A stretch of 64,000 bases of DNA from Desulfosarcina sp. BuS5 (GTDB lineage: Bacteria > Desulfobacterota > Desulfobacteria > Desulfobacterales > BuS5). Every line of letters begins with the position of its first letter. Position 1 is the stretch's first letter. The notes beneath the pieces are model-generated. The model was not told the origin of the DNA. It worked only from the letters and a program-made list of their open reading frames with translations, and ran no database searches. Below, one piece after another: positions 1-64,000 of this stretch. The position numbers and the translations under genes were made by a program. The stretch spans positions 2,523,041-2,587,040 of the forward strand of contig NZ_CP087952.1 in the NCBI RefSeq assembly GCF_028752835.1, given 5' to 3'.

Positions 1-505
1 ATTCCGCTGAAACAAGTACAATACGAGCTCCCTGCAAGGCCAGCGACCGGCATAGTTCCGGAAATCTTAAATCATAGCAGGTCATCAGTCCCACCGGCCC
101 GATAGAAGTCTTTGCGACAACCGCCTTGTTGCCTGCGGCAAAATATTTGTTTTCTCCTGTTAGGGTGAAAAGGTGGATTTTTCTGTATGCAGCGGCAATA
201 TCCCCATTTTTGTCAATGAGGTAGAGGGTGTTGTAGATTCTATCACCGGATAATTCCGGAAGTGATCCGGCTATGATGATATTATCATCTTCAGCCTTTT
301 CTCGCAGCCTTTCTATTATTGCAGGGGTCTGTTTCGCATGGGTAATCAGTTTTTGATTGTCAAACCCGCTGGACCAGAGTTCGGGAAGAAGAATAATTTC
401 AACGCCCAGGTCTGCAAGGCGGCCTATTCCGTCGACAGCCGCCGCCAGGTTTGATTCCACATCAGCAAATTTTACATCCATCTGCACTAATCCTGCTTTT
501 AACAT
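1..505 (-). CDS. Nitrilase-family carbon-nitrogen hydrolase (3' end outside window)
   Basis: Cytoplasmic amidase/nitrilase superfamily enzyme that hydrolyses C-N bonds of amides or nitriles; the substrate cannot be told from sequence. My translation starts MLKAGLVQMDVKFADVESN at the ATG at 505, with GAGGT a few bases upstream as ribosome site. The catalytic triad of the superfamily is visible: Glu in ILLPELW, Lys in YRKIHLF and Cys in MTCYDLRFPE. About 168 codons are present and the remaining C-terminal part lies beyond base 1. It may be the first gene of a leftward unit. Family assignment is firm; specificity (omega-amidase type or other) is open. Confidence 0.9.
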   Translation of the reverse strand, partial: MLKAGLVQMDVKFADVESNLAAAVDGIGRLADLGVEIILLPELWSSGFDNQKLITHAKQTPAIIERLREKAEDDNIIIAGSLPELSGDRIYNTLYLIDKNGDIAAAYRKIHLFTLTGENKYFAAGNKAVVAKTSIGPVGLMTCYDLRFPELCRSLALQGARIVLVSAE

Positions 506-519
506 ATTTTACCTCAAGT

Positions 520-624
520 TATAGACCGCCACATAAATAATTTCACTGCGTTATCGGTCGTTGGAGTATTACAATACGCCTTCCTCCCTCTGGCCTTGTG
601 AAATTATTTATCTGACGGTCTATA
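520..624. repeat. R1 dispersed inverted-repeat element, copy a (105 bp)
   Basis: Terminal inverted repeats of about 27 bp (left arm begins TATAGACCGCCACATAAATA; the right arm is its near-perfect complement, about 25 of 27) flank a centre containing the small palindrome GTATTACAATAC. Related copies lie at 7190, 15302 (inverted), 37847, 48187 and 55924. It looks like a MITE-type intergenic element; any role in transcript ends is inference. Confidence 0.85.
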
Positions 625-634
625 GGAACGGAGA

Positions 635-1510
635 TTAAATCGTGTGAGCCAGGGTCAACACATCAACATTTTTTGCCCCGCCGTGCAAGAGTATTCGCGC
701 GCACTCATCTACTGTGGCGCCTGTTGTATAAACATCATCCACCAAGAGTATTCTTTTTCCGTTTATTAATGCAGGCCTGTTTAAACTGAAAGCATTTTTA
801 ATATTTTTCTTCCTGCTTGTACGATCAAGACCGGTTTGCTGTCCGGTATTCCTGCTCCTCACAAGGGCATCCCTGTTAATCTGTCTGTCTGATAACATAA
901 ATCCCAGATTTTTTGCAATCCCAGGCCATTTTCTGATTAAAAGAAAGGCCTGGTTAAAACCTCGTTTTCTGAACCTTGTTATATGCAGCGGCACAGGCAG
1001 AATCAAGTCGATCTCCTGGGGATCCCAATGACTGATAAAGGTAGAAAAAAGGAGCAGCCCCAGGGGACGCGCGAACTCGATCCGGCCTCTATATTTCAAG
1101 GCGTGGATCACCTCCATAAGCGCTCTTTCATATATTCCTGAAGAACGCGCCTTTCCATAATGTTTTGGAGAATCGAAACACTCGCCGCAAATATGGTCAT
1201 CCGCCTCCCGACTCTTAAACATAATTCCACATTTGGAGCAAACTGGGGATTCAACAGGCAAAAAATCCCGTGAGCAGGATGGGCACAAAAATCGATCCAT
1301 TAACAGTTTAAAGGATAATTGTGAGGGTGCGGACAATATTGAGTCGCGGGTAACGGTATTATTGATGCTGTTCATTGCAGCATAATTATCAGGTTTAAAG
1401 AATGATCCGCATGCCGGACATTTATAAGGAAAAACAGCACTTATTATGCCTCTGCCCAGATAAAGCAGCAGATTTTTATGATTAATTTTTTGTTCTGTTT
1501 GATTTATTTT
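635..1510 (-). CDS. comF: ComF family protein (double zinc ribbon plus phosphoribosyltransferase fold)
   Basis: ComF/GntX-type protein with an N-terminal zinc ribbon (CPACG, CPSC, CSKCG and CGEC pairs) and a C-terminal phosphoribosyltransferase fold with the PRPP loop ILLVDDVYTTGAT and the upstream GFNQA segment. ComF homologues act in DNA uptake or purine-related metabolism; the role here is not known. The start is unresolved. The only ATG/GTG/TTG starts in frame lie upstream (TTG at 1678) inside the small membrane gene 1510-1707, and none follows that gene before the zinc ribbon. I list the frame from the upstream stop. An AGGAAAGGG stretch just before 1510 could be its ribosome site with a rare ATA or ATT start. 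Confidence 0.85.
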   Translation of the reverse strand, partial: KINQTEQKINHKNLLLYLGRGIISAVFPYKCPACGSFFKPDNYAAMNSINNTVTRDSILSAPSQLSFKLLMDRFLCPSCSRDFLPVESPVCSKCGIMFKSREADDHICGECFDSPKHYGKARSSGIYERALMEVIHALKYRGRIEFARPLGLLLFSTFISHWDPQEIDLILPVPLHITRFRKRGFNQAFLLIRKWPGIAKNLGFMLSDRQINRDALVRSRNTGQQTGLDRTSRKKNIKNAFSLNRPALINGKRILLVDDVYTTGATVDECARILLHGGAKNVDVLTLAHTI

Positions 1511-1707
1511 TATTTTTTCCCTTTCCTGAACCCGAAGGCTAAATAAATCATAAACCCGATAAAAGGAATGGAAGCAATAACCATCCATAGAACTTTTTTC
1601 TTTAAACTGCCGAATTCTTTTTGGGCTGCATTTACAACAGCCCATACTGTTAAAAGGAAAAAGGGAATGCATAAACAAATAAAAAACAGAATTTCTTTTG
1701 GGTTCAT
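1510..1707 (-). CDS. Small membrane protein, PLDc_N (phospholipase D-nuclease N-terminal) domain
   Basis: A 65-residue protein with two predicted membrane helices (residues about 5-25 and 38-58) and the PLDc_N signature: tryptophan and IPF-x-G followed by iYlaFG and a basic KGKK tail. Proteins of this kind sit in the inner membrane, often as stand-alone minis; function is unknown. Its ATG overlaps the stop of the upstream transglycosylase gene by four bases (ATGA), so the two are probably translationally coupled. The comF frame follows immediately. Confidence 0.8.
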   Translation of the reverse strand: MNPKEILFFICLCIPFFLLTVWAVVNAAQKEFGSLKKKVLWMVIASIPFIGFMIYLAFGFRKGKK

Positions 1708-2597
1708 TTCTCCTCTTTCAAACTGTTGGCTATTTTTAAAATCGTATTAACATAATAATTGCTGTGGTTATATCTATAAATAACTTTAAATGCATTTTTC
1801 TCGTTTATATCGGGATACCATCCATGATGCTTAAGGTAGTTTGCAATGCTGAAAATGGCATCAGCATGATTAAATAGATCCACTTTCCCGTCATTATTTC
1901 CGTCGACAGCCAGGGATATAATGTTGCTGGGCATAAATTGGGCGATCCCTACTGCTCCTGCGTAGGAACCGAAAATTTTATCAGGCCTGATATTTTCCCT
2001 TGATGTGTATTTGATAAAAGCCTTTAACTCACCATAGGCCCACCCGGATTTTTTTATAGATTTTTTTTTAAACTTCTCACGGGTCAATCTCCTCTCTGCC
2101 GGAATACTCATCCATAACAGATCCCGCGCTTCCCTATCAGATAGAGACGCCATTGTAGATAGTGTGTTTATAACGGAACTCTTCCCGGTATTGGTGCCGA
2201 ATTTTGTTTCTACAAGAATAATTGAAGTGATAATATTTTTATCAACACCAAATTCTTTTTCAGCGCCATTCAAAGCATTAAGATGTTGCTGCTTATACTT
2301 TTCTGCCCGTTTCATATATTTCTTTGCTGAAAAAGCATTATAATTCAGATTCGCTTCATTATGCATGAAAAATAGTGAAACACTTTTTAAATCAAAACGT
2401 ACACTTTTGTTATTATAAATACCGGCAATATTTTTTTTGTCAAAACCATCATCTACAAGTCTTTTTTCAAGGGAATCAAAACTTTTTGTTTTATCTTTGA
2501 TTGTTTTTGCATAAACAAGCATGGGAACAAAAATAAAAACAGCTGCATAAACAAAAAGAATTCGGAGATAGTTGCGCAAATTTTTTATTTTAAACAT
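1704..2597 (-). CDS. Lytic murein transglycosylase, MltB-like (SLT_2)
   Basis: Cell-envelope enzyme that cleaves the glycan strands of peptidoglycan to 1,6-anhydro ends. Of 297 residues, the first 30 form a hydrophobic signal segment ending near MLVYA, with no obvious lipobox cysteine. The SLT_2 fold carries the catalytic Glu in VETKFGTNTG, and further family motifs are SYAGAVGIAQFMPS and NYLKHHGW near the end. It lacks a C-terminal peptidoglycan-binding domain. AAGGAG precedes the ATG. It is the first gene of a short leftward unit with the PLDc_N and comF genes. Confidence 0.9.
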   Translation of the reverse strand: MFKIKNLRNYLRILFVYAAVFIFVPMLVYAKTIKDKTKSFDSLEKRLVDDGFDKKNIAGIYNNKSVRFDLKSVSLFFMHNEANLNYNAFSAKKYMKRAEKYKQQHLNALNGAEKEFGVDKNIITSIILVETKFGTNTGKSSVINTLSTMASLSDREARDLLWMSIPAERRLTREKFKKKSIKKSGWAYGELKAFIKYTSRENIRPDKIFGSYAGAVGIAQFMPSNIISLAVDGNNDGKVDLFNHADAIFSIANYLKHHGWYPDINEKNAFKVIYRYNHSNYYVNTILKIANSLKEEK

Positions 2598-2635
2598 TAT
2601 CCGGCTCCTTATTCAAAAGTGGTTGTAAGCCCGGT

Positions 2636-3439
2636 TTACGGATGGATCCGGTCTATTGCAATCGTTCCGGCGAAGCGTTCTGAAAAAACTGTAACATGAC
2701 TGTATCCGGCGGAAACAATAAGATCGAAAGCCTTGTCAAAGTGCCGGCCAACCTGTTCAGGCCTATGGGCATCTGACCCGATAGTAACGGGGATTCCTTT
2801 TATACTGCATTCTTTAAGGATCTCTTTATTAGGATATATTTCCATCACCGGATGGTTTAATCCACTTGTATTAATCTCCATCACAATACCTTTTTTTTTC
2901 ATTACAGATAATATACGTTCAATTTCTTTATCATATTTTTTATAAGACTTGCGACCGAATTTTTTTATCATGTCAAAATGACAGACAACATCAAAATAAT
3001 CATACTCCATCATTTCAGATAGACGTTCGAAGTAAAGAGAAAAAACAGAGTCGGTGTTCTCTTTTCCTTTTTTCCAGGGAGAACTGCTGCTGACAATATT
3101 AATATCATCTATAAAATGAAGTGAACTTCCTATCAGATCGAAAGAATAGGTGCCAAGGATATCTTCAACAAGATTTACATCATCAGGATTGAAATCGATC
3201 TCAAGACCGGACTTGATCTTTATAATCCCCTTATACTTCTGTTTAAGCATTTGAATAGCATTATAATATACAGGCACTTCATCCGGCGTCATGGAAAGAA
3301 ATTTTCCTAATGGATTAATAGTCAGGTGATCCAGGAAACAAATCTCTTTTAAACCTATAGCTATGGCCTGGTGTATATACTCCGGCATTGAACCGGTTGC
3401 ATGGTTACAAAGCATTGTGTGAACATGATAATCTATCAT
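2636..3439 (-). CDS. PHP-domain phosphoesterase, histidinol-phosphatase type
   Basis: A metal-dependent PHP-fold phosphatase, probably dephosphorylating histidinol phosphate in histidine synthesis. It begins MIDYHVHTMLCNHATG, giving the HxH metal motif at once; later metal ligands appear in FLDHL, the SLHFID region, CHFDM and GSDAH near the C terminus. About 267 residues, usual for HisJ/HisK proteins. A TTG at 3484 would add 15 residues before the conserved start, so I chose the ATG at 3439. Other his genes (hisG, hisI) lie about 38 kb away, so pathway membership rests on family only. Confidence 0.8.
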   Translation of the reverse strand: MIDYHVHTMLCNHATGSMPEYIHQAIAIGLKEICFLDHLTINPLGKFLSMTPDEVPVYYNAIQMLKQKYKGIIKIKSGLEIDFNPDDVNLVEDILGTYSFDLIGSSLHFIDDINIVSSSSPWKKGKENTDSVFSLYFERLSEMMEYDYFDVVCHFDMIKKFGRKSYKKYDKEIERILSVMKKKGIVMEINTSGLNHPVMEIYPNKEILKECSIKGIPVTIGSDAHRPEQVGRHFDKAFDLIVSAGYSHVTVFSERFAGTIAIDRIHP

Positions 3440-3554
3440 ATTAAACCAAAAAAAAATTTGAAAGGATGCTTTTCTTGATACCAATTAAATGACATGGTAT
3501 GTACTATACCAAATTTTAACAAAAAACTTATTTTATCTTTTACAATGGTTAAGC

Positions 3555-4928
3555 GTGAAAAAAAAGATTAATATAATATTTTCCTGCCGGTCATGCGGAT
3601 ATCAGACTTCAAAATGGCTTGGAAAATGCCCGGATTGCGGAAAATGGGATACATTAATAGAAAAAACCCGCTCATTCCCATCTATTCATTCCGGAAACAG
3701 GAATCTGCCCAAGCCTAATCTCCACGCACAACCTGTGCCCATAGATTCAATAGATATTGAAGATCAGCACCGCCTGTCTACCGGTTTAGCAGAATTCGAC
3801 CGGGTACTGGGGGGCGGACTTGTATCCGGCAGTCTTGTGCTGCTCGGCGGCGATCCCGGCATAGGAAAATCGACTCTCATGCTTCAGGCACTGCATGGTA
3901 TTGCAAAAAGCGGGCGTAAGGTTTTATATGTTTCAGGTGAAGAGTCGATCATGCAAATCAGGATCAGGAGCAAGCGATTATCATCGTTGTCATCCAATTT
4001 GCTGGTAGTATCAGAGATAGATATCGGGGCTATCCTTGCAATGCTCGACTCTATAAAACCGGATGTTCTGGTTATTGATTCCATCCAGACAATGTTCAGC
4101 CCTGATATAACCTCTGCTCCGGGAAGCGTCAGCCAGGTTCGAGAGTCGACCATGCAGATTATGCTTACTGCAAAAAAGACTGACGTGCCTGTATTCCTCA
4201 TAGGTCATGTAACCAAGGACGGAGCCATAGCAGGCCCGCGGCTGCTTGAGCATATGGTCGATACGGTTCTTTATTTTGAAGGTGACCGGAATCATGTTTT
4301 CAGAATTTTGCGGGCCGTCAAGAACCGCTTTGGTTCTACCAATGAAATCGGTGTCTTTGAAATGAATGAAAACGGGCTGGTCGAGGTTTTAAATCCTTCG
4401 GCGGTATTTCTGGCCGAGTGCCCGGAAAAGACACCCGGTTCCATAGTTACGGCCAGCATGGAAGGTTCAAGGCCGATCCTGGTCGAAATCCAGGCTCTGG
4501 CAGGTAATACCAGTTTCGGGACTCCACGCAGGACAATATTAGGAATAGATCAGAATCGCGTTGCTCTTCTTCTTGCTGTAATTGAAAAAAAGCTGAACAT
4601 GCATATGATGGGGCAGGATATATTCATGAATGTTGCTGGAGGTGTCAAAATAGATGAACCTGCAATTGATCTCGGCATAGTCTCTGCTGTGGTATCGAGT
4701 TTCCTGGACAGGCCGATTTTAGAGAGAACCGTTGTAGTCGGCGAAGTCGGTTTGACCGGTGAAATCAGAGCGATAAGTAATATTGATATACGAATATCGG
4801 AAGCGGAAAAAATGGGTTTTTCAAGATGTCTTGTACCCCAAAGCAATCTGAAACGCATAGCTGTAAACAAGGGTATGGAACTTATAGGTATCAAAACAAT
4901 ATCCGATGCAGCGGAGGTCTTGTTTTAA
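3555..4928 (+). CDS. radA: DNA repair protein RadA
   Basis: RecA-like ATPase/branch-migration helicase that helps process recombination intermediates. From the GTG at 3555 the protein has 457 residues. The N-terminal zinc finger has Cys at 11, 14, 25 and 28 (CRSCG and CPDCG), followed by Walker A GGDPGIGKSTL, Walker B VLVIDSIQT, the RadA-specific KNRFG motif and a C-terminal Lon-protease-like domain. In-frame codons upstream of 3555 encode a hydrophobic stretch not found in RadA, so the GTG is preferred. The rlmE gene follows five bases after its stop. Confidence 0.93.
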   Translation: MKKKINIIFSCRSCGYQTSKWLGKCPDCGKWDTLIEKTRSFPSIHSGNRNLPKPNLHAQPVPIDSIDIEDQHRLSTGLAEFDRVLGGGLVSGSLVLLGGDPGIGKSTLMLQALHGIAKSGRKVLYVSGEESIMQIRIRSKRLSSLSSNLLVVSEIDIGAILAMLDSIKPDVLVIDSIQTMFSPDITSAPGSVSQVRESTMQIMLTAKKTDVPVFLIGHVTKDGAIAGPRLLEHMVDTVLYFEGDRNHVFRILRAVKNRFGSTNEIGVFEMNENGLVEVLNPSAVFLAECPEKTPGSIVTASMEGSRPILVEIQALAGNTSFGTPRRTILGIDQNRVALLLAVIEKKLNMHMMGQDIFMNVAGGVKIDEPAIDLGIVSAVVSSFLDRPILERTVVVGEVGLTGEIRAISNIDIRISEAEKMGFSRCLVPQSNLKRIAVNKGMELIGIKTISDAAEVLF

Positions 4929-4932
4929 ACCT

Positions 4933-5547
4933 ATGAAACGACCGGCATCAAAAAAAAACAGGTGGGAAGATCATTATACTCGCAAAGCGAAAAAAGATAA
5001 ATATCCGGCACGGTCTGTTTATAAGCTTCAAGAAATCCAGAAAAAATTCAGGGTTATCAAAAAAAATGATTCCGTACTTGATCTTGGCTGCGCACCCGGC
5101 TCATGGCTGATCTACGTAGCTGAATTAACAGGCCGCACGGGTAGTGTGGCGGGAATCGACTTAGAGCCGGTTATATGCAATCTGCCTGCTCATGTTACAG
5201 TCCATACCGCTGATATGTTAGCGGAAAATAATTCTTTTTTTAATGAGAAAAAGCAATTTAATGTAGTGCTTAGCGATATGGCTCCTTCCACAGCGGGTAA
5301 TAAGCACCTGGACAATACCAGATCTTTTAATCTTGCCATGGCCGCTCTTGAGTGCGCGCAAAAAAGATTGAAACCTGGTGGAACTTTTGTATGTAAAATA
5401 TTTCAGGGAGAGGATTTTAATTTTTTTTTAAATCTGGTAAGAAAGAATTTTCATAAAATAAATATTTTTAAACCTCAAAGCAGCCGAAAAGCAAGCAGAG
5501 AGATTTATATAATCGGATCGGATTTTTTGACAAAAAAAGACCTTTGA
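4933..5547 (+). CDS. rlmE: 23S rRNA (uridine-2'-O)-methyltransferase RlmE/FtsJ
   Basis: SAM-dependent enzyme that methylates the 2'-O of the conserved A-loop uridine (U2552 in E. coli) of 23S rRNA, a late step in 50S assembly. 204 residues against about 209 in E. coli. The SAM loop is VLDLGCAPGSW, and the K-D-K-E catalytic tetrad is seen as SVYKLQEI, VLSDMAP, FVCKIFQG and SREIYIIG. An in-frame ATG at 4906, inside radA, sits near no better ribosome site; the ATG at 4933 matches the family N terminus (RWEDHYTRKAKKD follows). Probably co-transcribed with radA. Confidence 0.92.
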   Translation: MKRPASKKNRWEDHYTRKAKKDKYPARSVYKLQEIQKKFRVIKKNDSVLDLGCAPGSWLIYVAELTGRTGSVAGIDLEPVICNLPAHVTVHTADMLAENNSFFNEKKQFNVVLSDMAPSTAGNKHLDNTRSFNLAMAALECAQKRLKPGGTFVCKIFQGEDFNFFLNLVRKNFHKINIFKPQSSRKASREIYIIGSDFLTKKDL

Positions 5548-5597
5548 AAACGGATAAAAGATAGCGTTTCGCAAAGGCCTCATAAAAGGAGATTGGA

Positions 5598-6332
5598 ATG
5601 TCGGGACATAGTAAATGGTCTACTATAAAACATAAAAAGGGCGCTGCGGATGCAAAGCGAGGTAAAATTTTCACAAGACTGATCAAGGAGATAACTGTCG
5701 CAGCTCGTATGGGTGGCGGCGATGCCGACGCAAATCCGAGGCTTAGGACAGCCATAGCGGCTGCTAAAAATGAAAATATGCCTAAGGATAACATTGAAAG
5801 GGCCATAAAAAAAGGGACCGGTGAACTGGAAGGTGTTAATTATGAAGAAACAGCTTACGAAGGTTACGGCCCGGGAGGAGCGGCGGTTTTTATAGAATCT
5901 TTAACCGACAATAAAAACAGGGCTGTGGCGGACATAAGAAGTATCTTTAATAAAGGCGGCGGAAATCTGGGCGAAAACGGCTGCGTGGCATGGATGTTTG
6001 ATACCAAGGGATATATTGTTGTGGAAAAAAAAGTGGTTGACGAAGATACCCTGATGGATACCGCCATTGACGCAGGTGCGGAAGATGTGCGCGATGATGG
6101 CGATAACTTTGAAATTCTAACTGACCCCAGGGACTTTGAAGCAGTCAAGACCGCCATGGAGAGTGCGGCAATCGAATACATTGCAGCGGAGATCACCATG
6201 CTGCCCCAAAACACAATAGATCTTAAGGGGAAGGAAGCTGAACAGATGATAAGGTTGATGGATAACCTGGAAGACTGTGATGATGTGCAGAAGGTCCATA
6301 CCAATGCCGATATTCCGGATGATCTTGTGTAA
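5598..6332 (+). CDS. yebC: YebC/PmpR family protein
   Basis: A 244-residue YebC/TACO1 family protein. It begins [20 protein letters not shown], the family hallmark, and continues with [15 protein letters not shown] and a central YEGYGPGG. Members have been described as DNA-binding regulators and, for some, as translation factors that relieve ribosome stalling at proline runs. AAAAGGAGATTGG precedes the ATG. The gene ends in a perfect hairpin at 6381-6425 that separates it from the convergent lolA. Confidence 0.93.
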
Positions 6333-6380
6333 CTTTTCAATAAATTCGGCAGCCCCTGAAAATGCAAAAATTTAAACCAG

Positions 6381-6425
6381 GGAACTCCCATGAAATAAAT
6401 GTGATATTTATTTCATGGGAGTTCC
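6381..6425. terminator. Perfect 20-bp hairpin between convergent yebC and lolA
   Basis: Two 20-base arms (left arm GGAACTCCCATGAAATAAAT, right arm its exact complement) are separated by the loop GTGAT. It lies about 50 bases past the yebC stop and 14 before the lolA stop, so it can serve as a bidirectional terminator or mRNA 3'-end stabiliser. There is only a short T-rich tail, so a strictly intrinsic terminator is not certain. Confidence 0.75.
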
Positions 6426-6438
6426 TTCGTCCCCATCC

Positions 6439-7134
6439 CTAAGGCGATTCGTCTAATTGCAGTATATCTACATCTTCAGGTAGTGCAAAAGCAAACTCCG
6501 CACTATCCATATCTTTTGTAAATTCTATATTATATAATTTTATACTGGTTTTATCATCATAGGTATTACAGGTAACTATTTCAGTAATAACAAAAGTCTT
6601 TTTTGAAATAAAAAGATAAATTGCAGATATATCAAATGCTTTTTTCTTGGGTATGAGTTTAAGTTCAATCAAGCCATCCGGTGCAGTCTTTTCCAGGCTG
6701 ATATTAAATTTTTTTCTTAAAACAGTCATATCCGACAAAAAACCCGCTCCTTTTCCTTCTCCAAAAAAAACAGGAGCTGCTCCTATCATTACCTGATTGT
6801 CTTCGGGACGATGAACCCAAAGAGATTTACCGTCCGTAACAATAATCTGTTTATCAGGTTTTTCATATTCCCAGCGCATCATTCCGGGATATTTAACCAT
6901 CATATTGCCAGTTGCGGAATCGGTTATATCCAGAGCTTTTAAGGTCGATTCCTGGATAAAGTCAGCTGAAAAGCCCATATTGTTATACCGGTTTTCAATC
7001 CTTTCCATAATATGGTCGAGAGTAAAAGGAACATCTTCTTTTAAAGCAACCGTCTTTTGTGCCTGGTCGGTGCTTAAGGCAAACCCGGCATGCAATAAGA
7101 TCAAAACAGATAATAAGGCTATTTGTATTCGCAT
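6439..7134 (-). CDS. lolA: Outer-membrane lipoprotein carrier protein LolA
   Basis: Periplasmic chaperone that carries lipoproteins from LolCDE to the outer membrane. 231 residues: an N-terminal signal peptide (residues 1-20, ending HAGFALS), then the LolA beta-barrel fold recognisable from FSADFIQES, the segment GNMMVKYPGMMRWEYEKP, the strand IIVTDGKSLWVHRPEDNQV, and the C-terminal IYLFISKKTFVITEIVT and TSIKLYNIEF. The family's ring of aromatic and basic residues is conserved. Convergent with yebC; a single-gene unit as far as can be seen. Confidence 0.88.
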   Translation of the reverse strand: MRIQIALLSVLILLHAGFALSTDQAQKTVALKEDVPFTLDHIMERIENRYNNMGFSADFIQESTLKALDITDSATGNMMVKYPGMMRWEYEKPDKQIIVTDGKSLWVHRPEDNQVMIGAAPVFFGEGKGAGFLSDMTVLRKKFNISLEKTAPDGLIELKLIPKKKAFDISAIYLFISKKTFVITEIVTCNTYDDKTSIKLYNIEFTKDMDSAEFAFALPEDVDILQLDESP

Positions 7135-7189
7135 AATATTTCACGGAATTCTTTTAAAAGCTATAGCTCCTCGAAAAGATTACTGTTAA

Positions 7190-7294
7190 TATAGATTCTC
7201 ACATAAATAATTTCACTACGTTATCGGTCGTCGGAGTATTACAATACGCCTTCCTCCCTCTGGCCTTGTGAAATTTATTATGTGACAATCTATA
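7190..7294. repeat. R1 dispersed inverted-repeat element, copy b (105 bp)
   Basis: Same length as copy a, with terminal arms starting TATAGATTCTCACATAAATA and complementary at the right end, and centre GTATTACAATAC. It lies just upstream of lolA and 26 bp outside the left direct repeat of the restriction island. Confidence 0.85.
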
Positions 7295-7320
7295 GCTCCT
7301 TAAGGAACTCTTTTTGGTAT

Positions 7321-7375
7321 TGATTTTATCCTGATACTCTAAAAAATCAAGTTTATTCCTTTGATTTTTTATTTT
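7321..7375. repeat. Left 55-bp direct repeat flanking the type I RM island
   Basis: A 55-base stretch beginning TGATTTTATCCTGATACTCT is repeated in the same orientation at 15448-15502 with three mismatches. Between the two copies lie only the restriction-modification genes and their satellites. This suggests insertion, duplication or excision of the island by recombination. Confidence 0.8.
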
Positions 7376-7878
7376 TGTTCAAGATCAAGGCATACTAAAA
7401 AAATAGCTCGTTAAATATAAAACATAACATCCCCTATCCCTACAATCCTAAGAATTATACGATATATTGCGATATCACTTCAACGATGAATCGTAGTGCC
7501 GTGCATATCTATGAGAATTATAGTCCTGCAAGTTGAGCCAACATGACAGAATAAATGCCAAGAGACCCAGAATCAAGACTGCCGCGTCCACTACCGAAGG
7601 ATCCCATGTAAATTCTGTTAGTTTATCTGCATAGTACTTGACGTATGAATTAGGCAAGTTAGTTTCTCCGAGCTCACGCTTGACCTCCCAATGCCAGTCC
7701 GTAAAAGGGCAGCAGTATCGGGCAACCACAAGGGATTGCCCCTACGAAAACCAAATACACGGTGAAAACAATAGGCATTGTCCCTGCCCGCAGGAAATTG
7801 AATATCAAAGAATAACTTAACCTTATTTACTGTAGCATTATTCAAAAGCATTAACCCACCACTGCCCCAAGGCATTGT
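7376..7878. other. Non-coding or degenerate stretch downstream of hsdM
   Basis: About 500 bases with no convincing gene. The minus strand 7475-7729 can be read as an 84-codon frame with one membrane helix (VVDAAVLILGLLAFILSCW), but its GTG start lies inside a repeat-like hairpin (GGGCAACC with GGATTGCCC, 7719-7740) typical of dispersed intergenic repeats. It may be the tail of a small membrane gene cut off by that repeat. Confidence 0.4.
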
Positions 7879-9264
7879 TTAAGAAGCCACCTCCTCATAA
7901 CCGTTTTCAAGATCATTTGCTATCAAACGAAACTGCTCAAGGGCAGCTTCAAGGTCTTCGACTATTTCCTGGGCGAGGATGCCGGGATCAGGAAGGTTTT
8001 CGGAATCTTCAAGGCTTTCGTCCTTGAGCCAGAAAATATCGAGGCCGGCTTTGTCCCGGTTTATGAGTTCATCGTATTCGAATGCCCGCCATCTGCCGTC
8101 AGGTTTCTTCTCAGTCCATGTGGGTTTGCGTTTGTTTCTGTTTTTTGGATTATAGCATGTTACAAATTCATCGAGGTCTTTGCGCTTTAAGGGATTGGTT
8201 TTGAGAGTAAAGTGTATGTTTGTGCGAAGATCGTATATCCAGAGCTTTTTTGTCCAGGGCTTTTCAGATGCGGCTTTGCGGTCGAAAAAGATAACGTTTG
8301 CTTTTACGCCCTGGGCATAGAACAGGCCTGTCGGCAGGCGAAGAAGCGTGTGGACCTCGCATTCGTGCAGGAGTTTTCTGCGGATATTTTCTCCTGCACC
8401 GCCTTCAAAAAGCACATTGTCCGGAACAACAACGGCCGCGCGGCCGTTTTGTTTGAGAAGGGTTTTTACATGCTGGACAAAGTTGAGCTGTTTATTTGAA
8501 GTTGTGGACCAGAAGTCTTCTCTTTCAATAATATCTTTTTCCTTAGAAATTTGACCTTTGCCGTTAACAATTGTCGTGCTGCTTTTTTTTCCAAATGGCG
8601 GATTAGTAAGAACAATATTAAACCGGTCGCCGGGATCTGCAGCAAGGGAATCTGATACCAGTATTGGAAGATCTTCATCACTGCCTATTCCATGAAGCAT
8701 AAGATTCATGGCACAAAGGCGGGCAGTGCTTTGAACCAGTTCCCATCCTTTGAATGTTTTGTTTTTAAGATTCTTCTTGTCTGCCTTAGACATATTTTTG
8801 TTTCGATCAACAATATAATCATGGGCAGCAAGGATAAAACCACCGGTTCCGCAGGCAGGATCGCAAATGGTTTCGCCGGGCTGCGCATCTATTACATCAA
8901 CCATTGCGCGAATAAGCGGGCGGGGGGTAAAATACTGACCTGCTCCTGTTTTTGTATCCTGGGCATTTTTTTCCAGAAGTCCTTCGTATGCATCGCCCTT
9001 GACATCAGCACTCATCACAGACCAGTTTTCATTATTAATCAAGTCAACAATCAACCGCCGAAGTTTAGCCGGGTCCTGAAACTTGTTCTGGGATTTCATG
9101 AAGATCAGCCCAAGCAGGCCTTTTTCTTTACCCAGATTTCTTAAAATGTTCCGGTAATGCTCAAATAACTCATCACCGTCTTTTTTAATCAGGCTGGGCC
9201 AGTCATGATTTTTCGGCACTATGCTTGGCTGTGTATATGGCGGCTTTGTCCTCTCATCTGCCAT
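7879..9264 (-). CDS. hsdM: Type I restriction-modification system N6-adenine methyltransferase subunit
   Basis: Modification subunit that, with HsdS, methylates adenine in the bipartite target and, with HsdR, forms the restriction complex. From the ATG at 9264 it has 461 residues: an N-terminal HsdM helical domain, SAM motif I CDPACGTGGF (residues 134-143) and catalytic motif IV NPPF (221-224). The ATG lies one base after the hsdS stop (TAAGATG), typical coupling. The frame stays open upstream to 9390 through the 12-bp tandem repeats of the hsdS end, encoding GKTP/RVET repeats. An ATG there could give a longer form, but the family N terminus favours 9264. Confidence 0.92.
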   Translation of the reverse strand: MADERTKPPYTQPSIVPKNHDWPSLIKKDGDELFEHYRNILRNLGKEKGLLGLIFMKSQNKFQDPAKLRRLIVDLINNENWSVMSADVKGDAYEGLLEKNAQDTKTGAGQYFTPRPLIRAMVDVIDAQPGETICDPACGTGGFILAAHDYIVDRNKNMSKADKKNLKNKTFKGWELVQSTARLCAMNLMLHGIGSDEDLPILVSDSLAADPGDRFNIVLTNPPFGKKSSTTIVNGKGQISKEKDIIEREDFWSTTSNKQLNFVQHVKTLLKQNGRAAVVVPDNVLFEGGAGENIRRKLLHECEVHTLLRLPTGLFYAQGVKANVIFFDRKAASEKPWTKKLWIYDLRTNIHFTLKTNPLKRKDLDEFVTCYNPKNRNKRKPTWTEKKPDGRWRAFEYDELINRDKAGLDIFWLKDESLEDSENLPDPGILAQEIVEDLEAALEQFRLIANDLENGYEEVAS

Positions 9265-9265
9265 C

Positions 9266-10786
9266 TTAAGAAACAGCAGAGGAGTTTTTAATTTTGTTTT
9301 TTCTACCCGCGTTTCTACCCGCGTTTCTACCCGCGTTTTCCCCGGCGTTTTCCCCGGCGTTTTCCCCAGAGATTCCACTTTCATAGTCATTGGCTGATGG
9401 GATCAATTGGCCGGAGAAGGCCTTTTTCAGGATGGATTGGCGGAGACGGTCCGCACGTTTTAAATTCCTTTCAATTTCAATCTCAATTACAGCAACAATA
9501 CCTAGACTTTTATCTATTTGAAAAATTATCTCCTTCTGCTCATCAATGGGCGCTAAGGGAACAGGGGTTTCATTTATTTTTTGTAAAATTATACGTTTTA
9601 TAGCTGTTCCAGTCATCTTCCCTGTTACCAAGTTAAACCCTAAAGGGCTATTTAAATAATTTTTTAGATACAATGAATTTAAAATGAAATTAATTGGCTT
9701 GAGCAAAGCAACACTTGATAACAAACTGAATTCCTCTTCAAGCTGATTTACAGTTGCAATTCCTGTTTTGACACCATCTTTAATTAATAACACATCATTT
9801 TTTTCAACATTACATCGACTAAATATTTTTTTATGCACCCTTTCTTCTATATAAGTAACATCCGTAAGATCAATTCCGGGCACTTTAATGTTTTTCGCTG
9901 TTATATATAAAAAGTAGCCTTTTTTCTTTGATTTAAATTGATTCTTTGGTGAAAAATGTGTTCCATCTTGAATTTTGTTACAAATAGTATTTGCCAAGCA
10001 CCATATCCAACTATCTGGCAACGATGGTAAACCGTCAAGCTCAGGCTTTGCAGGTTCTTTATACTTCTTCTTCCACTTATCATCCTTCGGAACTTTCCCC
10101 TTGGCTTTCATTTTAGCCAATTCCGCTTCTTCCCATTTTTTACGGCGTTCGACTAAAATACGTTCGAGAAGTTTGCCAGCCGGTTCAACATCAGGATGCT
10201 TTTCCCTCCATTCTTCTGTGAGCTTGCCTTCAACAGCAGCTTTGAGGACAGAGGCTTTGTATCGCTTGAGGTTGGCTTTTACGCGCTTTAGGTTTTCAAC
10301 AGCTTCATCTAAGCGGGAAAATTGCTTTTCGATCTCTGCGACGATGCGTTTTTGTTCGTCTGGCGATGCAAATGGTAAATCAAACTTTTTTAAAAACTGA
10401 AAATGTCGACTATAGCCACGGTCTGGTATCTGTAAAGAGTGGAGCAGGTAAAAAAAGAATTTGATGTTATAGCTGGATGCTGGTTTTAATATTTTTATAC
10501 CATCTGCACCAACAGCGAAAGGGCTTTTAACAAATTTTATTGATTTTGTATGATCGCCAAAAAGTATAACAGGGAGTTCTCCAGTAAAAGTCATACTTTC
10601 ATCATCTGTAAAACCACCTATATAATCCTGCCCCTGATCAATCACTGGTATTTTTCCAGTTTCGAGATAATTTCTTTTTTTTACACGCTTACTACCATCG
10701 GGCAAGACAGAAACGACTTCTTTAAAAGGAACGAGTTCCCAAGTATCAGGTAATTTTTCATCAACTTGTTTTATATCATTATCCAT
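9266..10786 (-). CDS. hsdS: Type I restriction-modification system specificity subunit
   Basis: DNA-recognition subunit with two target-recognition domains, each followed by a conserved coiled-coil spacer. TRD1 lies at residues about 12-150, followed by the helical LDEAVENLKRVKANLKRYKASVLKAA segment written here only to name the spacer start LDEAVENLKRVKANLKRY. TRD2 lies at about 255-415, followed by IEIERNLKRADRLRQSILKK and AFSGQL. 506 residues. The C-terminal 30 residues are low-complexity GENA/GRNA repeats from a 12-bp tandem array absent from ordinary HsdS. Its ATG overlaps the stop of an hsdR remnant (TGATG), showing former translational coupling to an hsdR gene. Confidence 0.9.
   Translation of the reverse strand: MDNDIKQVDEKLPDTWELVPFKEVVSVLPDGSKRVKKRNYLETGKIPVIDQGQDYIGGFTDDESMTFTGELPVILFGDHTKSIKFVKSPFAVGADGIKILKPASSYNIKFFFYLLHSLQIPDRGYSRHFQFLKKFDLPFASPDEQKRIVAEIEKQFSRLDEAVENLKRVKANLKRYKASVLKAAVEGKLTEEWREKHPDVEPAGKLLERILVERRKKWEEAELAKMKAKGKVPKDDKWKKKYKEPAKPELDGLPSLPDSWIWCLANTICNKIQDGTHFSPKNQFKSKKKGYFLYITAKNIKVPGIDLTDVTYIEERVHKKIFSRCNVEKNDVLLIKDGVKTGIATVNQLEEEFSLLSSVALLKPINFILNSLYLKNYLNSPLGFNLVTGKMTGTAIKRIILQKINETPVPLAPIDEQKEIIFQIDKSLGIVAVIEIEIERNLKRADRLRQSILKKAFSGQLIPSANDYESGISGENAGENAGENAGRNAGRNAGRKNKIKNSSAVS
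9301..9368. repeat. 12-bp tandem repeats at the hsdS/hsdM junction
   Basis: Three copies of TTCTACCCGCGT are followed by two complete and one partial copy of TTTCCCCGGCGT. The unit is a multiple of three, so copy-number changes keep frame. On the minus strand hsdS reads them as GENA/GRNA, and the overlapping hsdM-upstream frame reads GKTP/RVET. Confidence 0.9.
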
Positions 10787-10890
10787 CAGGCAGCCAACGC
10801 CTCATTGAATTCATCCAAAATATCGTTCAACTCATCCCCAAACAACTGATACACTTTCCCAAGTCCACCCTCCTGCGAAAAAGGCACATA
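10786..10890 (-). pseudogene. Remnant of an hsdR 3' end directly upstream of hsdS
   Basis: About 34 codons read GYVPFSQEGGLGKVYQLF, then GDELNDILDEFNEALAA and a stop. The C terminus of the intact HsdR at 12411 reads EYSPFVQEGGLGKFYQLF, then GEEVSALLEDLNEQLAA. Roughly two-thirds of positions are identical, and codons differ, so this is not a fresh duplicate. Its TGA overlaps the hsdS ATG. It is best explained as the tail of an older, divergent hsdR that was replaced or displaced by the present hsdR and the ATP-binding gene. Confidence 0.85.
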
Positions 10891-10916
10891 TCCCCTGGAT
10901 ATATAATTCTTTCAAC

Positions 10917-12380
10917 TTATTTCCCTTTGTCAACATTCTTACCCAGCCATGCCTTCCCTTTTGCTGTAAGTCTATATTTCTGCAGCCGGCTTTGAGGCTT
11001 TTCCGGAATCGTCATTTCTATCCAGCCGCCTTCTATTGCTGGTAAAATATATGCTTTTCTGAAATGATCTGCATTGCGTAGCCCCAGTCTTTTCTGTAGG
11101 ATACGTCTACTTTCCGGTTGCAGACAGACTGGAAGCAGCCTTGCGACTTCCATGGTGACTTCCATGGTGACTTCCATGGTGACTTCACCTGCGACTTCCA
11201 TGGCCTTTTTGTCAGTTATCGGAAAAAACGTCACCACCACAGACCCGGCCCGCTCCTGCCAGCGAGGAACTGGATTGTCATTTTCTTCACACCAGTCAAT
11301 GATATTGGTTGTACCGCTTCCCCAGCGTTCAATAATACCTGCCCGGTAGAATGCATTGGCAATCAAGGGATTCCATGGTTTGGATTCATGTGGTTCTTTC
11401 AGTTTTTCAGGCGTTATGCCAAAATGAAATTCACCTGGATTGATGATTTCAAGCCTGTCATCATGCATGGCCAAAGCAACAGCACTACCCGGTTCAGTAT
11501 AGTCCCTGTGGCAAATAGCGTTTGCAATGGCTTCACGGGTTGCAGGCGGCGGATACCAAGGATTATCTTCCCTGACCATTTTTCCGGGAATAACACGCCC
11601 GGCAATGAGTACATGATCCAGCAAAAAACGTTCAGCCCGTCTGAGCAAAGAAAACGCATTTCCTTTATACTGCCTGTTGTCAATAAAATCACCCAACCGA
11701 TCTTTCCCCCGGAATCTTGCCAGGCGGATTTCACATTGCGGATAATAAGACCATATGTCGCGGCCAAACAACACAACGGCGGCATTTAGCAATTTATCAT
11801 CCCGTATAAGATCAAGACCTCTAAGAATAGATGTTGTATCCGTATTTTTTGGAGGTTCCATGCGCCCGATGCGGACTGAATTGGCAACCAGGGTCTGTAT
11901 CTCTTCATCGTCAAGGTCTGCAATGGTTATCCCTTTTGCAACAGGTTCGTTTTCCCACCGACGGGTTGCGTGGAGTTTCTCCATCAAACGGTTATTATAT
12001 TCACTGCGAGGCATCTGAATAGTTGTCGGGCCGTTTCTGATATAGGATCGACCGGAATATGCATAGAGGCCCCTGCTTCCGGTAACATGTATAATGATGA
12101 CAGCCTTTCCCGATTTCAGAGAAATTGTTTCAATGTCAGGAAAGGCAGGAGGTTCAATGTTGCGGATTTCGTTTGACATGTTTTCAAGTGTTTTTGCAGA
12201 AACCTGCTGCCCGGGAATTTCTCCTTTATCAGTCACCCCGAATAAAACAAAACCGCCCATACCGTTTAGCATGGCACAGACTGTTTTTGTCGCAGCAGTC
12301 CGCTGACCGGTGGTCTTTTTAAACTCAAGCCGGTCTGACTCGCCCTGCTTTACAAGCTGTTTCAGTTCCGTTAAATTCAA
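10917..12380 (-). CDS. AlbA_2/Schlafen-type ATP-binding protein (putative regulator) in the RM operon
   Basis: 487 residues with an N-terminal AlbA_2 domain (old name AAA_4): LVKQGESDRLEFKKTTG, then GGFVLFGVTDKGEIPGQ. A central ATP-binding C-terminal domain follows (REAIANAICHRDYTEPG, NPGEFHFGITPEKL, ERWGSGT), then a short repeat linker and a winged-helix end (LGLRNADHFRKAYI, TAKGKAW). Such proteins occur frequently beside type I RM genes as putative regulators or accessory factors; the biochemical role is unproven. Start is TTG at 12380, with AAAGG upstream, 30 bases after the hsdR stop. It sits between hsdR and the hsdR remnant, so it arrived or was kept as part of an inserted block. Confidence 0.85.
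   Translation of the reverse strand: MNLTELKQLVKQGESDRLEFKKTTGQRTAATKTVCAMLNGMGGFVLFGVTDKGEIPGQQVSAKTLENMSNEIRNIEPPAFPDIETISLKSGKAVIIIHVTGSRGLYAYSGRSYIRNGPTTIQMPRSEYNNRLMEKLHATRRWENEPVAKGITIADLDDEEIQTLVANSVRIGRMEPPKNTDTTSILRGLDLIRDDKLLNAAVVLFGRDIWSYYPQCEIRLARFRGKDRLGDFIDNRQYKGNAFSLLRRAERFLLDHVLIAGRVIPGKMVREDNPWYPPPATREAIANAICHRDYTEPGSAVALAMHDDRLEIINPGEFHFGITPEKLKEPHESKPWNPLIANAFYRAGIIERWGSGTTNIIDWCEENDNPVPRWQERAGSVVVTFFPITDKKAMEVAGEVTMEVTMEVTMEVARLLPVCLQPESRRILQKRLGLRNADHFRKAYILPAIEGGWIEMTIPEKPQSRLQKYRLTAKGKAWLGKNVDKGK
11145..11204. repeat. In-frame 12-bp tandem repeats in the AlbA_2 gene
   Basis: Five units: three of GACTTCCATGGT, then GACTTCACCTGC and GACTTCCATGGC. On the minus strand they encode MEV-T/A repeats that form a hinge between the ATP-binding region and the winged helix. 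Copy changes would alter linker length without a frameshift. Confidence 0.9.
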
Positions 12381-12410
12381 GATTCAGCCTTTAAAATAAT
12401 TTGTCTAATT

Positions 12411-15230
12411 TTAAGCTGCAAGCTGTTCATTTAGGTCTTCCAACAGGGCGCTTACTTCTTCACCAAACAACTGATAAAACTTCCCCAGGCCACCTTCCTG
12501 AACAAATGGTGAATATTCAAAGTCTTCCGTATCTATCGACAAATTCCCCGCAATATGATCCTTTATCATCTCAAGCCAATGAAGCTTATCTACTGTGAAC
12601 TCTTTCTCCTGCTGTGCCAGCCAGGCCTTAAAATTTGCATCCACCTTTTCCGGAAACGGCACAAGCTCATTTTCCTGCTCAAGTGCATAGCAAACAAGGG
12701 ATACAAGATCCGTCATTATCCGCGCGCCGCTTGCGCCTCTGACTCTTGATTGGCCCTTGGATTTTTCAAGAGCGGCATAGGCAGCCCAGAGATTGTCCTC
12801 TGTCCAGTGATGAGGCGGCTTATTGATGGTATCAGCCAATTCTTTTATATTTTCAAACTTTAAAGGCGACTTGTACGGCCTGGAATAAAGAATCTGCAGA
12901 GCAGTGATTTCATCCCTGTTATCCTCTATAAACTGTTTAAAAGACGCTACCATGCCTTTTGCCTTTTCCAGGGCCTCCGCGCTGAAGGCTGCCTCTATAA
13001 CAGTATCCGGACTTACATTATCAATAATCTGCTCGTTCTTTTTCTTTACCTCAAGCAACAGATTCCGTAAGTCCGGATTGTACAAAGGCTTGACAGCGCC
13101 TTTTATCAGGCTTTTCGCAGCCTGTTGAATTTGCTCTTCTGTAGGCTGATCCACATCCGGATTATCCTGTTTTGCCTGTTCCAAATGATTGTCAGGATTA
13201 AGGGCATTTACAAGATCAGATACAAGACCTCCCAGACTCTTGCCGTCTGTAACCTCTATAATCTTATCCGCATCTTCTTGTGAAATATTTTTATTGATAC
13301 GCGCAATACGGGCAGCCACGGAGGAGATAACATTCGGATCTGTGTTTCCAAGACTTACTGCCTGGAGAAGTTTTTCAAAGGATACTGATTTTTTCCGGTC
13401 CATGGGCTTTGAATCTGTCTTGTCCCGCTCGCACACACCAACAGCATCCACAATAATATAATGATCTTTTGCTTTGGCATCCGGTGTAACAGACTTTAGA
13501 TCATCATCATTGATTACGCGCACGCCCCGGCCCTTCATCTGCTCGAAATAACTGCGGGATTTCACACTGCGCATGAACATTACAACTTCAAGGGGTTTTA
13601 TGTCCGTGCCCGTGGCGATCATGTCCACTGTAACGGCAATCCTGGGATTATAACTGTTTCTGAATTCTGCTATAAGATCTTCTGGTTTTTTGCCGGTTGT
13701 CTTGTAGGTAATCTTCCGGGCAAAATCATTGCCCTTTGCAAATTCATCGCGCACGATTTTAACAATGTCTTCAGCATGGCTGTCATCTTTTGCAAAAATC
13801 AGGGTCTTTGGTACTTCGGTGCGGCCGGGAAAGATCTCTGTAAAGAGCTTGTCCCGAAACTTACTGACAACAGTGCGGATCTGATCCACTGCAACCACAT
13901 CACGGTCAAGCTTGTTTGCATCATATTCAAGATCTTCATCCAGCTGCTCCCAGCGAACTTCCCTGGTTTCCCTGTCACGAACATCAACATAATAGCCGGA
14001 CTCCACATTTGAGCCCTGTTCTGTAATTTGTGTCCTGATGCGGTAAACATCATAATTGACATTCACACCATCAGCCACAGCCTCCTCGTGCCCGTATTCC
14101 ATAACAAGGTTCTGGTTAAAAAAACCAAAGGTCTGTTTGCCGGGCGTGGCAGTAAGGCCGATAATATACCCGTCAAAATAATCAAGCACCTGCCGCCAGA
14201 GATTATAAATGGAGCGGTGACATTCATCTGTGATGATAAAATCAAAAGTCTCAATGGGAATGGCCGGATTGTATTCTATGGGCGGCACTTGGTCATAGAC
14301 ATTCTCAAGACCATTAACAGATTCTTCTTCATCAACTTCCTGAAGATCCACTCCCCTGAGCATGGAGTAAAGACGCTGGATGGTACAGATGCAGACCCGG
14401 GCGGTTTTATCAAGTGTGTTTGAAGTAAGGCGCTGAACAATATATTCTTCGCTGAATTTATAGTTGTTATAGGGTGAAACATACTGCTGAAATTCCTTAA
14501 GGGTCTGTTTGCCCAGATTGCCCCGATCAACAAGAAACAAAACCCGGCGAGCCTTTGCAAACTTGATAAGCCTGTAGATAAAATTAATTGCTGTAAATGT
14601 CTTACCTGAACCTGTGGCCATCTGAATAAGAGCACGGGGGCGGTTTTCCGCAAATGACTTTTCAAGATTTTTTACAGCTATGATCTGGGCAGGCCATAAG
14701 CCTTCCTCTATGAGCTCGGGCATCTGTTTGAGCCGCAGGTTCAAAGTGGAGGGTTTACCATAAGGGGCCTGCTTTTCAGCAACTTTACCCGGAAATACTG
14801 GTGTGTCATCATTCAGCCATTCTTCAAAAGTTTCCGGGAGATGAAAGGAAAAAGTACCCCTGGAACGGGGAACAGGGTCAAGATCATTTGTAAAACGGGT
14901 TTCAATACCTGTGGATTGATAACAGAAAGGAAGGGGACTGTACCATGCAGGAAGATCATCCGGCAGACCGGTTTTATACTTGTCTGACTGGATTTCAACA
15001 CCGGTAAGGGTATTACCGATTTTTTTTGCCTCAATAACACCTGCTGCCTTGCCATCCACATACAAAAGATAATCTGCAAAGCCATGGCCCTTATTTAAGG
15101 GAAACTCCCTGATGGCAACGCCCTTTTTTGCATGGATGTTGGCATTTTCAACATCCTGGATATCCCAGCCGGACTGATCCAGCATTTTGTCGATGTTTTC
15201 CCGGGCTTCTTGTTCTGGTGTTTTTGTCAT
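12411..15230 (-). CDS. hsdR: Type I restriction endonuclease subunit R (EcoEI-like)
   Basis: Motor and nuclease subunit of the type I complex. 939 residues from the ATG at 15230 (a TTG two codons upstream is possible). An N-terminal PD-(D/E)xK-type nuclease is seen as FADYLLYVDGKAAGVIEAKK. The SF2 helicase has Walker A ATGSGKTFTAI, motif II ITDECHRS (a DECH box), motif III TATPGKQTFG, and helicase motif VI near QMKGRGVR. An EcoEI-type C-terminal domain ends QEGGLGKFYQLFGEE. It heads the operon hsdR, AlbA_2 gene, (hsdR tail), hsdS, hsdM. The usual order is kept, but the hsdS/M half seems to come from a different ancestor than hsdR. Confidence 0.92.
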   Translation of the reverse strand: MTKTPEQEARENIDKMLDQSGWDIQDVENANIHAKKGVAIREFPLNKGHGFADYLLYVDGKAAGVIEAKKIGNTLTGVEIQSDKYKTGLPDDLPAWYSPLPFCYQSTGIETRFTNDLDPVPRSRGTFSFHLPETFEEWLNDDTPVFPGKVAEKQAPYGKPSTLNLRLKQMPELIEEGLWPAQIIAVKNLEKSFAENRPRALIQMATGSGKTFTAINFIYRLIKFAKARRVLFLVDRGNLGKQTLKEFQQYVSPYNNYKFSEEYIVQRLTSNTLDKTARVCICTIQRLYSMLRGVDLQEVDEEESVNGLENVYDQVPPIEYNPAIPIETFDFIITDECHRSIYNLWRQVLDYFDGYIIGLTATPGKQTFGFFNQNLVMEYGHEEAVADGVNVNYDVYRIRTQITEQGSNVESGYYVDVRDRETREVRWEQLDEDLEYDANKLDRDVVAVDQIRTVVSKFRDKLFTEIFPGRTEVPKTLIFAKDDSHAEDIVKIVRDEFAKGNDFARKITYKTTGKKPEDLIAEFRNSYNPRIAVTVDMIATGTDIKPLEVVMFMRSVKSRSYFEQMKGRGVRVINDDDLKSVTPDAKAKDHYIIVDAVGVCERDKTDSKPMDRKKSVSFEKLLQAVSLGNTDPNVISSVAARIARINKNISQEDADKIIEVTDGKSLGGLVSDLVNALNPDNHLEQAKQDNPDVDQPTEEQIQQAAKSLIKGAVKPLYNPDLRNLLLEVKKKNEQIIDNVSPDTVIEAAFSAEALEKAKGMVASFKQFIEDNRDEITALQILYSRPYKSPLKFENIKELADTINKPPHHWTEDNLWAAYAALEKSKGQSRVRGASGARIMTDLVSLVCYALEQENELVPFPEKVDANFKAWLAQQEKEFTVDKLHWLEMIKDHIAGNLSIDTEDFEYSPFVQEGGLGKFYQLFGEEVSALLEDLNEQLAA

Positions 15231-15301
15231 AAACAAACAGGAGGTTGATTAGCAAAGCAGTTTTGCTTTTAACCGCTTGAGAACTATGAATATTTAAAAT
15301 A

Positions 15302-15411
15302 ATTCTGACTATCGTTTCAGCGTTACATTAAAAAAGGCCATATCAAGGAAGGCGTCCTACAATACTCCGACGACCGTTATTGCATTAAAATTATTTATGT
15401 GACAATCTATA
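15302..15411. repeat. R1 dispersed inverted-repeat element, copy c (inverted, one arm degenerate)
   Basis: The right end TTATTTATGTGACAATCTAT and the centre (GGCGTCCTACAATACTCC) match copies a and b read on the other strand; the left arm has decayed. Together with copy b it brackets the restriction island in opposite orientation. Confidence 0.7.
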
Positions 15412-15447
15412 TTACTGGTAACAGCCCTGAGTGGCTATATTTGTTAC

Positions 15448-15502
15448 TGATTGTATCCTGATACTCTAAAAAATCAAGTTTATTCCTTTGACTCTTTATT
15501 TT
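15448..15502. repeat. Right 55-bp direct repeat flanking the type I RM island
   Basis: Matches 7321-7375 at 52 of 55 positions in the same orientation, including the unbroken stretch TATCCTGATACTCTAAAAAA. The R1 element end lies 36 bp outside it, as on the left side. Confidence 0.8.
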
Positions 15503-15640
15503 AATGAGCTTGAGATAGAAAGTATTGAAAAACTTGATTTATTATACTTGATTTATTATATTATAACATTTCAATCCCCCCGAAATAAAATTTTAAAACC
15601 ACAAAATCTTTGTTATCCGTGAACGGTTACAACTAATTTT

Positions 15641-17896
15641 ATGGATCGCCTTCTAAAAGCATTATTTTTTGGTATAGCAACAGGGCTGTTGGGGCTTTGT
15701 CTCACCCCACTGCTTTTTGGTCTGGAGGAAAATATCGGTCTTGAGTATCTATTTTCGATCAGAGGAAAAAGATATGCTCCCCGTGATGTCATTATTATAA
15801 GCATAGATAAAAATTCCGCCAAAAAATTAAACCTGCCCAATAATCCTGAAAAATGGCCCCGCTCTTTACATGCATCCCTTGTTGATATTTTAACGCAAAA
15901 AGGCGCAGCCCTTATTGCATTTGATGTTTTTTTCGATGAACCTCGTTCCCCGGCCGATGATAATTTATTTGCCTATTCAATAAAAAATGCGAACAACGTT
16001 CTCCTTTTCGAATCTTTGGACAAGGAAACTCTTCCGTTGACAAGCGAACAGGGAGCGCCTTCCGGTCAATTACATGCCGTAACACAAAAGCCGCCGATAC
16101 CTCTCTTTGCAAAATCGGCTCTGGCTGTGGCGCCTTTTGTTTTGCCGAAAGTACCGGTTAAGGTAAGTCAATACTGGACATTTCAAACAAGCGCAGGGGG
16201 GTTGCCAACCTTGCCAATGGTTGCATTTCAATTTTACGCTCTGAAAGTTTATGATGAATTTATCCATTTATTGAAAAAGGCTGACCCTGCCCAAGGAGAA
16301 AAAATCGCATTTCATAATCAAACGGCGTTAATAAATAATAAAGGTCTTTGCGAACTTATCCGGTCAACCAGGGATATTTTTCAAAAAGATCCGTCCATTG
16401 CGAAAAAAATGCTGGATGAGCTTCGTAACTCAAACTTATTATCCGGTGAAGTAAAAAAGAAACAAATTATTAAGGCGCTGATAAAAAATTATCAGGATCC
16501 CCCAAGTCATTTTATCAATTTTTACGGCCCCCCGGGCAGTATACCCACGATTTCCTATTCTGAAGTAATAATGGAACGGGGAAAGCCGGGGGCCAATCAA
16601 AAAAAGGTTATTTTTAAGGGTAAAGCCGTCTTTGTCGGGGTTTCGGAATATTTGCGGCCTGAGCAGGAAGATGGCTTTTATACTGTTTTTTCACAGGCCA
16701 GCGGGGTTGATATCAGCGGGGTTGAGATTGCGGCAACAGCTTTTGCAAACATGCTGGAAGATATGCCTGTCAAGCCGCTCAATTTGCTTTATCATCTTTC
16801 TTTTATCTTTTTTGGTGGAATGTTGCTGGGTTTTTTATCATTTTATTTTACTACCTTTGCCGCTGTAACAAGCATATTTGTTCTAAGTGCCATTTACCTG
16901 ATTTTTGCCCAGTATCAATTCAACAATTTCGGCAATTGGTATCCCCTTGTTATCCCCCTCTTGTTTCTATCTCCGGTTACTATTTTTTCAGCTTTTATCC
17001 GGAAATACCTTGAGGCACACAGGGAACGTAAAAATATCAGAAAAGCGTTTGGATATTATCTCCCTTCCAGGATAGTCGATCAACTTGTGGAAAACAAATC
17101 AGAAATTATCAAAACCGGAGAAATGGTCTCCGGAATTTGCTTATGCACGGATGCGGGACAATATACCACCTTGTCGGAAAGTATGAAACCTGATGAACTG
17201 GGAAGTTATATGAATGAATATTATGAAACTATTTTTGAACCGGTTGTTAAATCAGGCGGACTTATATCAAACATCGTGGGAGATGCCATGCTGTCCATAT
17301 GGGCTGATACCGATCTTGAGCCTGCCCTGATGAATAGGGCCTGCCACACAGCGCTTGATATAGTGCGCAATGTAAACCGTTTTAATAGTGAATCAACTCG
17401 ATTAAAACTTCCCATTCGCATAGGTTTGCATTCCGGGCAAATGATGATAGGCAATATTGGCGCCATCGATCATTATGAGTACCGCCCGGTTGGTGATGTG
17501 ATCAATTCGGCATCCCGGTTAGAGGGGCTTAATAAATACATGGGCACGGAAATACTTGCGTCTGCTGAGAGCCTGTATCAGGTTGATGATTTTTTAGTTA
17601 GAAATCTCGGAGAATTTCTTGTTGTTGGAAAGTCAAAACCGATCATGGTCTATGAATTAATATGCCGGAAGGAAGAGGCAAGCAAACAGCAAAAGGAGCT
17701 TTGTGCAATTTTTGATGAAGCCCTGAATTCTTACAGAAATCAATCATGGAATCAAGCAATTGCAAAATTTCACAATACAGCAAAAATATTTGGAGAAGAT
17801 GGACCTTCCCGTTTTTTTTCAGACCTTTGTGAAAAATATAAAAAAAATCCCCCGGATGAGACCTGGACCGGAATAGTTCGCCTGAATGTAAAATAG
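15641..17896 (+). CDS. CHASE2-domain class III adenylate/guanylate cyclase
   Basis: Membrane receptor cyclase of 751 residues. An N-terminal helix anchors an extracytoplasmic CHASE2 sensor (about 30-390; VIIISIDKNSAKKL, IAFDVFFDEPR, FINFYGPPGSIPT). Three membrane helices follow (about 385-455) and then a cyclase domain (about 490-660). Metal-binding Asp residues are present (LCTDAGQYT, NIVGDAMLS), as are the transition-state Asn and Arg in VINSASRLEG. The Lys normally found in the GGxxxKxxGD segment is Asn here (GGLISNIVGD), so nucleotide specificity or activity is uncertain. No classical ribosome site is seen before the ATG. It is 20 bases upstream of the FecR-barrel gene, suggesting one sensory unit. 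Confidence 0.88.
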   Translation: MDRLLKALFFGIATGLLGLCLTPLLFGLEENIGLEYLFSIRGKRYAPRDVIIISIDKNSAKKLNLPNNPEKWPRSLHASLVDILTQKGAALIAFDVFFDEPRSPADDNLFAYSIKNANNVLLFESLDKETLPLTSEQGAPSGQLHAVTQKPPIPLFAKSALAVAPFVLPKVPVKVSQYWTFQTSAGGLPTLPMVAFQFYALKVYDEFIHLLKKADPAQGEKIAFHNQTALINNKGLCELIRSTRDIFQKDPSIAKKMLDELRNSNLLSGEVKKKQIIKALIKNYQDPPSHFINFYGPPGSIPTISYSEVIMERGKPGANQKKVIFKGKAVFVGVSEYLRPEQEDGFYTVFSQASGVDISGVEIAATAFANMLEDMPVKPLNLLYHLSFIFFGGMLLGFLSFYFTTFAAVTSIFVLSAIYLIFAQYQFNNFGNWYPLVIPLLFLSPVTIFSAFIRKYLEAHRERKNIRKAFGYYLPSRIVDQLVENKSEIIKTGEMVSGICLCTDAGQYTTLSESMKPDELGSYMNEYYETIFEPVVKSGGLISNIVGDAMLSIWADTDLEPALMNRACHTALDIVRNVNRFNSESTRLKLPIRIGLHSGQMMIGNIGAIDHYEYRPVGDVINSASRLEGLNKYMGTEILASAESLYQVDDFLVRNLGEFLVVGKSKPIMVYELICRKEEASKQQKELCAIFDEALNSYRNQSWNQAIAKFHNTAKIFGEDGPSRFFSDLCEKYKKNPPDETWTGIVRLNVK

Positions 17897-17916
17897 TAAA
17901 ATAAAAAGGAAGGTTT

Positions 17917-20900
17917 ATGAAAAAATTGCCTTTATATTTCCAAAGGCTCACCACCCTAATCGGTATCCTGATGGTATTTTACTTACCAGTCAACGTGTCT
18001 GCCCAGAATGACGAAAAATGGGTGGCAAAGGTTGTATCTGTGCAGGGCAGCGTTCTGTCGCGCAGAGTCGGTGAAGATAATTGGGTAAAGGTTAGATTGA
18101 ACGATACCTATGGCTTTGGTGATATGCTTAAGGTGCAGGAGAAAAGCCGTGCAGGCATTATGCTTTGCAATGATATCATTCTCCGCCTTGATCAGCGGAC
18201 AACCATAACCCTTTTGGAGTCAGAAAAAGGAGATTCCACCTCTTTGATTGAGCTGTTAAAAGGGGCTGCTCATTTTTTCAGCCGTTCCCTGCAACAGCTT
18301 AGGGTCAATACGCCGTTTGTCAATGCTGCTGTTGACGGAACAGAATTTTTTATCAAGGTTGAAGAAGAGCAGACTTTGTTGTCGGTATTTGCAGGGCAGG
18401 TATCTGCAACAAATAAAAAAGGCCGGCTTCTCCTTGCGGATGGCCAATCGGCAATCGCCATGGCCGGGCATTCCCCGGTGCTGCGTATGTATCTGCACCC
18501 CAGGGACGCTGTCCGTTGGGTCCTTTATTATCCGGCTATTTTATATTATCACCCGGCTGATTTTACAAACGGCGTTGACAACGGTTGGCAAGCAATGGTT
18601 CGGGAATCCATAGAATTTTACCGGGCTGGAGACCTGGAAAAGGCCTTTTCAAGCCTGACCAAGGTGCCTGACGATATCTCCGACCCGCGGTATTATAACT
18701 ACCTGGCCGGTTTGCTGCTTACTGTGGGACGCGTAGATGAAGCTTCTTTCAACATAGAAAAAGCGTTAAGTATTGATTCCGGCAACAGCTATTCGTTTCT
18801 CCTCAAGTCGATCATCGCGTTAGCCCAAAATCAAAAGGATACAGCCCTTGGGCTGGCCCGAAAATCGGTGGAGCTGGATCCAGGCTCCTCCCCTGCCCTT
18901 ATTGCGCTCTCTTTTACTGAGCAGGCCCATTTCAAACTTCAAAGCGCATTAAACAGTATAAAAAAGGCCATACAACTCGATCCGGAAAATGGGCAGTCAT
19001 GGTCACGGTTGTCCGAACTCCGGTTGTCAGTGGGAGATATAGATGGCGCCCTTGATGCTGCCCGGGAAGCTATGCTCCTTAACCCCGACCAGACACGCAC
19101 CCAAACTGTTTGGGGCTTTGCCTGCCTTGCCATGATAAATATAAAAGATGCAAAAAAAGCATTTAAAAAAGCAATCAGGCTGGATCAGGCAGCACCCCTT
19201 CCCAGGCTGGGGCTTGGTCTGGCAAAGATTCGGGAGGGTGACTTAAAGGGAGGCCGCAGGGAAATTGAAATTGCGACAAGTCTTGACCCTAACAACTCAC
19301 TTATCCGCAGTTATATGGGCAAGGCCTACTATGAAGAAAAACGGAATAAGCTGGCCATGAGGCAGCTATCCATTGCAAAAAAACTTGATCCCGGGGATCC
19401 AACCCCATACTTCTATGATGCCATCCAAAAACAGACCATGAATCGCCCTGTAGAAGCTTTGCAGGATCTGCAAAAATCGATCGAATTAAACGACAACCGG
19501 GCTGTATATCGTTCGCGTCTTTTGCTGGATCAGGATCTGGCCGCACGGAGCGCCGGCCTTGCCCGAATCTATAATGATCTCGGATTTCAGCAACTGGCTT
19601 TAGTGGAAGGCTGGAAATCTCTCAATACCGACCCGGGCAATTATTCTGCACACCGATTCCTGGCTGATTCATACTCTGCCCTGCCGCGGCATGAAATTGC
19701 AAGAAGCAGTGAAATTTTGCAGTCCCAACTGTTGCAGCCGGTCAATATTACCCCGGTCCCACCCCAACTGGCCGAGGCGGGTCTGCAAATTTTGGAAGGG
19801 ACCGGGCCTGCAGCCCCATCCTTTAACGAATTTATGCCGCTTTTTAACCGAAACCGGTTTTCGCTGCAAGCCAGTGGTGTTACAGGGAAAAATAATACCC
19901 TGGGGGACGAAACGATACTGTCAGGAGTCTGGGGAAAGGGTTCATACAGCATTGGCCGTTTTCATTACAAAACCGATGGATTCCGGCAGAACAACGATTT
20001 AAAGCAGGAAATTTACAATGCATTTATCCAGGCCAGAATTAACCATAAAACAAGTGTACAGGCGGAACTCAGAAATACGGAGACTGAAAACGGCGATCTT
20101 GGCCTCCGCTTTGATCCGGCTTTTTCAAATGATTTCCATGAGGAACAAAGAGTTAAAATCTTGCGGCTCGGTTTTAAGCATACCTTGTCCCCCCGATCTG
20201 ATTTTGTTGGTTCTTTTATTTACCAGGATCTGGATCATGATCAAAATGACCACTATCCATCAGCCAAATTTACAGGATATGATTATGATGCTGAAAAACG
20301 CTGGGATGGCTATAATTTTGAGCTGCAGTATCTTTTTAAATCGGCAAGATTCAAGCTTACCAGCGGAATCGGCCATATTGAGCAGGACTTCAAAGATAAA
20401 ATTATGGTAGATTTGCTGCCATGGATCATAGAACCCCCTCCTCTCCCTCCTCCCTTGCCTCCTCTGCCCCCATTTGAATTTGATCCGCCTCCTTCCATCA
20501 AAGAAGAAGATGATGTTTTTCGCAGAACAAATATATATACGTATTCACAGATCAATCTTTGCCCGGAACTAACCTTGACAGCCGGGTTAAGCGCCGATTT
20601 TCTTGAGCGCGGAGAACAGGTGGAGCGCGATCAGCTCAATCCCAAAATCGGTCTGACCTGGCAGCTTTTTCAGGCAACCACGATAAGAATGGCGGCTTTT
20701 CGGGAACTCGGCAGTTGGGAATATATGGATCAGACCATCGAACCTACCCAGGTAGCAGGTTTTAACCAGTTTTATGATGATAATAATGGCACCGATTCTT
20801 GGCGCTATGGCGCCGCTGTTGATCATAAATTTTCTTTGGACATATTCGGCGGCATTGAGTATGCTGAAAGAAAACTAAAAGTTCCCCTGCTTATCGACCC

Positions 20901-21366
20901 CGACACAAACGCCAATCGGTTCGACTGGAAAGAAGAATTCGGCCGGGGCTATCTTTACTGGGCGCTCAATCCATTGCTGGCATTAAGCGCGGAATACCAA
21001 TACGAAAGGTTTGACAGAAAAACCGATGAATTCAGACTTGGAATACTTGATGCCAAAACCCACCGAATACCTTTAGGCTTTTATTTTTTTCATCCATCAG
21101 GGATAACTGCCCGTTTCAAAGGGACTTATTTCAGGCAAACTGGAAAATTTAAACAACACAATTCAGATGCTGTTTTTAATGGCAAGGATAGGTTTTGGGT
21201 GTTTGATACGGCCGTCAGTTATCGGCTGCCCCGGCGGCTCGGCCTGTTCAGACTGGGGATCAAAAATCTATTCGATAAAAAGTTTAATTTTCAGGATACG
21301 GATCCTCTCAACCCGATGATTATTCCGGAGCGCTTTATCTTTGTAAAGCTTTCACTGACCTTTTAA
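17917..21366 (+). CDS. FecR domain, TPR array and C-terminal outer-membrane beta-barrel fusion protein
   Basis: A secreted 1149-residue protein with a signal peptide (1-29, ending NVSA). A FecR domain follows (about 35-190; VVSVQGSVLSRR, VNTPFVNAAVDGTEF), then at least eight TPR-like repeats (about 230-610; for example AIQLDPENGQSWSRLSELRL). A C-terminal barrel (about 650-1149) has alternating strands and ends FVKLSLTF with the terminal Phe expected for outer-membrane insertion. A proline-rich loop (PPPLPPPLPPLPP) interrupts the barrel. AAAAGGAAGG precedes the ATG. Pairing with the CHASE2 cyclase suggests an envelope sensor feeding a cyclic nucleotide signal; this is inference. Confidence 0.82.
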   Translation: MKKLPLYFQRLTTLIGILMVFYLPVNVSAQNDEKWVAKVVSVQGSVLSRRVGEDNWVKVRLNDTYGFGDMLKVQEKSRAGIMLCNDIILRLDQRTTITLLESEKGDSTSLIELLKGAAHFFSRSLQQLRVNTPFVNAAVDGTEFFIKVEEEQTLLSVFAGQVSATNKKGRLLLADGQSAIAMAGHSPVLRMYLHPRDAVRWVLYYPAILYYHPADFTNGVDNGWQAMVRESIEFYRAGDLEKAFSSLTKVPDDISDPRYYNYLAGLLLTVGRVDEASFNIEKALSIDSGNSYSFLLKSIIALAQNQKDTALGLARKSVELDPGSSPALIALSFTEQAHFKLQSALNSIKKAIQLDPENGQSWSRLSELRLSVGDIDGALDAAREAMLLNPDQTRTQTVWGFACLAMINIKDAKKAFKKAIRLDQAAPLPRLGLGLAKIREGDLKGGRREIEIATSLDPNNSLIRSYMGKAYYEEKRNKLAMRQLSIAKKLDPGDPTPYFYDAIQKQTMNRPVEALQDLQKSIELNDNRAVYRSRLLLDQDLAARSAGLARIYNDLGFQQLALVEGWKSLNTDPGNYSAHRFLADSYSALPRHEIARSSEILQSQLLQPVNITPVPPQLAEAGLQILEGTGPAAPSFNEFMPLFNRNRFSLQASGVTGKNNTLGDETILSGVWGKGSYSIGRFHYKTDGFRQNNDLKQEIYNAFIQARINHKTSVQAELRNTETENGDLGLRFDPAFSNDFHEEQRVKILRLGFKHTLSPRSDFVGSFIYQDLDHDQNDHYPSAKFTGYDYDAEKRWDGYNFELQYLFKSARFKLTSGIGHIEQDFKDKIMVDLLPWIIEPPPLPPPLPPLPPFEFDPPPSIKEEDDVFRRTNIYTYSQINLCPELTLTAGLSADFLERGEQVERDQLNPKIGLTWQLFQATTIRMAAFRELGSWEYMDQTIEPTQVAGFNQFYDDNNGTDSWRYGAAVDHKFSLDIFGGIEYAERKLKVPLLIDPDTNANRFDWKEEFGRGYLYWALNPLLALSAEYQYERFDRKTDEFRLGILDAKTHRIPLGFYFFHPSGITARFKGTYFRQTGKFKQHNSDAVFNGKDRFWVFDTAVSYRLPRRLGLFRLGIKNLFDKKFNFQDTDPLNPMIIPERFIFVKLSLTF

Positions 21367-21537
21367 TTTCGTAAGCGTGAATAAAGAATGCCCAACAACA
21401 GTCCGTAAAAAACGAGGGTTAAAGGAGGTGATAATCTGAATCAGTAAGGCGTTTCAAATGTAAAAGCATTCAAGTGAAAATCTATAATAAGAGTATACAT
21501 TAATAAATTATAATATATCACAAAAAGGAGAAAGATA
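21367..21537 (+). promoter_or_regulatory. Leader region with a free-standing perfect Shine-Dalgarno sequence
   Basis: The spacer between the FecR gene and the next gene holds AAAGGAGGTGAT at about 21420, a full match to the 16S rRNA 3' end complement, yet no ATG/GTG/TTG frame of useful length follows it. A second site (AAAAAGGAGAAAGATA) serves the gene at 21538. The first may mark a lost small gene. Confidence 0.4.
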
Positions 21538-21921
21538 ATGGAGAAAGCCATAAAACGTTACAAATATTCATTGATAGCCTGCATAGTTATAATCCTCCTG
21601 CTCCTGTTCTGGATTATGACTTCGGGACAGTTGGGCTCCTTGCATAACACAGCGGAAAACGCCTTAGAAGGAGCGGTGGGAAGCATTGCTTTTAATAAAG
21701 ACGGAAATCTTGCTTTAGTCGATAATAAAGGCGAGCCATTAAATCCAATAGACTTACCCCTTAAATTAAGAGGCGGCGAGTTAAAATTTATGACCACTAT
21801 ATCCATGTTTGGAGTTAAAGGATCACCCCTGAGAATTGTTATACATATGGGAAGGTCGACATATGCTTTCTGCATAGACGATGCTACCGGCGAATGGTTG
21901 CCTTATGGTGCTTGCGACTAA
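21538..21921 (+). CDS. Uncharacterised single-pass membrane protein
   Basis: 127 residues: a short basic cytoplasmic start (KRYKYS), one membrane helix (residues about 10-28, LIACIVIILLLLFWIM) and a small exported beta-rich domain with GSIAFNKDGNLALVDNKGEP and a closing FCIDDATGEWLPYGACD holding two Cys. I do not recognise the family. AAAAAGGAG is well placed before the ATG. It follows the FecR-barrel gene and may belong with it, but there are 171 bases between them. Confidence 0.7.
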   Translation: MEKAIKRYKYSLIACIVIILLLLFWIMTSGQLGSLHNTAENALEGAVGSIAFNKDGNLALVDNKGEPLNPIDLPLKLRGGELKFMTTISMFGVKGSPLRIVIHMGRSTYAFCIDDATGEWLPYGACD

Positions 21922-22003
21922 GGCAACCTTCCCTTGGGTGGCATAGGTGAATTTGTGTGCCACCTCCCATAGCTTTTCAGATAATAATTAATTTCACAAA
22001 GTA

Positions 22004-22054
22004 AGAAAAAAACCTGCGGTAGGCTTACTGGTAGTACGTCGACCGCAGGTTTTT
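22004..22054. terminator. Bidirectional hairpin terminator
   Basis: Arms AAACCTGCGGT (22010-22020) and ACCGCAGGTTT (22042-22052) are preceded by an A-run and followed by a T-run, with a 21-base loop. It lies between the convergent membrane-protein gene and the sigma-54 activator gene and can stop both. Confidence 0.8.
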
Positions 22055-22092
22055 ACCGAGCCCCTGGTGGATATTATCATCCAGGCGGGAAT

Positions 22093-23619
22093 TTATAATT
22101 TTATGTTGTAACGCACTATCTTGTTAAGCAGACCCTGGCGGGTCAGACCAAGAAGACCGGCAGCCCTGGAACGATTGCCCGCTGTCTCACGGAGAGCTTC
22201 ACTGACCATCTGCTGCTCGATTAGTTCAGTGACCTCTTTTAATTTTTTATCGCCTGGCGCTATGAAAACAGGAATTTCCTTTGGGTTGTTTATCTTTACG
22301 GATAAAAACTCTTCTCGAATCTCCCCCTCTTTTCCAGCCAGGATCAAGGCGCGTTCGATTTCGTTTTGAAGCTCTCTAATATTGCCGGGCCAGTCAAACC
22401 GGGCCAAAAGTTCCATTGCCCGGGGCGTTAAGCGGGCACCTGGTATCTTTAATTTTGTAGAAAATTTTTTAAGAAAATAATCCGCAAGCAGGGGAATATC
22501 CTCTCTTCTATCCCGCAAAGGAGGGAGCGTTATTGGAAATACATTGATTCGATAAAAAAGATCCGTGCGGAAATTACCTTTTTTTACTTCTTCTTCCAGG
22601 TTGCGATTGGTGGCAGCAATAAGGCGCACATCCACCTTAAGAGTGCGGCTTCCTCCAACTGGTCTAAATTCTCCTTCCTGGAGGACCCTGAGAAGTTTAA
22701 CCTGCATGGCTGCAGGCATATCCCCAATTTCATCAAGAAAGATGGTCCCTCCGTTTGCCAACCTGAAAAGCCCTTTTTTGTCGGTAACCGCACCGGTAAA
22801 GGCTCCCTTGACATGGCCGAAGAGCTCGCTTTCCAGAAGATTTTCAGAAAGAGCGCCACAGTTTTCTACCAGAAAAGGATTTTCCTTTAAATGACCATTA
22901 AAATGGATCGCCTTGGCAAAAATCTCTTTACCGGTGCCGGTCTCTCCCTGGATTAATACCGGGGTTTCTGTATCGATAACTTTTTCCAAAAGGGTAAAGG
23001 CCCGGCGCATTGCCGTGCTGGAACCGATGATCCCCTGAAGATTAAAACGATCCTGTGCCTCTGATTTAAGCCGTCTATTCTCCTGCTCCAAAGAACAGGC
23101 ATACTGTTTTAGTTCTCCATAAAACTGGGCGTTTTCAATCGCGATGGCGATTGTTCCGGAAAGGATCTCCAGTAACCTTTCCTCCTTTTTCGTAAACTCT
23201 CCCTTAAGTTTATTTAATACATATAACACCCCAATCAAGCCTTTCCGCGTCCGCAAAGGAAGGCAGATCATAGAGCGGGTTACAAAGTTTCCCTTCAGAT
23301 CTACCCCTTTAAAGAATCTGTCATCCCGTGATGTATCAGGTATTATTACCGGCTCTCTTTTGCGCAGCACCCATCCGGCCACTCCCAGATGATCCGGAAA
23401 CCGCATTTTCTGTATCCCTTTTTTTTCCCCGTTTCTTTCCTCCTCCACGGTACGGATAAAGTAAAATTCTTTATTTTCAGGATCATGAATGGCTATGGAT
23501 GCGCCTTCTATATGGAAAACAGCCTTAATTCTGCTAAGAATACTTTTAAGCATTTCATCCAGATCCCGAATGGCATGAATAGAGGTAGAGACCTCGTAAA
23601 GCAGCGTAATATCTTCCAA
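22093..23619 (-). CDS. Sigma-54-dependent transcriptional activator, GAF-AAA+-Fis
   Basis: Bacterial enhancer-binding protein of 508 residues. An N-terminal GAF sensor (about 1-165) is followed by a short coiled linker and an AAA+ sigma-54 interaction domain with Walker A GETGTGKE, the sigma-54 contact loop GAFTGA, Walker B GTIFLDEIGDMP and the R-finger region. A Fis-type helix-turn-helix at the end reads RSRAAGLLGLTRQGLLNKI. There is no receiver domain, so it is probably ligand- or redox-gated through GAF. Start is TTG at 23619 with GGAGAA upstream. It is divergent from a strong sigma-54 promoter at 23872 and is the obvious regulator of the protease operon. Confidence 0.92.
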   Translation of the reverse strand: MEDITLLYEVSTSIHAIRDLDEMLKSILSRIKAVFHIEGASIAIHDPENKEFYFIRTVEEERNGEKKGIQKMRFPDHLGVAGWVLRKREPVIIPDTSRDDRFFKGVDLKGNFVTRSMICLPLRTRKGLIGVLYVLNKLKGEFTKKEERLLEILSGTIAIAIENAQFYGELKQYACSLEQENRRLKSEAQDRFNLQGIIGSSTAMRRAFTLLEKVIDTETPVLIQGETGTGKEIFAKAIHFNGHLKENPFLVENCGALSENLLESELFGHVKGAFTGAVTDKKGLFRLANGGTIFLDEIGDMPAAMQVKLLRVLQEGEFRPVGGSRTLKVDVRLIAATNRNLEEEVKKGNFRTDLFYRINVFPITLPPLRDRREDIPLLADYFLKKFSTKLKIPGARLTPRAMELLARFDWPGNIRELQNEIERALILAGKEGEIREEFLSVKINNPKEIPVFIAPGDKKLKEVTELIEQQMVSEALRETAGNRSRAAGLLGLTRQGLLNKIVRYNIKL

Positions 23620-23871
23620 TGTTCTTCTCCAGTCACAATCTTGTTTGCTGTCAATCTATATCCATATTTACAATCATAAAATTTATATGGCGAAAAACCT
23701 TATATGTCAAGCAAGTTAACAGTTGGAATTATATATGCATATCAAGTTTACAGCAAACATGCTCTCCACATTTTTAAACCGTAAACCAAACACGTTTTTC
23801 ATTCTACCCTTATCCTTTTAAATCAATTTATTATGGCCTCACGAGCAAAATAATTTCTCTTTTCTGTGTTG

Positions 23872-23887
23872 TGGCACAACTTGTGCA
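23872..23887 (+). promoter_or_regulatory. Sigma-54 promoter of the protease operon
   Basis: TGGCACAACTTGTGCA shows the -24 GG and -12 GC elements separated by exactly ten bases, with the full TGGCAC box. Transcription would begin near 23899, about 145 bases before the protease ATG. The divergent neighbour encodes a sigma-54 activator. A spaced palindrome CCATAT...ATATGG at 23662-23690, about 200 bases upstream, is a possible enhancer site. Confidence 0.8.
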
Positions 23888-23955
23888 AAAAAGATTACTA
23901 AACAACAAAACAATACTTCAACCGACATAAAGAAGAAGGAGGTGATTGTGTTAAC

Positions 23956-23988
23956 ATGAATAGCAGCTTTTTGAAAAAAAAAGGGTAA
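23956..23988 (+). CDS. Possible 10-codon leader peptide
   Basis: ATG at 23956 encodes MNSSFLKKKG and a stop. It is preceded by AAGGAGGTGATTGTG, an exceptionally strong ribosome site, in the 5' leader of the sigma-54 transcript and upstream of the protease gene, which has its own AAAGGAGGTG. An overlapping GTG start would give only three residues. It may be a regulatory leader or fortuitous; confidence is low. Confidence 0.3.
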   Translation: MNSSFLKKKG

Positions 23989-24044
23989 ATAAGAGGGTTT
24001 ATTTAAAACATTTCAACCTGTTAAAAAAAAAAGGAGGTGAAAAC

Positions 24045-24992
24045 ATGACCGAAGAAAAATTTCAAATCATGTTATCCAAAGTGGAGGAAGTCAAAGAAAA
24101 AAATGAAGGACTGCTGTTCACTCTTCCCAATGTAGTTGGAGTGGGAATCGGATTAAAGGAGGTAAAAGGCAAGGAAACTAAGGAAATTGTTTTAAGTACT
24201 TATGTGGAAAAAAAGCTTTCCAGGGACAAACTTGGAGCAAACGAACTGGTTCCTGATACCTTTTCTATACCCAAGACTTCAGAAACAATAAAAACAGATG
24301 TACGCCAGGTAGGCAAAATTGAAGCTCTCGCTTTCACAGCAAATATAAGGCCAGCCAAGCCAGGCTATAGTATCGGGCACCACCTGATCACGGCCGGGAC
24401 GTTTGGCTGTTTAGTAAGGGATGTTTGCCCTCCCTGCCGGATTCATATTCTGAGTAATAATCATGTGCTGGCTAATTCAAATGCAGCAGGAATAGGCGAT
24501 CCGATTCTGCAGCCTGGACGTCATGATGGCGGCAGATATCCGGCAAATATGCTGGCAAGGCTATCGCGGTTTATACCCATTGCCTATGGCAGCATAGCTC
24601 AATACAATCTCGTGGACGCAGCTCTGGCACTACCAACGAATCAGAGAAAGGTGATCTCCTCAATTGTGGGGTTGGGTATCCCTAAGGGCACAGTGGAAGC
24701 TACATTGGGAATGGAGGTTATTAAAAGTGGCCGGACTACAGAAATCACAAAGGGCAAGGTTATCGGTATGGATGCAACCGTTGCAGTTCATTATGGCAGC
24801 GGAATAGCTTATTTCCGTAATCAGATCATGACTACCAACATGTCGCAGGGAGGTGACTCAGGATCTTTGCTGATGAGCCAGGCCGGGCACGAAGCAACAG
24901 GTTTGCTGTTCGCCGGTTCAAGCACAGTAACCGTTCATAACAATATTAAGAATGTTCTTATGGCTCTGGGTGTCGAAATTGTCACCCCTTAA
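24045..24992 (+). CDS. Trypsin-like serine protease with N-terminal accessory domain (Nal1-like)
   Basis: 315 residues, no signal peptide, so probably cytoplasmic. Residues 1-75 form a small alpha/beta domain (LPNVVGVGIGLKEV, IVLSTYVEKK). The rest is a chymotrypsin-fold protease with His in ILSNNHVLA, Asp in NLVDAALA and Ser in SQGGDSGSLL, plus CxxxCPPC-like cysteines (RDVCPPCRI). The best general match I know is the Nal1-like putative serine protease group. AAAGGAGGTG precedes the ATG. First gene of a three-gene operon under sigma-54 control; substrate unknown. Confidence 0.82.
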   Translation: MTEEKFQIMLSKVEEVKEKNEGLLFTLPNVVGVGIGLKEVKGKETKEIVLSTYVEKKLSRDKLGANELVPDTFSIPKTSETIKTDVRQVGKIEALAFTANIRPAKPGYSIGHHLITAGTFGCLVRDVCPPCRIHILSNNHVLANSNAAGIGDPILQPGRHDGGRYPANMLARLSRFIPIAYGSIAQYNLVDAALALPTNQRKVISSIVGLGIPKGTVEATLGMEVIKSGRTTEITKGKVIGMDATVAVHYGSGIAYFRNQIMTTNMSQGGDSGSLLMSQAGHEATGLLFAGSSTVTVHNNIKNVLMALGVEIVTP

Positions 24993-25030
24993 ACTTAAAT
25001 TAAATTGTTTTAAATAAAAAGGAGGGCGTA

Positions 25031-25948
25031 ATGGAAAATAAAAATAACTTAACCGAACTGCATAAGTACATAACGAATCAAATTATTGAAGAGCGTACCC
25101 GAGAGATGGCCGAAGCAATTGCCCAGAAACGAACAGAAGCCAAACTTGCGGAGGAAAACTATCAGAAAGATATCAAAGCAATGGAGGCTGCCGGCATAAA
25201 AGTTGCCAATATGGAAGCCCTTGATGTGGAGCTCAGTGCAGATGTGGATGTGGAACTTAAGGTCATTGAGGATAAAATGATCGAATTATCCCAAGAACCA
25301 TCTGAAGCCACGATAGGACTTGATATAGAGAAAGCCTTTCTGCCTCAGGACGCTTTGGTACTTTCCCCGGCGTGGGTTGCCGATTTTTCAGATGATGATG
25401 CACAAGACAAGCTAACCGGAGCATCATCCATAACGACCCAAACGCTGCTATCAGGGGGGGGGTGCAAAGACAAGTATGTCTGGGCTAAAGGGGCAGGTTC
25501 CGGCATTGCAGGCACCGGAGTTGGGAAAATTCAAGCATGGGTAGACTTTGGATTTTGGTTCAAGCCGTCGACCAGTAGATTTTACAGCATACGACCGCAC
25601 TTTCGCTTTCGAGGATTTTATATAGTCAAAGCGAATGACAAATGGTATAATTCAAAATTTGCACGGGTGAAGGTTTCTGCATGGACAAACGTTTATCAAT
25701 ATAACTGGAAGGGATGGAACAATATAGACGTACTCAACGTGGGCGATGATAACATCAACGTGAATAGGAGGTTTGATGCTGATCGTAACATGTATACCAG
25801 TTATCTGCTGGGCGGAGGTGATTGGGCTTATATAAGATGCACCATCGGTCTTTATGCCTATGCTAGGGGTAGCGGCTCATATGCAAAACTTGACTTCGCC
25901 ACAGGAGCGGCTAACTATCTCTATGTTCCATATTGCTACATTTATTAA
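25031..25948 (+). CDS. Uncharacterised protein of the protease operon, coiled N terminus and beta-rich C terminus
   Basis: 305 residues that I cannot assign to a family. Residues 1-100 are charged and helical (ITNQIIEERTREMAEAIAQK). Residues about 140-305 are rich in aromatic residues and glycine with repeated beta strands (WVDFGFWFKP, YSIRPHFRFRGFYIVK, VSAWTNVYQYNWKGWN, ending NYLYVPYCYIY), resembling a beta-sandwich. No signal peptide. AAAAGGAGGGCG precedes the ATG and the gap to the protease gene is 38 bases, so it is part of the same transcript. It could be the protease's substrate or partner; this is inference only. Confidence 0.75.
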   Translation: MENKNNLTELHKYITNQIIEERTREMAEAIAQKRTEAKLAEENYQKDIKAMEAAGIKVANMEALDVELSADVDVELKVIEDKMIELSQEPSEATIGLDIEKAFLPQDALVLSPAWVADFSDDDAQDKLTGASSITTQTLLSGGGCKDKYVWAKGAGSGIAGTGVGKIQAWVDFGFWFKPSTSRFYSIRPHFRFRGFYIVKANDKWYNSKFARVKVSAWTNVYQYNWKGWNNIDVLNVGDDNINVNRRFDADRNMYTSYLLGGGDWAYIRCTIGLYAYARGSGSYAKLDFATGAANYLYVPYCYIY

Positions 25949-26009
25949 TCCTGTAAAACAAACCGGGCGGCTTTCGGGTCGCCCATATGTCAGAAATAAA
26001 GACGAAATT

Positions 26010-26240
26010 ATGGAATTAAATGTTCAGGCAATCGAAAAGATACGGGCAAAATACGACACCCAACTTATGGCCATAAATGGTGTGAACTCAGTAAGTCTCG
26101 GAATTGGAAAAAACGGAAATCCATGCCTAAAAATCAGTACGTTCAAACCGGCTGAACAGGTGCGTGCTAAACTACCGAAAGATGTTTTACAGGTAGAGGT
26201 TGAAATATATTGTACAGATGAGATTTATGCCCAAGAATAG
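26010..26240 (+). CDS. Small protein resembling the protease's N-terminal domain
   Basis: 76 residues starting MELNVQAIEKIRAKYDTQLM. Its course INGVNSVSLGIGKNGNPCLK, ISTFKPAEQVRAKLP and VEVEIYCTDEI follows the same order as residues 10-75 of the protease (LPNVVGVGIGLKEV, IVLSTYVEKKLSRDKLG). I read it as a stand-alone copy of that domain. The frame opens upstream at 25854 inside the previous gene, but the ATG at 26010 gives the domain start. Last gene of the operon, 61 bases after the previous stop and convergent with the hydratase gene. A role as inhibitor, chaperone or adaptor of the protease is plausible but unproven. Confidence 0.7.
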   Translation: MELNVQAIEKIRAKYDTQLMAINGVNSVSLGIGKNGNPCLKISTFKPAEQVRAKLPKDVLQVEVEIYCTDEIYAQE

Positions 26241-26258
26241 TAAACATAAATTGCAACC

Positions 26259-26972
26259 CTATTTTTGAAACTCACCGAGAAACTTCCTGAATCCGGTCCG
26301 CTCGTGGAAATAGGCACCATTAAGTGTGGTATGATTTCGATATTCGATAAGATCCATCATTAACGAGACCATCTCGGGCTTTCCTTCAAAAATATATCCA
26401 GCGATCTCTTTGGCACGGGGTAAAAGTTCATCATGGGGTACTACTTCATTGACAAGCCCGAGCCTTAAAGCCTGCTCTGCTGTAATTGGCTGGCATGTCA
26501 AAGAAACCTGTTTCGCCATTCGAGCTCCTATAGCCTGCTGAAGGAGCTGGGACATCCCCCACCCTGGATGGATGCCGACTCTGGCGTGGGTATCTGAAAA
26601 GAATGCTCTTTCGGATGCGATCAGGAAATCGAGATTCAGCGCCAATTCAAGGCCTCCGGTGATTGCGGGGCCATTAATAGCGCCTATAACCGGTTTTTTG
26701 CAGGCAGAAATTATATCAGGAAAATCAAGCCCGTCATTTCTGGGATCGAAAAAATTATCTTTGTCCAATACTCCCAGATCCAACCCTGAACAGAATGATT
26801 TCCCCTTACCGGTAATGATCACCGCCCTGATATTGTCATCTTTAACTATCATTTCCAAATAATTATAAAGATGAATAAGAAGGTCCTGTGTTATAGCGTT
26901 GCTTCTGGCCGGCCTGTTAAGGGTTAGCAGCGCAACCCCGTTATCATATTCACAAATTACCGGTTTTTCCAT
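26259..26972 (-). CDS. Enoyl-CoA hydratase/isomerase family protein
   Basis: Crotonase-fold enzyme acting on acyl-CoA thioesters, probably in beta-oxidation or aromatic degradation. 237 residues with the oxyanion-hole segments CSGLDLGVL and GPAITGGLELALN, and the catalytic-region sequence DTHARVGIHPGWGMSQLLQ. Glu is present in GGLELA, and the usual second acidic residue of hydratases is replaced by the HPGWG segment, so the exact reaction is uncertain. AGGAGATAATTT precedes the ATG. Single gene, convergent with the protease operon. Confidence 0.87.
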   Translation of the reverse strand: MEKPVICEYDNGVALLTLNRPARSNAITQDLLIHLYNYLEMIVKDDNIRAVIITGKGKSFCSGLDLGVLDKDNFFDPRNDGLDFPDIISACKKPVIGAINGPAITGGLELALNLDFLIASERAFFSDTHARVGIHPGWGMSQLLQQAIGARMAKQVSLTCQPITAEQALRLGLVNEVVPHDELLPRAKEIAGYIFEGKPEMVSLMMDLIEYRNHTTLNGAYFHERTGFRKFLGEFQK

Positions 26973-27084
26973 AAATTATCTCCTGTTCAAACAAATGATT
27001 TTGAATGGAAGGTGAAAGCTTTAAAAAAAAGCAAACTAACAATTTTTATTTTCTAGTGCCACCGGCACCTCTTGAATCTATACT

Positions 27085-27216
27085 TCAATGACGGCAGCCC
27101 GTTCCCGGATATTTCCTGTTTGCCCGTGCCAATCTCTCCAGGAAGCGCTTCAGCCATTTCGGCTTGATATTGCCTGTCTCTTTATTTCTATTTATTATTT
27201 TGTTTTTTTGACTCAT
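27085..27216 (-). CDS. Small basic protein (43 aa)
   Basis: MSQKNKIINRNKETGNIKPK, then WLKRFLERLARANRKYPGTG and CRH. The WLKRFLERLARAN core resembles small conserved proteins of Desulfobacterota with a C-terminal Cys/His metal-like motif (the LDCC-type group), although the LDCC itself is not present. It lies between the Fe-S oxidoreductase and the hydratase gene, same strand. Function unknown; real gene likely from composition and motif. Confidence 0.55.
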   Translation of the reverse strand: MSQKNKIINRNKETGNIKPKWLKRFLERLARANRKYPGTGCRH

Positions 27217-27267
27217 GAGATAACTCTTTAATAGCATCGCTTATTAAATCACTATTTCCCTGCAACC

Positions 27268-28365
27268 TTATTCGAGCGATTCCAGCACAAATTCAGAAAA
27301 ATACTTTATATTCTTGCCAAGCTTCATCTTCGCAGAGGCATAGTTTAAGTTAAAAACACAGAAAGGGCAGGCGCTTATGACCGATTCGGTCTCGGCCTCT
27401 CTTAACATGCCGGCTGCGATCTTCAGTGAGAGGTCTCTGTAAACAGATCGAATACCTCCACCGGCTCCGCAACAAAGGGCATCCTCACGATTATTTTTCA
27501 GCTCTTTCAGCTCAAGGCCGCACCAGTCAAGAATTCGCCTTGGCTCCTCAGTAATCCCCTCGCCCCGCCCTAGACGACAGGAATCCTGATAAACAGCAGT
27601 CCTTTCAATCTTTTTTAAAACGCCCGGATTATCCTTGAGCAGATCATAAATAACTTCCACCGCGTGATGCACCGAAATGTCGGTCTCCCCAAGCAGATCA
27701 GGATAAAAATATTTAAAGCACTTCAGGCAACCGTTGCATGGCGCCACAATCCTTTTAATCCCCAGGGCCCGGAAACGTTCCAGATTCTTTTCGAAGAATT
27801 CTCCGGCCAAATCCGTTTTGCCGGACTCATACAGATATGTACCACAGCAGCCCTCGTCTTTCAGAATCATAAAGTCAAGATCCAGCTTTTTCAGCGCCAG
27901 ATAGGTCGAAACGGCAGCATCTTTTAATAGAAATGAAGGCAGACAGCCCAGATACAGAAGGGTGTCGGATTCGTGTTTTGGGAATTCCCCAGGCAGCCAT
28001 TCCAGCCTTTTTGCCGGATCACCATTTACTGAATTACCCTTACGCATGATCCCCTTAATCACGCTGTTCTGTCTCTCCAACGGTCCCAGGCCGCGCCTTG
28101 CGAGTTCCTCGCGCGCGCTATGTATTACTCGTGTAATCTGAATTTCTTCCGGGCAAATCACATCACACTGCATGCATTTAGGGCAGTTATACAGGCTTTC
28201 TATAAGGCGTGGTTCAAGTGCTTCTCCATCAAACAACCAGCCCGCTGTCTTCAGCCTCTGCATCGGAGAAAACAGATCTTCACCGGTTATCGCATACGTG
28301 GGGCAAACTTCCACGCAGAGTCCGCAGTCAGTACAGGATTTGATTTCTTCAAGTATTGTTTTCAT
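27268..28365 (-). CDS. (Fe-S)-binding CCG-domain oxidoreductase subunit (GlcF/HdrD-like)
   Basis: 365 residues. Two N-terminal [4Fe-4S] ferredoxin motifs (CTDCGLCVEVCP and CPKCMQCDVICP) are followed by two CCG domains (DEGCCGTYLYESGK and LCCGAGGG with upstream CNGCLKCF and CPFC). This is the layout of glycolate oxidase Fe-S subunit and HdrD/DsrK-type electron-transfer proteins that pass electrons from a flavin dehydrogenase to quinone or disulfide. No dehydrogenase partner is adjacent. The ATG at 28365 is 25 bases after the glmM stop, so co-transcription with glmM is likely. A TTG at 28377 is an alternative start. Confidence 0.87.
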   Translation of the reverse strand: MKTILEEIKSCTDCGLCVEVCPTYAITGEDLFSPMQRLKTAGWLFDGEALEPRLIESLYNCPKCMQCDVICPEEIQITRVIHSAREELARRGLGPLERQNSVIKGIMRKGNSVNGDPAKRLEWLPGEFPKHESDTLLYLGCLPSFLLKDAAVSTYLALKKLDLDFMILKDEGCCGTYLYESGKTDLAGEFFEKNLERFRALGIKRIVAPCNGCLKCFKYFYPDLLGETDISVHHAVEVIYDLLKDNPGVLKKIERTAVYQDSCRLGRGEGITEEPRRILDWCGLELKELKNNREDALCCGAGGGIRSVYRDLSLKIAAGMLREAETESVISACPFCVFNLNYASAKMKLGKNIKYFSEFVLESLE

Positions 28366-28390
28366 ATCAAATACCAAAACCTCTCAATCA

Positions 28391-29770
28391 TTATACTCCA
28401 AGCATCCTTCTGACGACTTCGACTATTTTACGGCAATCCCTTTCGGTATCCTCCATGGTGGGGCCCTCCACCATTACCCGGCAAAGGGGCTGTGTGCCCG
28501 AATACCTGACAAGCACCCTGCCCTGCTCTCCCAGACCCGATTCCACGGATTTTATTATATCGACTATTTCAGGAATGGTATTAATATCCGGTTTTTCTTT
28601 AACTTCCACACCAAGCAAAACCTGGGGGAATACATCCATAACAGAAGCAAGCTCCGACAGGGGCTTTGAATTATTCAGCATGGCTTCCATCAGTCTCAGG
28701 GCGCTTAGTATGCCATCGCCGGTGGTATGATGATCCAGAAAAATCATGTGCCCGGAATCCTCGCCGCCTATCACAGCTCCGCCGGCAATCATATCTTCCA
28801 TTACATAACGGTCGCCTACCAGTGAAGCGATATGTTTTATACCCATCTTTTTTAAGGCTATACCGAGTCCAAGGTTGCTCATAACCGTGCTGACAAGGAG
28901 ATCATTCTTAAGCAAACCTCTCTGTTTCATATCCCCGGCACAGATCGCCAGGATCTGATCACCGGTCAGCTCCTTCCCTTTTTCATCCACAGCAATAAGC
29001 CTGTCTCCGTCTCCGTCAAAGGCCAGCCCCAGGTCTGCTTTTTTTTCCATTACAGCTTTACAAAGAGTTCCGGTATGCTGGGAACCGCAATTATCATTTA
29101 TATTTTTCCCGTCAGGCTCGGCAAAAATTATTTCCGGATCCGCTCCAAGCCCTTTAAAAACTTCGGGAGCAACCTGGCTGGCTGCTCCATTTGAACAGTC
29201 GATCACCAACTTTATAGACTGGAAGGGATTTATACCTTTGATTGTATTTTTTAGAAAATCAGCATATTTTGCTATCGGGTTTTCAATATCATGAACCCTT
29301 CCGGGCTGAATCACATTCTCCTGTTTAAAAGCGTTACCAGTATCATCAAGGACCGCCTTTTTAATTTCAGATTCAATTGCAGCTTCCATATCATCGGAGA
29401 GCTTGAATCCCTTTTTATTAAAAAATTTGATGCCATTATCATAATATGGATTGTGAGAAGCGGATATAACTATTCCCGCATCAGCATTGATTGAAGACGT
29501 TAAAAATGCAACCCCGGGCGTAGGAATCACACCGGCCAGGTAAACTTCACCGCCCATTGAACAGATACCGGCAGCAATGGCAAATTCAAGCATATCCCCG
29601 GACAGGCGGGTATCCTTTCCGATCACTATCCTGCACATGTTGTTACCATTTTTTTCCTGATTCCTGAAGATGGAAACCGCTGCCCTGCCTAGTTTTAAAG
29701 CCATTTCAGGCGTGATCGGATATCTGTTTGCGACCCCCCTGATCCCGTCTGTGCCGAATAGTTTTCCCAT
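28391..29770 (-). CDS. glmM: Phosphoglucosamine mutase
   Basis: Cytoplasmic enzyme converting glucosamine-6-phosphate to glucosamine-1-phosphate for UDP-GlcNAc and thus peptidoglycan and LPS synthesis. 459 residues starting MGKLFGTDGIRGVAN. The active-site phosphoserine loop is SASHNPYYDNGIKFF, the metal loop DGDGDR, the sugar loop GGEDSGH and the phosphate-binding loop RYSGTQP. All four GlmM domains are present at standard length. It is followed closely by the Fe-S subunit gene. Confidence 0.95.
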   Translation of the reverse strand: MGKLFGTDGIRGVANRYPITPEMALKLGRAAVSIFRNQEKNGNNMCRIVIGKDTRLSGDMLEFAIAAGICSMGGEVYLAGVIPTPGVAFLTSSINADAGIVISASHNPYYDNGIKFFNKKGFKLSDDMEAAIESEIKKAVLDDTGNAFKQENVIQPGRVHDIENPIAKYADFLKNTIKGINPFQSIKLVIDCSNGAASQVAPEVFKGLGADPEIIFAEPDGKNINDNCGSQHTGTLCKAVMEKKADLGLAFDGDGDRLIAVDEKGKELTGDQILAICAGDMKQRGLLKNDLLVSTVMSNLGLGIALKKMGIKHIASLVGDRYVMEDMIAGGAVIGGEDSGHMIFLDHHTTGDGILSALRLMEAMLNNSKPLSELASVMDVFPQVLLGVEVKEKPDINTIPEIVDIIKSVESGLGEQGRVLVRYSGTQPLCRVMVEGPTMEDTERDCRKIVEVVRRMLGV

Positions 29771-30111
29771 AATGAATTTTATTAAGCTCCAGATTTAATT
29801 TATAAAAAATTATCAAACCTGTAACACTTTCACATGAATGAAGTTTTACTTTAAATTAATTACATTCGCTTGTTACTTTTTGTATAGAAATTCTTGTTTG
29901 TCAATGAATTATCTTTGAAGCAAATTGATTATGTTGACATTTTAAAATTGATATATAACTTTTTGTAGTATTTGCAGAGAAAAAAAACTTTTTTATAGTA
30001 ATTTTTAACCGGCGTTTGTCCAGGAATAGTTTATTTTGTTTGGGATCAAGCCATACGGAAAACCAACTCTTCCCGGATGGGCGCTTGCCAAAATCCTAAT
30101 GGAGGTAGGCT
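29771..30111. promoter_or_regulatory. AT-rich divergent intergenic region
   Basis: 340 bases between glmM (leftward) and the small wHTH gene (rightward). TTGACA at 29934 could be a -35 element for the rightward gene; with 14-16 base spacing the -10 candidates are TATAAC or TAACTT, both imperfect. No hairpin or known riboswitch was recognised. Confidence 0.35.
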
Positions 30112-30486
30112 ATGATTAGGGAATTAAAAAAGCAGTTAAAATTGATGTCCGGATCTCTTGTTGATCTTTCTAAACAGATTGAGCAGATTTCTGAATATAT
30201 GGATCAGATTCAATTTGCCGAAGACCTTTCAAAGTCAGGAAAAAAATCATCCTGCAGCAAAAAAGGAGTTACACAAAAAGCTGATCAGGAGAAGAATAGA
30301 ACTACTAAAGTAACTATGCTTGATATGGTGTTTGACAGTATTAAGAAATCCAGAAACGGGATTACCATCCCCAAACTCAGGGAAAAAACCGGGCTGGAAC
30401 CTAAACAACTCAGCAATGCTCTTTTCAAACTTACCAACAAAGGCAAGATCAAACCTAAGGAACGTGGAATATATATTAAGGCGTAG
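30112..30486 (+). CDS. Small protein with coiled N terminus and winged-helix-like C terminus
   Basis: 124 residues. The start (MIRELKKQLKLMSGSLVDLSKQIEQIS) is given here only as the heptad-like helix beginning MIRELKKQLK. A low-complexity Lys/Ser linker (about 45-65) follows, then a C-terminal domain MVFDSIKKSRNGITIPKLRE, TGLEPKQLSNALFKLTNKGK and IKPKERGIYIKA, which reads as a winged helix. It is probably a small DNA-binding protein. AATGGAGGTAGGCT precedes the ATG. Monocistronic as far as seen; exact family not recognised. Confidence 0.72.
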   Translation: MIRELKKQLKLMSGSLVDLSKQIEQISEYMDQIQFAEDLSKSGKKSSCSKKGVTQKADQEKNRTTKVTMLDMVFDSIKKSRNGITIPKLREKTGLEPKQLSNALFKLTNKGKIKPKERGIYIKA

Positions 30487-30599
30487 GAATGAGGCGTCCC
30501 GACAGTAAGGCGATCGAAGATTTTAACATGTAACGCACTGAAATTAATGCAAAAATATATAATTTAAAAAGAATAAATTGCTGTATATAAGGTATATTT

Positions 30600-33494
30600 A
30601 TGTCCTTGATGTATAGATCTTTAAGATTTTCAATACTATTTTTTGTTATACTTTCCCTTTTGAGCGCAGCATCCCTTCAACAGTCTTATGCTTTCAACTC
30701 AGCAGATATAATTGCTGTTTCTCTTCCAAAATGGCCGCATGAGGAGAGCGATCTTCTTCCTGATCCCGGGCTTGTTTACGGCAGATTTCCCAATGGATTC
30801 AGGTATGTTCTTCTAAAAAATGCCGAGCCGAAAGACAGGGTCGACATTCACCTTGATGTACTTGCCGGATCATTGAATGAAACTGATCAGGAACAGGGAC
30901 TTGCTCATTTTCTTGAACATTTACTTTTTTGCGGTTCAACCCATTTCAAACCTGGAGAACTGGTTAAATATTTTCAGAGCATCGGAATGAAATTCGGCGC
31001 TGATGCAAATGCGCATACAGGTTTTAATGAGACTGTTTATAATATTCTTTTGCCGGATGGAAACAAAGAGAGCCTTGAAAAAGGACTTGTGGTGATTAAA
31101 GATTATGCCGAAGGGGCATTTCTTTTAGAGGATGAGATCAAAAGAGAAATGGGTGTTATCCTTGCTGAAAAAAGAACTCGCGATTCTGCGTCTTATCGTA
31201 CTTATGTTGAAACTTTGAAGTTTGAACTGCCTGAATCGATGATTTCGAGAAGACTCCCCATAGGTAAAGAGGAAATTATTAAAAACGCTCATAGGGGATT
31301 ATTAAAAGGATTCTATGATGCCTGGTACAGACCTGAAAAATTAATCCTGATCATGGTGGGTGATTTCAACCCGGAGGTTGCCGCAAATCTTGTTAAAGAA
31401 AAATTTTCTATGCTGAAACATAGAGCTGCTGCACGGACTGATGTTGATACAGGATTGATAGAGCATAAAGGCAACAAGTCTTTTTATCATTACGAAAAAG
31501 AGTCGGGCAGTACCTCTGTCAGCATAGAAACGGTGCATAAAGCTTTGCCCCATCCTGATTCTTTTGCTTTTCAGAAAAAGAAGCTTATCGGTAATATTGC
31601 CGACAGCATCATCCAGCACAGAATAGATGTACTGGTAAGCAAACCTGATACCCCTTTTACTTCCGCATCTATCGGATCAGGAACCTATCTCAATGAAGTT
31701 GAATATACCGAAATTACCGCGAAGTGCGGTCCTGAAAGCTGGAGTAAATCTTTGTCTCTCCTGGAACAGACATTAAGAAGAGCATTGGAATACGGATTTA
31801 CAAAATCCGAGCTTGAAAGAGTAAAAAAAGATTACATAGCCACCTTCCATAATGCCGCCAAAAGGGCTTCTACACGCAACAGCGGGATATTGGCGGGAAG
31901 CATTATCAGAGCTCTAAATAATAATCAGGTTTTTCAGTCTCCTGAGCAGATAAAACTGCTCTACACCCCGGTTGTTTCCGAACTTACACTAAAGGATGTG
32001 CACAATGCTTTAAAAGCGGCATGGGCTGATGACCACAGGCTTGTCATAGTAACCGGCAATGCGGATCTCTCAGGACATGATGCCTCGCCTGAGGAGATTA
32101 TACTTAATGCTTTTAACAAAAGCAGCAGTGTGGAGCTGAAAAAGCCTGTTGAAATGCAAGATGTCGTATTCCCATATCTCCCTGAACCTGGCCAACCCGG
32201 CAAAGCAGCAACCACCACCAGGTTGCCGGAACTTAATATTGTCCAGGTAGAATTTAAAAACGGTCTGCGTTTAAATATGAAGAGGACCGATTTCAAGGCC
32301 AACCAAGTTTTAGTAAAATTAAGTTTCGGCTCCGGAAGATCCTCAGAACCCCTTGAGCTGCCAGGACTTGCCCTGCTAAGCGAAGATGTAGTAAATGAAA
32401 GCGGGCTGGGAAGACTCGACAAAGAGTCAGTTAACCGCGCCCTTGCCGGCAAAACGGCCAGTATCTCTTTTGGTATAAGCGAAGACAATTTCTTTTTTAC
32501 CGGAAGTTCTTCATCCGGGGAGATAGAGCTGTTGTTTCAGCTTCTTTATGCCCATATAATTGATCCAGGTTACAGGGAGGATGCTTTTCGTCTTGTCAAG
32601 GAACGTTTCGGCCAGAGTTATAAATCTCTTTCCCATTCAATAGACGGCAGCATGGTCCTTTCCGGCAACCGTTTTCTGGCAGGCGGAGATACACGCTTCG
32701 GATTTCCGCCTTATGAAGCTTTCAATGCCTTGACTTTGGATAACATCCGGTCATGGATTGACAAACCTTTAAAGAATGAACAGATGGAGCTTTCTATTGT
32801 CGGTGATTTTAATCTTGAAGAGGTGGAGAGGCTGGCAGGGAAATATTTAGGAGCACTTAAAAAAAGGAATCCTGTCAAGATGGCGGATAGGGCAAGCAAA
32901 CCTCTGTTTCCGGTTTCACGCAATTTAGAACTAAGGGTGGAAACAAAAATTCCCAAGGCTCTCGTTGTTGTTGCATATCCTTCATCAGATTTATGGAATA
33001 TAAGCTTGACCCGCCGTCTGTCGGTCCTGGCGGATGTTTTTTCAGAAAGGCTTCGCGAAAAGATAAGAGAAAAGCTTGGTGTATCTTATTCACCATTTGC
33101 CTATAATCGTCCGAGTCGGGCCTATCCCGGATATGGTGTTTTGTTTGCGTTTGTACATATCAGTCCTGACAAGACCGATTTAGTGCGGCAGGAGGTCAAA
33201 AATATCGTATCGGAATTATGCGAAAAGGGGGTTACCCCTGAAGAACTGAAGCGCGCCGTAGATCCTACCCTCACTAGTATAAAGGATATGTTGAAAAAAA
33301 ACGGTTATTGGCTTAATACGGTCCTCTCAGGTTCTGCCGGGCATCCCGAGCAGTTGGAATGGTGCAGGACAATAATGAAAGATTATGCTTCAATTACTGA
33401 TGACGAAATTTCAAACCTGGCAGTGAAATATCTGAAAAATACCGACGCTGCGACAATTATTATAACCCCCCCCAAACAAGAAACTGTACAATAA
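30600..33494 (+). CDS. Periplasmic M16-family zinc metallopeptidase
   Basis: Pitrilysin/insulinase-type peptidase of 964 residues with a signal peptide (1-32, ending QQSYA). The inverted zinc motif is HFLEH (in GLAHFLEHLLFCGSTHF), and the distal Glu lies in EMGVILAEKRTRDS. Two M16 peptidase halves and their C-terminal (M16_C) domains follow, the second inactive as in the family. It probably degrades peptides in the periplasm. It is followed by a strong terminator, so transcribed alone or with the upstream small gene. Confidence 0.9.
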   Translation: MSLMYRSLRFSILFFVILSLLSAASLQQSYAFNSADIIAVSLPKWPHEESDLLPDPGLVYGRFPNGFRYVLLKNAEPKDRVDIHLDVLAGSLNETDQEQGLAHFLEHLLFCGSTHFKPGELVKYFQSIGMKFGADANAHTGFNETVYNILLPDGNKESLEKGLVVIKDYAEGAFLLEDEIKREMGVILAEKRTRDSASYRTYVETLKFELPESMISRRLPIGKEEIIKNAHRGLLKGFYDAWYRPEKLILIMVGDFNPEVAANLVKEKFSMLKHRAAARTDVDTGLIEHKGNKSFYHYEKESGSTSVSIETVHKALPHPDSFAFQKKKLIGNIADSIIQHRIDVLVSKPDTPFTSASIGSGTYLNEVEYTEITAKCGPESWSKSLSLLEQTLRRALEYGFTKSELERVKKDYIATFHNAAKRASTRNSGILAGSIIRALNNNQVFQSPEQIKLLYTPVVSELTLKDVHNALKAAWADDHRLVIVTGNADLSGHDASPEEIILNAFNKSSSVELKKPVEMQDVVFPYLPEPGQPGKAATTTRLPELNIVQVEFKNGLRLNMKRTDFKANQVLVKLSFGSGRSSEPLELPGLALLSEDVVNESGLGRLDKESVNRALAGKTASISFGISEDNFFFTGSSSSGEIELLFQLLYAHIIDPGYREDAFRLVKERFGQSYKSLSHSIDGSMVLSGNRFLAGGDTRFGFPPYEAFNALTLDNIRSWIDKPLKNEQMELSIVGDFNLEEVERLAGKYLGALKKRNPVKMADRASKPLFPVSRNLELRVETKIPKALVVVAYPSSDLWNISLTRRLSVLADVFSERLREKIREKLGVSYSPFAYNRPSRAYPGYGVLFAFVHISPDKTDLVRQEVKNIVSELCEKGVTPEELKRAVDPTLTSIKDMLKKNGYWLNTVLSGSAGHPEQLEWCRTIMKDYASITDDEISNLAVKYLKNTDAATIIITPPKQETVQ

Positions 33495-33509
33495 GCTGTA
33501 AGACTATAC

Positions 33510-33538
33510 AAAAGCCCGGGGAACGCCCCGGGCTTTTA
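33510..33538 (+). terminator. Intrinsic terminator after the M16 peptidase gene
   Basis: Perfect 12-bp stem AAAAGCCCGGGG / CCCCGGGCTTTT with loop AACG and a T-tract, 15 bases past the stop codon. It can also serve the convergent cyclophilin gene. Confidence 0.92.
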
Positions 33539-33584
33539 TATGTTTAGATAAAAAATAGTCTCCTGCTGCAAAATGCAAAGTCTT

Positions 33585-34088
33585 TTAGTCTATTGACATT
33601 TCACCACAATCTATGATTTTAACATGTTTCGAGGGTTTTCCACTCGATGATCCCAATGCCTCTATGCTCTTGACCACATCGATTCCTTCGGTCACCGCTC
33701 CAAAGACCACATGCTTGCCGTCAAGCCAGGCAGTTTCGATCGTGGTGATAAAGAATTGCGAGCCATTCGTGTTAGGACCCGCATTTGCCATTGATAAAAT
33801 CCCCGGCTTCGTGTGGCCGAGCGTGAAATTTTCATCGTCAAATTTGCTTCCGTATATTGACTTGCCACCTGTCCCATTATGATTGGTAAAATCACCACCC
33901 TGAAGCATAAAATTCGGTATGATCCTATGAAATGTACTACCCTTGAACCCAAAGCCCTTTTCACCTGTACACAAGGCACGAAAGTTCTCGCTTGTTTTGG
34001 GAGCAATATCTGTACGTAATTCAATCACTATTCGTCCTAATGATTCGTCATCAGCCTCAACGTCAAGAAAGACTTTAACAAGTTCCAT
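33585..34088 (-). CDS. Cyclophilin-type peptidyl-prolyl cis-trans isomerase (cytoplasmic)
   Basis: 167-residue cyclophilin with no signal peptide. Active-site motifs are seen: [40 protein letters not shown] and [12 protein letters not shown], with the catalytic Arg and the Phe/Trp pocket. It resembles eukaryotic-type single-domain cyclophilins. AAGGAGAACATC precedes the ATG. It assists proline isomerisation during folding. Confidence 0.95.
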
Positions 34089-34142
34089 GATGTTCTCCTT
34101 TTTTCTTCAGTGTTGATAAAAAAAATTATGATAGTATTTCTG

Positions 34143-35653
34143 CTCAAGTTTTCGAAAAATAATAGTAGACAAAATTAACAAAACGTGTCAAAATAGTTTG
34201 GTTTATTTTTTTCTCACATATACATCAAGGAGAACAAATGAAAATTCCATGTGCCAAACGGCTTGGTTTTGTTGTAAGTGGTCTCTCTTTTCTTCAACCC
34301 GCACTGACGAATGCCCAGATGTATGACTTTACCTTGGTTGCTACAGCATTAATATTAGGGTCACGTCTACATCTTACTGAAATTAGCTGTATGTTGCTGA
34401 AAGAGAAAGCAGTGAGCACACTTTCCTATCTTTTTTCGAATGCAAAAATTTGTACAGATGAATTGCAAATGCTCTATTTGCTTCAGACACTCAACACATA
34501 CAAAATTTCTCATGGCTATTTCATCATAGATGATACCATGAAACATCATACCAAATTTTGTAAATGGATTCATGGTGTTTTCATATTGTTCGATCATGCA
34601 CTTGGAACCAATTTAAAAGCAACTTGCATTGTTTTCCTCTATTATAGTGATGGGGCACTTATCAAATTCCCCATTGCTTTTCGAGTATATCACAAGGGAA
34701 CCGGTACTCTTATGCCTTGGCAACGCGGTAAACGGTGTGACTGCATAACCAAATATGATCTTGCAGTAGAAATGATGGAGTGGGCCATATTAAAAGGGTT
34801 TCCAAAGTGTATTGTTCTTGCCGACTCCTGGTTTGGAATATCGCCATTTATCAAGGAGCTTAATCGGCTTAATCTTGACTATGTGCTTGAGATAAAAGCT
34901 AATCTCAAGATAAGAGAATCATGCAAAGAACCAAAGTTAACTCCAAAGGGACGATTAGCAAAATATCAATACGATCTTGTTGGATTAGCAAAATATTTTG
35001 AAAAAATAACAACCTTTGTTCGTTGTGGATTTCCTGCCGACCCGGAAACAGGTCAAAAGGAAAAAGCACTTTACATAACCAAGGCTTCAACAGTTCGCTT
35101 GAATGCCATACCTGGCAAACATCGAATAGTTGAAAGTCACGACCCTGCCACTCAAACCATCAAGTATCTCCTCACCAATTGTCTCACCTGGGAAGCCACC
35201 AAAATCATTTCTGTTTATAGCCACCGCTGGGTTATTGAGGAGTTTTTCAAGAATGCAAAGCAGTTGTCCGATATGGAGGGAGCCACTATCAGGAGTGAAC
35301 AAGGCGCAACACTAGCGTTGTACCTGGTGTCCTGGATTGACTTCCTCCTCCATTTGGAGAATTACAAGCAATGCACTGTTGGAAAACTGCCAAAGGAACC
35401 ATTAACGATTCCTTCAATAGTTCGCCGAGCGCAAAACGAAAATTTGGAAGCGTTTGTCTTGCGAGTACAATCCGATGAGGATTTCGTTAACAAACTGGTT
35501 GAATTCAGCAGGGCTAACATGAACCGCAATCGTAAGAAATACAAAGAGTTAGTTGTTATTAATGGGGATGTTGCTGCTCCTATGAAAAAGGCCGCATAGC
35601 AAAAAATATGCCAGATGCCAATTTTTACAGGAACTATTTTTCGAAAACTTGAG
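34143..35653 (+). mobile_element. Insertion sequence with IS4-type transposase
   Basis: About 1511 bp bounded by inverted repeats CTCAAGTTTTCGAAAAATA (left, 34143) and its complement TATTTTTCGAAAACTTGAG (right, ending 35653). It carries one transposase gene. No target duplication is visible at the ends, so one flank may be rearranged. The right end lies inside the start of an antitoxin reading frame. Confidence 0.82.
34238..35599 (+). CDS. IS4-superfamily DDE transposase
   Basis: 453 residues with the catalytic Asp in FIIDDTMKH, the second in VLADSWFG and the Y-(2)-R-(3)-E-(6)-K signature as YSHRWVIEEFFKNAK, which places it in the IS4/IS701-like group. AAGGAGAACAA precedes the ATG. The frame is intact, so the element could be active. 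Its stop is about 15 bases before the ATG used by the antitoxin. Confidence 0.88.
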   Translation: MKIPCAKRLGFVVSGLSFLQPALTNAQMYDFTLVATALILGSRLHLTEISCMLLKEKAVSTLSYLFSNAKICTDELQMLYLLQTLNTYKISHGYFIIDDTMKHHTKFCKWIHGVFILFDHALGTNLKATCIVFLYYSDGALIKFPIAFRVYHKGTGTLMPWQRGKRCDCITKYDLAVEMMEWAILKGFPKCIVLADSWFGISPFIKELNRLNLDYVLEIKANLKIRESCKEPKLTPKGRLAKYQYDLVGLAKYFEKITTFVRCGFPADPETGQKEKALYITKASTVRLNAIPGKHRIVESHDPATQTIKYLLTNCLTWEATKIISVYSHRWVIEEFFKNAKQLSDMEGATIRSEQGATLALYLVSWIDFLLHLENYKQCTVGKLPKEPLTIPSIVRRAQNENLEAFVLRVQSDEDFVNKLVEFSRANMNRNRKKYKELVVINGDVAAPMKKAA

Positions 35654-35896
35654 AATATAAATGAAATAAAAACTCATCTCTCAAGTTACCTCACCAAGGT
35701 CGGCAGGGGTGAAACCGTAATTATATGCAAGCGAAATGTACCCATTGCTGAAATAAAACCTATCACGGCACTCCCAAGCAAAAAACGTCCAATTGGTCTA
35801 GCCGGTAAAGAATATCCGGATTTCAAAATTAGCGAAGCTTTTTTTGAACCTCTTCCGGATGATATTGTTGCCGCTTTTAATGGAGAAGACTTGTGA
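35615..35896 (+). CDS. Phd/YefM-type antitoxin with IS-derived N terminus
   Basis: 93 residues. The antitoxin core begins ENINEIKTHLSSYLTKVGRG, as in Phd/YefM proteins that bind DNA and neutralise a toxin. The first 12-13 residues (MPIFTGTIFRKL) are encoded by the IS right end, because the inverted repeat stops at 35653. So the native start was lost and the IS provides a substitute ATG at 35615 without a clear ribosome site. Translation may depend on re-initiation after the transposase stop at 35599. The stop overlaps the toxin start (GTGA). Confidence 0.8.
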   Translation: MPIFTGTIFRKLENINEIKTHLSSYLTKVGRGETVIICKRNVPIAEIKPITALPSKKRPIGLAGKEYPDFKISEAFFEPLPDDIVAAFNGEDL

Positions 35897-36279
35897 AACT
35901 GCTTCTCGACACCTGTACTTTTCTTTGGTTAACTAAAGGCAGTGAGGAACTTTCTAAAAATGCAATTAAAGCTTTTACTGATCCGAAAAATGAAGTCTAT
36001 TTAAGTGCTGTTTCTGCTTGGGAAATCAATGTAAAATATCGGTTGGGGAAATTGTTCCTTCCCCTTTCTCCTGATAAGTTTATTCCCAAAGAGCGAAAAA
36101 GACACCTTGTCGCCCCGCTGGATTTAACAGAACAAGACACCTTGCATCTATGTAAACTGCCGGCTACCCACAAAGATCCTTTTGATCGCATGCTTATTTG
36201 TCAGGCCATTGAGCATTCATTAACAATTCTTACCCCTGATCCGCTTATCGTTCAGTATCCAATTCGTAATCTCTGGTAG
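35893..36279 (+). CDS. PIN-domain (VapC-type) toxin
   Basis: 128 residues with the PIN-fold acidic residues: MKLLLDTCTFLWL at the start, SAVSAWEINVKYRLGKL and DPFDRMLICQAIEHSLTILT. Family members are ribonucleases that cleave tRNA or rRNA when free of antitoxin. GTG start at 35893 overlaps the antitoxin stop, with GGAGAAG upstream. The intact toxin beside an altered antitoxin start is noteworthy. Confidence 0.87.
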   Translation: MKLLLDTCTFLWLTKGSEELSKNAIKAFTDPKNEVYLSAVSAWEINVKYRLGKLFLPLSPDKFIPKERKRHLVAPLDLTEQDTLHLCKLPATHKDPFDRMLICQAIEHSLTILTPDPLIVQYPIRNLW

Positions 36280-36389
36280 TTTTGTGACAATTTGAAAATG
36301 CAGTTGTTCTGATTGATTGACAGTAATGAAAAAAGGCATTGTGGAGCGGTGACAGATGTAGAGCATTTTTTACAGGCGTTTTGACGCGA

Positions 36390-36510
36390 ATAGACGGAGG
36401 CAGGTGTATTAATCCATCTTCATACGTACGCAACATGGCAACACGGCGGCACGACATATATTTTAATTTTCCGTCAGGTTTTAACCATTGAAGCATCAGG
36501 CAAACGGACG
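36390..36510 (-). pseudogene. Fragment of a DUF4338 (Druantia DruA-like/transposase-associated) gene
   Basis: The minus strand reads SVCLMLQWLKPDGKLKYMSC, then RRVAMLRTYEDGLIHLPP. This matches the N-terminal helix-turn-helix region that I know from DUF4338 proteins (W..P.G..K.M.CR....L...GLI.LPP). Nothing of the catalytic part follows; the frame runs into unrelated sequence. A decayed fragment between VapC and atpF. Confidence 0.55.
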
Positions 36511-36536
36511 GTTCATTAAAAAAGACGAAAATTTTT

Positions 36537-36562
36537 AACTACCACTATATTTAATGGTAGTT
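36537..36562. repeat. Short hairpin AACTACCA / TGGTAGTT
   Basis: Perfect 8-bp arms around a 10-base AT loop, in the degenerate space between the DUF4338 remnant and atpF. It could be a terminator stem for atpF transcripts or an end of a lost mobile element. Confidence 0.4.
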
Positions 36563-36688
36563 AAGTAAATAGTAGACCAGGTATTGATTTTAAGCTCGTG
36601 AACGGTTACGTTGTGTTTAATACTTCCAGACAGATCTCATGGCAGATATCTGGGAAGGCCGTAAAAAAATTGGAAATATTTCTTTTAT

Positions 36689-37294
36689 TCATCTGTTTGA
36701 TGATGACTGAAGTATTGAAGATGTACGATCTATATACTGGGTTAAAAGTTTCCGGTTGTCTTCATCTGTAATCTCATCCGGAATCTTTTCCATGGCCAAG
36801 TCAAAGGCGGCATCAACAAGTTCGGCACGAAAAGAATTTTTTGCATTCTGAATAATTGCCTTCACCTTTTGTTTGGACGCTTCTATCATTAATCCGCTCT
36901 GTATGCGGGCATCTTCAATAATCTTGTCCTTCTGCTTGGCGCCCTGCCTGACTATTCTTTCCTTTAACTCAGCAAAATGACCGATGCTCTCCTCAAGCTG
37001 CTGTTTGGCCTCTTTGATTGACTGATTGGCCTTATTTTTTTCTTTTTCCAACAAATCTATATCCCTGGCCAAAGACTCTTTGCGTGAATGCAAAAAATTC
37101 ATCAAAGGTTTTTTGCCGAATTTAACCAGCAGGAATACAATTATACCGAAATTTATCCATCTAAGGACCAAATCGTATGTACTTCTCCAGCTACTGGCGC
37201 TTTCAGATGCAAAAGCAAAATCGCCAAATAATAATAAAGCAAATCCGGCCACAAAAGCATAAAATACCCACTTCATTCTATATGCGCTTTTCAT
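36689..37294 (-). CDS. atpF: F0F1 ATP synthase subunit b
   Basis: Peripheral stator stalk subunit of 201 residues. An N-terminal signal-like helix (residues 7-28) and a second membrane helix (about 45-62, WINFGIIVFLLVKFGKKPL) are followed by a long charged coiled coil (about 65-160) and a C-terminal segment for binding subunit delta. Its ATG overlaps the stop of the preceding b' gene by one base (TAATG). Unusually, no atpH/A/G/D/C follows; downstream are mobile remnants and a toxin-antitoxin pair. Confidence 0.88.
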   Translation of the reverse strand: MKSAYRMKWVFYAFVAGFALLLFGDFAFASESASSWRSTYDLVLRWINFGIIVFLLVKFGKKPLMNFLHSRKESLARDIDLLEKEKNKANQSIKEAKQQLEESIGHFAELKERIVRQGAKQKDKIIEDARIQSGLMIEASKQKVKAIIQNAKNSFRAELVDAAFDLAMEKIPDEITDEDNRKLLTQYIDRTSSILQSSSNR

Positions 37295-37752
37295 TAACCC
37301 AACCTCCGGTCCAGAACTTTCTCCATAATTCCCAAGGCGAGGGCTTCGGATTCTTTTTTAAAAAATTTCCTTGCCTCAATAATTTCCGCCTTCACTTCCG
37401 CTTCAGCTGTAGCATTTATGGCCGTAACATCATCCATAGCCACTTTTATAATCTCTGAAGCTTCTAAGGTGCCCTTGTGTTCAAATTCTGTTTTAATGGC
37501 CGAGGCTTCCTCTCTGGCTTTAGATTCCCCTTCTTTTAACTGAACAGTTATATCAGCCAAACTTTGCTGAGCGCTAATAATATCCTGTCCGATATTATCG
37601 ATATAAACATCCCTTTTGCGCATCTCGCTTGAAAGAGGCTGAAACATGATACGGTTAATCAGAAAAACGAATATTAAAAAAGAAACCAATTGGATAATCA
37701 TGGTCTCATTGATACTAAGAAGTGCTATATTGCTGATAATTTGCATTGCCAA
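37294..37752 (-). CDS. F0F1 ATP synthase subunit b' (b-type stator)
   Basis: 152 residues: a membrane helix at residues 18-38 (MIIQLVSFLIFVFLINRIMF), the b-family start of cytoplasmic helix FQPLSSEMRKRDVYIDN, then a continuous charged coiled coil. Paired b and b' genes are usual in Desulfobacterota and phototrophs. It lies 475 bases downstream of atpE, a gap filled by two repeat elements, so its own promoter may be needed. Confidence 0.87.
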   Translation of the reverse strand: MAMQIISNIALLSINETMIIQLVSFLIFVFLINRIMFQPLSSEMRKRDVYIDNIGQDIISAQQSLADITVQLKEGESKAREEASAIKTEFEHKGTLEASEIIKVAMDDVTAINATAEAEVKAEIIEARKFFKKESEALALGIMEKVLDRRLG

Positions 37753-37846
37753 TTATACTCCCCTAAAAAAAAACAGCAAAACACAAACTGGTATGTATAG
37801 ATTCGATAGAAACACTTTTAACTTCACTAGTTTTTTCATAAGTTCT

Positions 37847-37950
37847 ATAGATTTCCACATAACCATTTCACTCCGTTATCGGCCAAAACATTAGGTCGAC
37901 GTACTATTGGTACGCCTCCCTATAATTTATTTCTCTATCATTGTGAAAAT
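37847..37950. repeat. R1 dispersed inverted-repeat element, copy d (divergent)
   Basis: Left arm TATAGATTTCCACATAACCA and right part AATTTATTTCTC with ATTGTGAAAA. The centre is changed to GTACTATTGGTAC, again self-complementary. It lies between atpE and the b' gene. Confidence 0.65.
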
Positions 37951-37954
37951 AATT

Positions 37955-38160
37955 AGTGCTTGAACGAAAACTCTCAAACGTTTTATAAAACAAGTAGTTA
38001 TAAATACTTTCGAAATTAAGATTTTAAAAAATTAAATTATTCAACCCGGCTTTCCTAATAAGAAGTGCCAATTCTTCATAAAAAGTCAAAATCTTTGTTT
38101 TCAAAAATAACAACAATATATCTTAAAAACAATCAGTTAAATAATTTCCGTTCAGTCACT
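37955..38160. repeat. R2 miniature element, copy 1 (206 bp)
   Basis: Ends AGTGCTTGAACGAAAACT (left) and TTTCCGTTCAGTCACT (right), which are imperfect inverted repeats. The same ends in opposite orientation bound 43072-43302. The interior is AT-rich and not conserved. It directly follows R1 copy d in the atp cluster. Confidence 0.6.
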
Positions 38161-38226
38161 AATCATCTCAAAATCTATATATAGGCCGAAAAGTACAGTA
38201 GATTGCTTACAGCGAATAAACAAAAC

Positions 38227-38475
38227 TTAAACAACAAACAAAAGCAGCAATGCCACAACTAACGCATAAATACCTGTCGATTCCGTCACAGCTTGCCCTA
38301 CGAGCATTGTTCTTGTGATCAGGCCTGCTTCAGCAGGATTCCTGGCTATACCTTCACACGCTTTAGCGGCAGCCATACCTTCACCGACACCAGAGCCGAT
38401 TGCACCAAGTCCCATTGCCAAGCCAGCGCCTAAATAAGCCGCAGCTTTTATAATTTCTACACCTTCGATAGCCAT
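38227..38475 (-). CDS. atpE: F0F1 ATP synthase subunit c with two-carboxylate ion site
   Basis: Rotor-ring hairpin of 82 residues from the ATG at 38475, which has GGAGG five bases upstream; an ATG four codons earlier overlaps that site and is unlikely. Helix 1 carries glycine repeats GAGLAMGLGAIGSGVGEG, helix 2 VGQAVTESTGIYALVVALLLLF. The ion-binding Glu is at position 65. Position 32 is also Glu, and 63, 66 and 67 are Val, Ser and Thr: the sodium-type ligand set with the two-carboxylate variant described for Fusobacterium nucleatum. Sodium coupling is therefore likely, by inference. Confidence 0.93.
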   Translation of the reverse strand: MAIEGVEIIKAAAYLGAGLAMGLGAIGSGVGEGMAAAKACEGIARNPAEAGLITRTMLVGQAVTESTGIYALVVALLLLFVV

Positions 38476-38847
38476 ACATGCCTCCATTATTTGTTATTTG
38501 CTAATAATGTCATGCCCTGCCGGCACAACAAGATATAAAAAATGAAACAGCTCTTAGCGCGTTCATTTTATAAATTGATAAAATTCCTCTATTCATAGTT
38601 TCATATACTCAATTTTTCAAAAAATAATTCTTTGAAAAATTTAAATTTAGCGGGAATATTGCTTTTATGGTATCAATATTTCTTGATACGAATCTAATTT
38701 TTTATGATAAAATACCTTTTCTTTTTTACAGGTCTATGTATCAGCTACAAAACCGCAAACCTGATAAAATGCCATAATATTAGGGGCTCGTTTAAAAATA
38801 TTGCATCTCACAGATAGATGTTTTTGCATATGATCTAATATCTGCCA
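38476..38847. other. AT-rich spacer between atpB and atpE
   Basis: About 370 bases without a gene on either strand. Only AT-rich sequence with short self-complementary runs (TTTTTCAAAAAATAATTC) is seen; it presumably holds the atpE leader or promoter. No recognisable repeat family. Confidence 0.5.
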
Positions 38848-39522
38848 CTATCTAACCTGTACCGAAATATAAACAACAGTCAGGATTGTAAAAACAAAGG
38901 CCTGAATAGTGCCCACAAAAAGACCGAAAAAAGCATTCAAAAAAGGAGGAAGCAGCAAGCTGTATGTAAGATATGAAATCACCAAAATAATAATGGAGCC
39001 ACCCATAACATTTCCAAATAAACGGAAAGAGATTGAAACAACCTTGGCCAATTCCCCGATTAAATTCAGTGGAAGCATAAAAACAAATGGTTGAAAATAA
39101 CCACTGATATATTTTTTTATACCTTTTGCTTTTATTCCGGCATAATGAGCAATACAAAAACCCATTAGACCTAAACTTAACGGAGTATTAAGGTCCTTTG
39201 TAGGTTCATCAAGATGCGGAATAATTCCAAGCCAGTTTGAAAACAGAAGAAACATAAAAAGCGCACAGACAAGAGGCGCATATGTTTTTGCCTTCTCACG
39301 GTCAAGTGCATCCTCTGTAAGGTTGTATAACTGTTCAACGAATAGCTCCCCAACAACCTGAAAAGGCCCTGGTAAAATATTCTTTCTTCTAACTGTCAAA
39401 AATCCAAAAATAAGAAGACAAAAAATTACTATCCATGACATAATGATTGGTTCAACGTTAAATACCAGGTTGTGCCCATAAAAAGGCACAATAAGCTGAT
39501 GAATTTTTCCCAAATCTTCCAT
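38848..39522 (-). CDS. atpB: F0F1 ATP synthase subunit a
   Basis: Stator membrane subunit forming the ion half-channels. 224 residues with about five membrane helices. The essential Arg is in VSISFRLFGNVMGGSIII, and FSNWLGIIPHLDEPTKDLNTP and the C-terminal GTIQAFVFTILTVVYIS are typical. ATG at 39522, six bases after the atpI stop. It is shorter at the N terminus than E. coli AtpB, as in many anaerobes. Confidence 0.93.
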   Translation of the reverse strand: MEDLGKIHQLIVPFYGHNLVFNVEPIIMSWIVIFCLLIFGFLTVRRKNILPGPFQVVGELFVEQLYNLTEDALDREKAKTYAPLVCALFMFLLFSNWLGIIPHLDEPTKDLNTPLSLGLMGFCIAHYAGIKAKGIKKYISGYFQPFVFMLPLNLIGELAKVVSISFRLFGNVMGGSIIILVISYLTYSLLLPPFLNAFFGLFVGTIQAFVFTILTVVYISVQVR

Positions 39523-39528
39523 AATCTT

Positions 39529-39906
39529 TTAAGCCTGTCTTTTTGGGGGTTTAACAAATAAAGTATCGACAAGAATCACAATTTGAACTGCAAAAATACC
39601 AAAGATAACTGCGATAAAATTAAACTGTTCCATTTTAATAGATAAAATCAACGGAAAAGCTAAAATTATATATCGAAAACATGCGGAGCAGATAGCCAAC
39701 AATATAAGTTTAGCTTGGGTAACTCCTAATTTCATTGAGATCATCTCATTAAGTAAAATAAAATTTAAAATACTGAATAATGTCCCAAGGATAAGACCCT
39801 TACCGAATGATTTAAAACCAAACATTATAAAACCAGTGCCTGCGATTAGTCCATTAATTATAGCTCCAGAGCAATATCGTTTCTTAAACTGCCTTATCTC
39901 TTCCAC
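39529..39906 (-). CDS. atpI: ATP synthase subunit I (AtpI/UncI)
   Basis: 125-residue four-helix membrane protein (helices near 15-35, 38-55, 65-85 and 95-118). The family is an accessory in c-ring assembly or cation supply for F0. Recognisable by position directly upstream of atpB and by the GTLFSILNFILLNEMISMKLG segment. The GTG start overlaps the atpZ stop (TAGTG). Confidence 0.8.
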   Translation of the reverse strand: MEEIRQFKKRYCSGAIINGLIAGTGFIMFGFKSFGKGLILGTLFSILNFILLNEMISMKLGVTQAKLILLAICSACFRYIILAFPLILSIKMEQFNFIAVIFGIFAVQIVILVDTLFVKPPKRQA

Positions 39907-40196
39907 TATTTTTGCTGGTTCCTATTTGTTTTGTTCGGTTCATCCTCTTTATTACTTTCAGTGATCTCAAGTATCTGCCTATAAGCTGTATTAGCGCCGC
40001 CGATCACACCCAGAATAATAAAAACCGTAACAAAAACACCCTTTGTGCCAAGCCATTTATCAAGGTAAAGGCCGATAAAAAAACAGAAAATTATACAACC
40101 TGCCATCGTAAGGCCAAGCTGCATAACAATTCCCATATTCTCTGCAATCTCGCTGTTTTTTTTATAGCTGAAAAATCGTTTTTTCTTATGAGTCAT
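39906..40196 (-). CDS. atpZ: AtpZ/AtpI-type membrane protein (ATP synthase gene 1)
   Basis: About 96 residues from the ATG at 40196 with two membrane helices (MGIVMQLGLTMAGCIIFCFF and VFVTVFIILGVIGGANTAY) and the LDKWLGTKG turn of the AtpZ family. AtpZ with AtpI is implicated in cation handling for the F0 motor. A start at 40241 would add a non-conserved segment overlapping engB. First of the atp genes, 42 bases after engB. Confidence 0.85.
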   Translation of the reverse strand: MTHKKKRFFSYKKNSEIAENMGIVMQLGLTMAGCIIFCFFIGLYLDKWLGTKGVFVTVFIILGVIGGANTAYRQILEITESNKEDEPNKTNRNQQK

Positions 40197-40237
40197 GTTG
40201 CATAGTTTGTTTCTATGGTGATTAACTATAAAAAAGA

Positions 40238-40852
40238 TCAAGATGTGTCAATAGAATATATTGCTAACTGAGGGCTCAACAAGTTCTCTATTTCATTCCG
40301 GAGTCTCTCGTTACCCAAATTTGTCTTTGCGGAAAATAGAACCAGGTCACCCTTATCCATAGAAAGCGTTTTTGATATTGCAAGGATCTGTTTTATCTGT
40401 TTTGTTTTGGAAAGCTTATCGGCTTTTGTAAGGACAAGTATGGCTGGAATGTCATAATGATTAAGCCAGTTGATAAAATTCAGTTCCTCAAGCCCGGGAA
40501 TGCGGCGCAAATCCATCAATAAGACCACACCGAGCAGGGTTTCTCTTGTTGAAAGATATGTTTCAATCATCGGGCCCCAGGTTTTTTTTACGGATGCCGG
40601 AACTTTTGCATATCCGTAGCCGGGAAGATCAACAAAAAGAAAGGCGCTGTTAACCATAAAAAAATTAACAAGCTGGGTACGTCCGGGCGTGGAACTTGTT
40701 TTAACAAGGCGCTTCCTGTTGATCACTCTATTAATCAGAGAGGATTTACCTACATTGGAGCGTCCGGCAAATGCTATTTCAGGTAAACCGGTCTGGGGAT
40801 ACTGGGATGGTTTGACTGCGCTTGTAATGAATTCGGATGATTTTATTATCAC
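40238..40852 (-). CDS. engB: Ribosome biogenesis GTP-binding protein YihA/EngB
   Basis: Small essential GTPase of 204 residues for 50S assembly. G1 GRSNVGKSSLIN, G2 region TSSTPGRTQ, G3 DLPGYGYAK, G4 LTKADKLSK and G5 FSAKT are all present. GTG start at 40852 matches the family start IIKSSEFITSA. Located between hisG and the ATP synthase F0 genes on the same strand. Confidence 0.95.
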   Translation of the reverse strand: MIIKSSEFITSAVKPSQYPQTGLPEIAFAGRSNVGKSSLINRVINRKRLVKTSSTPGRTQLVNFFMVNSAFLFVDLPGYGYAKVPASVKKTWGPMIETYLSTRETLLGVVLLMDLRRIPGLEELNFINWLNHYDIPAILVLTKADKLSKTKQIKQILAISKTLSMDKGDLVLFSAKTNLGNERLRNEIENLLSPQLAIYSIDTS

Positions 40853-40870
40853 GTTTATAATCGTTTACAT

Positions 40871-40897
40871 TTGACGGTTCATATAGATTGTCACACG
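40871..40897. repeat. Truncated R1 end between engB and hisG
   Basis: TTGACGGTTCATATAGATTGTCACA combines one R1 right end and one left end (split here: TTGACGGTTCATATAG, then ATTGTCACA) without the central part. It looks like a decayed or junction copy. Confidence 0.45.
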
Positions 40898-41766
40898 ACC
40901 TTATTCAGTGGATACTCAATAATACCTTCAGCGCCGGTTTTCAACAGGTGCGGTATAAGTTCCCTCACAATGTCGGATTTTACCACTGTTTCCACTGAAA
41001 ACCAGTCTGTCTGGTAAAGCGGAGAGACTGTCGGCGCGTTAAGACTGGGGAGCATGGATACTATTTTTTCCAAGGCAGCGTTGGAGACGTTCATTTTCAG
41101 ACCCACAAGTTTTTCTCCGCGGAGTGCGCCTTTAAGCAGCAGGGCTATCTGCTCAATTTTTTCTCTTTTTTCAGAATCCTGCCATGCTTTATGGTTTACA
41201 ATAAGCTGGGTATTGGTCTTCATAATTTCATGTAAAATTTTGAGACCGTGGGCTCTTATGGTGCTCTCCGTCTCCGTAACCTCGACTATGGCATCGGCAA
41301 GTCCTGAAACCACCTTTGCTTCTGTGGCGCCCCATGAGAATTCAACGCATACATTAATATTTCTATCTGAAAAATATTTTTTGGTAAACTCGACTAATTC
41401 AGTGGCGATCTTCTTCCCTTCAAGATCTTTAAGCTCTTTAATCTCCGAATTATATGGAACCGCCAAAACCCATCTTGCAGGCCTGGCGCTTACCTTGGAG
41501 TATACCAGATCCTCAACAACATGGACATCGGATGCGTTTTCAGCTATCCAGTCTTTGCCTGTAAGACCTGCATCGAGAGTTCCGCTGTGAACGTAACGGG
41601 ACATTTCCTGGGCCCTGCATATTGCGCATTCAATTTCATTGTCGTTAATTTCAGGGAAATAGCTTCTCCCGCTTACATTTATCTCCCAACCGGAACGTTT
41701 AAACAGGGCAATAGTTGCATTCTGCAAACTACCTTTAGGGATTCCCAGCTTTAATGGTTTTTTCAT
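40891..41766 (-). CDS. hisG: ATP phosphoribosyltransferase (long form)
   Basis: First enzyme of histidine synthesis, condensing ATP with PRPP. 291 residues, the long HisG form with a C-terminal ACT-like regulatory domain (about 215-287, [16 protein letters not shown] and [21 protein letters not shown]), so HisZ is not needed and feedback by histidine is expected. The catalytic part starts [20 protein letters not shown] and contains the PRPP loop [13 protein letters not shown]. The ATG overlaps the hisI stop (ATGA). Confidence 0.95.
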
Positions 41767-42149
41767 TTTTTATATACCTCATCAGGATTAAATATCGGCT
41801 TTCCAATAGTCGTAAGAGAACCGTCTTCAACTTTTCTAAAAAAACAGGATCTGTAACCTTTATGACATGCCGCGCCTCCGATCTGTTCAACCTTTAAAAG
41901 CACAGTATCCTCGTCACAATCTATCCTTATATCCTTTACAATCTGCAAGTTTCCGGAAGTTTCGCCTTTGACCCAGAGTGATTGGCGGCTGCGACTAAAG
42001 TATGTGGCTTTTCCGGAAGAGATGGTGGCTTCCCAGGCCTCCTGATTCATATATCCCAGCATCAAAACTTCTCCGGTTTCATAATCCTGCGTAATAACAG
42101 GAAGCAATCCATTGTTTTTGTTAAAATCAAGCTTGATCATTATAATCAT
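41763..42149 (-). CDS. hisI: Phosphoribosyl-AMP cyclohydrolase
   Basis: Third-step histidine enzyme opening the purine ring of PR-AMP. 128 residues with the motifs [47 protein letters not shown] and the metal-binding [13 protein letters not shown]. It is the cyclohydrolase-only form, without HisE fusion. An ATG three codons inside is an alternative start. Coupled to hisG by a four-base overlap. Confidence 0.95.
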
Positions 42150-42288
42150 GATCCTTATTTTTTCGTTAAAAAGTTTATCAAAAATTTATAAAGAGTTAAT
42201 CATTATTATAGATTTATTGTACTCAAACCTGTTAGGTTAGATATTATTTTGAGTAAAGTCAATTTTTTTAAAAAAAAGGAGCAAAAAA

Positions 42289-43080
42289 ATGGATAGAAAA
42301 AAACTCGATCATTTTAAGCTGTGGTTTAATGATTATGTTTCAGGCTATTTAACGGGAAATACAGACAACAACTCCATTATGCTTCTGAAAAAAGAACATA
42401 CCCTGAGAGTATGCCGTAATATAGTCATGCTCGGAACAGCATTGCACTTGCCGGAGCAGGATCTTATATGTGCTGAAACAATGGCTTTATTCCATGATAT
42501 CGGCAGGTTTAAACAATATGCCCTTTACGGAACCTTTAATGATTTACAGTCGGTAAACCATGCCAGGCTTGGTCTGAATCAACTTGGAGTAAACAGGGTT
42601 TTATCAGTATGTTCAACCGATACAAAACGTTTAATATCAAAATCAATAGCTTATCATAATGCCGCGGCAATTCCGGAATATGAGGATAAAAACACTCTTT
42701 TTTTTATGCGCCTGCTTAGGGATGCCGATAAACTTGATATCTGGAAAGTTGTCACTGACTATTATAGCAATAAAAATAAAAAAAGAAGTACAACTATAGA
42801 GTTGGGGCTTCCGGATGATCCGGTATGTTCAAAAAAAGTTATTATACCGCTACACGATCATAGAATCGTGAAAATAGAAGACATAAAAACATTGAATGAT
42901 TTTAAGCTGCTACAGATAAGCTGGGTGTTTGATCTTAATTTTGCACCTTCTTTTAAAGCTGTTCAAAAACGTAATTATCTGGAATTAATAAAAATCACCC
43001 TTCCGGAGTCGAAAGAAATCCATGAAGCGGTACAAGAGGCTCAGGATTATGTTCATAGAATGGCCTTAGTTAGTGACTGA
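42289..43080 (+). CDS. HD-domain phosphohydrolase
   Basis: 263 residues with the HD metal motifs: His in KEHTLRVCRN, HD in ALFHDIGRFKQY, later His residues (VNHARLG, AYHNAAAIP) and Asp in LLRDADKLDIW. Substrates of such proteins are nucleotides or other phosphoesters; not predictable here. AAAAAAGGAGC precedes the ATG. The last residues (VSD and stop) are encoded by the end of an R2 miniature element (43072-43302), so the original C terminus was probably longer or different. Confidence 0.87.
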   Translation: MDRKKLDHFKLWFNDYVSGYLTGNTDNNSIMLLKKEHTLRVCRNIVMLGTALHLPEQDLICAETMALFHDIGRFKQYALYGTFNDLQSVNHARLGLNQLGVNRVLSVCSTDTKRLISKSIAYHNAAAIPEYEDKNTLFFMRLLRDADKLDIWKVVTDYYSNKNKKRSTTIELGLPDDPVCSKKVIIPLHDHRIVKIEDIKTLNDFKLLQISWVFDLNFAPSFKAVQKRNYLELIKITLPESKEIHEAVQEAQDYVHRMALVSD

Positions 43081-43302
43081 ACGAAAAGCTAAAATTGTCA
43101 TATTTTCGGTAGGTTAAAGGTATTTTTCAAAGTGAAGTTTTTGAGCCGTTAGCTTTTAGCTGTTAGCTTTTAAAATCAAACAGATAGTTCCTTGAGCCAA
43201 TAGCTAACGGCTAAATGCTAACAGCTTTTCGAAAATCTTCGTTTCTTGAATAATGTTTAAATACCCGAAATAGTATCTGTTTTTAGTTTTCGTTCAAGCA
43301 CT
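43072..43302. repeat. R2 miniature element, copy 2 (231 bp, inverted)
   Basis: Ends AGTGACTGAACGAAAAGCTA (left) and AGTTTTCGTTCAAGCACT (right) form a long imperfect hairpin with each other. The interior contains paired motifs AGCCGTTAGC/GCTAACGGCT and AGCTGTTAGC/GCTAACAGCT. It matches the ends of 37955-38160 in opposite orientation. Confidence 0.65.
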
Positions 43303-43326
43303 GATTATCTGAAATCTATAGTATGC

Positions 43327-44251
43327 TTACATGCCGTGAGGTAAATCAGAAAGTTGTTCGACACTTGTAAGCTCGATTTGCGGCTTCCCCCTCTCGCTCG
43401 GAGGATAAAGACTTGCTTTTCCAGATACGTAAACATAGCCACGCCCCTGGCCGGCGTATCGTTTTTCGATCAAATTCAGAATGTTTCCGGACTGTGCTGA
43501 TTCCCGATCCGGAATCCAAAGATTGAACTTATGTTTGATTGAACCGGCATAAATCAAAGCTCCGTTGCCCGGTCGTTTGTTTATACCAACCCTGCAGGTC
43601 ACAAAATACTGTTATTGAGCTGCCGGTTTTTGCTGCCTCGACAATGTCGTCATAATCAACACGTACAGACTGCACTCCCCTTTGTATGCCGAATTTACGA
43701 TAATCCTGAATAATACTTTCACGGAGATGCCACCACGGAATTAATATTTTGTATTCACGCTTGTTCCCGGAAGCATTCGTCACAGGATCCCATATTGCTA
43801 TATTCTTTGATTGGGCTTCTTTTTCGGCTTCCAGAAACTCCGAGTGATAATAGCGCGAACGACCGTACTTTACAAAATATGGACTCCACCCCTCTTTTAC
43901 CATATTTAAATTATAGTTCTCGCAGTTTTTATTTACATAGCAAAGCAATCGACCGTAATTACCCCGATGTTTCTTCAAACATTCCGGCAGAGGATCGTTA
44001 GTATCGAACTCAATATCGACCCTGATCTCCCCTGATGGAAACCCATCCTGAGCGGTACCGAAATATTCCTTGGCTCGTTTTGAAGCAAGTATTCCGGCCC
44101 TAGTCACCGGCTTCGACCCACCGGGCCAACTTTCCTCGGTATCGAGGCAGCAAAGGCGTAATGACTCCACTTCGCCATTTAACTCAACCTTAATAGTGTC
44201 GCCATCAACTACCTTAATGAGCTTGAGCCCTTCAATCGTTGTTCCAGTCAT
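43327..44251 (-). pseudogene. Staphylococcal-nuclease-like (thermonuclease) gene, frameshifted
   Basis: The first frame (44251 to 43529) starts MTGTTIEGLKLIKVVDGDTI and carries the SNase fold (LRLCCLDTEES, GRLLCYVNKNCENYNLNMVK, EGWSPYFVKYG). The protein continues in another frame from about 43607 to 43327 (VTCRVGINKRPGNGALIYAG, GRGYVYVSGKASLYPP), an OB-like end. The switch is at GTATTTTGTGACC; removing one T joins the frames into about 308 residues. It is either a real frameshift or a base error in the T-run. An IS has also landed just upstream of the ribosome site GGGAGGGG. Confidence 0.82.
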
Positions 44252-44810
44252 ACGCCCCTCCCTTTAACTCGATGATCAAGTTTTTATGATTAGCTAAATT
44301 TTAAGCTTGAGAGTATAATCACGGCCATTGAAAAATATTAATAATTTTGAAAGAGTCCATTCATAATGCTATTAACTGAATCTGCACCATTTATCAAACA
44401 GTACATTGAAGATCTCAACAATAGCCTGGAGCAATACAAACCTGGTGCGGGATTAACATTTACCCAGAAAGCATGGCTAAGCTTTTGTCTTACCGGTATA
44501 TTAATGGTAAATGCTGTATGTTGGGCAAAATTTGAACGGGCGAGTCTGGGCAATTATAAATTAGCAGCTCTATCTTGGATGTTTCGTAAGGGTAAGATTT
44601 CATGGGACAATTTACTTGTTGGAAGCGTCAGGCGTATTTTGAAAAAATATGGTATCACAAATGGTGTAATTGTTTTTGATGAGTCTGATCGTGCCCGTTC
44701 TAAGAATACAAAGCGAATATACAAGGCTCATAAGCAAAAACACAAAGCAAGCGGAGGTTATGTTAATGGGCAAACAGTTGTTTTGCTTCTTTTGGTCACA
44801 GACTCTATAA

Positions 44811-46361
44811 CTCGATGTTCAAGTTTTTGATGACGAACTTGCCAAAAGCACTTAGCAAGGACAATATTTACGTGATAGAGAGGGTGTTGGCTCCAATCTA
44901 CCTATGGTTCTTCCGCTCATATGTTTTCCCGATGGCATAAGTCGGAAAACTTTTTTGATAACTTGCCCCATTTCTTTAAGCTTTTCACCGGGATCTTGTT
45001 GTTGCAGCAAAAATTTGACACATTCCATCAAAACATCCATTTGAGCTCTTTTTTGTAGACTTCCCACGGTAAACACGGGAGTTTTGTTCTCTATGCAGGC
45101 CTTTTGCTCAGGGTGAAGGAGGAGGCAATGGTCTAGCAACAGACTCAAGATCAGGCCTCGGCTTGATCCTTCTTCGTCATATTGTTTGGCCTCTTGTCCC
45201 CATCCTTCATAAAGCTTCCAGTCTTCAAAAAAAACCTCTACAAGCCATCTCAAAGAATATGCTTGAATAATGTCAACTGTGCGCCAACTCACATCAGTGG
45301 CAGCTAAGTAACGGTATTCATCTTCCCCTTCATATTTAAGAGCTATCACAAAAAGCACATTGCCATCGTGTGCATCAACCTTAAGGCGGGCACTGCTCAC
45401 TGTTGCATTGACTTTTTCACCGCCTCGCACACGAATGGTGCAATTTACACCTTTGTTAATCATGTTGAAATAATCCGTAATTGTCTTTTTTTTACCTTTG
45501 TACCGTATATTTTGATTTGACTTTAATTGGCTGATAACTTGCACTCCTCCCAAAATATTAGAGGCTCCATTCATAAATTCTTTTGAACCGTATAAAGCGT
45601 CAGCCAATACACATTTAACAGTAATTTTAGGATAATATTCTTTAAAATTTTCAAGTAAGAGCAGGGCTAATTGAATTTTTTTCGGGTACTCAGGGTTAAA
45701 TGCTGGTTTGACAGGACGCTTATTCTTCGGGAGTCCCTTTTTTTTCAATCTCTCTTCTTCTTTTTTCCAGGCACTAACAACTGGATCAGGCATGTAAAAC
45801 TTAAAACCAATAGGTACGGTTATAGAGTCTGTGACCAAAAGAAGCAAAACAACTGTTTGCCCATTAACATAACCTCCGCTTGCTTTGTGTTTTTGCTTAT
45901 GAGCCTTGTATATTCGCTTTGTATTCTTAGAACGGGCACGATCAGACTCATCAAAAACAATTACACCATTTGTGATACCATATTTTTTCAAAATACGCCT
46001 GACGCTTCCAACAAGTAAATTGTCCCATGAAATCTTACCCTTACGAAACATCCAAGATAGAGCTGCTAATTTATAATTGCCCAGACTCGCCCGTTCAAAT
46101 TTTGCCCAACATACAGCATTTACCATTAATATACCGGTAAGACAAAAGCTTAGCCATGCTTTCTGGGTAAATGTTAATCCCGCACTAGGTTGGTATTGCT
46201 CCAGGCTATTGTTGAGATCTTCAATGTACTGTTTGATAAATGGTGCAGATTCAGTTAATAGCATTATGAATGGGCTCTTTCAAAGTTGTTAATATTTTTA
46301 ATGGTCGTGATTATACTATCAAACTTTAAATTTAGCTAATCATAAAAACTTGATCATCGAG
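44811..46361 (-). mobile_element. Inner complete IS4-type insertion sequence
   Basis: A 1551-bp element with ends CTCGATGTTCAAGTTTTTGA (44811) and TCAAAAACTTGAT-type complement closing ATCATCGAG (46361). It is flanked by the 5-bp duplication TATAA (44806-44810 and 46362-46366). It is inserted in opposite orientation in the transposase gene of a nearly identical copy. Confidence 0.93.
44852..46264 (-). CDS. IS4-family transposase (intact)
   Basis: 470 residues. The DDE residues are seen as VIVFDESDRARS, CVLADALYGSKEF and the Y-(2)-R-(3)-E-(6)-K signature YSLRWLVEVFFEDWK. The frame is intact and differs from the outer copy at only a few positions (for example QPSAG against KPGAG), so transposition was recent and the element may be active. 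Confidence 0.92.
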   Translation of the reverse strand: MLLTESAPFIKQYIEDLNNSLEQYQPSAGLTFTQKAWLSFCLTGILMVNAVCWAKFERASLGNYKLAALSWMFRKGKISWDNLLVGSVRRILKKYGITNGVIVFDESDRARSKNTKRIYKAHKQKHKASGGYVNGQTVVLLLLVTDSITVPIGFKFYMPDPVVSAWKKEEERLKKKGLPKNKRPVKPAFNPEYPKKIQLALLLLENFKEYYPKITVKCVLADALYGSKEFMNGASNILGGVQVISQLKSNQNIRYKGKKKTITDYFNMINKGVNCTIRVRGGEKVNATVSSARLKVDAHDGNVLFVIALKYEGEDEYRYLAATDVSWRTVDIIQAYSLRWLVEVFFEDWKLYEGWGQEAKQYDEEGSSRGLILSLLLDHCLLLHPEQKACIENKTPVFTVGSLQKRAQMDVLMECVKFLLQQQDPGEKLKEMGQVIKKVFRLMPSGKHMSGRTIGRLEPTPSLSRKYCPC

Positions 46362-47440
46362 TATAACCGTACCTATTGGTTTTAAGTTTTACATGCCTGA
46401 TCCAGTTGTTAGTGCCTGGAAAAAAGAAGAAGAGAGATTGAAAAAAAAGGGACTCCCGAAGAGTAAGCGTCCTGTCAAACCAGCATTTAACCCTGAGTAT
46501 CCGAAAAAAATTCAATTAGCCCTGCTCTTACTTGAGAATTTTAAAAAATATTATCCTAAAATTACTGTTAAATGTGTATTGGCTGACGCTTTATACGGTT
46601 CAAAAGAATTTATGAATGGAGCCTCTAATATTTTGGGAGGAGTGCAAATTATCAGCCAATTAAAGTCAAATCAAAATATACGATACAAAGGTAAAAAAAA
46701 GACAATTACGGATTATTTCAACATGATTAACAAAGGTGTAAATTGCACCATTCGTGTGCGAGGCGGTGAAAAAGTCAATGCAACAGTGAGCAGTGCCCGC
46801 CTTAAGGTTGATGCACACGATGGCAATGTGCTTTTTGTGATAGCTCTTAAATATGAAGGGGAAGATGAATACCGTTACTTAGCTGCCACTGATGTGAGTT
46901 GGCGCACAGTTGACATTATTCAAGCATATTCTTTGAGATGGCTTGTAGAGGTTTTTTTTGAAGACTGGAAGCTTTATGAAGGATGGGGACAAGAGGCCAA
47001 ACAATATGACGAAGAAGGATCAAGCCGAGGCCTGATCTTGAGTCTGTTGCTAGACCATTGCCTCCTCCTTCACCCTGAGCAGGAGGCCTGCATAGAGAAC
47101 AAAACTCCCGTGTTTACCGTGGGAAGTCTGCAAAGAAAAACTCAAATGGATGTTTTGATGGAATGTGTCAAATCTTTGCTGCAACAACAAGATCCCGGTG
47201 AAAAACTTAAAGAAATGGGCCAAGTTATCAAAAAAGTTTTCCGACTTATGCCATCGGGAAAACATATGAGCGGAAGAACTATAGGTAGATTGGGGCCAAC
47301 ACCTTCTCTATCACGTAAATATTGTCCTTGCTAAGTGCTTTTGGCAAGTTCATCATCAAAAACTTGAACATCGAGTTTAAGTTTCAATTATCTGATGGTC
47401 TTGTTCTATCTCTTTTGTTTGCGTCCTCGTTCCTAACTTA

Positions 47441-47600
47441 GGATCGCAAATTAAATAACTTGAATAATATTATTTGTCTTTTGGCCCATCTGCTGTGTTG
47501 CATTAAAGGTTGAATACTTCGAGTATTCAACCTTTAATGCGCCTTGCAGATGAACCAAAATCCTTCATAATCTTTGTCCAATTTATTTAATCTCCGATCC
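47441..47600. mobile_element. M1 MITE, copy 1 (160 bp)
   Basis: Ends GGATCGCAAATTAAATAA and TTATTTAATCTCCGATCC are imperfect inverted repeats; the centre is the hairpin AAAGGTTGAATACTTCGAGT with its complement. The flanking trinucleotide TTA is duplicated (47438-47440, 47601-47603). A near-identical 160-bp copy lies inverted at 57535. Its right end encodes the last residues of the adjacent membrane protein. Confidence 0.88.
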
Positions 47601-48147
47601 TTACTTTTTCATCATAAACCGAAAGTAAAAAAATTGTGGCCAGGGGTTGTGTAAAAAGCGACCCGAGTAAAAATGAACTTCCAATGGCTGAGATGCCAAA
47701 GAATAGAACAGCAACGATGATGTGTTCAACTATATTACCATTAACGGCCATTCTGTAACTTTCCTTGATCGCTTCGATAATACCCAATCTTTTATCGATC
47801 ATAAGCGGCAACATGTAGAGGCAACAAAAGGCCAATGCTATTAAAACAAGCAGACCGGGGAGAAAGAGAAGCATGAAGCCGATATAGGTGATTATACATG
47901 CAATAATTCCAAATAATAACAATGGAAAGAATAACCTCATCTCCGAAAAGAGATCCTGTATTTTGGGTTCACGGCGATCCCTCACCATCAAAAGAATAGA
48001 CTGCATGTATCCAGCCATTGTTACTGGGGCCAGAATACCAATGGTAACAACAGAAACGACAATCATCACCAAGGTCATTAATATTAAAGGCACAATAAAC
48101 TCCAAGGTCGATTTCCATGCCGTCATGAAATGCTTTTTAAAATCCAT
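47587..48147 (-). CDS. Multi-pass membrane protein, C terminus formed by a MITE
   Basis: 186 residues with about five membrane helices (for example FIVPLILMTLVMIVVSVVTI and LLFLPGLLVLIALAFCCLYM). It resembles DUF-type membrane proteins related to YciC/DUF975, but I cannot name a function. The last codons (RIGD, stop) come from the MITE end at 47587-47600, so the native C terminus was replaced. Ten consecutive G on the coding strand (48150-48159) lie immediately before the ATG in place of a normal ribosome site. This could vary expression by slippage. Confidence 0.75.
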   Translation of the reverse strand: MDFKKHFMTAWKSTLEFIVPLILMTLVMIVVSVVTIGILAPVTMAGYMQSILLMVRDRREPKIQDLFSEMRLFFPLLLFGIIACIITYIGFMLLFLPGLLVLIALAFCCLYMLPLMIDKRLGIIEAIKESYRMAVNGNIVEHIIVAVLFFGISAIGSSFLLGSLFTQPLATIFLLSVYDEKVRIGD

Positions 48148-48186
48148 TTCCCCCCCCCCTTCTCATCAAACCGTTAATAAAATAAC

Positions 48187-48290
48187 TATAGATTGTCACA
48201 TAAATAATTTCACTGCGTTACCGGTCGTCGGAGTAGGGGTTCAAGATTTTGAACCCCTACTCCCTCTTCCCTTGTGACAAATTTTAAAAT
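48187..48290. repeat. R1 dispersed inverted-repeat element, copy e (15-bp central hairpin)
   Basis: Left arm TATAGATTGTCACATAAATA and right CTTGTGACAAATTTTAAAAT. Here the centre is a perfect hairpin, GGAGTAGGGGTTCAA against TTGAACCCCTACTCC, in place of the usual GTATTACAATAC. Both arms of the centre changed together. It lies upstream of the membrane-protein gene and the OmpA pseudogene; 48291-48494 shows no convincing gene. Confidence 0.8.
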
Positions 48291-48494
48291 CCAGTTCCTT
48301 TGATAGCCATATTTCATAGGTAAGCCGTTCGTCAAGCTTTTTTACCCTTCTTTTGATACGCCAAGGTTTATAATAATAAACACGGCACCGGCAAGGAGGG
48401 GATAGTGGCAAGCAAATTATAAGTCTACAGGTTATTTGGACCGGTTTTTCTACTTGAAAGGACCATGGTCTTGACGGAATCTTCAAAAAAAAAC

Positions 48495-48737
48495 TTTCCC
48501 AAACAAAACAGCCGGAGATAAAAGGAACAGGAAAAATGCTGATTTAGACAGGCTGCGGTGGCTTCTTTTTGGCCATGAGAAAACCCAAATTTATCAACTT
48601 AAAGAGCGGTTGGACAATTACAAACTTCTTGCAAAAGATGTAATGCGAGTTCTGCCCGAGTCGATTAGACTCCGGTTCTCTCGTGATAAAGATATAGCCA
48701 AAGCATTGAGTCCCAGCATCGAAGAAGGAATCAAGGC
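48495..48737 (+). pseudogene. OmpA-family protein gene, 5' fragment
   Basis: Reads DRLRWLLFGHEKTQIYQLKE, RLDNYKLLAKDVMRVLPESI and ALSPSIEEGIKA. This is the conserved N-terminal region of a long OmpA-family protein type (LRxLLLG...L..RL.....A..V..VLPEAI). No start codon is left in frame before an upstream stop. The frame is cut at 48737 by a 2306-bp mobile element and resumes at 51044. Confidence 0.8.
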
Positions 48738-48892
48738 TGGGGTGTCTAAATCCCCATAATTAGCTTGCTCAGGATTTGGCCCCCCCTTCAGAATATAAGT
48801 TATGTATGTCAATTTGCTCCATTTATAAACAAAGCATTAACATGTTGATAATACCCATTATTTATATTTGAATGTGGTCAAACAAATGCTTA

Positions 48893-50532
48893 TTAAGCTG
48901 CGGCACGGTTATTATATTCAGCATTATTGGGCGCATAAGGTTGTTTTGTAAACTTATTTACGGGCCCACCTAATTGTTCAAAATTTGCTGTAATATCAGT
49001 TACATCTTTTGATTTTTCATCATTTTTTGGCACCGGTAGAAGAGTTAAACCACAGTCAAACTCAGTTGACAAACTATCTGTAAGGCTTCCGGGGGTTGGT
49101 AAAATTTTTCGGCGCTGCCGAGTTAAAGACAACAACTTATTTTCAACTTCCTGTTGTTCCTTTACTGTAACGCCCATTGCCATCCGAACGGATTCTCTAT
49201 TCACAGATCCGCAAAAAGCCGGTAAACGAAGTGCAATTCGGTTTGCATCTTTTACTTCTCCTGTACCATGTGTTTTACCAAGTCCAAACAGGGATTCAAT
49301 ATTATCAGAACAAATAGGCATTCCAGTATTGCCCATGCCCAATGATTCAGCGACTATTAATTGTTTTTCCATCCAGGTAATAAAACCGATACGTACTTGA
49401 GAGCTTTGAGGGATATTTTTTAAAAGTTCTTTGCACTCTTTGTAGGTTTTCATATTCAAGCCTTGAGCTTTAAGAATTTCCTGGCTTTTTAAAAGAGGAG
49501 ATGCATCACGAAGAAATCGCTTGATAAACTGTTTATATTCAGGAAGTTTACCAAGATAATTCCTAAGTTTTGAAACTACAGAGTCCTTTGAAACTCGCCC
49601 CCGTGGTGAGTGCTTAAGAACCATTTCAGCCCATTTCACCATTCGATGAATATTCATGAATCGAGCTTTTGTCGAAACCTTTGGGGGTGCAAAAAATGCA
49701 AGTACTGTTTGCTTAAATTTTTTTGAGGCTTGTCCGCAAGCAGAGATAAAACAGTCATACGAAGGATGTTTTGTATATTCTTTTTTTAATAGATTGGCAA
49801 CAACATGAGAAATATCATCAATGGAGAAACTTGAAAATCCTCTTTCATTTAGGAGTCTGACACCTTTCATGAGGTCCATTCCTCCGTCTTTCAAATATGC
49901 AGCAGGTTTTCCGGTGATGAGAATCACCTTTTGTAAAAAATTTGCAATGGATTCTCCAGTCCATGATTTCGCCACTGAAATTGCTACACAATTGATGTTT
50001 TCAAGAGTTGGAGCACCTTCATGATTTTTAAAATGATCAGTTCTAAGCTCCAAAATAGCAAGAATTTTACCAGCTCCCAATGCTATTGAGGTATCTATCA
50101 TCCAAATAGCACCATTTACAATCTTATCCATATCAAAAGAAACAGAAGAAAGCCCTTTATAGTTCCAGATTTTTGATAGTGAATATCTGGTGACCCAGTT
50201 AATGATCGTTTGAGGGCACGGTATTTTGGTTATCCCAAGGTATGCTTGTAAAATGCCAAACATTCTTGATATTGCTCTGAATCCAACGTGTCCGACCAAA
50301 AATAGGCGTAAAGAAATAAAAATCAATTCCTCCTTACTATTAACCGACAATGTGTTCTTTTTACGTTCTTGTTCTAATTCTTGTCTATTTTTCCGGAGTT
50401 CAGACTTGTATTTATTTCGTTCATTTTTAGTACGTTTCAGCTCAGCTTTCTGATACTTAATTATACGAGTACGATCAACTGCTTTGTCTTTCCAGGCAGT
50501 TCTACTTTTTTTAATTTTGAAACTTTACTCAT
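48893..50532 (-). CDS. Transposase of the 2306-bp element, possibly made by -1 frameshifting
   Basis: The main frame (48893-50350 from an internal start) contains DDE-like residues WMIDTSIALG, YLKDGGMDLMKG and SDNIESLFGLGKTHGTGE. Upstream, the same frame continues to about 50505 with a lysine-rich helix (RTAWKDKAVDRTRIIKYQKA, then ELKRTKNERNKYKSEL) but no start. An ATG at 50532 opens a neighbouring frame MSKVSKLKK that joins after seven A residues (50506-50512). A -1 slip there gives about 546 residues. It is either programmed frameshifting, as in several IS families, or a disabling mutation. Confidence 0.75.
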
Positions 50533-50668
50533 AGCAATAACCATCTTTTTGGTTAAAATATTTGAATATATAGGGAATAATAATTTTTTTCAATCAGCAA
50601 TTTTGAATTATTGACGGCATTTTGTTATGGTCTACGCAAATTTTACTGAAAATATTGAAGGTGCCTGA

Positions 50669-50974
50669 ATGACATATGATAGATTGCAAGCAAAAATAAT
50701 CCCTGGCAAACATTGTAGCTTTTGTGGAAACGATTCTGTTCCTTTAATAAAAACAAAATGTTGTGACCAATGGATTTGCTGTGACACTTCTTTTGCATCT
50801 ATAAAAGGTGGAGATTATTGCCAATATCATCACGAGCACGAGAGTCTCTGTCATTTTCAGTACAATAACAGCCATTCAGGGATATGGCAGGAGTGCAAAG
50901 AATGCCGGGATTTGGTTGGGGAAGATAATTTTAATGCTGCATTTCATGACCCCAACAATGTGCCAAGATATTAA
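50669..50974 (+). CDS. Passenger Cys/His-rich protein of the 2306-bp element
   Basis: 101 residues starting MTYDRLQAKIIPGKHCSFCG. Eleven Cys and many His are arranged as CSFCG, KCCDQWICC, YCQYHHEHESLCHF and WQECKECRDL, suggesting two or three zinc sites. No helix-turn-helix is evident. I do not know the function; as cargo of a transposable element it may regulate transposition or be selfishly carried. Divergent from the transposase with about 136 bases between start codons. Confidence 0.72.
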   Translation: MTYDRLQAKIIPGKHCSFCGNDSVPLIKTKCCDQWICCDTSFASIKGGDYCQYHHEHESLCHFQYNNSHSGIWQECKECRDLVGEDNFNAAFHDPNNVPRY

Positions 50975-51043
50975 TCGCACTCATGATAGGGCCAAAAGTT
51001 GAGCAAAAAAAGTAGCCACAAAACTGAGTTTTTGGACACCCCA

Positions 51044-51430
51044 AATCAAGGCGTCTATCAAAAAAAATTCCCAGGCACTTGTGAATATCCTTTATCCTGT
51101 TATGGGCCCTTCTATCAGGAAAGGCATTTCCTCGGCAATCCTCAATATGATTCATTCAATCAATCATGTTGTTGAGCAAACTTTTTCCTTGCAGGGGCTG
51201 AAGTGGCGGATAAAAGCCCTGACCACTAAAAAACAGTTTGCCAAAGTTGTCTTGCTCAATACCCTTATATACCAGGTTGACAAGTCTTTCTCATACATAG
51301 AGACACCGGGCTGACACTTCAGCATGTGGTGTCAAAAGGCGAAGGCCTTGATGCCTTGAGGATGGCGGGAGACTTTAGACGAAATACACCTTCAACAGAG
51401 CGACGCACTTCAATCTTTCGAAGGTGATCC
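51044..51430 (+). pseudogene. OmpA-family protein gene, middle fragment
   Basis: Reads ALVNILYPVMGPSIRKGISS, INHVVEQTFSLQGLKWRIKA and KKQFAKVVLLNTLIYQVDKS, then needs a frame change at about 51312 to continue GLTLQHVVSKGEGLDALRMA. The VMGPaIRK and LkWRieA...F.evVL..TLiY motifs are characteristic of the same OmpA-family architecture as the 5' fragment. At least one more frame disruption follows near 51415. Confidence 0.8.
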
Positions 51431-51482
51431 CGCCCCTTTTAAATCTATCAGAAATAACCTTGAATACTGCCTTCAATTTTAG

Positions 51483-52322
51483 TTTAAACCAAAGAGAAAC
51501 AAAATATCTCCCCTGTTATGGATTATTTTAGTCACAGTGATTCTTTTTATCGGAATTTGGTCAGTTTCTTACTATCGAGACAATCAACGATGGGCAGATT
51601 TTCTAAAAAGATTAAATGGTGAACCTGGAATTGTTGTTACAGACACTGAAAAACGTTCCGGCAAATATCACATTTCCGGGCTTTGTGATCCCTTAGCGCC
51701 TGATCCTGTAAAAATACTGAAACACGCAAAGCTTGAACCTGACAGAGCTATTTTTCATTGGGAGCACTACCAATCACCTGACCCGAAATTTATACTGAAA
51801 AGAATCAAAAACATTCTTACCCCCCCGGCAACAGTAAGAATTGAATTAAAAAATGGTGTTATTTACCTACAGGGGTCGGCACCTCATCAATGGATTGATG
51901 AAACAGATAAAATTTTAAAAAAGATTACCGGCATTCTATATTTTCATGATGACAGCCTACTTGACACTGATTTGAAAAATTTTGAAGTCATTAAAAAAAA
52001 GATTGAAAAAGAGTCTATTCTTTTTCATTTTAATGAAAAAAAAATCGCGACTGGTCAGGAGATCATGATCATCGATTTGATAGGAAATATATCAAAATTA
52101 TTTAATTTGGCCAATCTACTAAACAGGGATATCCGTATAAAAATCGTCGGACATACAAATAGCAGCGGTTCGGATAAATTAAATATGACTGTCAGCCTGG
52201 CACGTTCAGAGTGTATACTATCAATTTTCATCTCAAAAGAACTTGGACGCGACAATTTTATCACTATTGGCGCGGGTTCAAATGAGCCTTTGCGAAAAAA
52301 AAATAACAGACCAAGACAGTAG
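51483..52322 (+). pseudogene. OmpA-family protein gene, 3' fragment with peptidoglycan-binding domain
   Basis: Opens after a stop at about 51480 with one membrane helix (SPLLWIILVTVILFIGIW). It continues through BON-like segments (IELKNGVIYLQGSAPHQWID) to a C-terminal OmpA domain (IRIKIVGHTNSSGSDKLNMT, VSLARSECILS, ITIGAGSNEP). An internal GTG at 51537 would allow a 261-residue product, so this part could still be translated, but the whole gene is broken. Confidence 0.78.
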
Positions 52323-52691
52323 GTTGAACCGCAGGGTAACATTCAAGGTAATTCTTGTCGAAAAATAGCCACTATCACCTTCATTGACTGCTTAATCTGT
52401 AGAATATGAGGGCAACCGGCAAATAAATAAGCGGCCTTGTGCTTTATTTTTTGCATAATCTTTTATAAATGCCGCTCCGTGATAGGGAGCACCGTCTTCA
52501 AAAAGTATAAACAGGAAGGAGTTTGTTAAAATAATAATTTGACATAAGATTAATTATGACTATTTTATAATAAATCTTTGATGGCCTGTATTAATTTTTA
52601 GGCCGGTTTCTCCCCCAAGGAATATCCATTTTAAGTAGTGGCATCCTGAAGTTTGGAACTAAGATAATTTTATTGAAAGGAGGAAGTCACT
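52323..52691 (+). promoter_or_regulatory. Upstream region of the cold-shock gene with sigma-70-type promoter
   Basis: TTGACA at 52539 is followed by TATTTT after 16 bases or TATAAT after 21 (52566-52571). This leaves a 5' leader of roughly 115-120 bases before the ATG, as is usual for cspA-type mRNAs that fold in a temperature-dependent way. The rest of the region shows no gene. Confidence 0.5.
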
Positions 52692-52892
52692 ATGGCTAAT
52701 GGAACTGTAAAGTGGTTTAGCGATCAAAAAGGATTCGGGTTTATTGAGCATGAAGGTGGAGCGGATGTTTTCGTTCATCATTCGGCAATCAATGCAACCG
52801 GTTTTAAATCCCTCAGTGAGGGAGACGAAGTTTCTTTTGAAATAGAACAAGGACAAAAAGGTCCTTGCGCTGCAAATGTAACTGTAGTCTAA
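52692..52892 (+). CDS. Cold-shock protein, CspA family
   Basis: 66-residue single cold-shock domain: [20 protein letters not shown] with RNP1 KGFGFIE and RNP2 DVFVHHS, ending PCAANVTVV. Binds single-stranded RNA/DNA and melts mRNA structure. AAAGGAGGAAGTCACT precedes the ATG. It is followed by its own terminator, thus monocistronic. Confidence 0.96.
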
Positions 52893-52908
52893 TTTTTTGT
52901 TTCCAATG

Positions 52909-52954
52909 AAAAAAGGGCATTCCTTCTTATATTGATGGGGTGCCCTTTCTTTTC
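52909..52954 (+). terminator. Intrinsic terminator of the cold-shock gene
   Basis: AAAAGGGCA and TGCCCTTT arms (52911-52919 and 52941-52948), with inner ATTCC/GGGGT partial pairing, are followed by CTTTTC. It lies 18 bases after the stop codon. Confidence 0.85.
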
Positions 52955-53128
52955 ATTTGAATGTACACTCAAAGATCCATTCTTCTATAATCTCAGACCT
53001 AAAAAAAGTCCATTCCACGATTCTTTCCGTTATTTAGCAAGCAAGAAGCCCTATGCCCTATCGGGCACAACAAAAAATGAAAGATAGTTCTATCATTTTG
53101 GGCATTGGTTGTGTGTAAAAATCGATCC

Positions 53129-53148
53129 AGTCACAATATGTTGTGACT
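53129..53148 (+). promoter_or_regulatory. Palindrome, candidate enhancer-binding (UAS) site
   Basis: AGTCACAATATGTTGTGACT: perfect 8-bp arms around TATG. It lies about 100 bases upstream of a sigma-54 promoter, the usual distance for activator binding. Confidence 0.55.
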
Positions 53149-53245
53149 AAAGCAGTTCTTTCATATAACAGACCTCGGTATTTGAGTTCGACAATGTTTT
53201 TATAAATTTTACCACTAACTTATTGAATTAATTTAAACAAAACGA

Positions 53246-53261
53246 TGGCATGAAAATTGCC
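53246..53261 (+). promoter_or_regulatory. Sigma-54 promoter upstream of a 46-codon gene
   Basis: TGGCATGAAAATTGCC has GG and GC separated by ten bases and both TGGCA and TTGC boxes. Predicted start near 53272, about 128 bases before the small gene. An interrupted inverted repeat (CAGACCTCGGTATT near 53170 and AATACGAGGTCTG near 53357) encloses it. Confidence 0.7.
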
Positions 53262-53399
53262 GTGTCCAATTTTTATACAGCTTTACACTATAGCTTTAAT
53301 TATAAATATATTCAGATTATTAGATATCATAGCGTCTAATTAATATTGATAAAAATACGAGGTCTGTATAAAGAATAATAGCAAAGAAAGGGAGCAAAA

Positions 53400-53540
53400 T
53401 TGGCAAAACCAAATTTTCAATTCAAAAAACGTCAAAAAGAACTGGCAAAGCAAAAAAAGAAAGAGCAAAAAAGACAAGCCAAACTGGATAAAAAAGCTAT
53501 AAAATCAGAAGAGGAGCCTCAGGAAGCCCCCAAGATGTAG
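53400..53540 (+). CDS. Small basic, charged protein (46 aa)
   Basis: TTG start at 53400 after AAAGGGAGCAAAA; reads MAKPNFQFKKRQKELAKQKK, then KEQKRQAKLDKKAIKSEEEP and QEAPKM. I recognise this as a conserved small protein type of Desulfobacterota (MAKPNFQFxKRQKELAKKKK). It is highly basic and helical, possibly RNA- or ribosome-associated, but the function is unknown. Preceded by a sigma-54 promoter and followed by a terminator, so it is a regulated single-gene unit. Confidence 0.75.
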   Translation: MAKPNFQFKKRQKELAKQKKKEQKRQAKLDKKAIKSEEEPQEAPKM

Positions 53541-53554
53541 GCATTGTTATAGGG

Positions 53555-53578
53555 AAAGCCCCGTTGGGGCTATTTATT
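53555..53578 (+). terminator. Terminator of the 46-codon gene
   Basis: AGCCCC-GTT-GGGGCT hairpin (53557-53571) followed by ATTTATT, 14 bases after the stop. Confidence 0.8.
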
Positions 53579-53757
53579 CATCATGAAAATTAAATTCCAT
53601 CTGTTTTTTGTCATGACTGTCCTGTTCCCGAATATACTTACGAATGACGGCTTCATCGAAACCGACTGTACTTACACAATAGCCCTTGGCCCAAAAATGC
53701 AACCCTGTCATTCGTTTATATTTTATCAAATCTCGATGGATTTTTTTGGGACTTTCC
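53574..53757 (-). pseudogene. IS200-type transposase (TnpA) C-terminal fragment
   Basis: The minus strand reads KVPKKIHRDLIKYKRMTGLH, then FWAKGYCVSTVGFDEAVIRK and YIREQDSHDKKQ before a stop. These are the last 60 residues of IS200/IS605 TnpA, a Y1 HUH transposase. The upstream part with the HUH motif is missing, so it is a remnant. Confidence 0.85.
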
Positions 53758-53821
53758 CATGAGAGAAACTATTAACAAAAATTTACAAACTCATTTTACC
53801 TCATTATAACGATCTGATAGT

Positions 53822-53920
53822 AAAAAATTGATTAACAATCAATTTTTTTGGTGGATTCGCTTAGCTTAATCCACCCTACAAACTACCAACTTTTATATAA
53901 AATTGTAGGGTGGATTAAGG
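53822..53920. repeat. REP-like hairpins next to the RAYT gene
   Basis: The hairpin AAAAATTGATT-AAC-AATCAATTTTT is followed by a T-run. Then come GGTGGATT...AATCCACC (53850-53875) and the complement TTGTAGGGTGGATTA (about 53903-53917) of TAATCCACCCTACAA. Such REP-type structures are typical substrates of RAYT transposases. Confidence 0.65.
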
Positions 53921-53927
53921 AGCGTTA

Positions 53928-54673
53928 AATTCAGGGGACACCATACCTATTTCTTCGGTTTTCGCCCCGGTTTTTTAAGTTTCAGCGTCACACCCAACGA
54001 TTTTTCCAATTTTTTAATAAATTGAATATTCCCGGCTGGCCGACCGGTTCTCTCATGTTTTTGCAATCGACTCCGCATTTTTGCTGTAATACTTTCCGAC
54101 AAAAATTGAGCCCAATCCTTATTTACTAATTGAATTAAAGATTGTGTTTTCGCAAGCTTATCTTCGCCACCATTAGTATGAGCGAAAGCACTGCTCCATG
54201 TCCAATGCGTTGGATCTTTTACAAGGTTTGCCCTGACTGGATTCATTTCAATATAACGGGCACATGCCAACAAATGAATTTCATCCAAAACATAAGAAGC
54301 AAACCTGCCTTGCTACAAATGTCCCTTCCAGCCTTCACGAAAATTGATCATTCGCGAATACCGCCTATGGGCCTCTCCAATTGCAAGCATTAACGATTCT
54401 TTGGTTTCAGGGACAGCAATTAAATGGACGTGATTAGGCATCAGGCAGTAGGACCATATTTCTACTCCATGGGCATCGCACCATTCCTTCATCAAATCGA
54501 TATAGGCAATATAGTCCTTATCAGAAAAAAAGGTTTCTAACCGTCTGTTCCCTCTTTGAGTGATATGATGTGGTATCCCCGGTGCCACTATTCTTACTAT
54601 TCTTGGCATAGCCTTCCATAGGATAATTGCAATTTATAGTCAACAGTAAATAAGTATGGTGTCCCCCGAATTA
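53928..54673 (-). mobile_element. REP-associated tyrosine transposase (RAYT) element
   Basis: The terminal sequences AATTCAGGGGACACCATAC (left) and GTATGGTGTCCCCCGAATT (right) are inverted copies, enclosing one transposase gene. It sits five bases before the dacB stop codon. Confidence 0.8.
53947..54609 (-). pseudogene. RAYT transposase with an in-frame amber codon
   Basis: About 220 codons of a REP-associated Y1 transposase: PGIPHHITQRGNRRLETFF, the HUH motif MPNHVHLIAVP and catalytic Tyr in AHRRYSRMINFREGWKG, then QGRFASYVLDEIHLLACARY and YIEMNPVRANLV. One TAG at about 54310 replaces the Trp expected in the family (HLWQGRF becomes HL-stop-QGRF). It reads as two frames, 54313-54609 and 53947-54288. 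A single TGG to TAG change is enough to explain it. Confidence 0.88.
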
Positions 54674-54677
54674 TTCC

Positions 54678-55898
54678 TTAATTTTCAACGATTAAACGTA
54701 TCTTTTTCATAATTTTTTTTGCGGATTTCCCTTGTTTGTTGATCATAATAATAAAACTGAAAAGAGCACCTTCCTGATTTACCAGATAACCTGCGCGGGT
54801 ACTAACCCCTTTTAAGGTTCCGGTTTTGAAGTATTCATTTTCGGAATGGCGCATAAGATTACGATAAGGTTTAAAATCCTCAATAACTTTAAGCATGTCT
54901 CGTGCCGAAATTCTATTCTTTCTTGAAATCCCCGAACCTTCACTAATATTAATATTATATGCTTTAAGCTGCTCCCCTGAGTAGGCAAGCATCGCCTTAA
55001 CACCCTTTTGCAATGTTCCCGGAGCTCCGAAAGCATCCGCTCCCACAGCGATGAGTACTTGATTGGCAATAAAGTTATTGGAAAATTCAAGGAGTTTGGA
55101 AACAACCTGTTTTATAGTAAACTTTGAATAATATCTGAAGATCAGCCTATCCTTTTCAGTATCTATCCTCCCCGGGCGCACCCTGCCTTTTACCTTTATA
55201 CCTTGTTTTGCCATAAAATATTGAAACATATAACCAGCATAGAGTCTATTCTCTTTTTTGAAATGCGAGAGTACTATTCTACCGTTATTTATACCGGAGG
55301 CTTTGATTCTTTTTAAAGCAAAAGGCAAAAGAGGTGTTTCAGGCTCAGCGCTGACAAAAGAACCGTTGGGGGCGCGTTTAAAAAAAACAGTATTAAAATT
55401 AACGCACAGCGCTCCGTTGGGTGCGTCATACGGTTCCGGAGAAGATGACCTCCCAGGTATTATAATCCGGTCTGCAAAATAGGAATCATCCAGGATTATG
55501 TCACCGATTGCAGGCCCGGCATCTGGCAGTCTTCTTTTTAACGTTCCGGAGATCTCCTGGACAACTTTTGATGTCAGCAGCGGATCTCCGTATCCTTTTA
55601 TCTTTAAATTCATATTATCGTCAATATAGAATTCAGTTGCAAACCTGTAGTCCGTACCGAGATAATGAAAGGCCGTAAGAGCTGTTAATAATTTCAGGAT
55701 TGAAGCAGGTATCAGTTTCTGATCGGCATTTATGCTTAAAAGAATCTTTCCCATGCTGTCAGATACCAGGACAGCTTCATTTTTTGCGCAAATAGTATCC
55801 GGATTTAAAGGCTTTTCAGCGGAAAGGGAATGGTTTTCCAGGAAAAATAAACCGAACAGGATAAATAATATTTTTATGTATTTGGAAAATATTGGCAT
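54678..55898 (-). CDS. dacB: D-alanyl-D-alanine carboxypeptidase/endopeptidase (PBP4, peptidase S13)
   Basis: Periplasmic penicillin-binding protein that trims or cleaves peptidoglycan cross-links. 406 residues with a signal peptide (1-27, ending NHSLSA). The three penicillin-fold motifs are SxxK in IPASILKLLTA, SxN in LEFSNNFIANQ and KTG in YFKTGTLKGVSTRAG. The family insert between SxxK and SxN is present though shorter than in E. coli. Single gene; a RAYT element borders its 3' end and an R1 element its 5' side. Confidence 0.93.
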   Translation of the reverse strand: MPIFSKYIKILFILFGLFFLENHSLSAEKPLNPDTICAKNEAVLVSDSMGKILLSINADQKLIPASILKLLTALTAFHYLGTDYRFATEFYIDDNMNLKIKGYGDPLLTSKVVQEISGTLKRRLPDAGPAIGDIILDDSYFADRIIIPGRSSSPEPYDAPNGALCVNFNTVFFKRAPNGSFVSAEPETPLLPFALKRIKASGINNGRIVLSHFKKENRLYAGYMFQYFMAKQGIKVKGRVRPGRIDTEKDRLIFRYYSKFTIKQVVSKLLEFSNNFIANQVLIAVGADAFGAPGTLQKGVKAMLAYSGEQLKAYNINISEGSGISRKNRISARDMLKVIEDFKPYRNLMRHSENEYFKTGTLKGVSTRAGYLVNQEGALFSFIIMINKQGKSAKKIMKKIRLIVEN

Positions 55899-55923
55899 TG
55901 GATGTAAGAAGCTGCTTGTAATG

Positions 55924-56001
55924 TATAGACCGTCACATAAATAATTTCACTGCGTTATCAGTCATCGGAGTATTATAATAACTCTTCCTACCTATTTATA
56001 A
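55924..56001. repeat. R1 dispersed inverted-repeat element, copy f (right arm decayed)
   Basis: Left arm TATAGACCGTCACATAAATA plus TTTCACTGCGTTATC and centre GTATTATAATA; the right arm is largely lost. It lies upstream of dacB. Confidence 0.7.
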
Positions 56002-56098
56002 AACCGGTTAGTTGTAAAAACGATGCTCTTCCGCTAGTGCTTTGATTCTATTTTATATACAAGGGTATTGCACAATGAGTGTTTATTATTTATATAAA

Positions 56099-56417
56099 TT
56101 ATTTAACTCAACTTTCGGACTTTCGGACTTGATGCAGATATATAATTTTATATAACTTCAAGATATTATGTAGAAATATCTCTAAAATATAATTTATAAA
56201 AACTCTTTTTAATGCTATAAAATTTGCGATTTTAGATATCTAACATATTGAAATTATTGAAGCACATTTTAACTCCGAAAGTTGAGTTTATAAAAGCTTT
56301 TTAGCCCTGAAAGGGCACAATATAATAGCCCAGGGTAACGCCCTGGGCTGGTATATTTAACCCCTTCAGGGTTTTGACTACCGAATTAACCGCAAACCAG
56401 AAAGTTGAATTATTTAA
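56099..56417. repeat. Inverted-repeat-bounded intergenic element (about 320 bp)
   Basis: Ends TTATTTAACTCAACTTTC (left) and GAAAGTTGAATTATTTAA (right) are inverted copies; a third copy (CCGAAAGTTGAGTTTATAA) lies inside at 56275. The interior holds GCCCTGAAAGGGC and the hairpin AGCCCAGGG-TAACG-CCCTGGGCT (56327-56349), a motif I know as a common dispersed repeat. With copy f it makes up most of the 700-base space between dacB and the cyclophilin gene; no gene is seen. Confidence 0.65.
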
Positions 56418-56537
56418 ACGATACTATATTTTTACTTAGATATAAAATATATAAAAAAATGCGTTTTGCAAGTGTTTTTTAATTAATTTAAACTGTTAAA
56501 AGGCAATTAAAACGGAAAGTTTAATAATGGATGTTGG

Positions 56538-56572
56538 TCTATAGATTTTCAGAAAATTAGAGAATCTATAGA
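56538..56572. repeat. Hairpin with R1-like ends
   Basis: TCTATAGATT and AATCTATAGA form perfect 10-bp arms about 100 bases upstream of the cyclophilin gene. The arms equal the outer ten bases of R1, so this may be a collapsed R1 copy or an operator. Confidence 0.5.
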
Positions 56573-56670
56573 TCAAATTTGGGGGATGTTAAAAAAGATT
56601 ACCCTTGGAATCCAGGGGTGTTAAGCATGGGAATAATTTATTGAGAAGTTACAAAAAAAGGAATAATGAT

Positions 56671-57525
56671 ATGCAAAAGTTATTGGTATTATTGGTAATT
56701 ATTAGTGTTATTTTATTAAACAGCGTTGATTCCAGAGCTGAAAAGGGAGAGAAATTGAAACCTGAAAACCCAATTTATATAATAAAAACTTCTATGGGAG
56801 ATATTCAGATTGAGTTGTTTGCTGACAAGGCACCGGAAACAGTAAATAATTTTATAGGACTGGCTGAAGGTACAAAGGAATTTACAGACCCCAAGACCGG
56901 CAAAAAGGTCAAACGACCATTTTATAATGGTTTGATATTCCACCGGGTTATAAAGGATTTTATGATCCAGGGCGGATGTCCCCTTGGCAACGGGACCGGA
57001 GGCCCTGGTTATAAATTTAAAGACGAAATTGATGCAGATGCTTTAGGACTGGACAAGATAGTTGCTATGGATAAAACCAAAGGCCCCAACCCTTATCTTA
57101 TGGTAAAGAATAGAGAAGAATACCAGCGAAATATCTTAAACCCATTATTTAAAAAGATGAACATAAATTCCCAGGATGAACTCAACCAGAGAAAAGAGGA
57201 ACTGGAAAAAATACTTTTTTCAATGACAGTTAAAGATGCCCTGGAAAACATTGGTTACGTATACAGTGAAAAAGGGTCTCCATATACTCCTGAACGGGGA
57301 TGCCTGGCAATGGCCAATTCCGGCCCGAATACAAACGGTTCCCAATTTTTTATCAACCTGATTGATACCGACTGGCTTACAGGTAGACATACTGTTTTCG
57401 GTAAAGTAGTTAAAGGCCAGGATATTGTCGATAAAATCGGCTCTGTTAAAGTTGGAGCCGGCAGCAAACCTGTCGAGGATGTTACGATAGTTTCAATAAG
57501 TAAGCAGACAGAAGAAAAGAAATAG
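56671..57525 (+). CDS. Exported cyclophilin-type peptidyl-prolyl isomerase with large insert
   Basis: 284 residues from the ATG at 56671 (AAAAAAGGAATAATGAT upstream). An earlier in-frame ATG at 56605 would precede the signal peptide by 22 residues. The signal peptide is QKLLVLLVIISVILLNS. Cyclophilin motifs are split: FYNGLIFHRVIKDFMIQGG early and [20 protein letters not shown] and WLTGRHTVFGKVV late. Between them lies an insert of roughly 100 residues that is charged and helical (ELNQRKEELEKILFSMTVKD). It probably acts on periplasmic proteins; the insert may bind clients. Confidence 0.92.
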   Translation: MQKLLVLLVIISVILLNSVDSRAEKGEKLKPENPIYIIKTSMGDIQIELFADKAPETVNNFIGLAEGTKEFTDPKTGKKVKRPFYNGLIFHRVIKDFMIQGGCPLGNGTGGPGYKFKDEIDADALGLDKIVAMDKTKGPNPYLMVKNREEYQRNILNPLFKKMNINSQDELNQRKEELEKILFSMTVKDALENIGYVYSEKGSPYTPERGCLAMANSGPNTNGSQFFINLIDTDWLTGRHTVFGKVVKGQDIVDKIGSVKVGAGSKPVEDVTIVSISKQTEEKK

Positions 57526-57534
57526 AAAAGCTAA

Positions 57535-57694
57535 GGATCGGAGATTAAATAAATTGGACAAAGATTATGAAGAATTTTGGTTCATCTGCAAGGCGCATTA
57601 AAGGTTGAATACTCGAAGTATTCGGCCTTTAATACAACACAGCAGATGGGCCAAAAGACAAATAATATTGTTCAAGTTATTTGATTTGCGATCC
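57535..57694. mobile_element. M1 MITE, copy 2 (160 bp, inverted)
   Basis: Same length and nearly the same sequence as 47441-47600 on the other strand. Ends GGATCGGAGATTAAATAA and TTATTTGATTTGCGATCC. The trinucleotide TAA is duplicated at 57532-57534 and 57695-57697. It lies ten bases after the cyclophilin stop codon. Confidence 0.88.
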
Positions 57695-57696
57695 TA

Positions 57697-57856
57697 AGGG
57701 TTCACGCAAAAATAAGTTCGCAATTTTAAGTGTTGAGGCGCCTGGCTGGCACGGCGCGCAAAACGTAAGAATATCAAGATATTTCTACGTTTTCGTAACG
57801 CAGTCAGACAGGATGAATCGACGCTTAAAATGTAAAGTTATTTTTGTGCGAGCCCT
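57697..57856. repeat. Long imperfect palindrome (about 160 bp) abutting the MITE
   Basis: Outer arms AGGGTTCACGCAAAAATAA and TTATTTTTGTGCGAGCCCT match at 16 of 19 positions. Inner ATTTTAAG/CTTAAAAT and the centre ACGTAAGAATATC/GATATTTCTACGT also pair. It starts at the MITE target duplication and ends on the stop codon of the next gene. Confidence 0.65.
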
Positions 57857-58643
57857 AATGGCCTCGATTAACAGTAGCCTCTCCAAGAAATTTAAATACT
57901 TTTTCTCCCTCAAGAGAGGCTGGTGTTTTTCCGGCGACAATCTGTTTAAACAGCTCTATTTTGCCCTTGTCATAATTTCCTATGAGATCATCGATTAATT
58001 TGAGAGTATTGTGTACATTGCTGTAAATCAGAATCGGACCGAACATGACCTCATCGGTTTTTGCTTTGGTCAAAGCGCCCATGATCAGGTGGTGGGGGAT
58101 TTTAAATCCCCTGGGAGGCGAGCTGTAATCAAGAAGTTCTGCAAAAAGCTCAAGCGATTCTATCACCCCTTCCATGTAACCGTTTTTCAAAGAAGCAGCA
58201 CCCTCTTTTTCGATATCCGCTATGTCGGCTTTATTAAACGTGAGATCGATCATATCCACACATTCCTGATGAATGGTTTCAAGTGATTCCTCTCTCTTGC
58301 TTACAACAACATCTTTGTCGTTTAATATCTTTATTGCATTCCTGAAGTAAAGCATCTCCTTTACGGTTGGAGACTTCCGCATAGCCACATCATCGACACT
58401 GGTCTTGTAAAGGGCAAGCTCATTATCTAAAACAAGAATTTTGTCCCGGCCTGCATCACCTTCCTTTACAAAAAGCTCAAGGTCCCGGGCCTTCCTGAAT
58501 TTATAAGGGCTTTTTTCCATAAGGGATTTCATGGCGGCCTTATCTATCTTGCGATTACTGCCGGGCGGTCCTATTGAATGCAGCACTTTTTCCGCAATCT
58601 TGTCGATTTTAATTTTATCTATAAGGTTTTCTTTAAAAGACAT
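57855..58643 (-). CDS. Conserved protein of unknown function
   Basis: 262 residues from the ATG at 58643 (AAGGA eight bases upstream; an ATG two codons earlier sits too close to it). Soluble and mostly helical: IDKIAEKVLHSIGPPGSNRK at the start, ELALYKTSVDDVAMRKSPTV, and SSPPRGFKIPHHLIMGALTK near the end. No signal peptide, no membrane helix, no motif that I can tie to an activity. The last residues and stop overlap the end of the long palindrome. Divergent from the kor operon, which may be only positional. Confidence 0.75.
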   Translation of the reverse strand: MSFKENLIDKIKIDKIAEKVLHSIGPPGSNRKIDKAAMKSLMEKSPYKFRKARDLELFVKEGDAGRDKILVLDNELALYKTSVDDVAMRKSPTVKEMLYFRNAIKILNDKDVVVSKREESLETIHQECVDMIDLTFNKADIADIEKEGAASLKNGYMEGVIESLELFAELLDYSSPPRGFKIPHHLIMGALTKAKTDEVMFGPILIYSNVHNTLKLIDDLIGNYDKGKIELFKQIVAGKTPASLEGEKVFKFLGEATVNRGH

Positions 58644-58838
58644 TACCATTTCCTTTTTATTTGGGGGTATCTATCATTTTCTATAAAAAATTTGAATTTA
58701 GCTATATTTTTTGTTATATAAAAATATCGTGGTTAGCAAGATATTCATATATTGATTTTTATTAATTAAAAAATACGTGACACACTCCCTAAAACTATGG
58801 GGGAATCTTATATTTATATTTTTCTCTGCCGATTAATA

Positions 58839-58867
58839 TTGACACATTTAGGAATAATTGATAGAAA
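58839..58867 (+). promoter_or_regulatory. Sigma-70-type promoter candidate for the kor operon
   Basis: TTGACA at 58839 and TAGAAA at 58862 are separated by 17 bases. The predicted start near 58874 leaves a leader of about 80 bases. The remainder of 58644-58952 is AT-rich without a gene. Confidence 0.55.
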
Positions 58868-58952
58868 TAATTTATTATTTGATTTTACCTTAAACATACG
58901 GGCAAAATCAAAACTTTTTTTACCGGATTATTAATTTTATTGGAAAGGTGCC

Positions 58953-59210
58953 ATGGAGTTCTGGAGGATTCCCTTTGATGCAAACGAAATAGATATCACC
59001 TTGGGAGAGGTGTGCATTCTGGATGACCGGTGCAAAGGCTGCGGATATTGTATTGAATTTTGTCCCAGGCAAGTGCTTCAGGTTTCAGACAAATTTAACA
59101 AAAAAGGTTATCATCCCCCTGTTGCGGTAAACCCGGAATCTTGCGTGAACTGCCATTATTGCGAAGTTATTTGTGCGGAATTCGCAATTTATTCAGTAGA
59201 AGCTGTTTAG
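58953..59210 (+). CDS. korD: 2-oxoacid:ferredoxin oxidoreductase delta (4Fe-4S ferredoxin) subunit
   Basis: 85 residues with two [4Fe-4S] motifs, CKGCGYCIEFCPRQ and CVNCHYCEVICAE, relaying electrons from the TPP-bearing beta subunit to external ferredoxin. GGAAAGGTGCC precedes the ATG. First gene of the order delta-alpha-beta-gamma typical of 2-oxoglutarate (KOR) enzymes. The ferredoxin-like subunit and the alpha/beta sequences favour 2-oxoglutarate, but branched 2-oxoacids cannot be excluded. Confidence 0.88.
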   Translation: MEFWRIPFDANEIDITLGEVCILDDRCKGCGYCIEFCPRQVLQVSDKFNKKGYHPPVAVNPESCVNCHYCEVICAEFAIYSVEAV

Positions 59211-59253
59211 TGCCCGGATTTTTATTTCTTATAAGGTCTACTATTTATTTGAT

Positions 59254-60414
59254 ATGACTGAAAATATAACTAAATCAAGAGTGCTTACAGGCGAACATTT
59301 TATGACAGGTGATGCTGCCTGTGCAGAGGGTGCGCTTGCGGCAGGGTGTCGTTTTTTCGGAGGATATCCGATTACACCTGCAACTGAAATCGCTGAACAA
59401 ATGGCTGTCCGTCTTCCCAAGGTTGACGGAACATTTATCCAGATGGAAGATGAAATTGCGGCTCTAACCTCCGTGCTTGGCGCATCCTGGGCAGGTCTGA
59501 AAAGCATGACGGCAACTTCCGGACCCGGTTTCAGCCTTATGATGGAGACTATAGGTCTTGGAATTTGTACTGAAACACCATGCGTTATCGTAAATGTACA
59601 GCGGGCCGGACCCTCGACCGGACTGCCCACCCAGGGAGCGCAGTCTGATATGATGCAGGCCAGGTGGGGTTCCCATGGGGATTATGAAATTATTGTTTTA
59701 GCCCCATCCTCACCCCAGGAAATTTTTTATCAGACCATCACCGCCTTTAACCTGAGCGAAACTTTTCGCCTGCCTGTAATTATAATGACCGATGAAATTG
59801 TCGGGCATATGAGTGAAAAGGTTATCATACCTGGGGCAGAAAAAATCGAAACACTAAACCGTCTTCGGCCGAAAGGGAGAAAGGATCGCTTTAAACTTTT
59901 TGAACCAGGGCTGAACGGTGTGGCGCTTATGCCGGCTGCCGGAGATGGGTACAAGATGCATGTAACCGGCCTTACTCACGATGAAAAAGGTTATCCGGTA
60001 ATGACAGTCGATGCCCAGGCAGAGATGATGACGAGGCTGACCGGAAAAATTATAAACAATCTTGATCAAATCATTCAAACTGAAAAATTTTTCCTTGATG
60101 ACGCAGAAATTATATTTATATCATACGGAATATCATCCCGTACCTGTTTGGAAGCCATGGATATGGCCCGTTCAAAAGGAATAAGGGCAGGTTTCCTGCG
60201 CTTGATTACCATATGGCCTTTTCCGGACGATCATATCAGGGCACTGGCAGAAAGGACAAAAGCCTTGATCACAGTTGAAATCAATCTAGGTCAAATCCAT
60301 CGGGAGGTCAAACGTTGCACGGAAGGAAAAACTCCGGCATATCTGGTTGGACACCCAGGCGGCACGGTTATACCTCCTGAAAGGGTCCTGGCGATGGTTG
60401 AGGAGGTTCTATAA
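59254..60414 (+). CDS. korA: 2-oxoacid:ferredoxin oxidoreductase alpha subunit
   Basis: 386 residues with the pyrimidine-binding domain: GDAACAEGALAAGCRFFGGY, PITPATEIAEQMA, EDEIAALTSVLGASWAG and TATSGPGFSLMMETIGLG. The C-terminal transketolase-like domain has FISYGISSRTCLEAMDMARS and LRLITIWPFPDDHIR. KorA-type (not fused to gamma). It catalyses CoA-dependent oxidative decarboxylation, or reductive carboxylation in reverse, with the other subunits. The gap to korD is 43 bases. Confidence 0.93.
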   Translation: MTENITKSRVLTGEHFMTGDAACAEGALAAGCRFFGGYPITPATEIAEQMAVRLPKVDGTFIQMEDEIAALTSVLGASWAGLKSMTATSGPGFSLMMETIGLGICTETPCVIVNVQRAGPSTGLPTQGAQSDMMQARWGSHGDYEIIVLAPSSPQEIFYQTITAFNLSETFRLPVIIMTDEIVGHMSEKVIIPGAEKIETLNRLRPKGRKDRFKLFEPGLNGVALMPAAGDGYKMHVTGLTHDEKGYPVMTVDAQAEMMTRLTGKIINNLDQIIQTEKFFLDDAEIIFISYGISSRTCLEAMDMARSKGIRAGFLRLITIWPFPDDHIRALAERTKALITVEINLGQIHREVKRCTEGKTPAYLVGHPGGTVIPPERVLAMVEEVL

Positions 60415-60416
60415 AT

Positions 60417-61271
60417 ATGACACCTGTTAACAGACCGAATAAGCAGCAGAATCACCCTCTGGATGACTTGATCCGAAAAGATCGCATTCCTCATATCTGG
60501 TGTCCGGGATGCGGAATAGGAACCATATTCGCATCATGTCTGACTGCTATTAAGGAGTGCGCTGCAACAGGGAAAAACGAATTCAATTTAGACAAATTTA
60601 TAATGGTTTCGGGAATAGGGTGTTCAGGCCGTGCAGCCGGTTATGTGAAGCTCGACTCTTTTCATACAACCCATGGAAGAGCCATTCCTTTTGCCACTGG
60701 TTTAAAGCTTGCCAACAGAAATTTGAATGTAATTGTTTTCAGCGGAGACGGGGATCTTTTTTCAATAGGCGGAAACCATTTTATTCATGCAGCCAGAAGG
60801 AATATAGATATTACGGTAATCTGTGTGAATAATCTGAATTATGGAATGACCGGTGGCCAGGTTGCGCCAACAACGCCGCACAATGCCAAAACGGCCACAA
60901 CACCTGCCGGTAATTCGGAAAATCCATTCAGCCTGCCCCTCCTGGCGTATGCATCCGGGGCCACATATGTTGCCAGGTGGACAATGCTTCATACCAGGGA
61001 CCTGACAGTCTCTATAAATGAGGCGCTTTCAAAAAAAGGTTTTTCATTTATAGAAGTTCTCTCCCCCTGTCCGATAAATTACGGGCGCAGGAATAAGGAA
61101 AAACCTCTTGAAACACTTAAAATCTATCAGGAAAAATCGATTATCAAGAATGGAGCAGACCCCTCCGAGATTGATATAGATATGGAAAAGGGGATTATCC
61201 TCGGTAAATTTGTAGATATTGATAAACCTACGCATAGTGAAAAATATGACAAACTCTATAGAAACGAATAA
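60417..61271 (+). CDS. korB: 2-oxoacid:ferredoxin oxidoreductase beta subunit (TPP-binding)
   Basis: 284 residues binding thiamine diphosphate. IWCPGCGIGTIFA is followed by VSGIGCSGRAAGYV, the Mg/TPP loop FSGDGDLFSIGGNHF and NNLNYGMTGGQVAPTTP. Cys in CPGCG and the later CPINYG are cluster ligands. The ATG lies three bases after the korA stop, with GAGGAGGTT upstream. Member of the same operon. Confidence 0.94.
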   Translation: MTPVNRPNKQQNHPLDDLIRKDRIPHIWCPGCGIGTIFASCLTAIKECAATGKNEFNLDKFIMVSGIGCSGRAAGYVKLDSFHTTHGRAIPFATGLKLANRNLNVIVFSGDGDLFSIGGNHFIHAARRNIDITVICVNNLNYGMTGGQVAPTTPHNAKTATTPAGNSENPFSLPLLAYASGATYVARWTMLHTRDLTVSINEALSKKGFSFIEVLSPCPINYGRRNKEKPLETLKIYQEKSIIKNGADPSEIDIDMEKGIILGKFVDIDKPTHSEKYDKLYRNE

Positions 61272-61854
61272 AAAAAGAAAAGAGATTATTATAACCGGGT
61301 TCGGGGGCCAGGGTATCATTCTGATAGGCCGTATCATGGGCAAAACGGCAGCTATCGGCGATCATATGGAGAGCACAATGGTTCAGTCATATGGTCCTGA
61401 ATCCCGCGGCGGCGCATGCAGCGCCCAGGTCATTATTTCTGATAAAAACATTCATTTTCCTTATATTAAATCACCCGATATACTGGCCTGCATGTCCCAG
61501 TCAGGTTATGACAAATATAAAGCGAGTATAAAAACAGGAAATACCATTCTTGTTGACCAGGATCTGGTTCGCTATAATAAAAAAGCGGAAGTCGATTGCT
61601 TCTCCATACCAGCCACTCGTATGGCCGAAGAACTCGGCAAAACAATGATGGCAAATATCATAATGCTAGGTTTTGTCACTGCCGTAACAAAGGTAATATC
61701 GATGGATGCGGCAAAAAGTACCGTGGCGGAGTCAGTGCCCAAAGGGACTGGGGAATTAAATATCAAGGCCTTTGATGCTGGTTGTTATTATGGTCTGGCG
61801 GCACTTAAGGGTGGGGAAAAGAAAGTAACCGGCCTAACTGGAGCCGGGTTATGA
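61246..61854 (+). CDS. korC: 2-oxoacid:ferredoxin oxidoreductase gamma subunit
   Basis: 202 residues from the ATG at 61246, overlapping korB by 26 bases. KEIIITGFGGQGIILIGRIM is the CoA-binding-domain start, followed by SYGPESRGGACSAQVIISD and LGFVTAVTKVISMDAAKS. The gamma subunit closes over the CoA site. Frames upstream of 61246 add a segment not seen in the family. Confidence 0.9.
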   Translation: MTNSIETNKKRKEIIITGFGGQGIILIGRIMGKTAAIGDHMESTMVQSYGPESRGGACSAQVIISDKNIHFPYIKSPDILACMSQSGYDKYKASIKTGNTILVDQDLVRYNKKAEVDCFSIPATRMAEELGKTMMANIIMLGFVTAVTKVISMDAAKSTVAESVPKGTGELNIKAFDAGCYYGLAALKGGEKKVTGLTGAGL

Positions 61855-64000
61855 AGACCCAAAAAGACAGATTGCGCCGTGTTATAGTTATAGGCGCCAC
61901 TCCGTCAGGAGTAGCAGCGGCCAACAAACTTGAAGAGTTGGGCATACCGGTTACACTTATAGATTCGGATTTCGACATAGACCAAAAACTCGCTATTGAA
62001 GAATGGAAACTTAAATCCGGAATCCCGCTGAATCATGCCTTAAGGCCCGGACTTATAAGAATCTTGAGAAACCCCGCCATCAGGGTCTTTCTTCCTGCCG
62101 AAGTCATTTCAATCAAGCACAGCGCCCAGGGATTTCGTGGACGAATTAAACGCAGCCAGACTTTTATTGACCCGGACAAATGTACTCTTTGCGGACGTTG
62201 CGTAGAAGTATGCCCTGTATCCCTTCCCTGCGGTGAAAAAGCAGTTAAACTAAACAGTCGTCGCAGCATTCCCGGCAGAGCTGTTATCGATAAAAGAATG
62301 CAGCCTTTATGCCAGGCAAACTGCCCCCTGGGAGTCAACGCGCAGGGGTATATAAATCTTGCAAGGACAGGCAAGTTCGCCGAAGCTTTGGCCCTGATCA
62401 GGAAAAATAATATTTTACCCGGAATTTGCGGGCGTATTTGCACCCATCCATGTGAAGATGCCTGCCGCCGCAATGAACTGGATGAACCACTGGCGATAAG
62501 GGATATAAAAAGGTTTCTTGCCGATTACGAATTATCTCATTCCGGAGACATAAATAATAATATTGATCCAAAAATATCAAATATCGGGAAAAGACCTGAA
62601 AAAATTGCAATCATCGGCTCAGGTCCCTCGGGACTCGCAGCAGCAGCGGAGCTTGCCAAATCAGGATATAACGTCACTCTTTTTGAAAAAGAGAACCAGG
62701 CCGGCGGGCTGCTTCGTTACGGCATCGGTTCCCACCGGCTCCCAAGAAAGATTCTCGATACCGAACTTAAATATATAGAAAACCTGGGGGTGAATTTTGT
62801 CACTTCAAGTAATATTGACCTCAAAATAGATATTGACCGTTTGGCAAAAGAATTCAATGCGGTAATCCTTGCTACAGGGGTATGGTCGGATCGCATGCTT
62901 GGAGTGCCGGGCGAAGAGCTTGAAGGTGTTGAGGGGTGCATCTCTTTTCTTAGAAAATTTCATAATAGCGAAATTAACGGTCTGCCAAAAAAAATAGCAG
63001 TAATCGGAGACGGAAATGCAGCTTTCGATCTTGCGCGCACTGTTGCAAGAACAGGCTCTGATGTAACGATCCTTTCATGGTTTTCCCATGCATCGATCCC
63101 CGCAGATAAAGAAGAGATAAAGGCTGCCAAAGAAGAGGGGATTTCGATAATAGACCAGGCAAAGACCGTGGAATTTATCGGAACGGGCGAAAAACTTGAA
63201 TCAATCAGCTGCAAACCCACAATGCCTGGGGAACCGGACGTCACAGGGATATGCTGGCCGGAAATTATCCCGGGCAGCAAATCTTTTGAACTTGAGTTTG
63301 ATATGGCCCTGGTCGCTATCGGTCAGAAAAGTCCTTTTGCCGTAGGAGCTGGCTCCAGTGCCCGCCCTAAATGCGATATTAATGAGCATGGGTATATTTT
63401 AACTGATCAATCCATGCATACAAGTTTTACAGGGGTTTATGCAGCCGGTGATGCTGTTTCCGGGCCATCCTCGGTTGTCGAGGCCATGGCGGCAGGCAGA
63501 AAGACGGCCATGTCGGTTCATCTTGATTTAAGCAAAACTTCAGGGTTGAATATTGAACCGGAAAATCGTCCCTCGCGACCTGCCAGCAGGGATTTTCCTC
63601 AAATCCCACAGGATATACCCTCCCTTGCCCGGCCCACAATACCTGAGCGGCAGCCGGCAATTCGTATAAAAGATTTTGATGAGGTAGCCCTGGGCTTGAA
63701 AAAAACCCAGATAATCATTGAGGCCGAGCGGTGCCTGCAATGCGGAGTATGTTCGGAATGTATGCAATGCGTGGAAGTCTGCAATGTAGGAGCCATAAAT
63801 CACTCTGCCGCATCTGAAGAAATAAACATAAATGGAGGGGTAGTAATTATAGCTGATCCTTCCATGGCTCCTAATATAAAAGGTGAAGATATAATCCGGG
63901 CATATGGACCCGCTGCTGCAAGGCCGGATGTTAATGCAATGCTTATACGTGGTTATGCGTCCGCAGCAAGGGCTATGCACCTGCTTGGCGGAACCTCGCA
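61851..64000 (+). CDS. FAD/NAD(P)-dependent oxidoreductase with ferredoxin domains (3' end outside window)
   Basis: Read directly from the sequence; start ATG at 61851 overlaps the korC stop (ATGA). It begins MKTQKDRLRRVIVIGATPSG, a partial dinucleotide fold. Next come a ferredoxin motif CTLCGRCVEVCP, a GltD/NfnB-type Fe-S domain (CQANCPLGVNAQGYINLART, CGRICTHPCEDACRR), FAD loop IIGSGPSGLAAAAELAKSG, NADPH loop VIGDGNAAFDLARTVART and flavin motif GVYAAGDAVSGPSSVVEAMA. A C-terminal cluster-binding part follows (CLQCGVCSECMQCVEVCNVG). It probably exchanges electrons between NAD(P)H and the ferredoxin used by Kor. At least 716 codons. Confidence 0.9.
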   Translation, partial: MKTQKDRLRRVIVIGATPSGVAAANKLEELGIPVTLIDSDFDIDQKLAIEEWKLKSGIPLNHALRPGLIRILRNPAIRVFLPAEVISIKHSAQGFRGRIKRSQTFIDPDKCTLCGRCVEVCPVSLPCGEKAVKLNSRRSIPGRAVIDKRMQPLCQANCPLGVNAQGYINLARTGKFAEALALIRKNNILPGICGRICTHPCEDACRRNELDEPLAIRDIKRFLADYELSHSGDINNNIDPKISNIGKRPEKIAIIGSGPSGLAAAAELAKSGYNVTLFEKENQAGGLLRYGIGSHRLPRKILDTELKYIENLGVNFVTSSNIDLKIDIDRLAKEFNAVILATGVWSDRMLGVPGEELEGVEGCISFLRKFHNSEINGLPKKIAVIGDGNAAFDLARTVARTGSDVTILSWFSHASIPADKEEIKAAKEEGISIIDQAKTVEFIGTGEKLESISCKPTMPGEPDVTGICWPEIIPGSKSFELEFDMALVAIGQKSPFAVGAGSSARPKCDINEHGYILTDQSMHTSFTGVYAAGDAVSGPSSVVEAMAAGRKTAMSVHLDLSKTSGLNIEPENRPSRPASRDFPQIPQDIPSLARPTIPERQPAIRIKDFDEVALGLKKTQIIIEAERCLQCGVCSECMQCVEVCNVGAINHSAASEEININGGVVIIADPSMAPNIKGEDIIRAYGPAAARPDVNAMLIRGYASAARAMHLLGGTS

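What the first reader, a model, noticed from the sequence alone, without database searches (positions are those of the whole stretch)
15641..21921. CHASE2 cyclase paired with a FecR-TPR-barrel fusion; cyclase has an altered specificity residue
The cyclase keeps metal and transition-state residues but has Asn where Lys usually recognises the base (GGLISNIVGD). Its partner joins a FecR domain, a TPR array and an outer-membrane-type barrel in one 1149-residue chain. Together they look like an envelope-spanning sensor with cyclic-nucleotide output, possibly of non-standard product.
Basis: partly seen in the sequence, partly recalled or inferred. Interest (0 to 1): 0.5.

Follow-up and report, generated by a model that had tools for sequence, protein, structure and literature searches.

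The report
Outer-membrane-coupled CHASE2 nucleotide cyclase sensor
Two neighbouring genes in a sulfate-reducer-like bacterium look like a sensor that spans the whole cell envelope, and its signal-making enzyme belongs to a branch whose base-choosing residues are swapped in polarity compared with ordinary cAMP-making enzymes, so it may make a different messenger.

Summary
A CHASE2 class III cyclase (15641-17896) lies 20 bases upstream of a 1149-residue chain with FecR, TPR and outer-membrane barrel parts (17917-21366). All metal and transition-state residues are present; Asn544 stands at the base-recognising Lys position.

Asn is a local variant of a clade-wide change. In a tree of 98 cyclase domains, 23 form one clade (support 0.999): position 1 is D12/N6/E3/Q1/G1, never Lys; position 2 is Arg in 17. 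The other 75 are Lys in 70 and Thr in 72. Acceptor-plus-donor is the reverse of the ATP pattern and suits guanine (or uracil) better; the product is untested.

The pair is co-conserved (19 of 23 clade loci). The partner also sits beside the same CHASE2 sensor when its output is a histidine kinase (1 locus) or SpoIIE phosphatase (1 locus), so it serves the sensor. AlphaFold2 plus Foldseek place the barrel among TonB-dependent receptors; no plug was detected. A GAF-sigma54 activator (22093-23619) co-occurs and is a candidate effector.

CHASE2-cyclase/FecR/TPR clusters are already in print, so this is a new variant of a known kind.

The parts
15641..17896 (+). CHASE2 class III nucleotide cyclase, 751 aa
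   Evidence: ORF; PF05226 and PF00211 over cut-off; AlphaFold2 model mean pLDDT 82.7, class III cyclase fold in Foldseek
15692..16789 (+). CHASE2 domain, aa 18-383
   Evidence: Pfam match
17147..17647 (+). class III cyclase catalytic domain, aa 503-669
   Evidence: Pfam match; PDB matches 3r5g, 6fht and others
17150..17152 (+). D504, first metal aspartate
   Evidence: numbering; D in 23 of 23 clade members
17270..17272 (+). N544, position of the base-recognising Lys
   Evidence: numbering; D12 N6 E3 Q1 G1 in the clade, K in 70 of 75 others
17282..17284 (+). D548, second metal aspartate
   Evidence: numbering; D in 23 of 23
17483..17485 (+). R615, position of the second base selector (Asp/Thr in adenylyl cyclases)
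   Evidence: numbering; R in 17 of 23 clade members, T in 72 of 75 others
17504..17518 (+). N622 and R626, transition-state residues
   Evidence: numbering; N in 22 of 23, R in 23 of 23
17917..21366 (+). partner: FecR - TPR - outer-membrane barrel, 1149 aa
   Evidence: ORF; FecR and TPR matches; FecR and TPR in 16 of 16 relatives; AlphaFold2 model mean pLDDT 74.5
18127..18402 (+). FecR domain, aa 71-162
   Evidence: Pfam match
18622..19506 (+). TPR array, aa 236-530
   Evidence: Pfam TPR matches; helical hairpins in the model
19507..19851 (+). 'neck' between TPR array and barrel, aa 531-645: the most conserved part of the partner
   Evidence: mean column conservation 0.81 against 0.53 for the barrel, 0.67 for TPR, 0.61 for FecR in 16 sequences
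19852..21363 (+). outer-membrane beta-barrel, aa 646-1149, TonB-dependent-receptor-like, no plug detected
   Evidence: strands in the model; Foldseek best matches FptA, OprC, FhuA, FecA; TonB_dep_Rec_b-barrel in 7 of 16 relatives
22093..23619 (-). GAF - sigma54 activator - Fis HTH regulator, 508 aa; candidate effector
   Evidence: Pfam; ortholog beside the pair also in L005, L047, L097; co-occurrence with the sensor in 146 genomes

Best explanation
The two genes make one envelope-spanning receptor. The partner sits in the outer membrane through a TonB-dependent-receptor-like barrel without a detected plug; its highly conserved neck, TPR arm and FecR domain reach into the periplasm. An event at the barrel (ligand binding or occupancy, or cell-surface stress) changes the FecR-TPR arm, which contacts the periplasmic CHASE2 domain of the inner-membrane cyclase. 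The CHASE2 domain then switches the cytoplasmic cyclase dimer. The cyclase belongs to a clade in which the donor-then-acceptor pair that reads adenine (Lys, Thr/Asp) has become acceptor-then-donor (Asp/Asn/Glu, Arg); I expect it to prefer GTP, giving cGMP, or to be relaxed in base choice. The product is probably read by the GAF domain of the neighbouring sigma54 activator or by one of the genome's cNMP-binding proteins. Shown by computation: domain make-up, intact catalytic residues, the clade-wide selector change, co-conservation, and the partner staying with the sensor across different outputs. Inferred: contact between the proteins, ligand, direction of signal, product, effector.
For: Partner beside the cyclase in 19 of 23 clade loci; partner gene in 11 of 12 sensor genomes against 5 of 134 others in the same order. 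The same CHASE2 sensor (47-51% identity over about 450 aa) with a histidine kinase-REC-REC-Hpt output (L046) or a SpoIIE output (L048) also has the partner nearby. Clade of 23, support 0.999 with the two selector columns masked; metal Asp 23/23 and 23/23, transition-state Arg 23/23 and Asn 22/23, so catalysis appears kept while base selection is changed; position 1 is D/N/E/Q in 22 of 23, not random. In guanylyl cyclases Glu at position 1 binds guanine N1/N2 and is the main specificity residue, position 2 is variable (PMC7384201, passages); a CHASE2 cyclase with Glu-Gly, Cya2, is a guanylyl cyclase, and its E488K variant has adenylyl activity (PMC4215837 and PMC5995499, passages). Barrel: Foldseek E 2.5e-14 to FptA, also FhuA and FecA. 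GAF-sigma54 ortholog in 7 of 12 sensor genomes against 6 of 134 others, p 5e-6 by genome, 8e-4 by family, and near the pair in the window, L005, L047 and L097. In S. meliloti, CHASE2 cyclases respond to a plant protein through the outer-membrane barrel protein NsrA (PMC13001267, passages).
Against: No biochemical data. The window has Asn, not an acid, at position 1. The clade itself varies (G/T, N/G, D/T, D/A pairs), so selection may be loose rather than switched. Four of 23 loci lack an adjacent partner (L007, L042, L045, L103). Partner-like proteins also occur without a CHASE2 gene in the stretch fetched (L175, L176, L177). The GAF-sigma54 ortholog occurs in 6 genomes without the sensor, and in several sensor genomes it lies elsewhere. 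The barrel is predicted from 16 sequences with low-confidence loops.
Confidence: 0.5

Rival explanations
1. Same receptor, ordinary adenylyl cyclase: the D/N-R pair still accepts ATP by another binding mode, and the output is cAMP read by CRP-type proteins.
For: Own genome has 5 cNMP_binding proteins. CHASE2 cyclases of S. meliloti work through cAMP and a CRP-type regulator (PMC13001267, passages). The paper on the related Campylobacterota cluster calls these adenylate cyclases (PMC9239204 section 9). Recalled, not from a call: mycobacterial class IIIc cyclases with Gln or Asn in place of Lys still make mainly cAMP.
Against: Both selectors changed together in one clade, with acceptors at position 1 in 22 of 23; adenine offers an acceptor at N1 and a donor at N6, the reverse of what this pair suits (contacts from PMC7384201, passages). 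The genome's other class III cyclase, L002, keeps Lys/Thr, so an ordinary enzyme is already present.
Confidence: 0.33
2. The clade makes a cyclic pyrimidine (cUMP), as Pycsar cyclases do: uracil N3-H and O4 also suit an acceptor-donor pair.
For: BcPycC reads UTP with Y50, D94 and R97 (PMC11224242, passages); by its numbering D94 would be the Lys position (inference). A PDB entry that I recall as BcPycC (7r65) is a weak profile match (E 0.0015).
Against: The Gly before the second metal Asp is kept in most members here, whereas the PycC Arg would lie at that Gly (inference from numbering). No defence effector was recognised beside the pair by eye; PADLOC was not scanned.
Confidence: 0.08
3. The cyclase domain is a weak or non-catalytic output that mainly signals by shape.
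For: The sensor works with non-cyclase outputs in L046, L048 and L049.
Against: All four catalytic residues kept in 22 of 23 (one Asn to Ser).
Confidence: 0.07
4. The two genes are only neighbours; the partner is a separate uptake receptor.
For: TonB-receptor-like barrel; partner-like genes without an adjacent CHASE2 gene in L175-L177.
Against: Linkage in 19 of 23, co-occurrence p 5e-12, linkage kept with other outputs, no plug domain among the Pfam matches of 16 relatives.
Confidence: 0.05

Closest known systems
Campylobacterota CHASE2 adenylate cyclase cluster (PMC9239204, section 9 read)
   Same: [quoted passage not shown] authors propose one pathway
   Different: There FecR protein and TPR protein are described as separate genes, with a phosphodiesterase gene; here FecR, TPR and barrel are one chain, no phosphodiesterase gene was identified (none was searched for), and the cyclase has the changed selector pair
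S. meliloti CyaD1/CyaD2/CyaK with NsrA (PMC13001267, passages)
   Same: CHASE2 cyclases whose activity depends on an outer-membrane barrel protein
   Different: NsrA is described as a barrel protein; FecR or TPR parts of NsrA and the cyclases' selector residues were not tested here
LysM-FecR plus CHASE2 histidine kinase operon, BiofilmReg (PMC5192318, passages)
   Same: FecR protein encoded with a CHASE2 sensor
   Different: Histidine kinase output, LysM instead of TPR-barrel
Synechocystis Cya2 (2w01; PMC5995499 and PMC4215837, passages)
   Same: CHASE2-linked class III cyclase without Lys at position 1
   Different: Glu-Gly pair and shown guanylyl cyclase; here Asn-Arg, unassayed
FecA-FecR-FecI cell-surface signalling (recalled; FecA fold)
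   Same: TonB-receptor-type barrel and FecR domain passing a signal inwards
   Different: One fused chain, no plug detected, no FecI-type sigma factor recognised; the proposed inner-membrane target is a CHASE2 enzyme
BcPycC uridylate cyclase (PMC11224242, passages)
   Same: Class III cyclase with Asp among the base-reading residues
   Different: Different second residue and a phage-defence role; CHASE2 not mentioned in the passages seen

Membership tests
Class III nucleotide cyclase | PF00211 domain with two metal Asp and transition-state Asn and Arg | tested here: met
   fold match
Class III adenylyl cyclase, canonical | Lys plus Asp/Thr base selectors | tested here: not met
   N544 and R615; 0 of 23 clade members have Lys
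Guanylyl cyclase, canonical Glu-Cys/Ser type | Glu at position 1 | tested here: not met
   Asn in the window; Glu in 3 of 23 clade members
Guanylyl cyclase | makes cGMP from GTP | not testable with these tools
   needs an assay
CHASE2 sensor proteins | PF05226 over its cut-off with flanking membrane helices | tested here: met
   99.2 bits; long helices 2-41, 382-402, 405-430, 437-470 in the model; membrane insertion inferred
FecR domain proteins | PF04773 over its cut-off | tested here: met
   47.9 bits; 16 of 16 relatives match
TonB-dependent receptor | TonB-receptor-type beta-barrel | tested here: met
   Foldseek matches to FptA, OprC, FhuA, FecA; PF00593 in 7 of 16; strands not counted exactly
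TonB-dependent receptor | N-terminal plug domain | tested here: inconclusive
   no plug family among the matches of 16 relatives; a diverged plug in the neck is not excluded
TonB-dependent receptor | energised uptake through TonB | not testable with these tools
   TonB box not searched; needs experiment
Campylobacterota-type CHASE2-FecR-TPR cluster | CHASE2 cyclase gene next to FecR and TPR protein genes | tested here: met
   adjacent genes, FecR and TPR in one chain
Campylobacterota-type CHASE2-FecR-TPR cluster | phosphodiesterase gene in the cluster | not tested
   no dedicated search for phosphodiesterases was made
Pycsar pyrimidine cyclase system | PycC with adjacent cyclic-pyrimidine-gated effector | not tested
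   PADLOC not scanned; neighbours read by eye only

The most novel reading that the evidence does not exclude
A clade of CHASE2 cyclases has inverted the polarity of its base-reading pair (acceptor then donor instead of donor then acceptor), makes cGMP (or another non-cAMP messenger), is driven from the outer membrane by a plug-less receptor barrel fused to a TPR arm and a FecR domain, and is read by a GAF-sigma54 activator: a surface-signalling route in which the FecI-type sigma factor is replaced by a cyclic nucleotide and sigma54.
Probability: 0.25. Interest if true: 0.75.

Novelty: new variant of a known kind. Interest (0 to 1): 0.5.

Why it matters
What CHASE2 domains sense is called unknown in one paper I read in part (PMC5192318, passages). 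A partner that follows the CHASE2 domain across three kinds of output, and that ends in an outer-membrane receptor barrel, points to where the signal enters. A natural clade with reversed selector polarity is a ready test of how class III cyclases tell ATP from GTP, which the RhGC paper calls still poorly understood for guanylyl cyclases (PMC7384201, passages).

Tried and rejected
Rejected: that Asn544 is a one-off oddity (it is one state of a clade-wide change); that the 127-aa ORF at 21538-21921 belongs to the system (no relative found); that a sigma54 promoter lies upstream of the cyclase or of the regulator (simple pattern, no hit; this does not exclude one).

Led nowhere: plasmid searches for close clade members gave only more distant cyclases; in the six named loci opened, five have Lys (with Thr or Ser at position 2) and one has Asn/Thr. 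A plasmid search with the neck region gave no match. The S. meliloti cyclases could not be read (the NsrA paper is not held). PMC2447327 gave no passage on Rv1900c or Rv0386, so the class IIIc precedent is recalled only. Three searches found no paper that joins this architecture, or a GAF-sigma54 cyclic-nucleotide effector, to it (listings only); CHASE2 with FecR gave three papers. VIA-align's list of 50 was filled mostly by TPR proteins, with one barrel row.

Counting choices: the 98-domain tree kept matches at E 1e-10 or better and dropped rows with more than 120 gaps and rows with identical cores; clade members were also those above 300 bits against the profile. Genome sets were 146 of the order, 297 of the phylum and 398 of a second phylum; only the best loci (30 or fewer per search) were fetched, so distant cyclases are under-sampled. 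Neighbourhoods were read for all 23 clade loci, several cut by contig ends; the control was 9 Lys/Thr or similar CHASE2 loci (L050-L058, one of them, L055, Met/Gly).
Full report
WHAT IS THERE. The window holds a 751-aa ORF at 15641-17896 and a 1149-aa ORF at 17917-21366, same strand, 20 bases apart. Pfam finds CHASE2 and Guanylate_cyc in the first and FecR and TPR in the second, all over cut-off. The window lies in a 4.18 Mb genome; the nearest named relative of the cyclase (91% identity) is in a metagenome-assembled Desulfobacterales genome. The genome has one CHASE2 protein and two class III cyclases over the cut-off, this one and L002.

THE CYCLASE. D504 and D548 (metal) and N622 and R626 (transition state) are present. 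To see whether this is local I gathered cyclase domains from the order (146 genomes), the phylum (297 genomes), a second phylum around a relative whose record is titled Gammaproteobacteria (398 genomes) and six named plasmid loci. Of 98 distinct domains kept, 23 form one clade (support 0.999) in a tree built with the two selector columns masked. In it position 1 is D 12, N 6, E 3, Q 1, G 1 and position 2 is R 17, T 2, A 1, K 1, N 1, G 1. In the other 75, position 1 is K in 70 and position 2 is T in 72. The metal Asp residues are kept in 23 of 23, the Arg in 23, the Asn in 22; a Tyr replaces Phe four residues after the first metal Asp in 23 of 23 (F in 73 of 75 others). So catalysis looks kept and base reading changed. 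Two clade members, L008 and L108, come from that second phylum.

WHAT THE CHANGE MAY MEAN. Lys and Asp/Thr contact adenine N1 and N6; in guanylyl cyclases Glu at position 1 contacts guanine N1/N2 and carries most of the specificity, while position 2 varies (PMC7384201, passages). GC position 2 can be C, S, T, H, A or G, and bacterial Cya2 has E-G (PMC4215837, passages). Cya2 is CHASE2-linked and its E488K variant has adenylyl activity (PMC5995499, passages). An acceptor at position 1 with a donor at position 2 suits guanine, or uracil, better than adenine: this is inference. The window's Asn can both donate and accept, so relaxed choice is possible. Nothing here measures the product.

THE PARTNER. 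AlphaFold2 on 16 sequences (mean pLDDT 74.5) gives a signal helix, a beta-rich FecR region, a TPR array and about twenty long strands up to the C-terminus. Foldseek's best matches are TonB-dependent receptors (FptA E 2.5e-14; OprC, FhuA, FecA; TM-score by target about 0.5). VIA-align puts TPR proteins first and the receptor PirA at Z 17.4 (rmsd 3.6, 410 aligned, model range 561-1149). TonB_dep_Rec_b-barrel is matched by 7 of 16 relatives; FecR and several TPR families by 16 of 16; no plug family is listed. The most conserved part is the neck, aa 531-645 (0.81; barrel 0.53).

CO-CONSERVATION. Neighbourhoods were read for all 23 clade loci. The partner lies beside or near the cyclase in 19: window, L004, L005, L008, L040, L041, L043, L044, L047, L095-L102, L104 and L191 (L099 has one ORF between, L102 several; L004, L040, L095 and L104 are cut by contig ends). 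It is missing beside L007, L042, L045 and L103. In L042's genome two partner pieces lie 1.5 Mb apart, and in L045's genome partner pieces are on another contig. L191 carries a second partner-like copy. Of nine more distant CHASE2 cyclase loci none had the fused partner. But L174, a Lys/Thr CHASE2 cyclase, has a distant FecR-TPR-barrel neighbour, so the fused partner is not confined to this clade. In 146 genomes the partner (E 1e-60 or better) is in 11 of 12 sensor genomes and 5 of 134 others, Fisher p 5e-12; relatedness is not corrected for in that figure.

OUTPUT SWAPS. Three relatives share only the CHASE2 half: L046 has HisKA-HATPase-REC-REC-Hpt, L048 and L049 have SpoIIE. L046 and L048 have the partner nearby; L049 begins at a contig end and no partner was found in its genome. 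The partner therefore tracks the sensor, not the output.

CANDIDATE EFFECTOR. At 22093-23619 (minus strand) lies a GAF-sigma54-Fis regulator. Orthologs with the same GAF lie near the pair in L005, L047 and L097; other GAF-sigma54 regulators lie near L041, L099 and L102. No sigma54 regulator was found near the nine control loci, though L056 has a weak GAF match. The genome has 19 strong sigma54 activators, so a chance neighbour cannot be dismissed. The GAF ortholog (280 bits or more, next hit 151) is in 7 of 12 sensor genomes and 6 of 134 others: p 5e-6 by genome, 8e-4 by family using 73 families (the highest family number). In most of those genomes it is not next to the pair. GAF domains bind many ligands; this is a lead.

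WHAT IS KNOWN. Campylobacterota clusters of CHASE2 cyclase, phosphodiesterase, FecR outer membrane protein and TPR protein are in print (PMC9239204, section 9). S. meliloti CHASE2 cyclases respond through the barrel protein NsrA (PMC13001267, passages). A LysM-FecR/CHASE2-kinase operon is in print (PMC5192318, passages). I found no paper on the fused FecR-TPR-barrel chain with a cyclase, or on the selector clade, in ten searches; subscription papers are mostly not held.

VERDICT. Observation confirmed, interpretation partly supported. A new variant of a known kind of sensor, with a testable prediction about its product.

Noticed in passing
window 7879-15236, minus strand: Looks like a type I restriction-modification set (methylase, specificity and helicase subunits) with another ORF (10917-12380) between; read from translations only.
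   Followed up: no
window 24045-25948: A trypsin-like protein with weak Nal1-type matches followed by a 305-aa ORF of unknown function; possibly a protease pair.
   Followed up: partly
window 44366-47334: Two near-identical transposase genes: one copy appears split into 44366-44830 and 46393-47334 around an inverted intact copy at 44852-46264.
   Followed up: no
L182 3334-8617: The GAF-sigma54 ortholog lies beside a different class III cyclase (AAA_16 type, Gln/Thr selector pair) in a genome without the sensor.
   Followed up: partly
L048 251-1540: A separate class III cyclase (Glu/Thr pair) next to the CHASE2-SpoIIE gene.
   Followed up: no
L191 2-1294 and 4167-7526: A second FecR-TPR partner-like copy near the pair in a genome of another phylum.
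   Followed up: no
window 17162-17164 (Y508): Tyr replaces the usual Phe four residues after the first metal Asp in all 23 clade members; meaning unknown.
   Followed up: no
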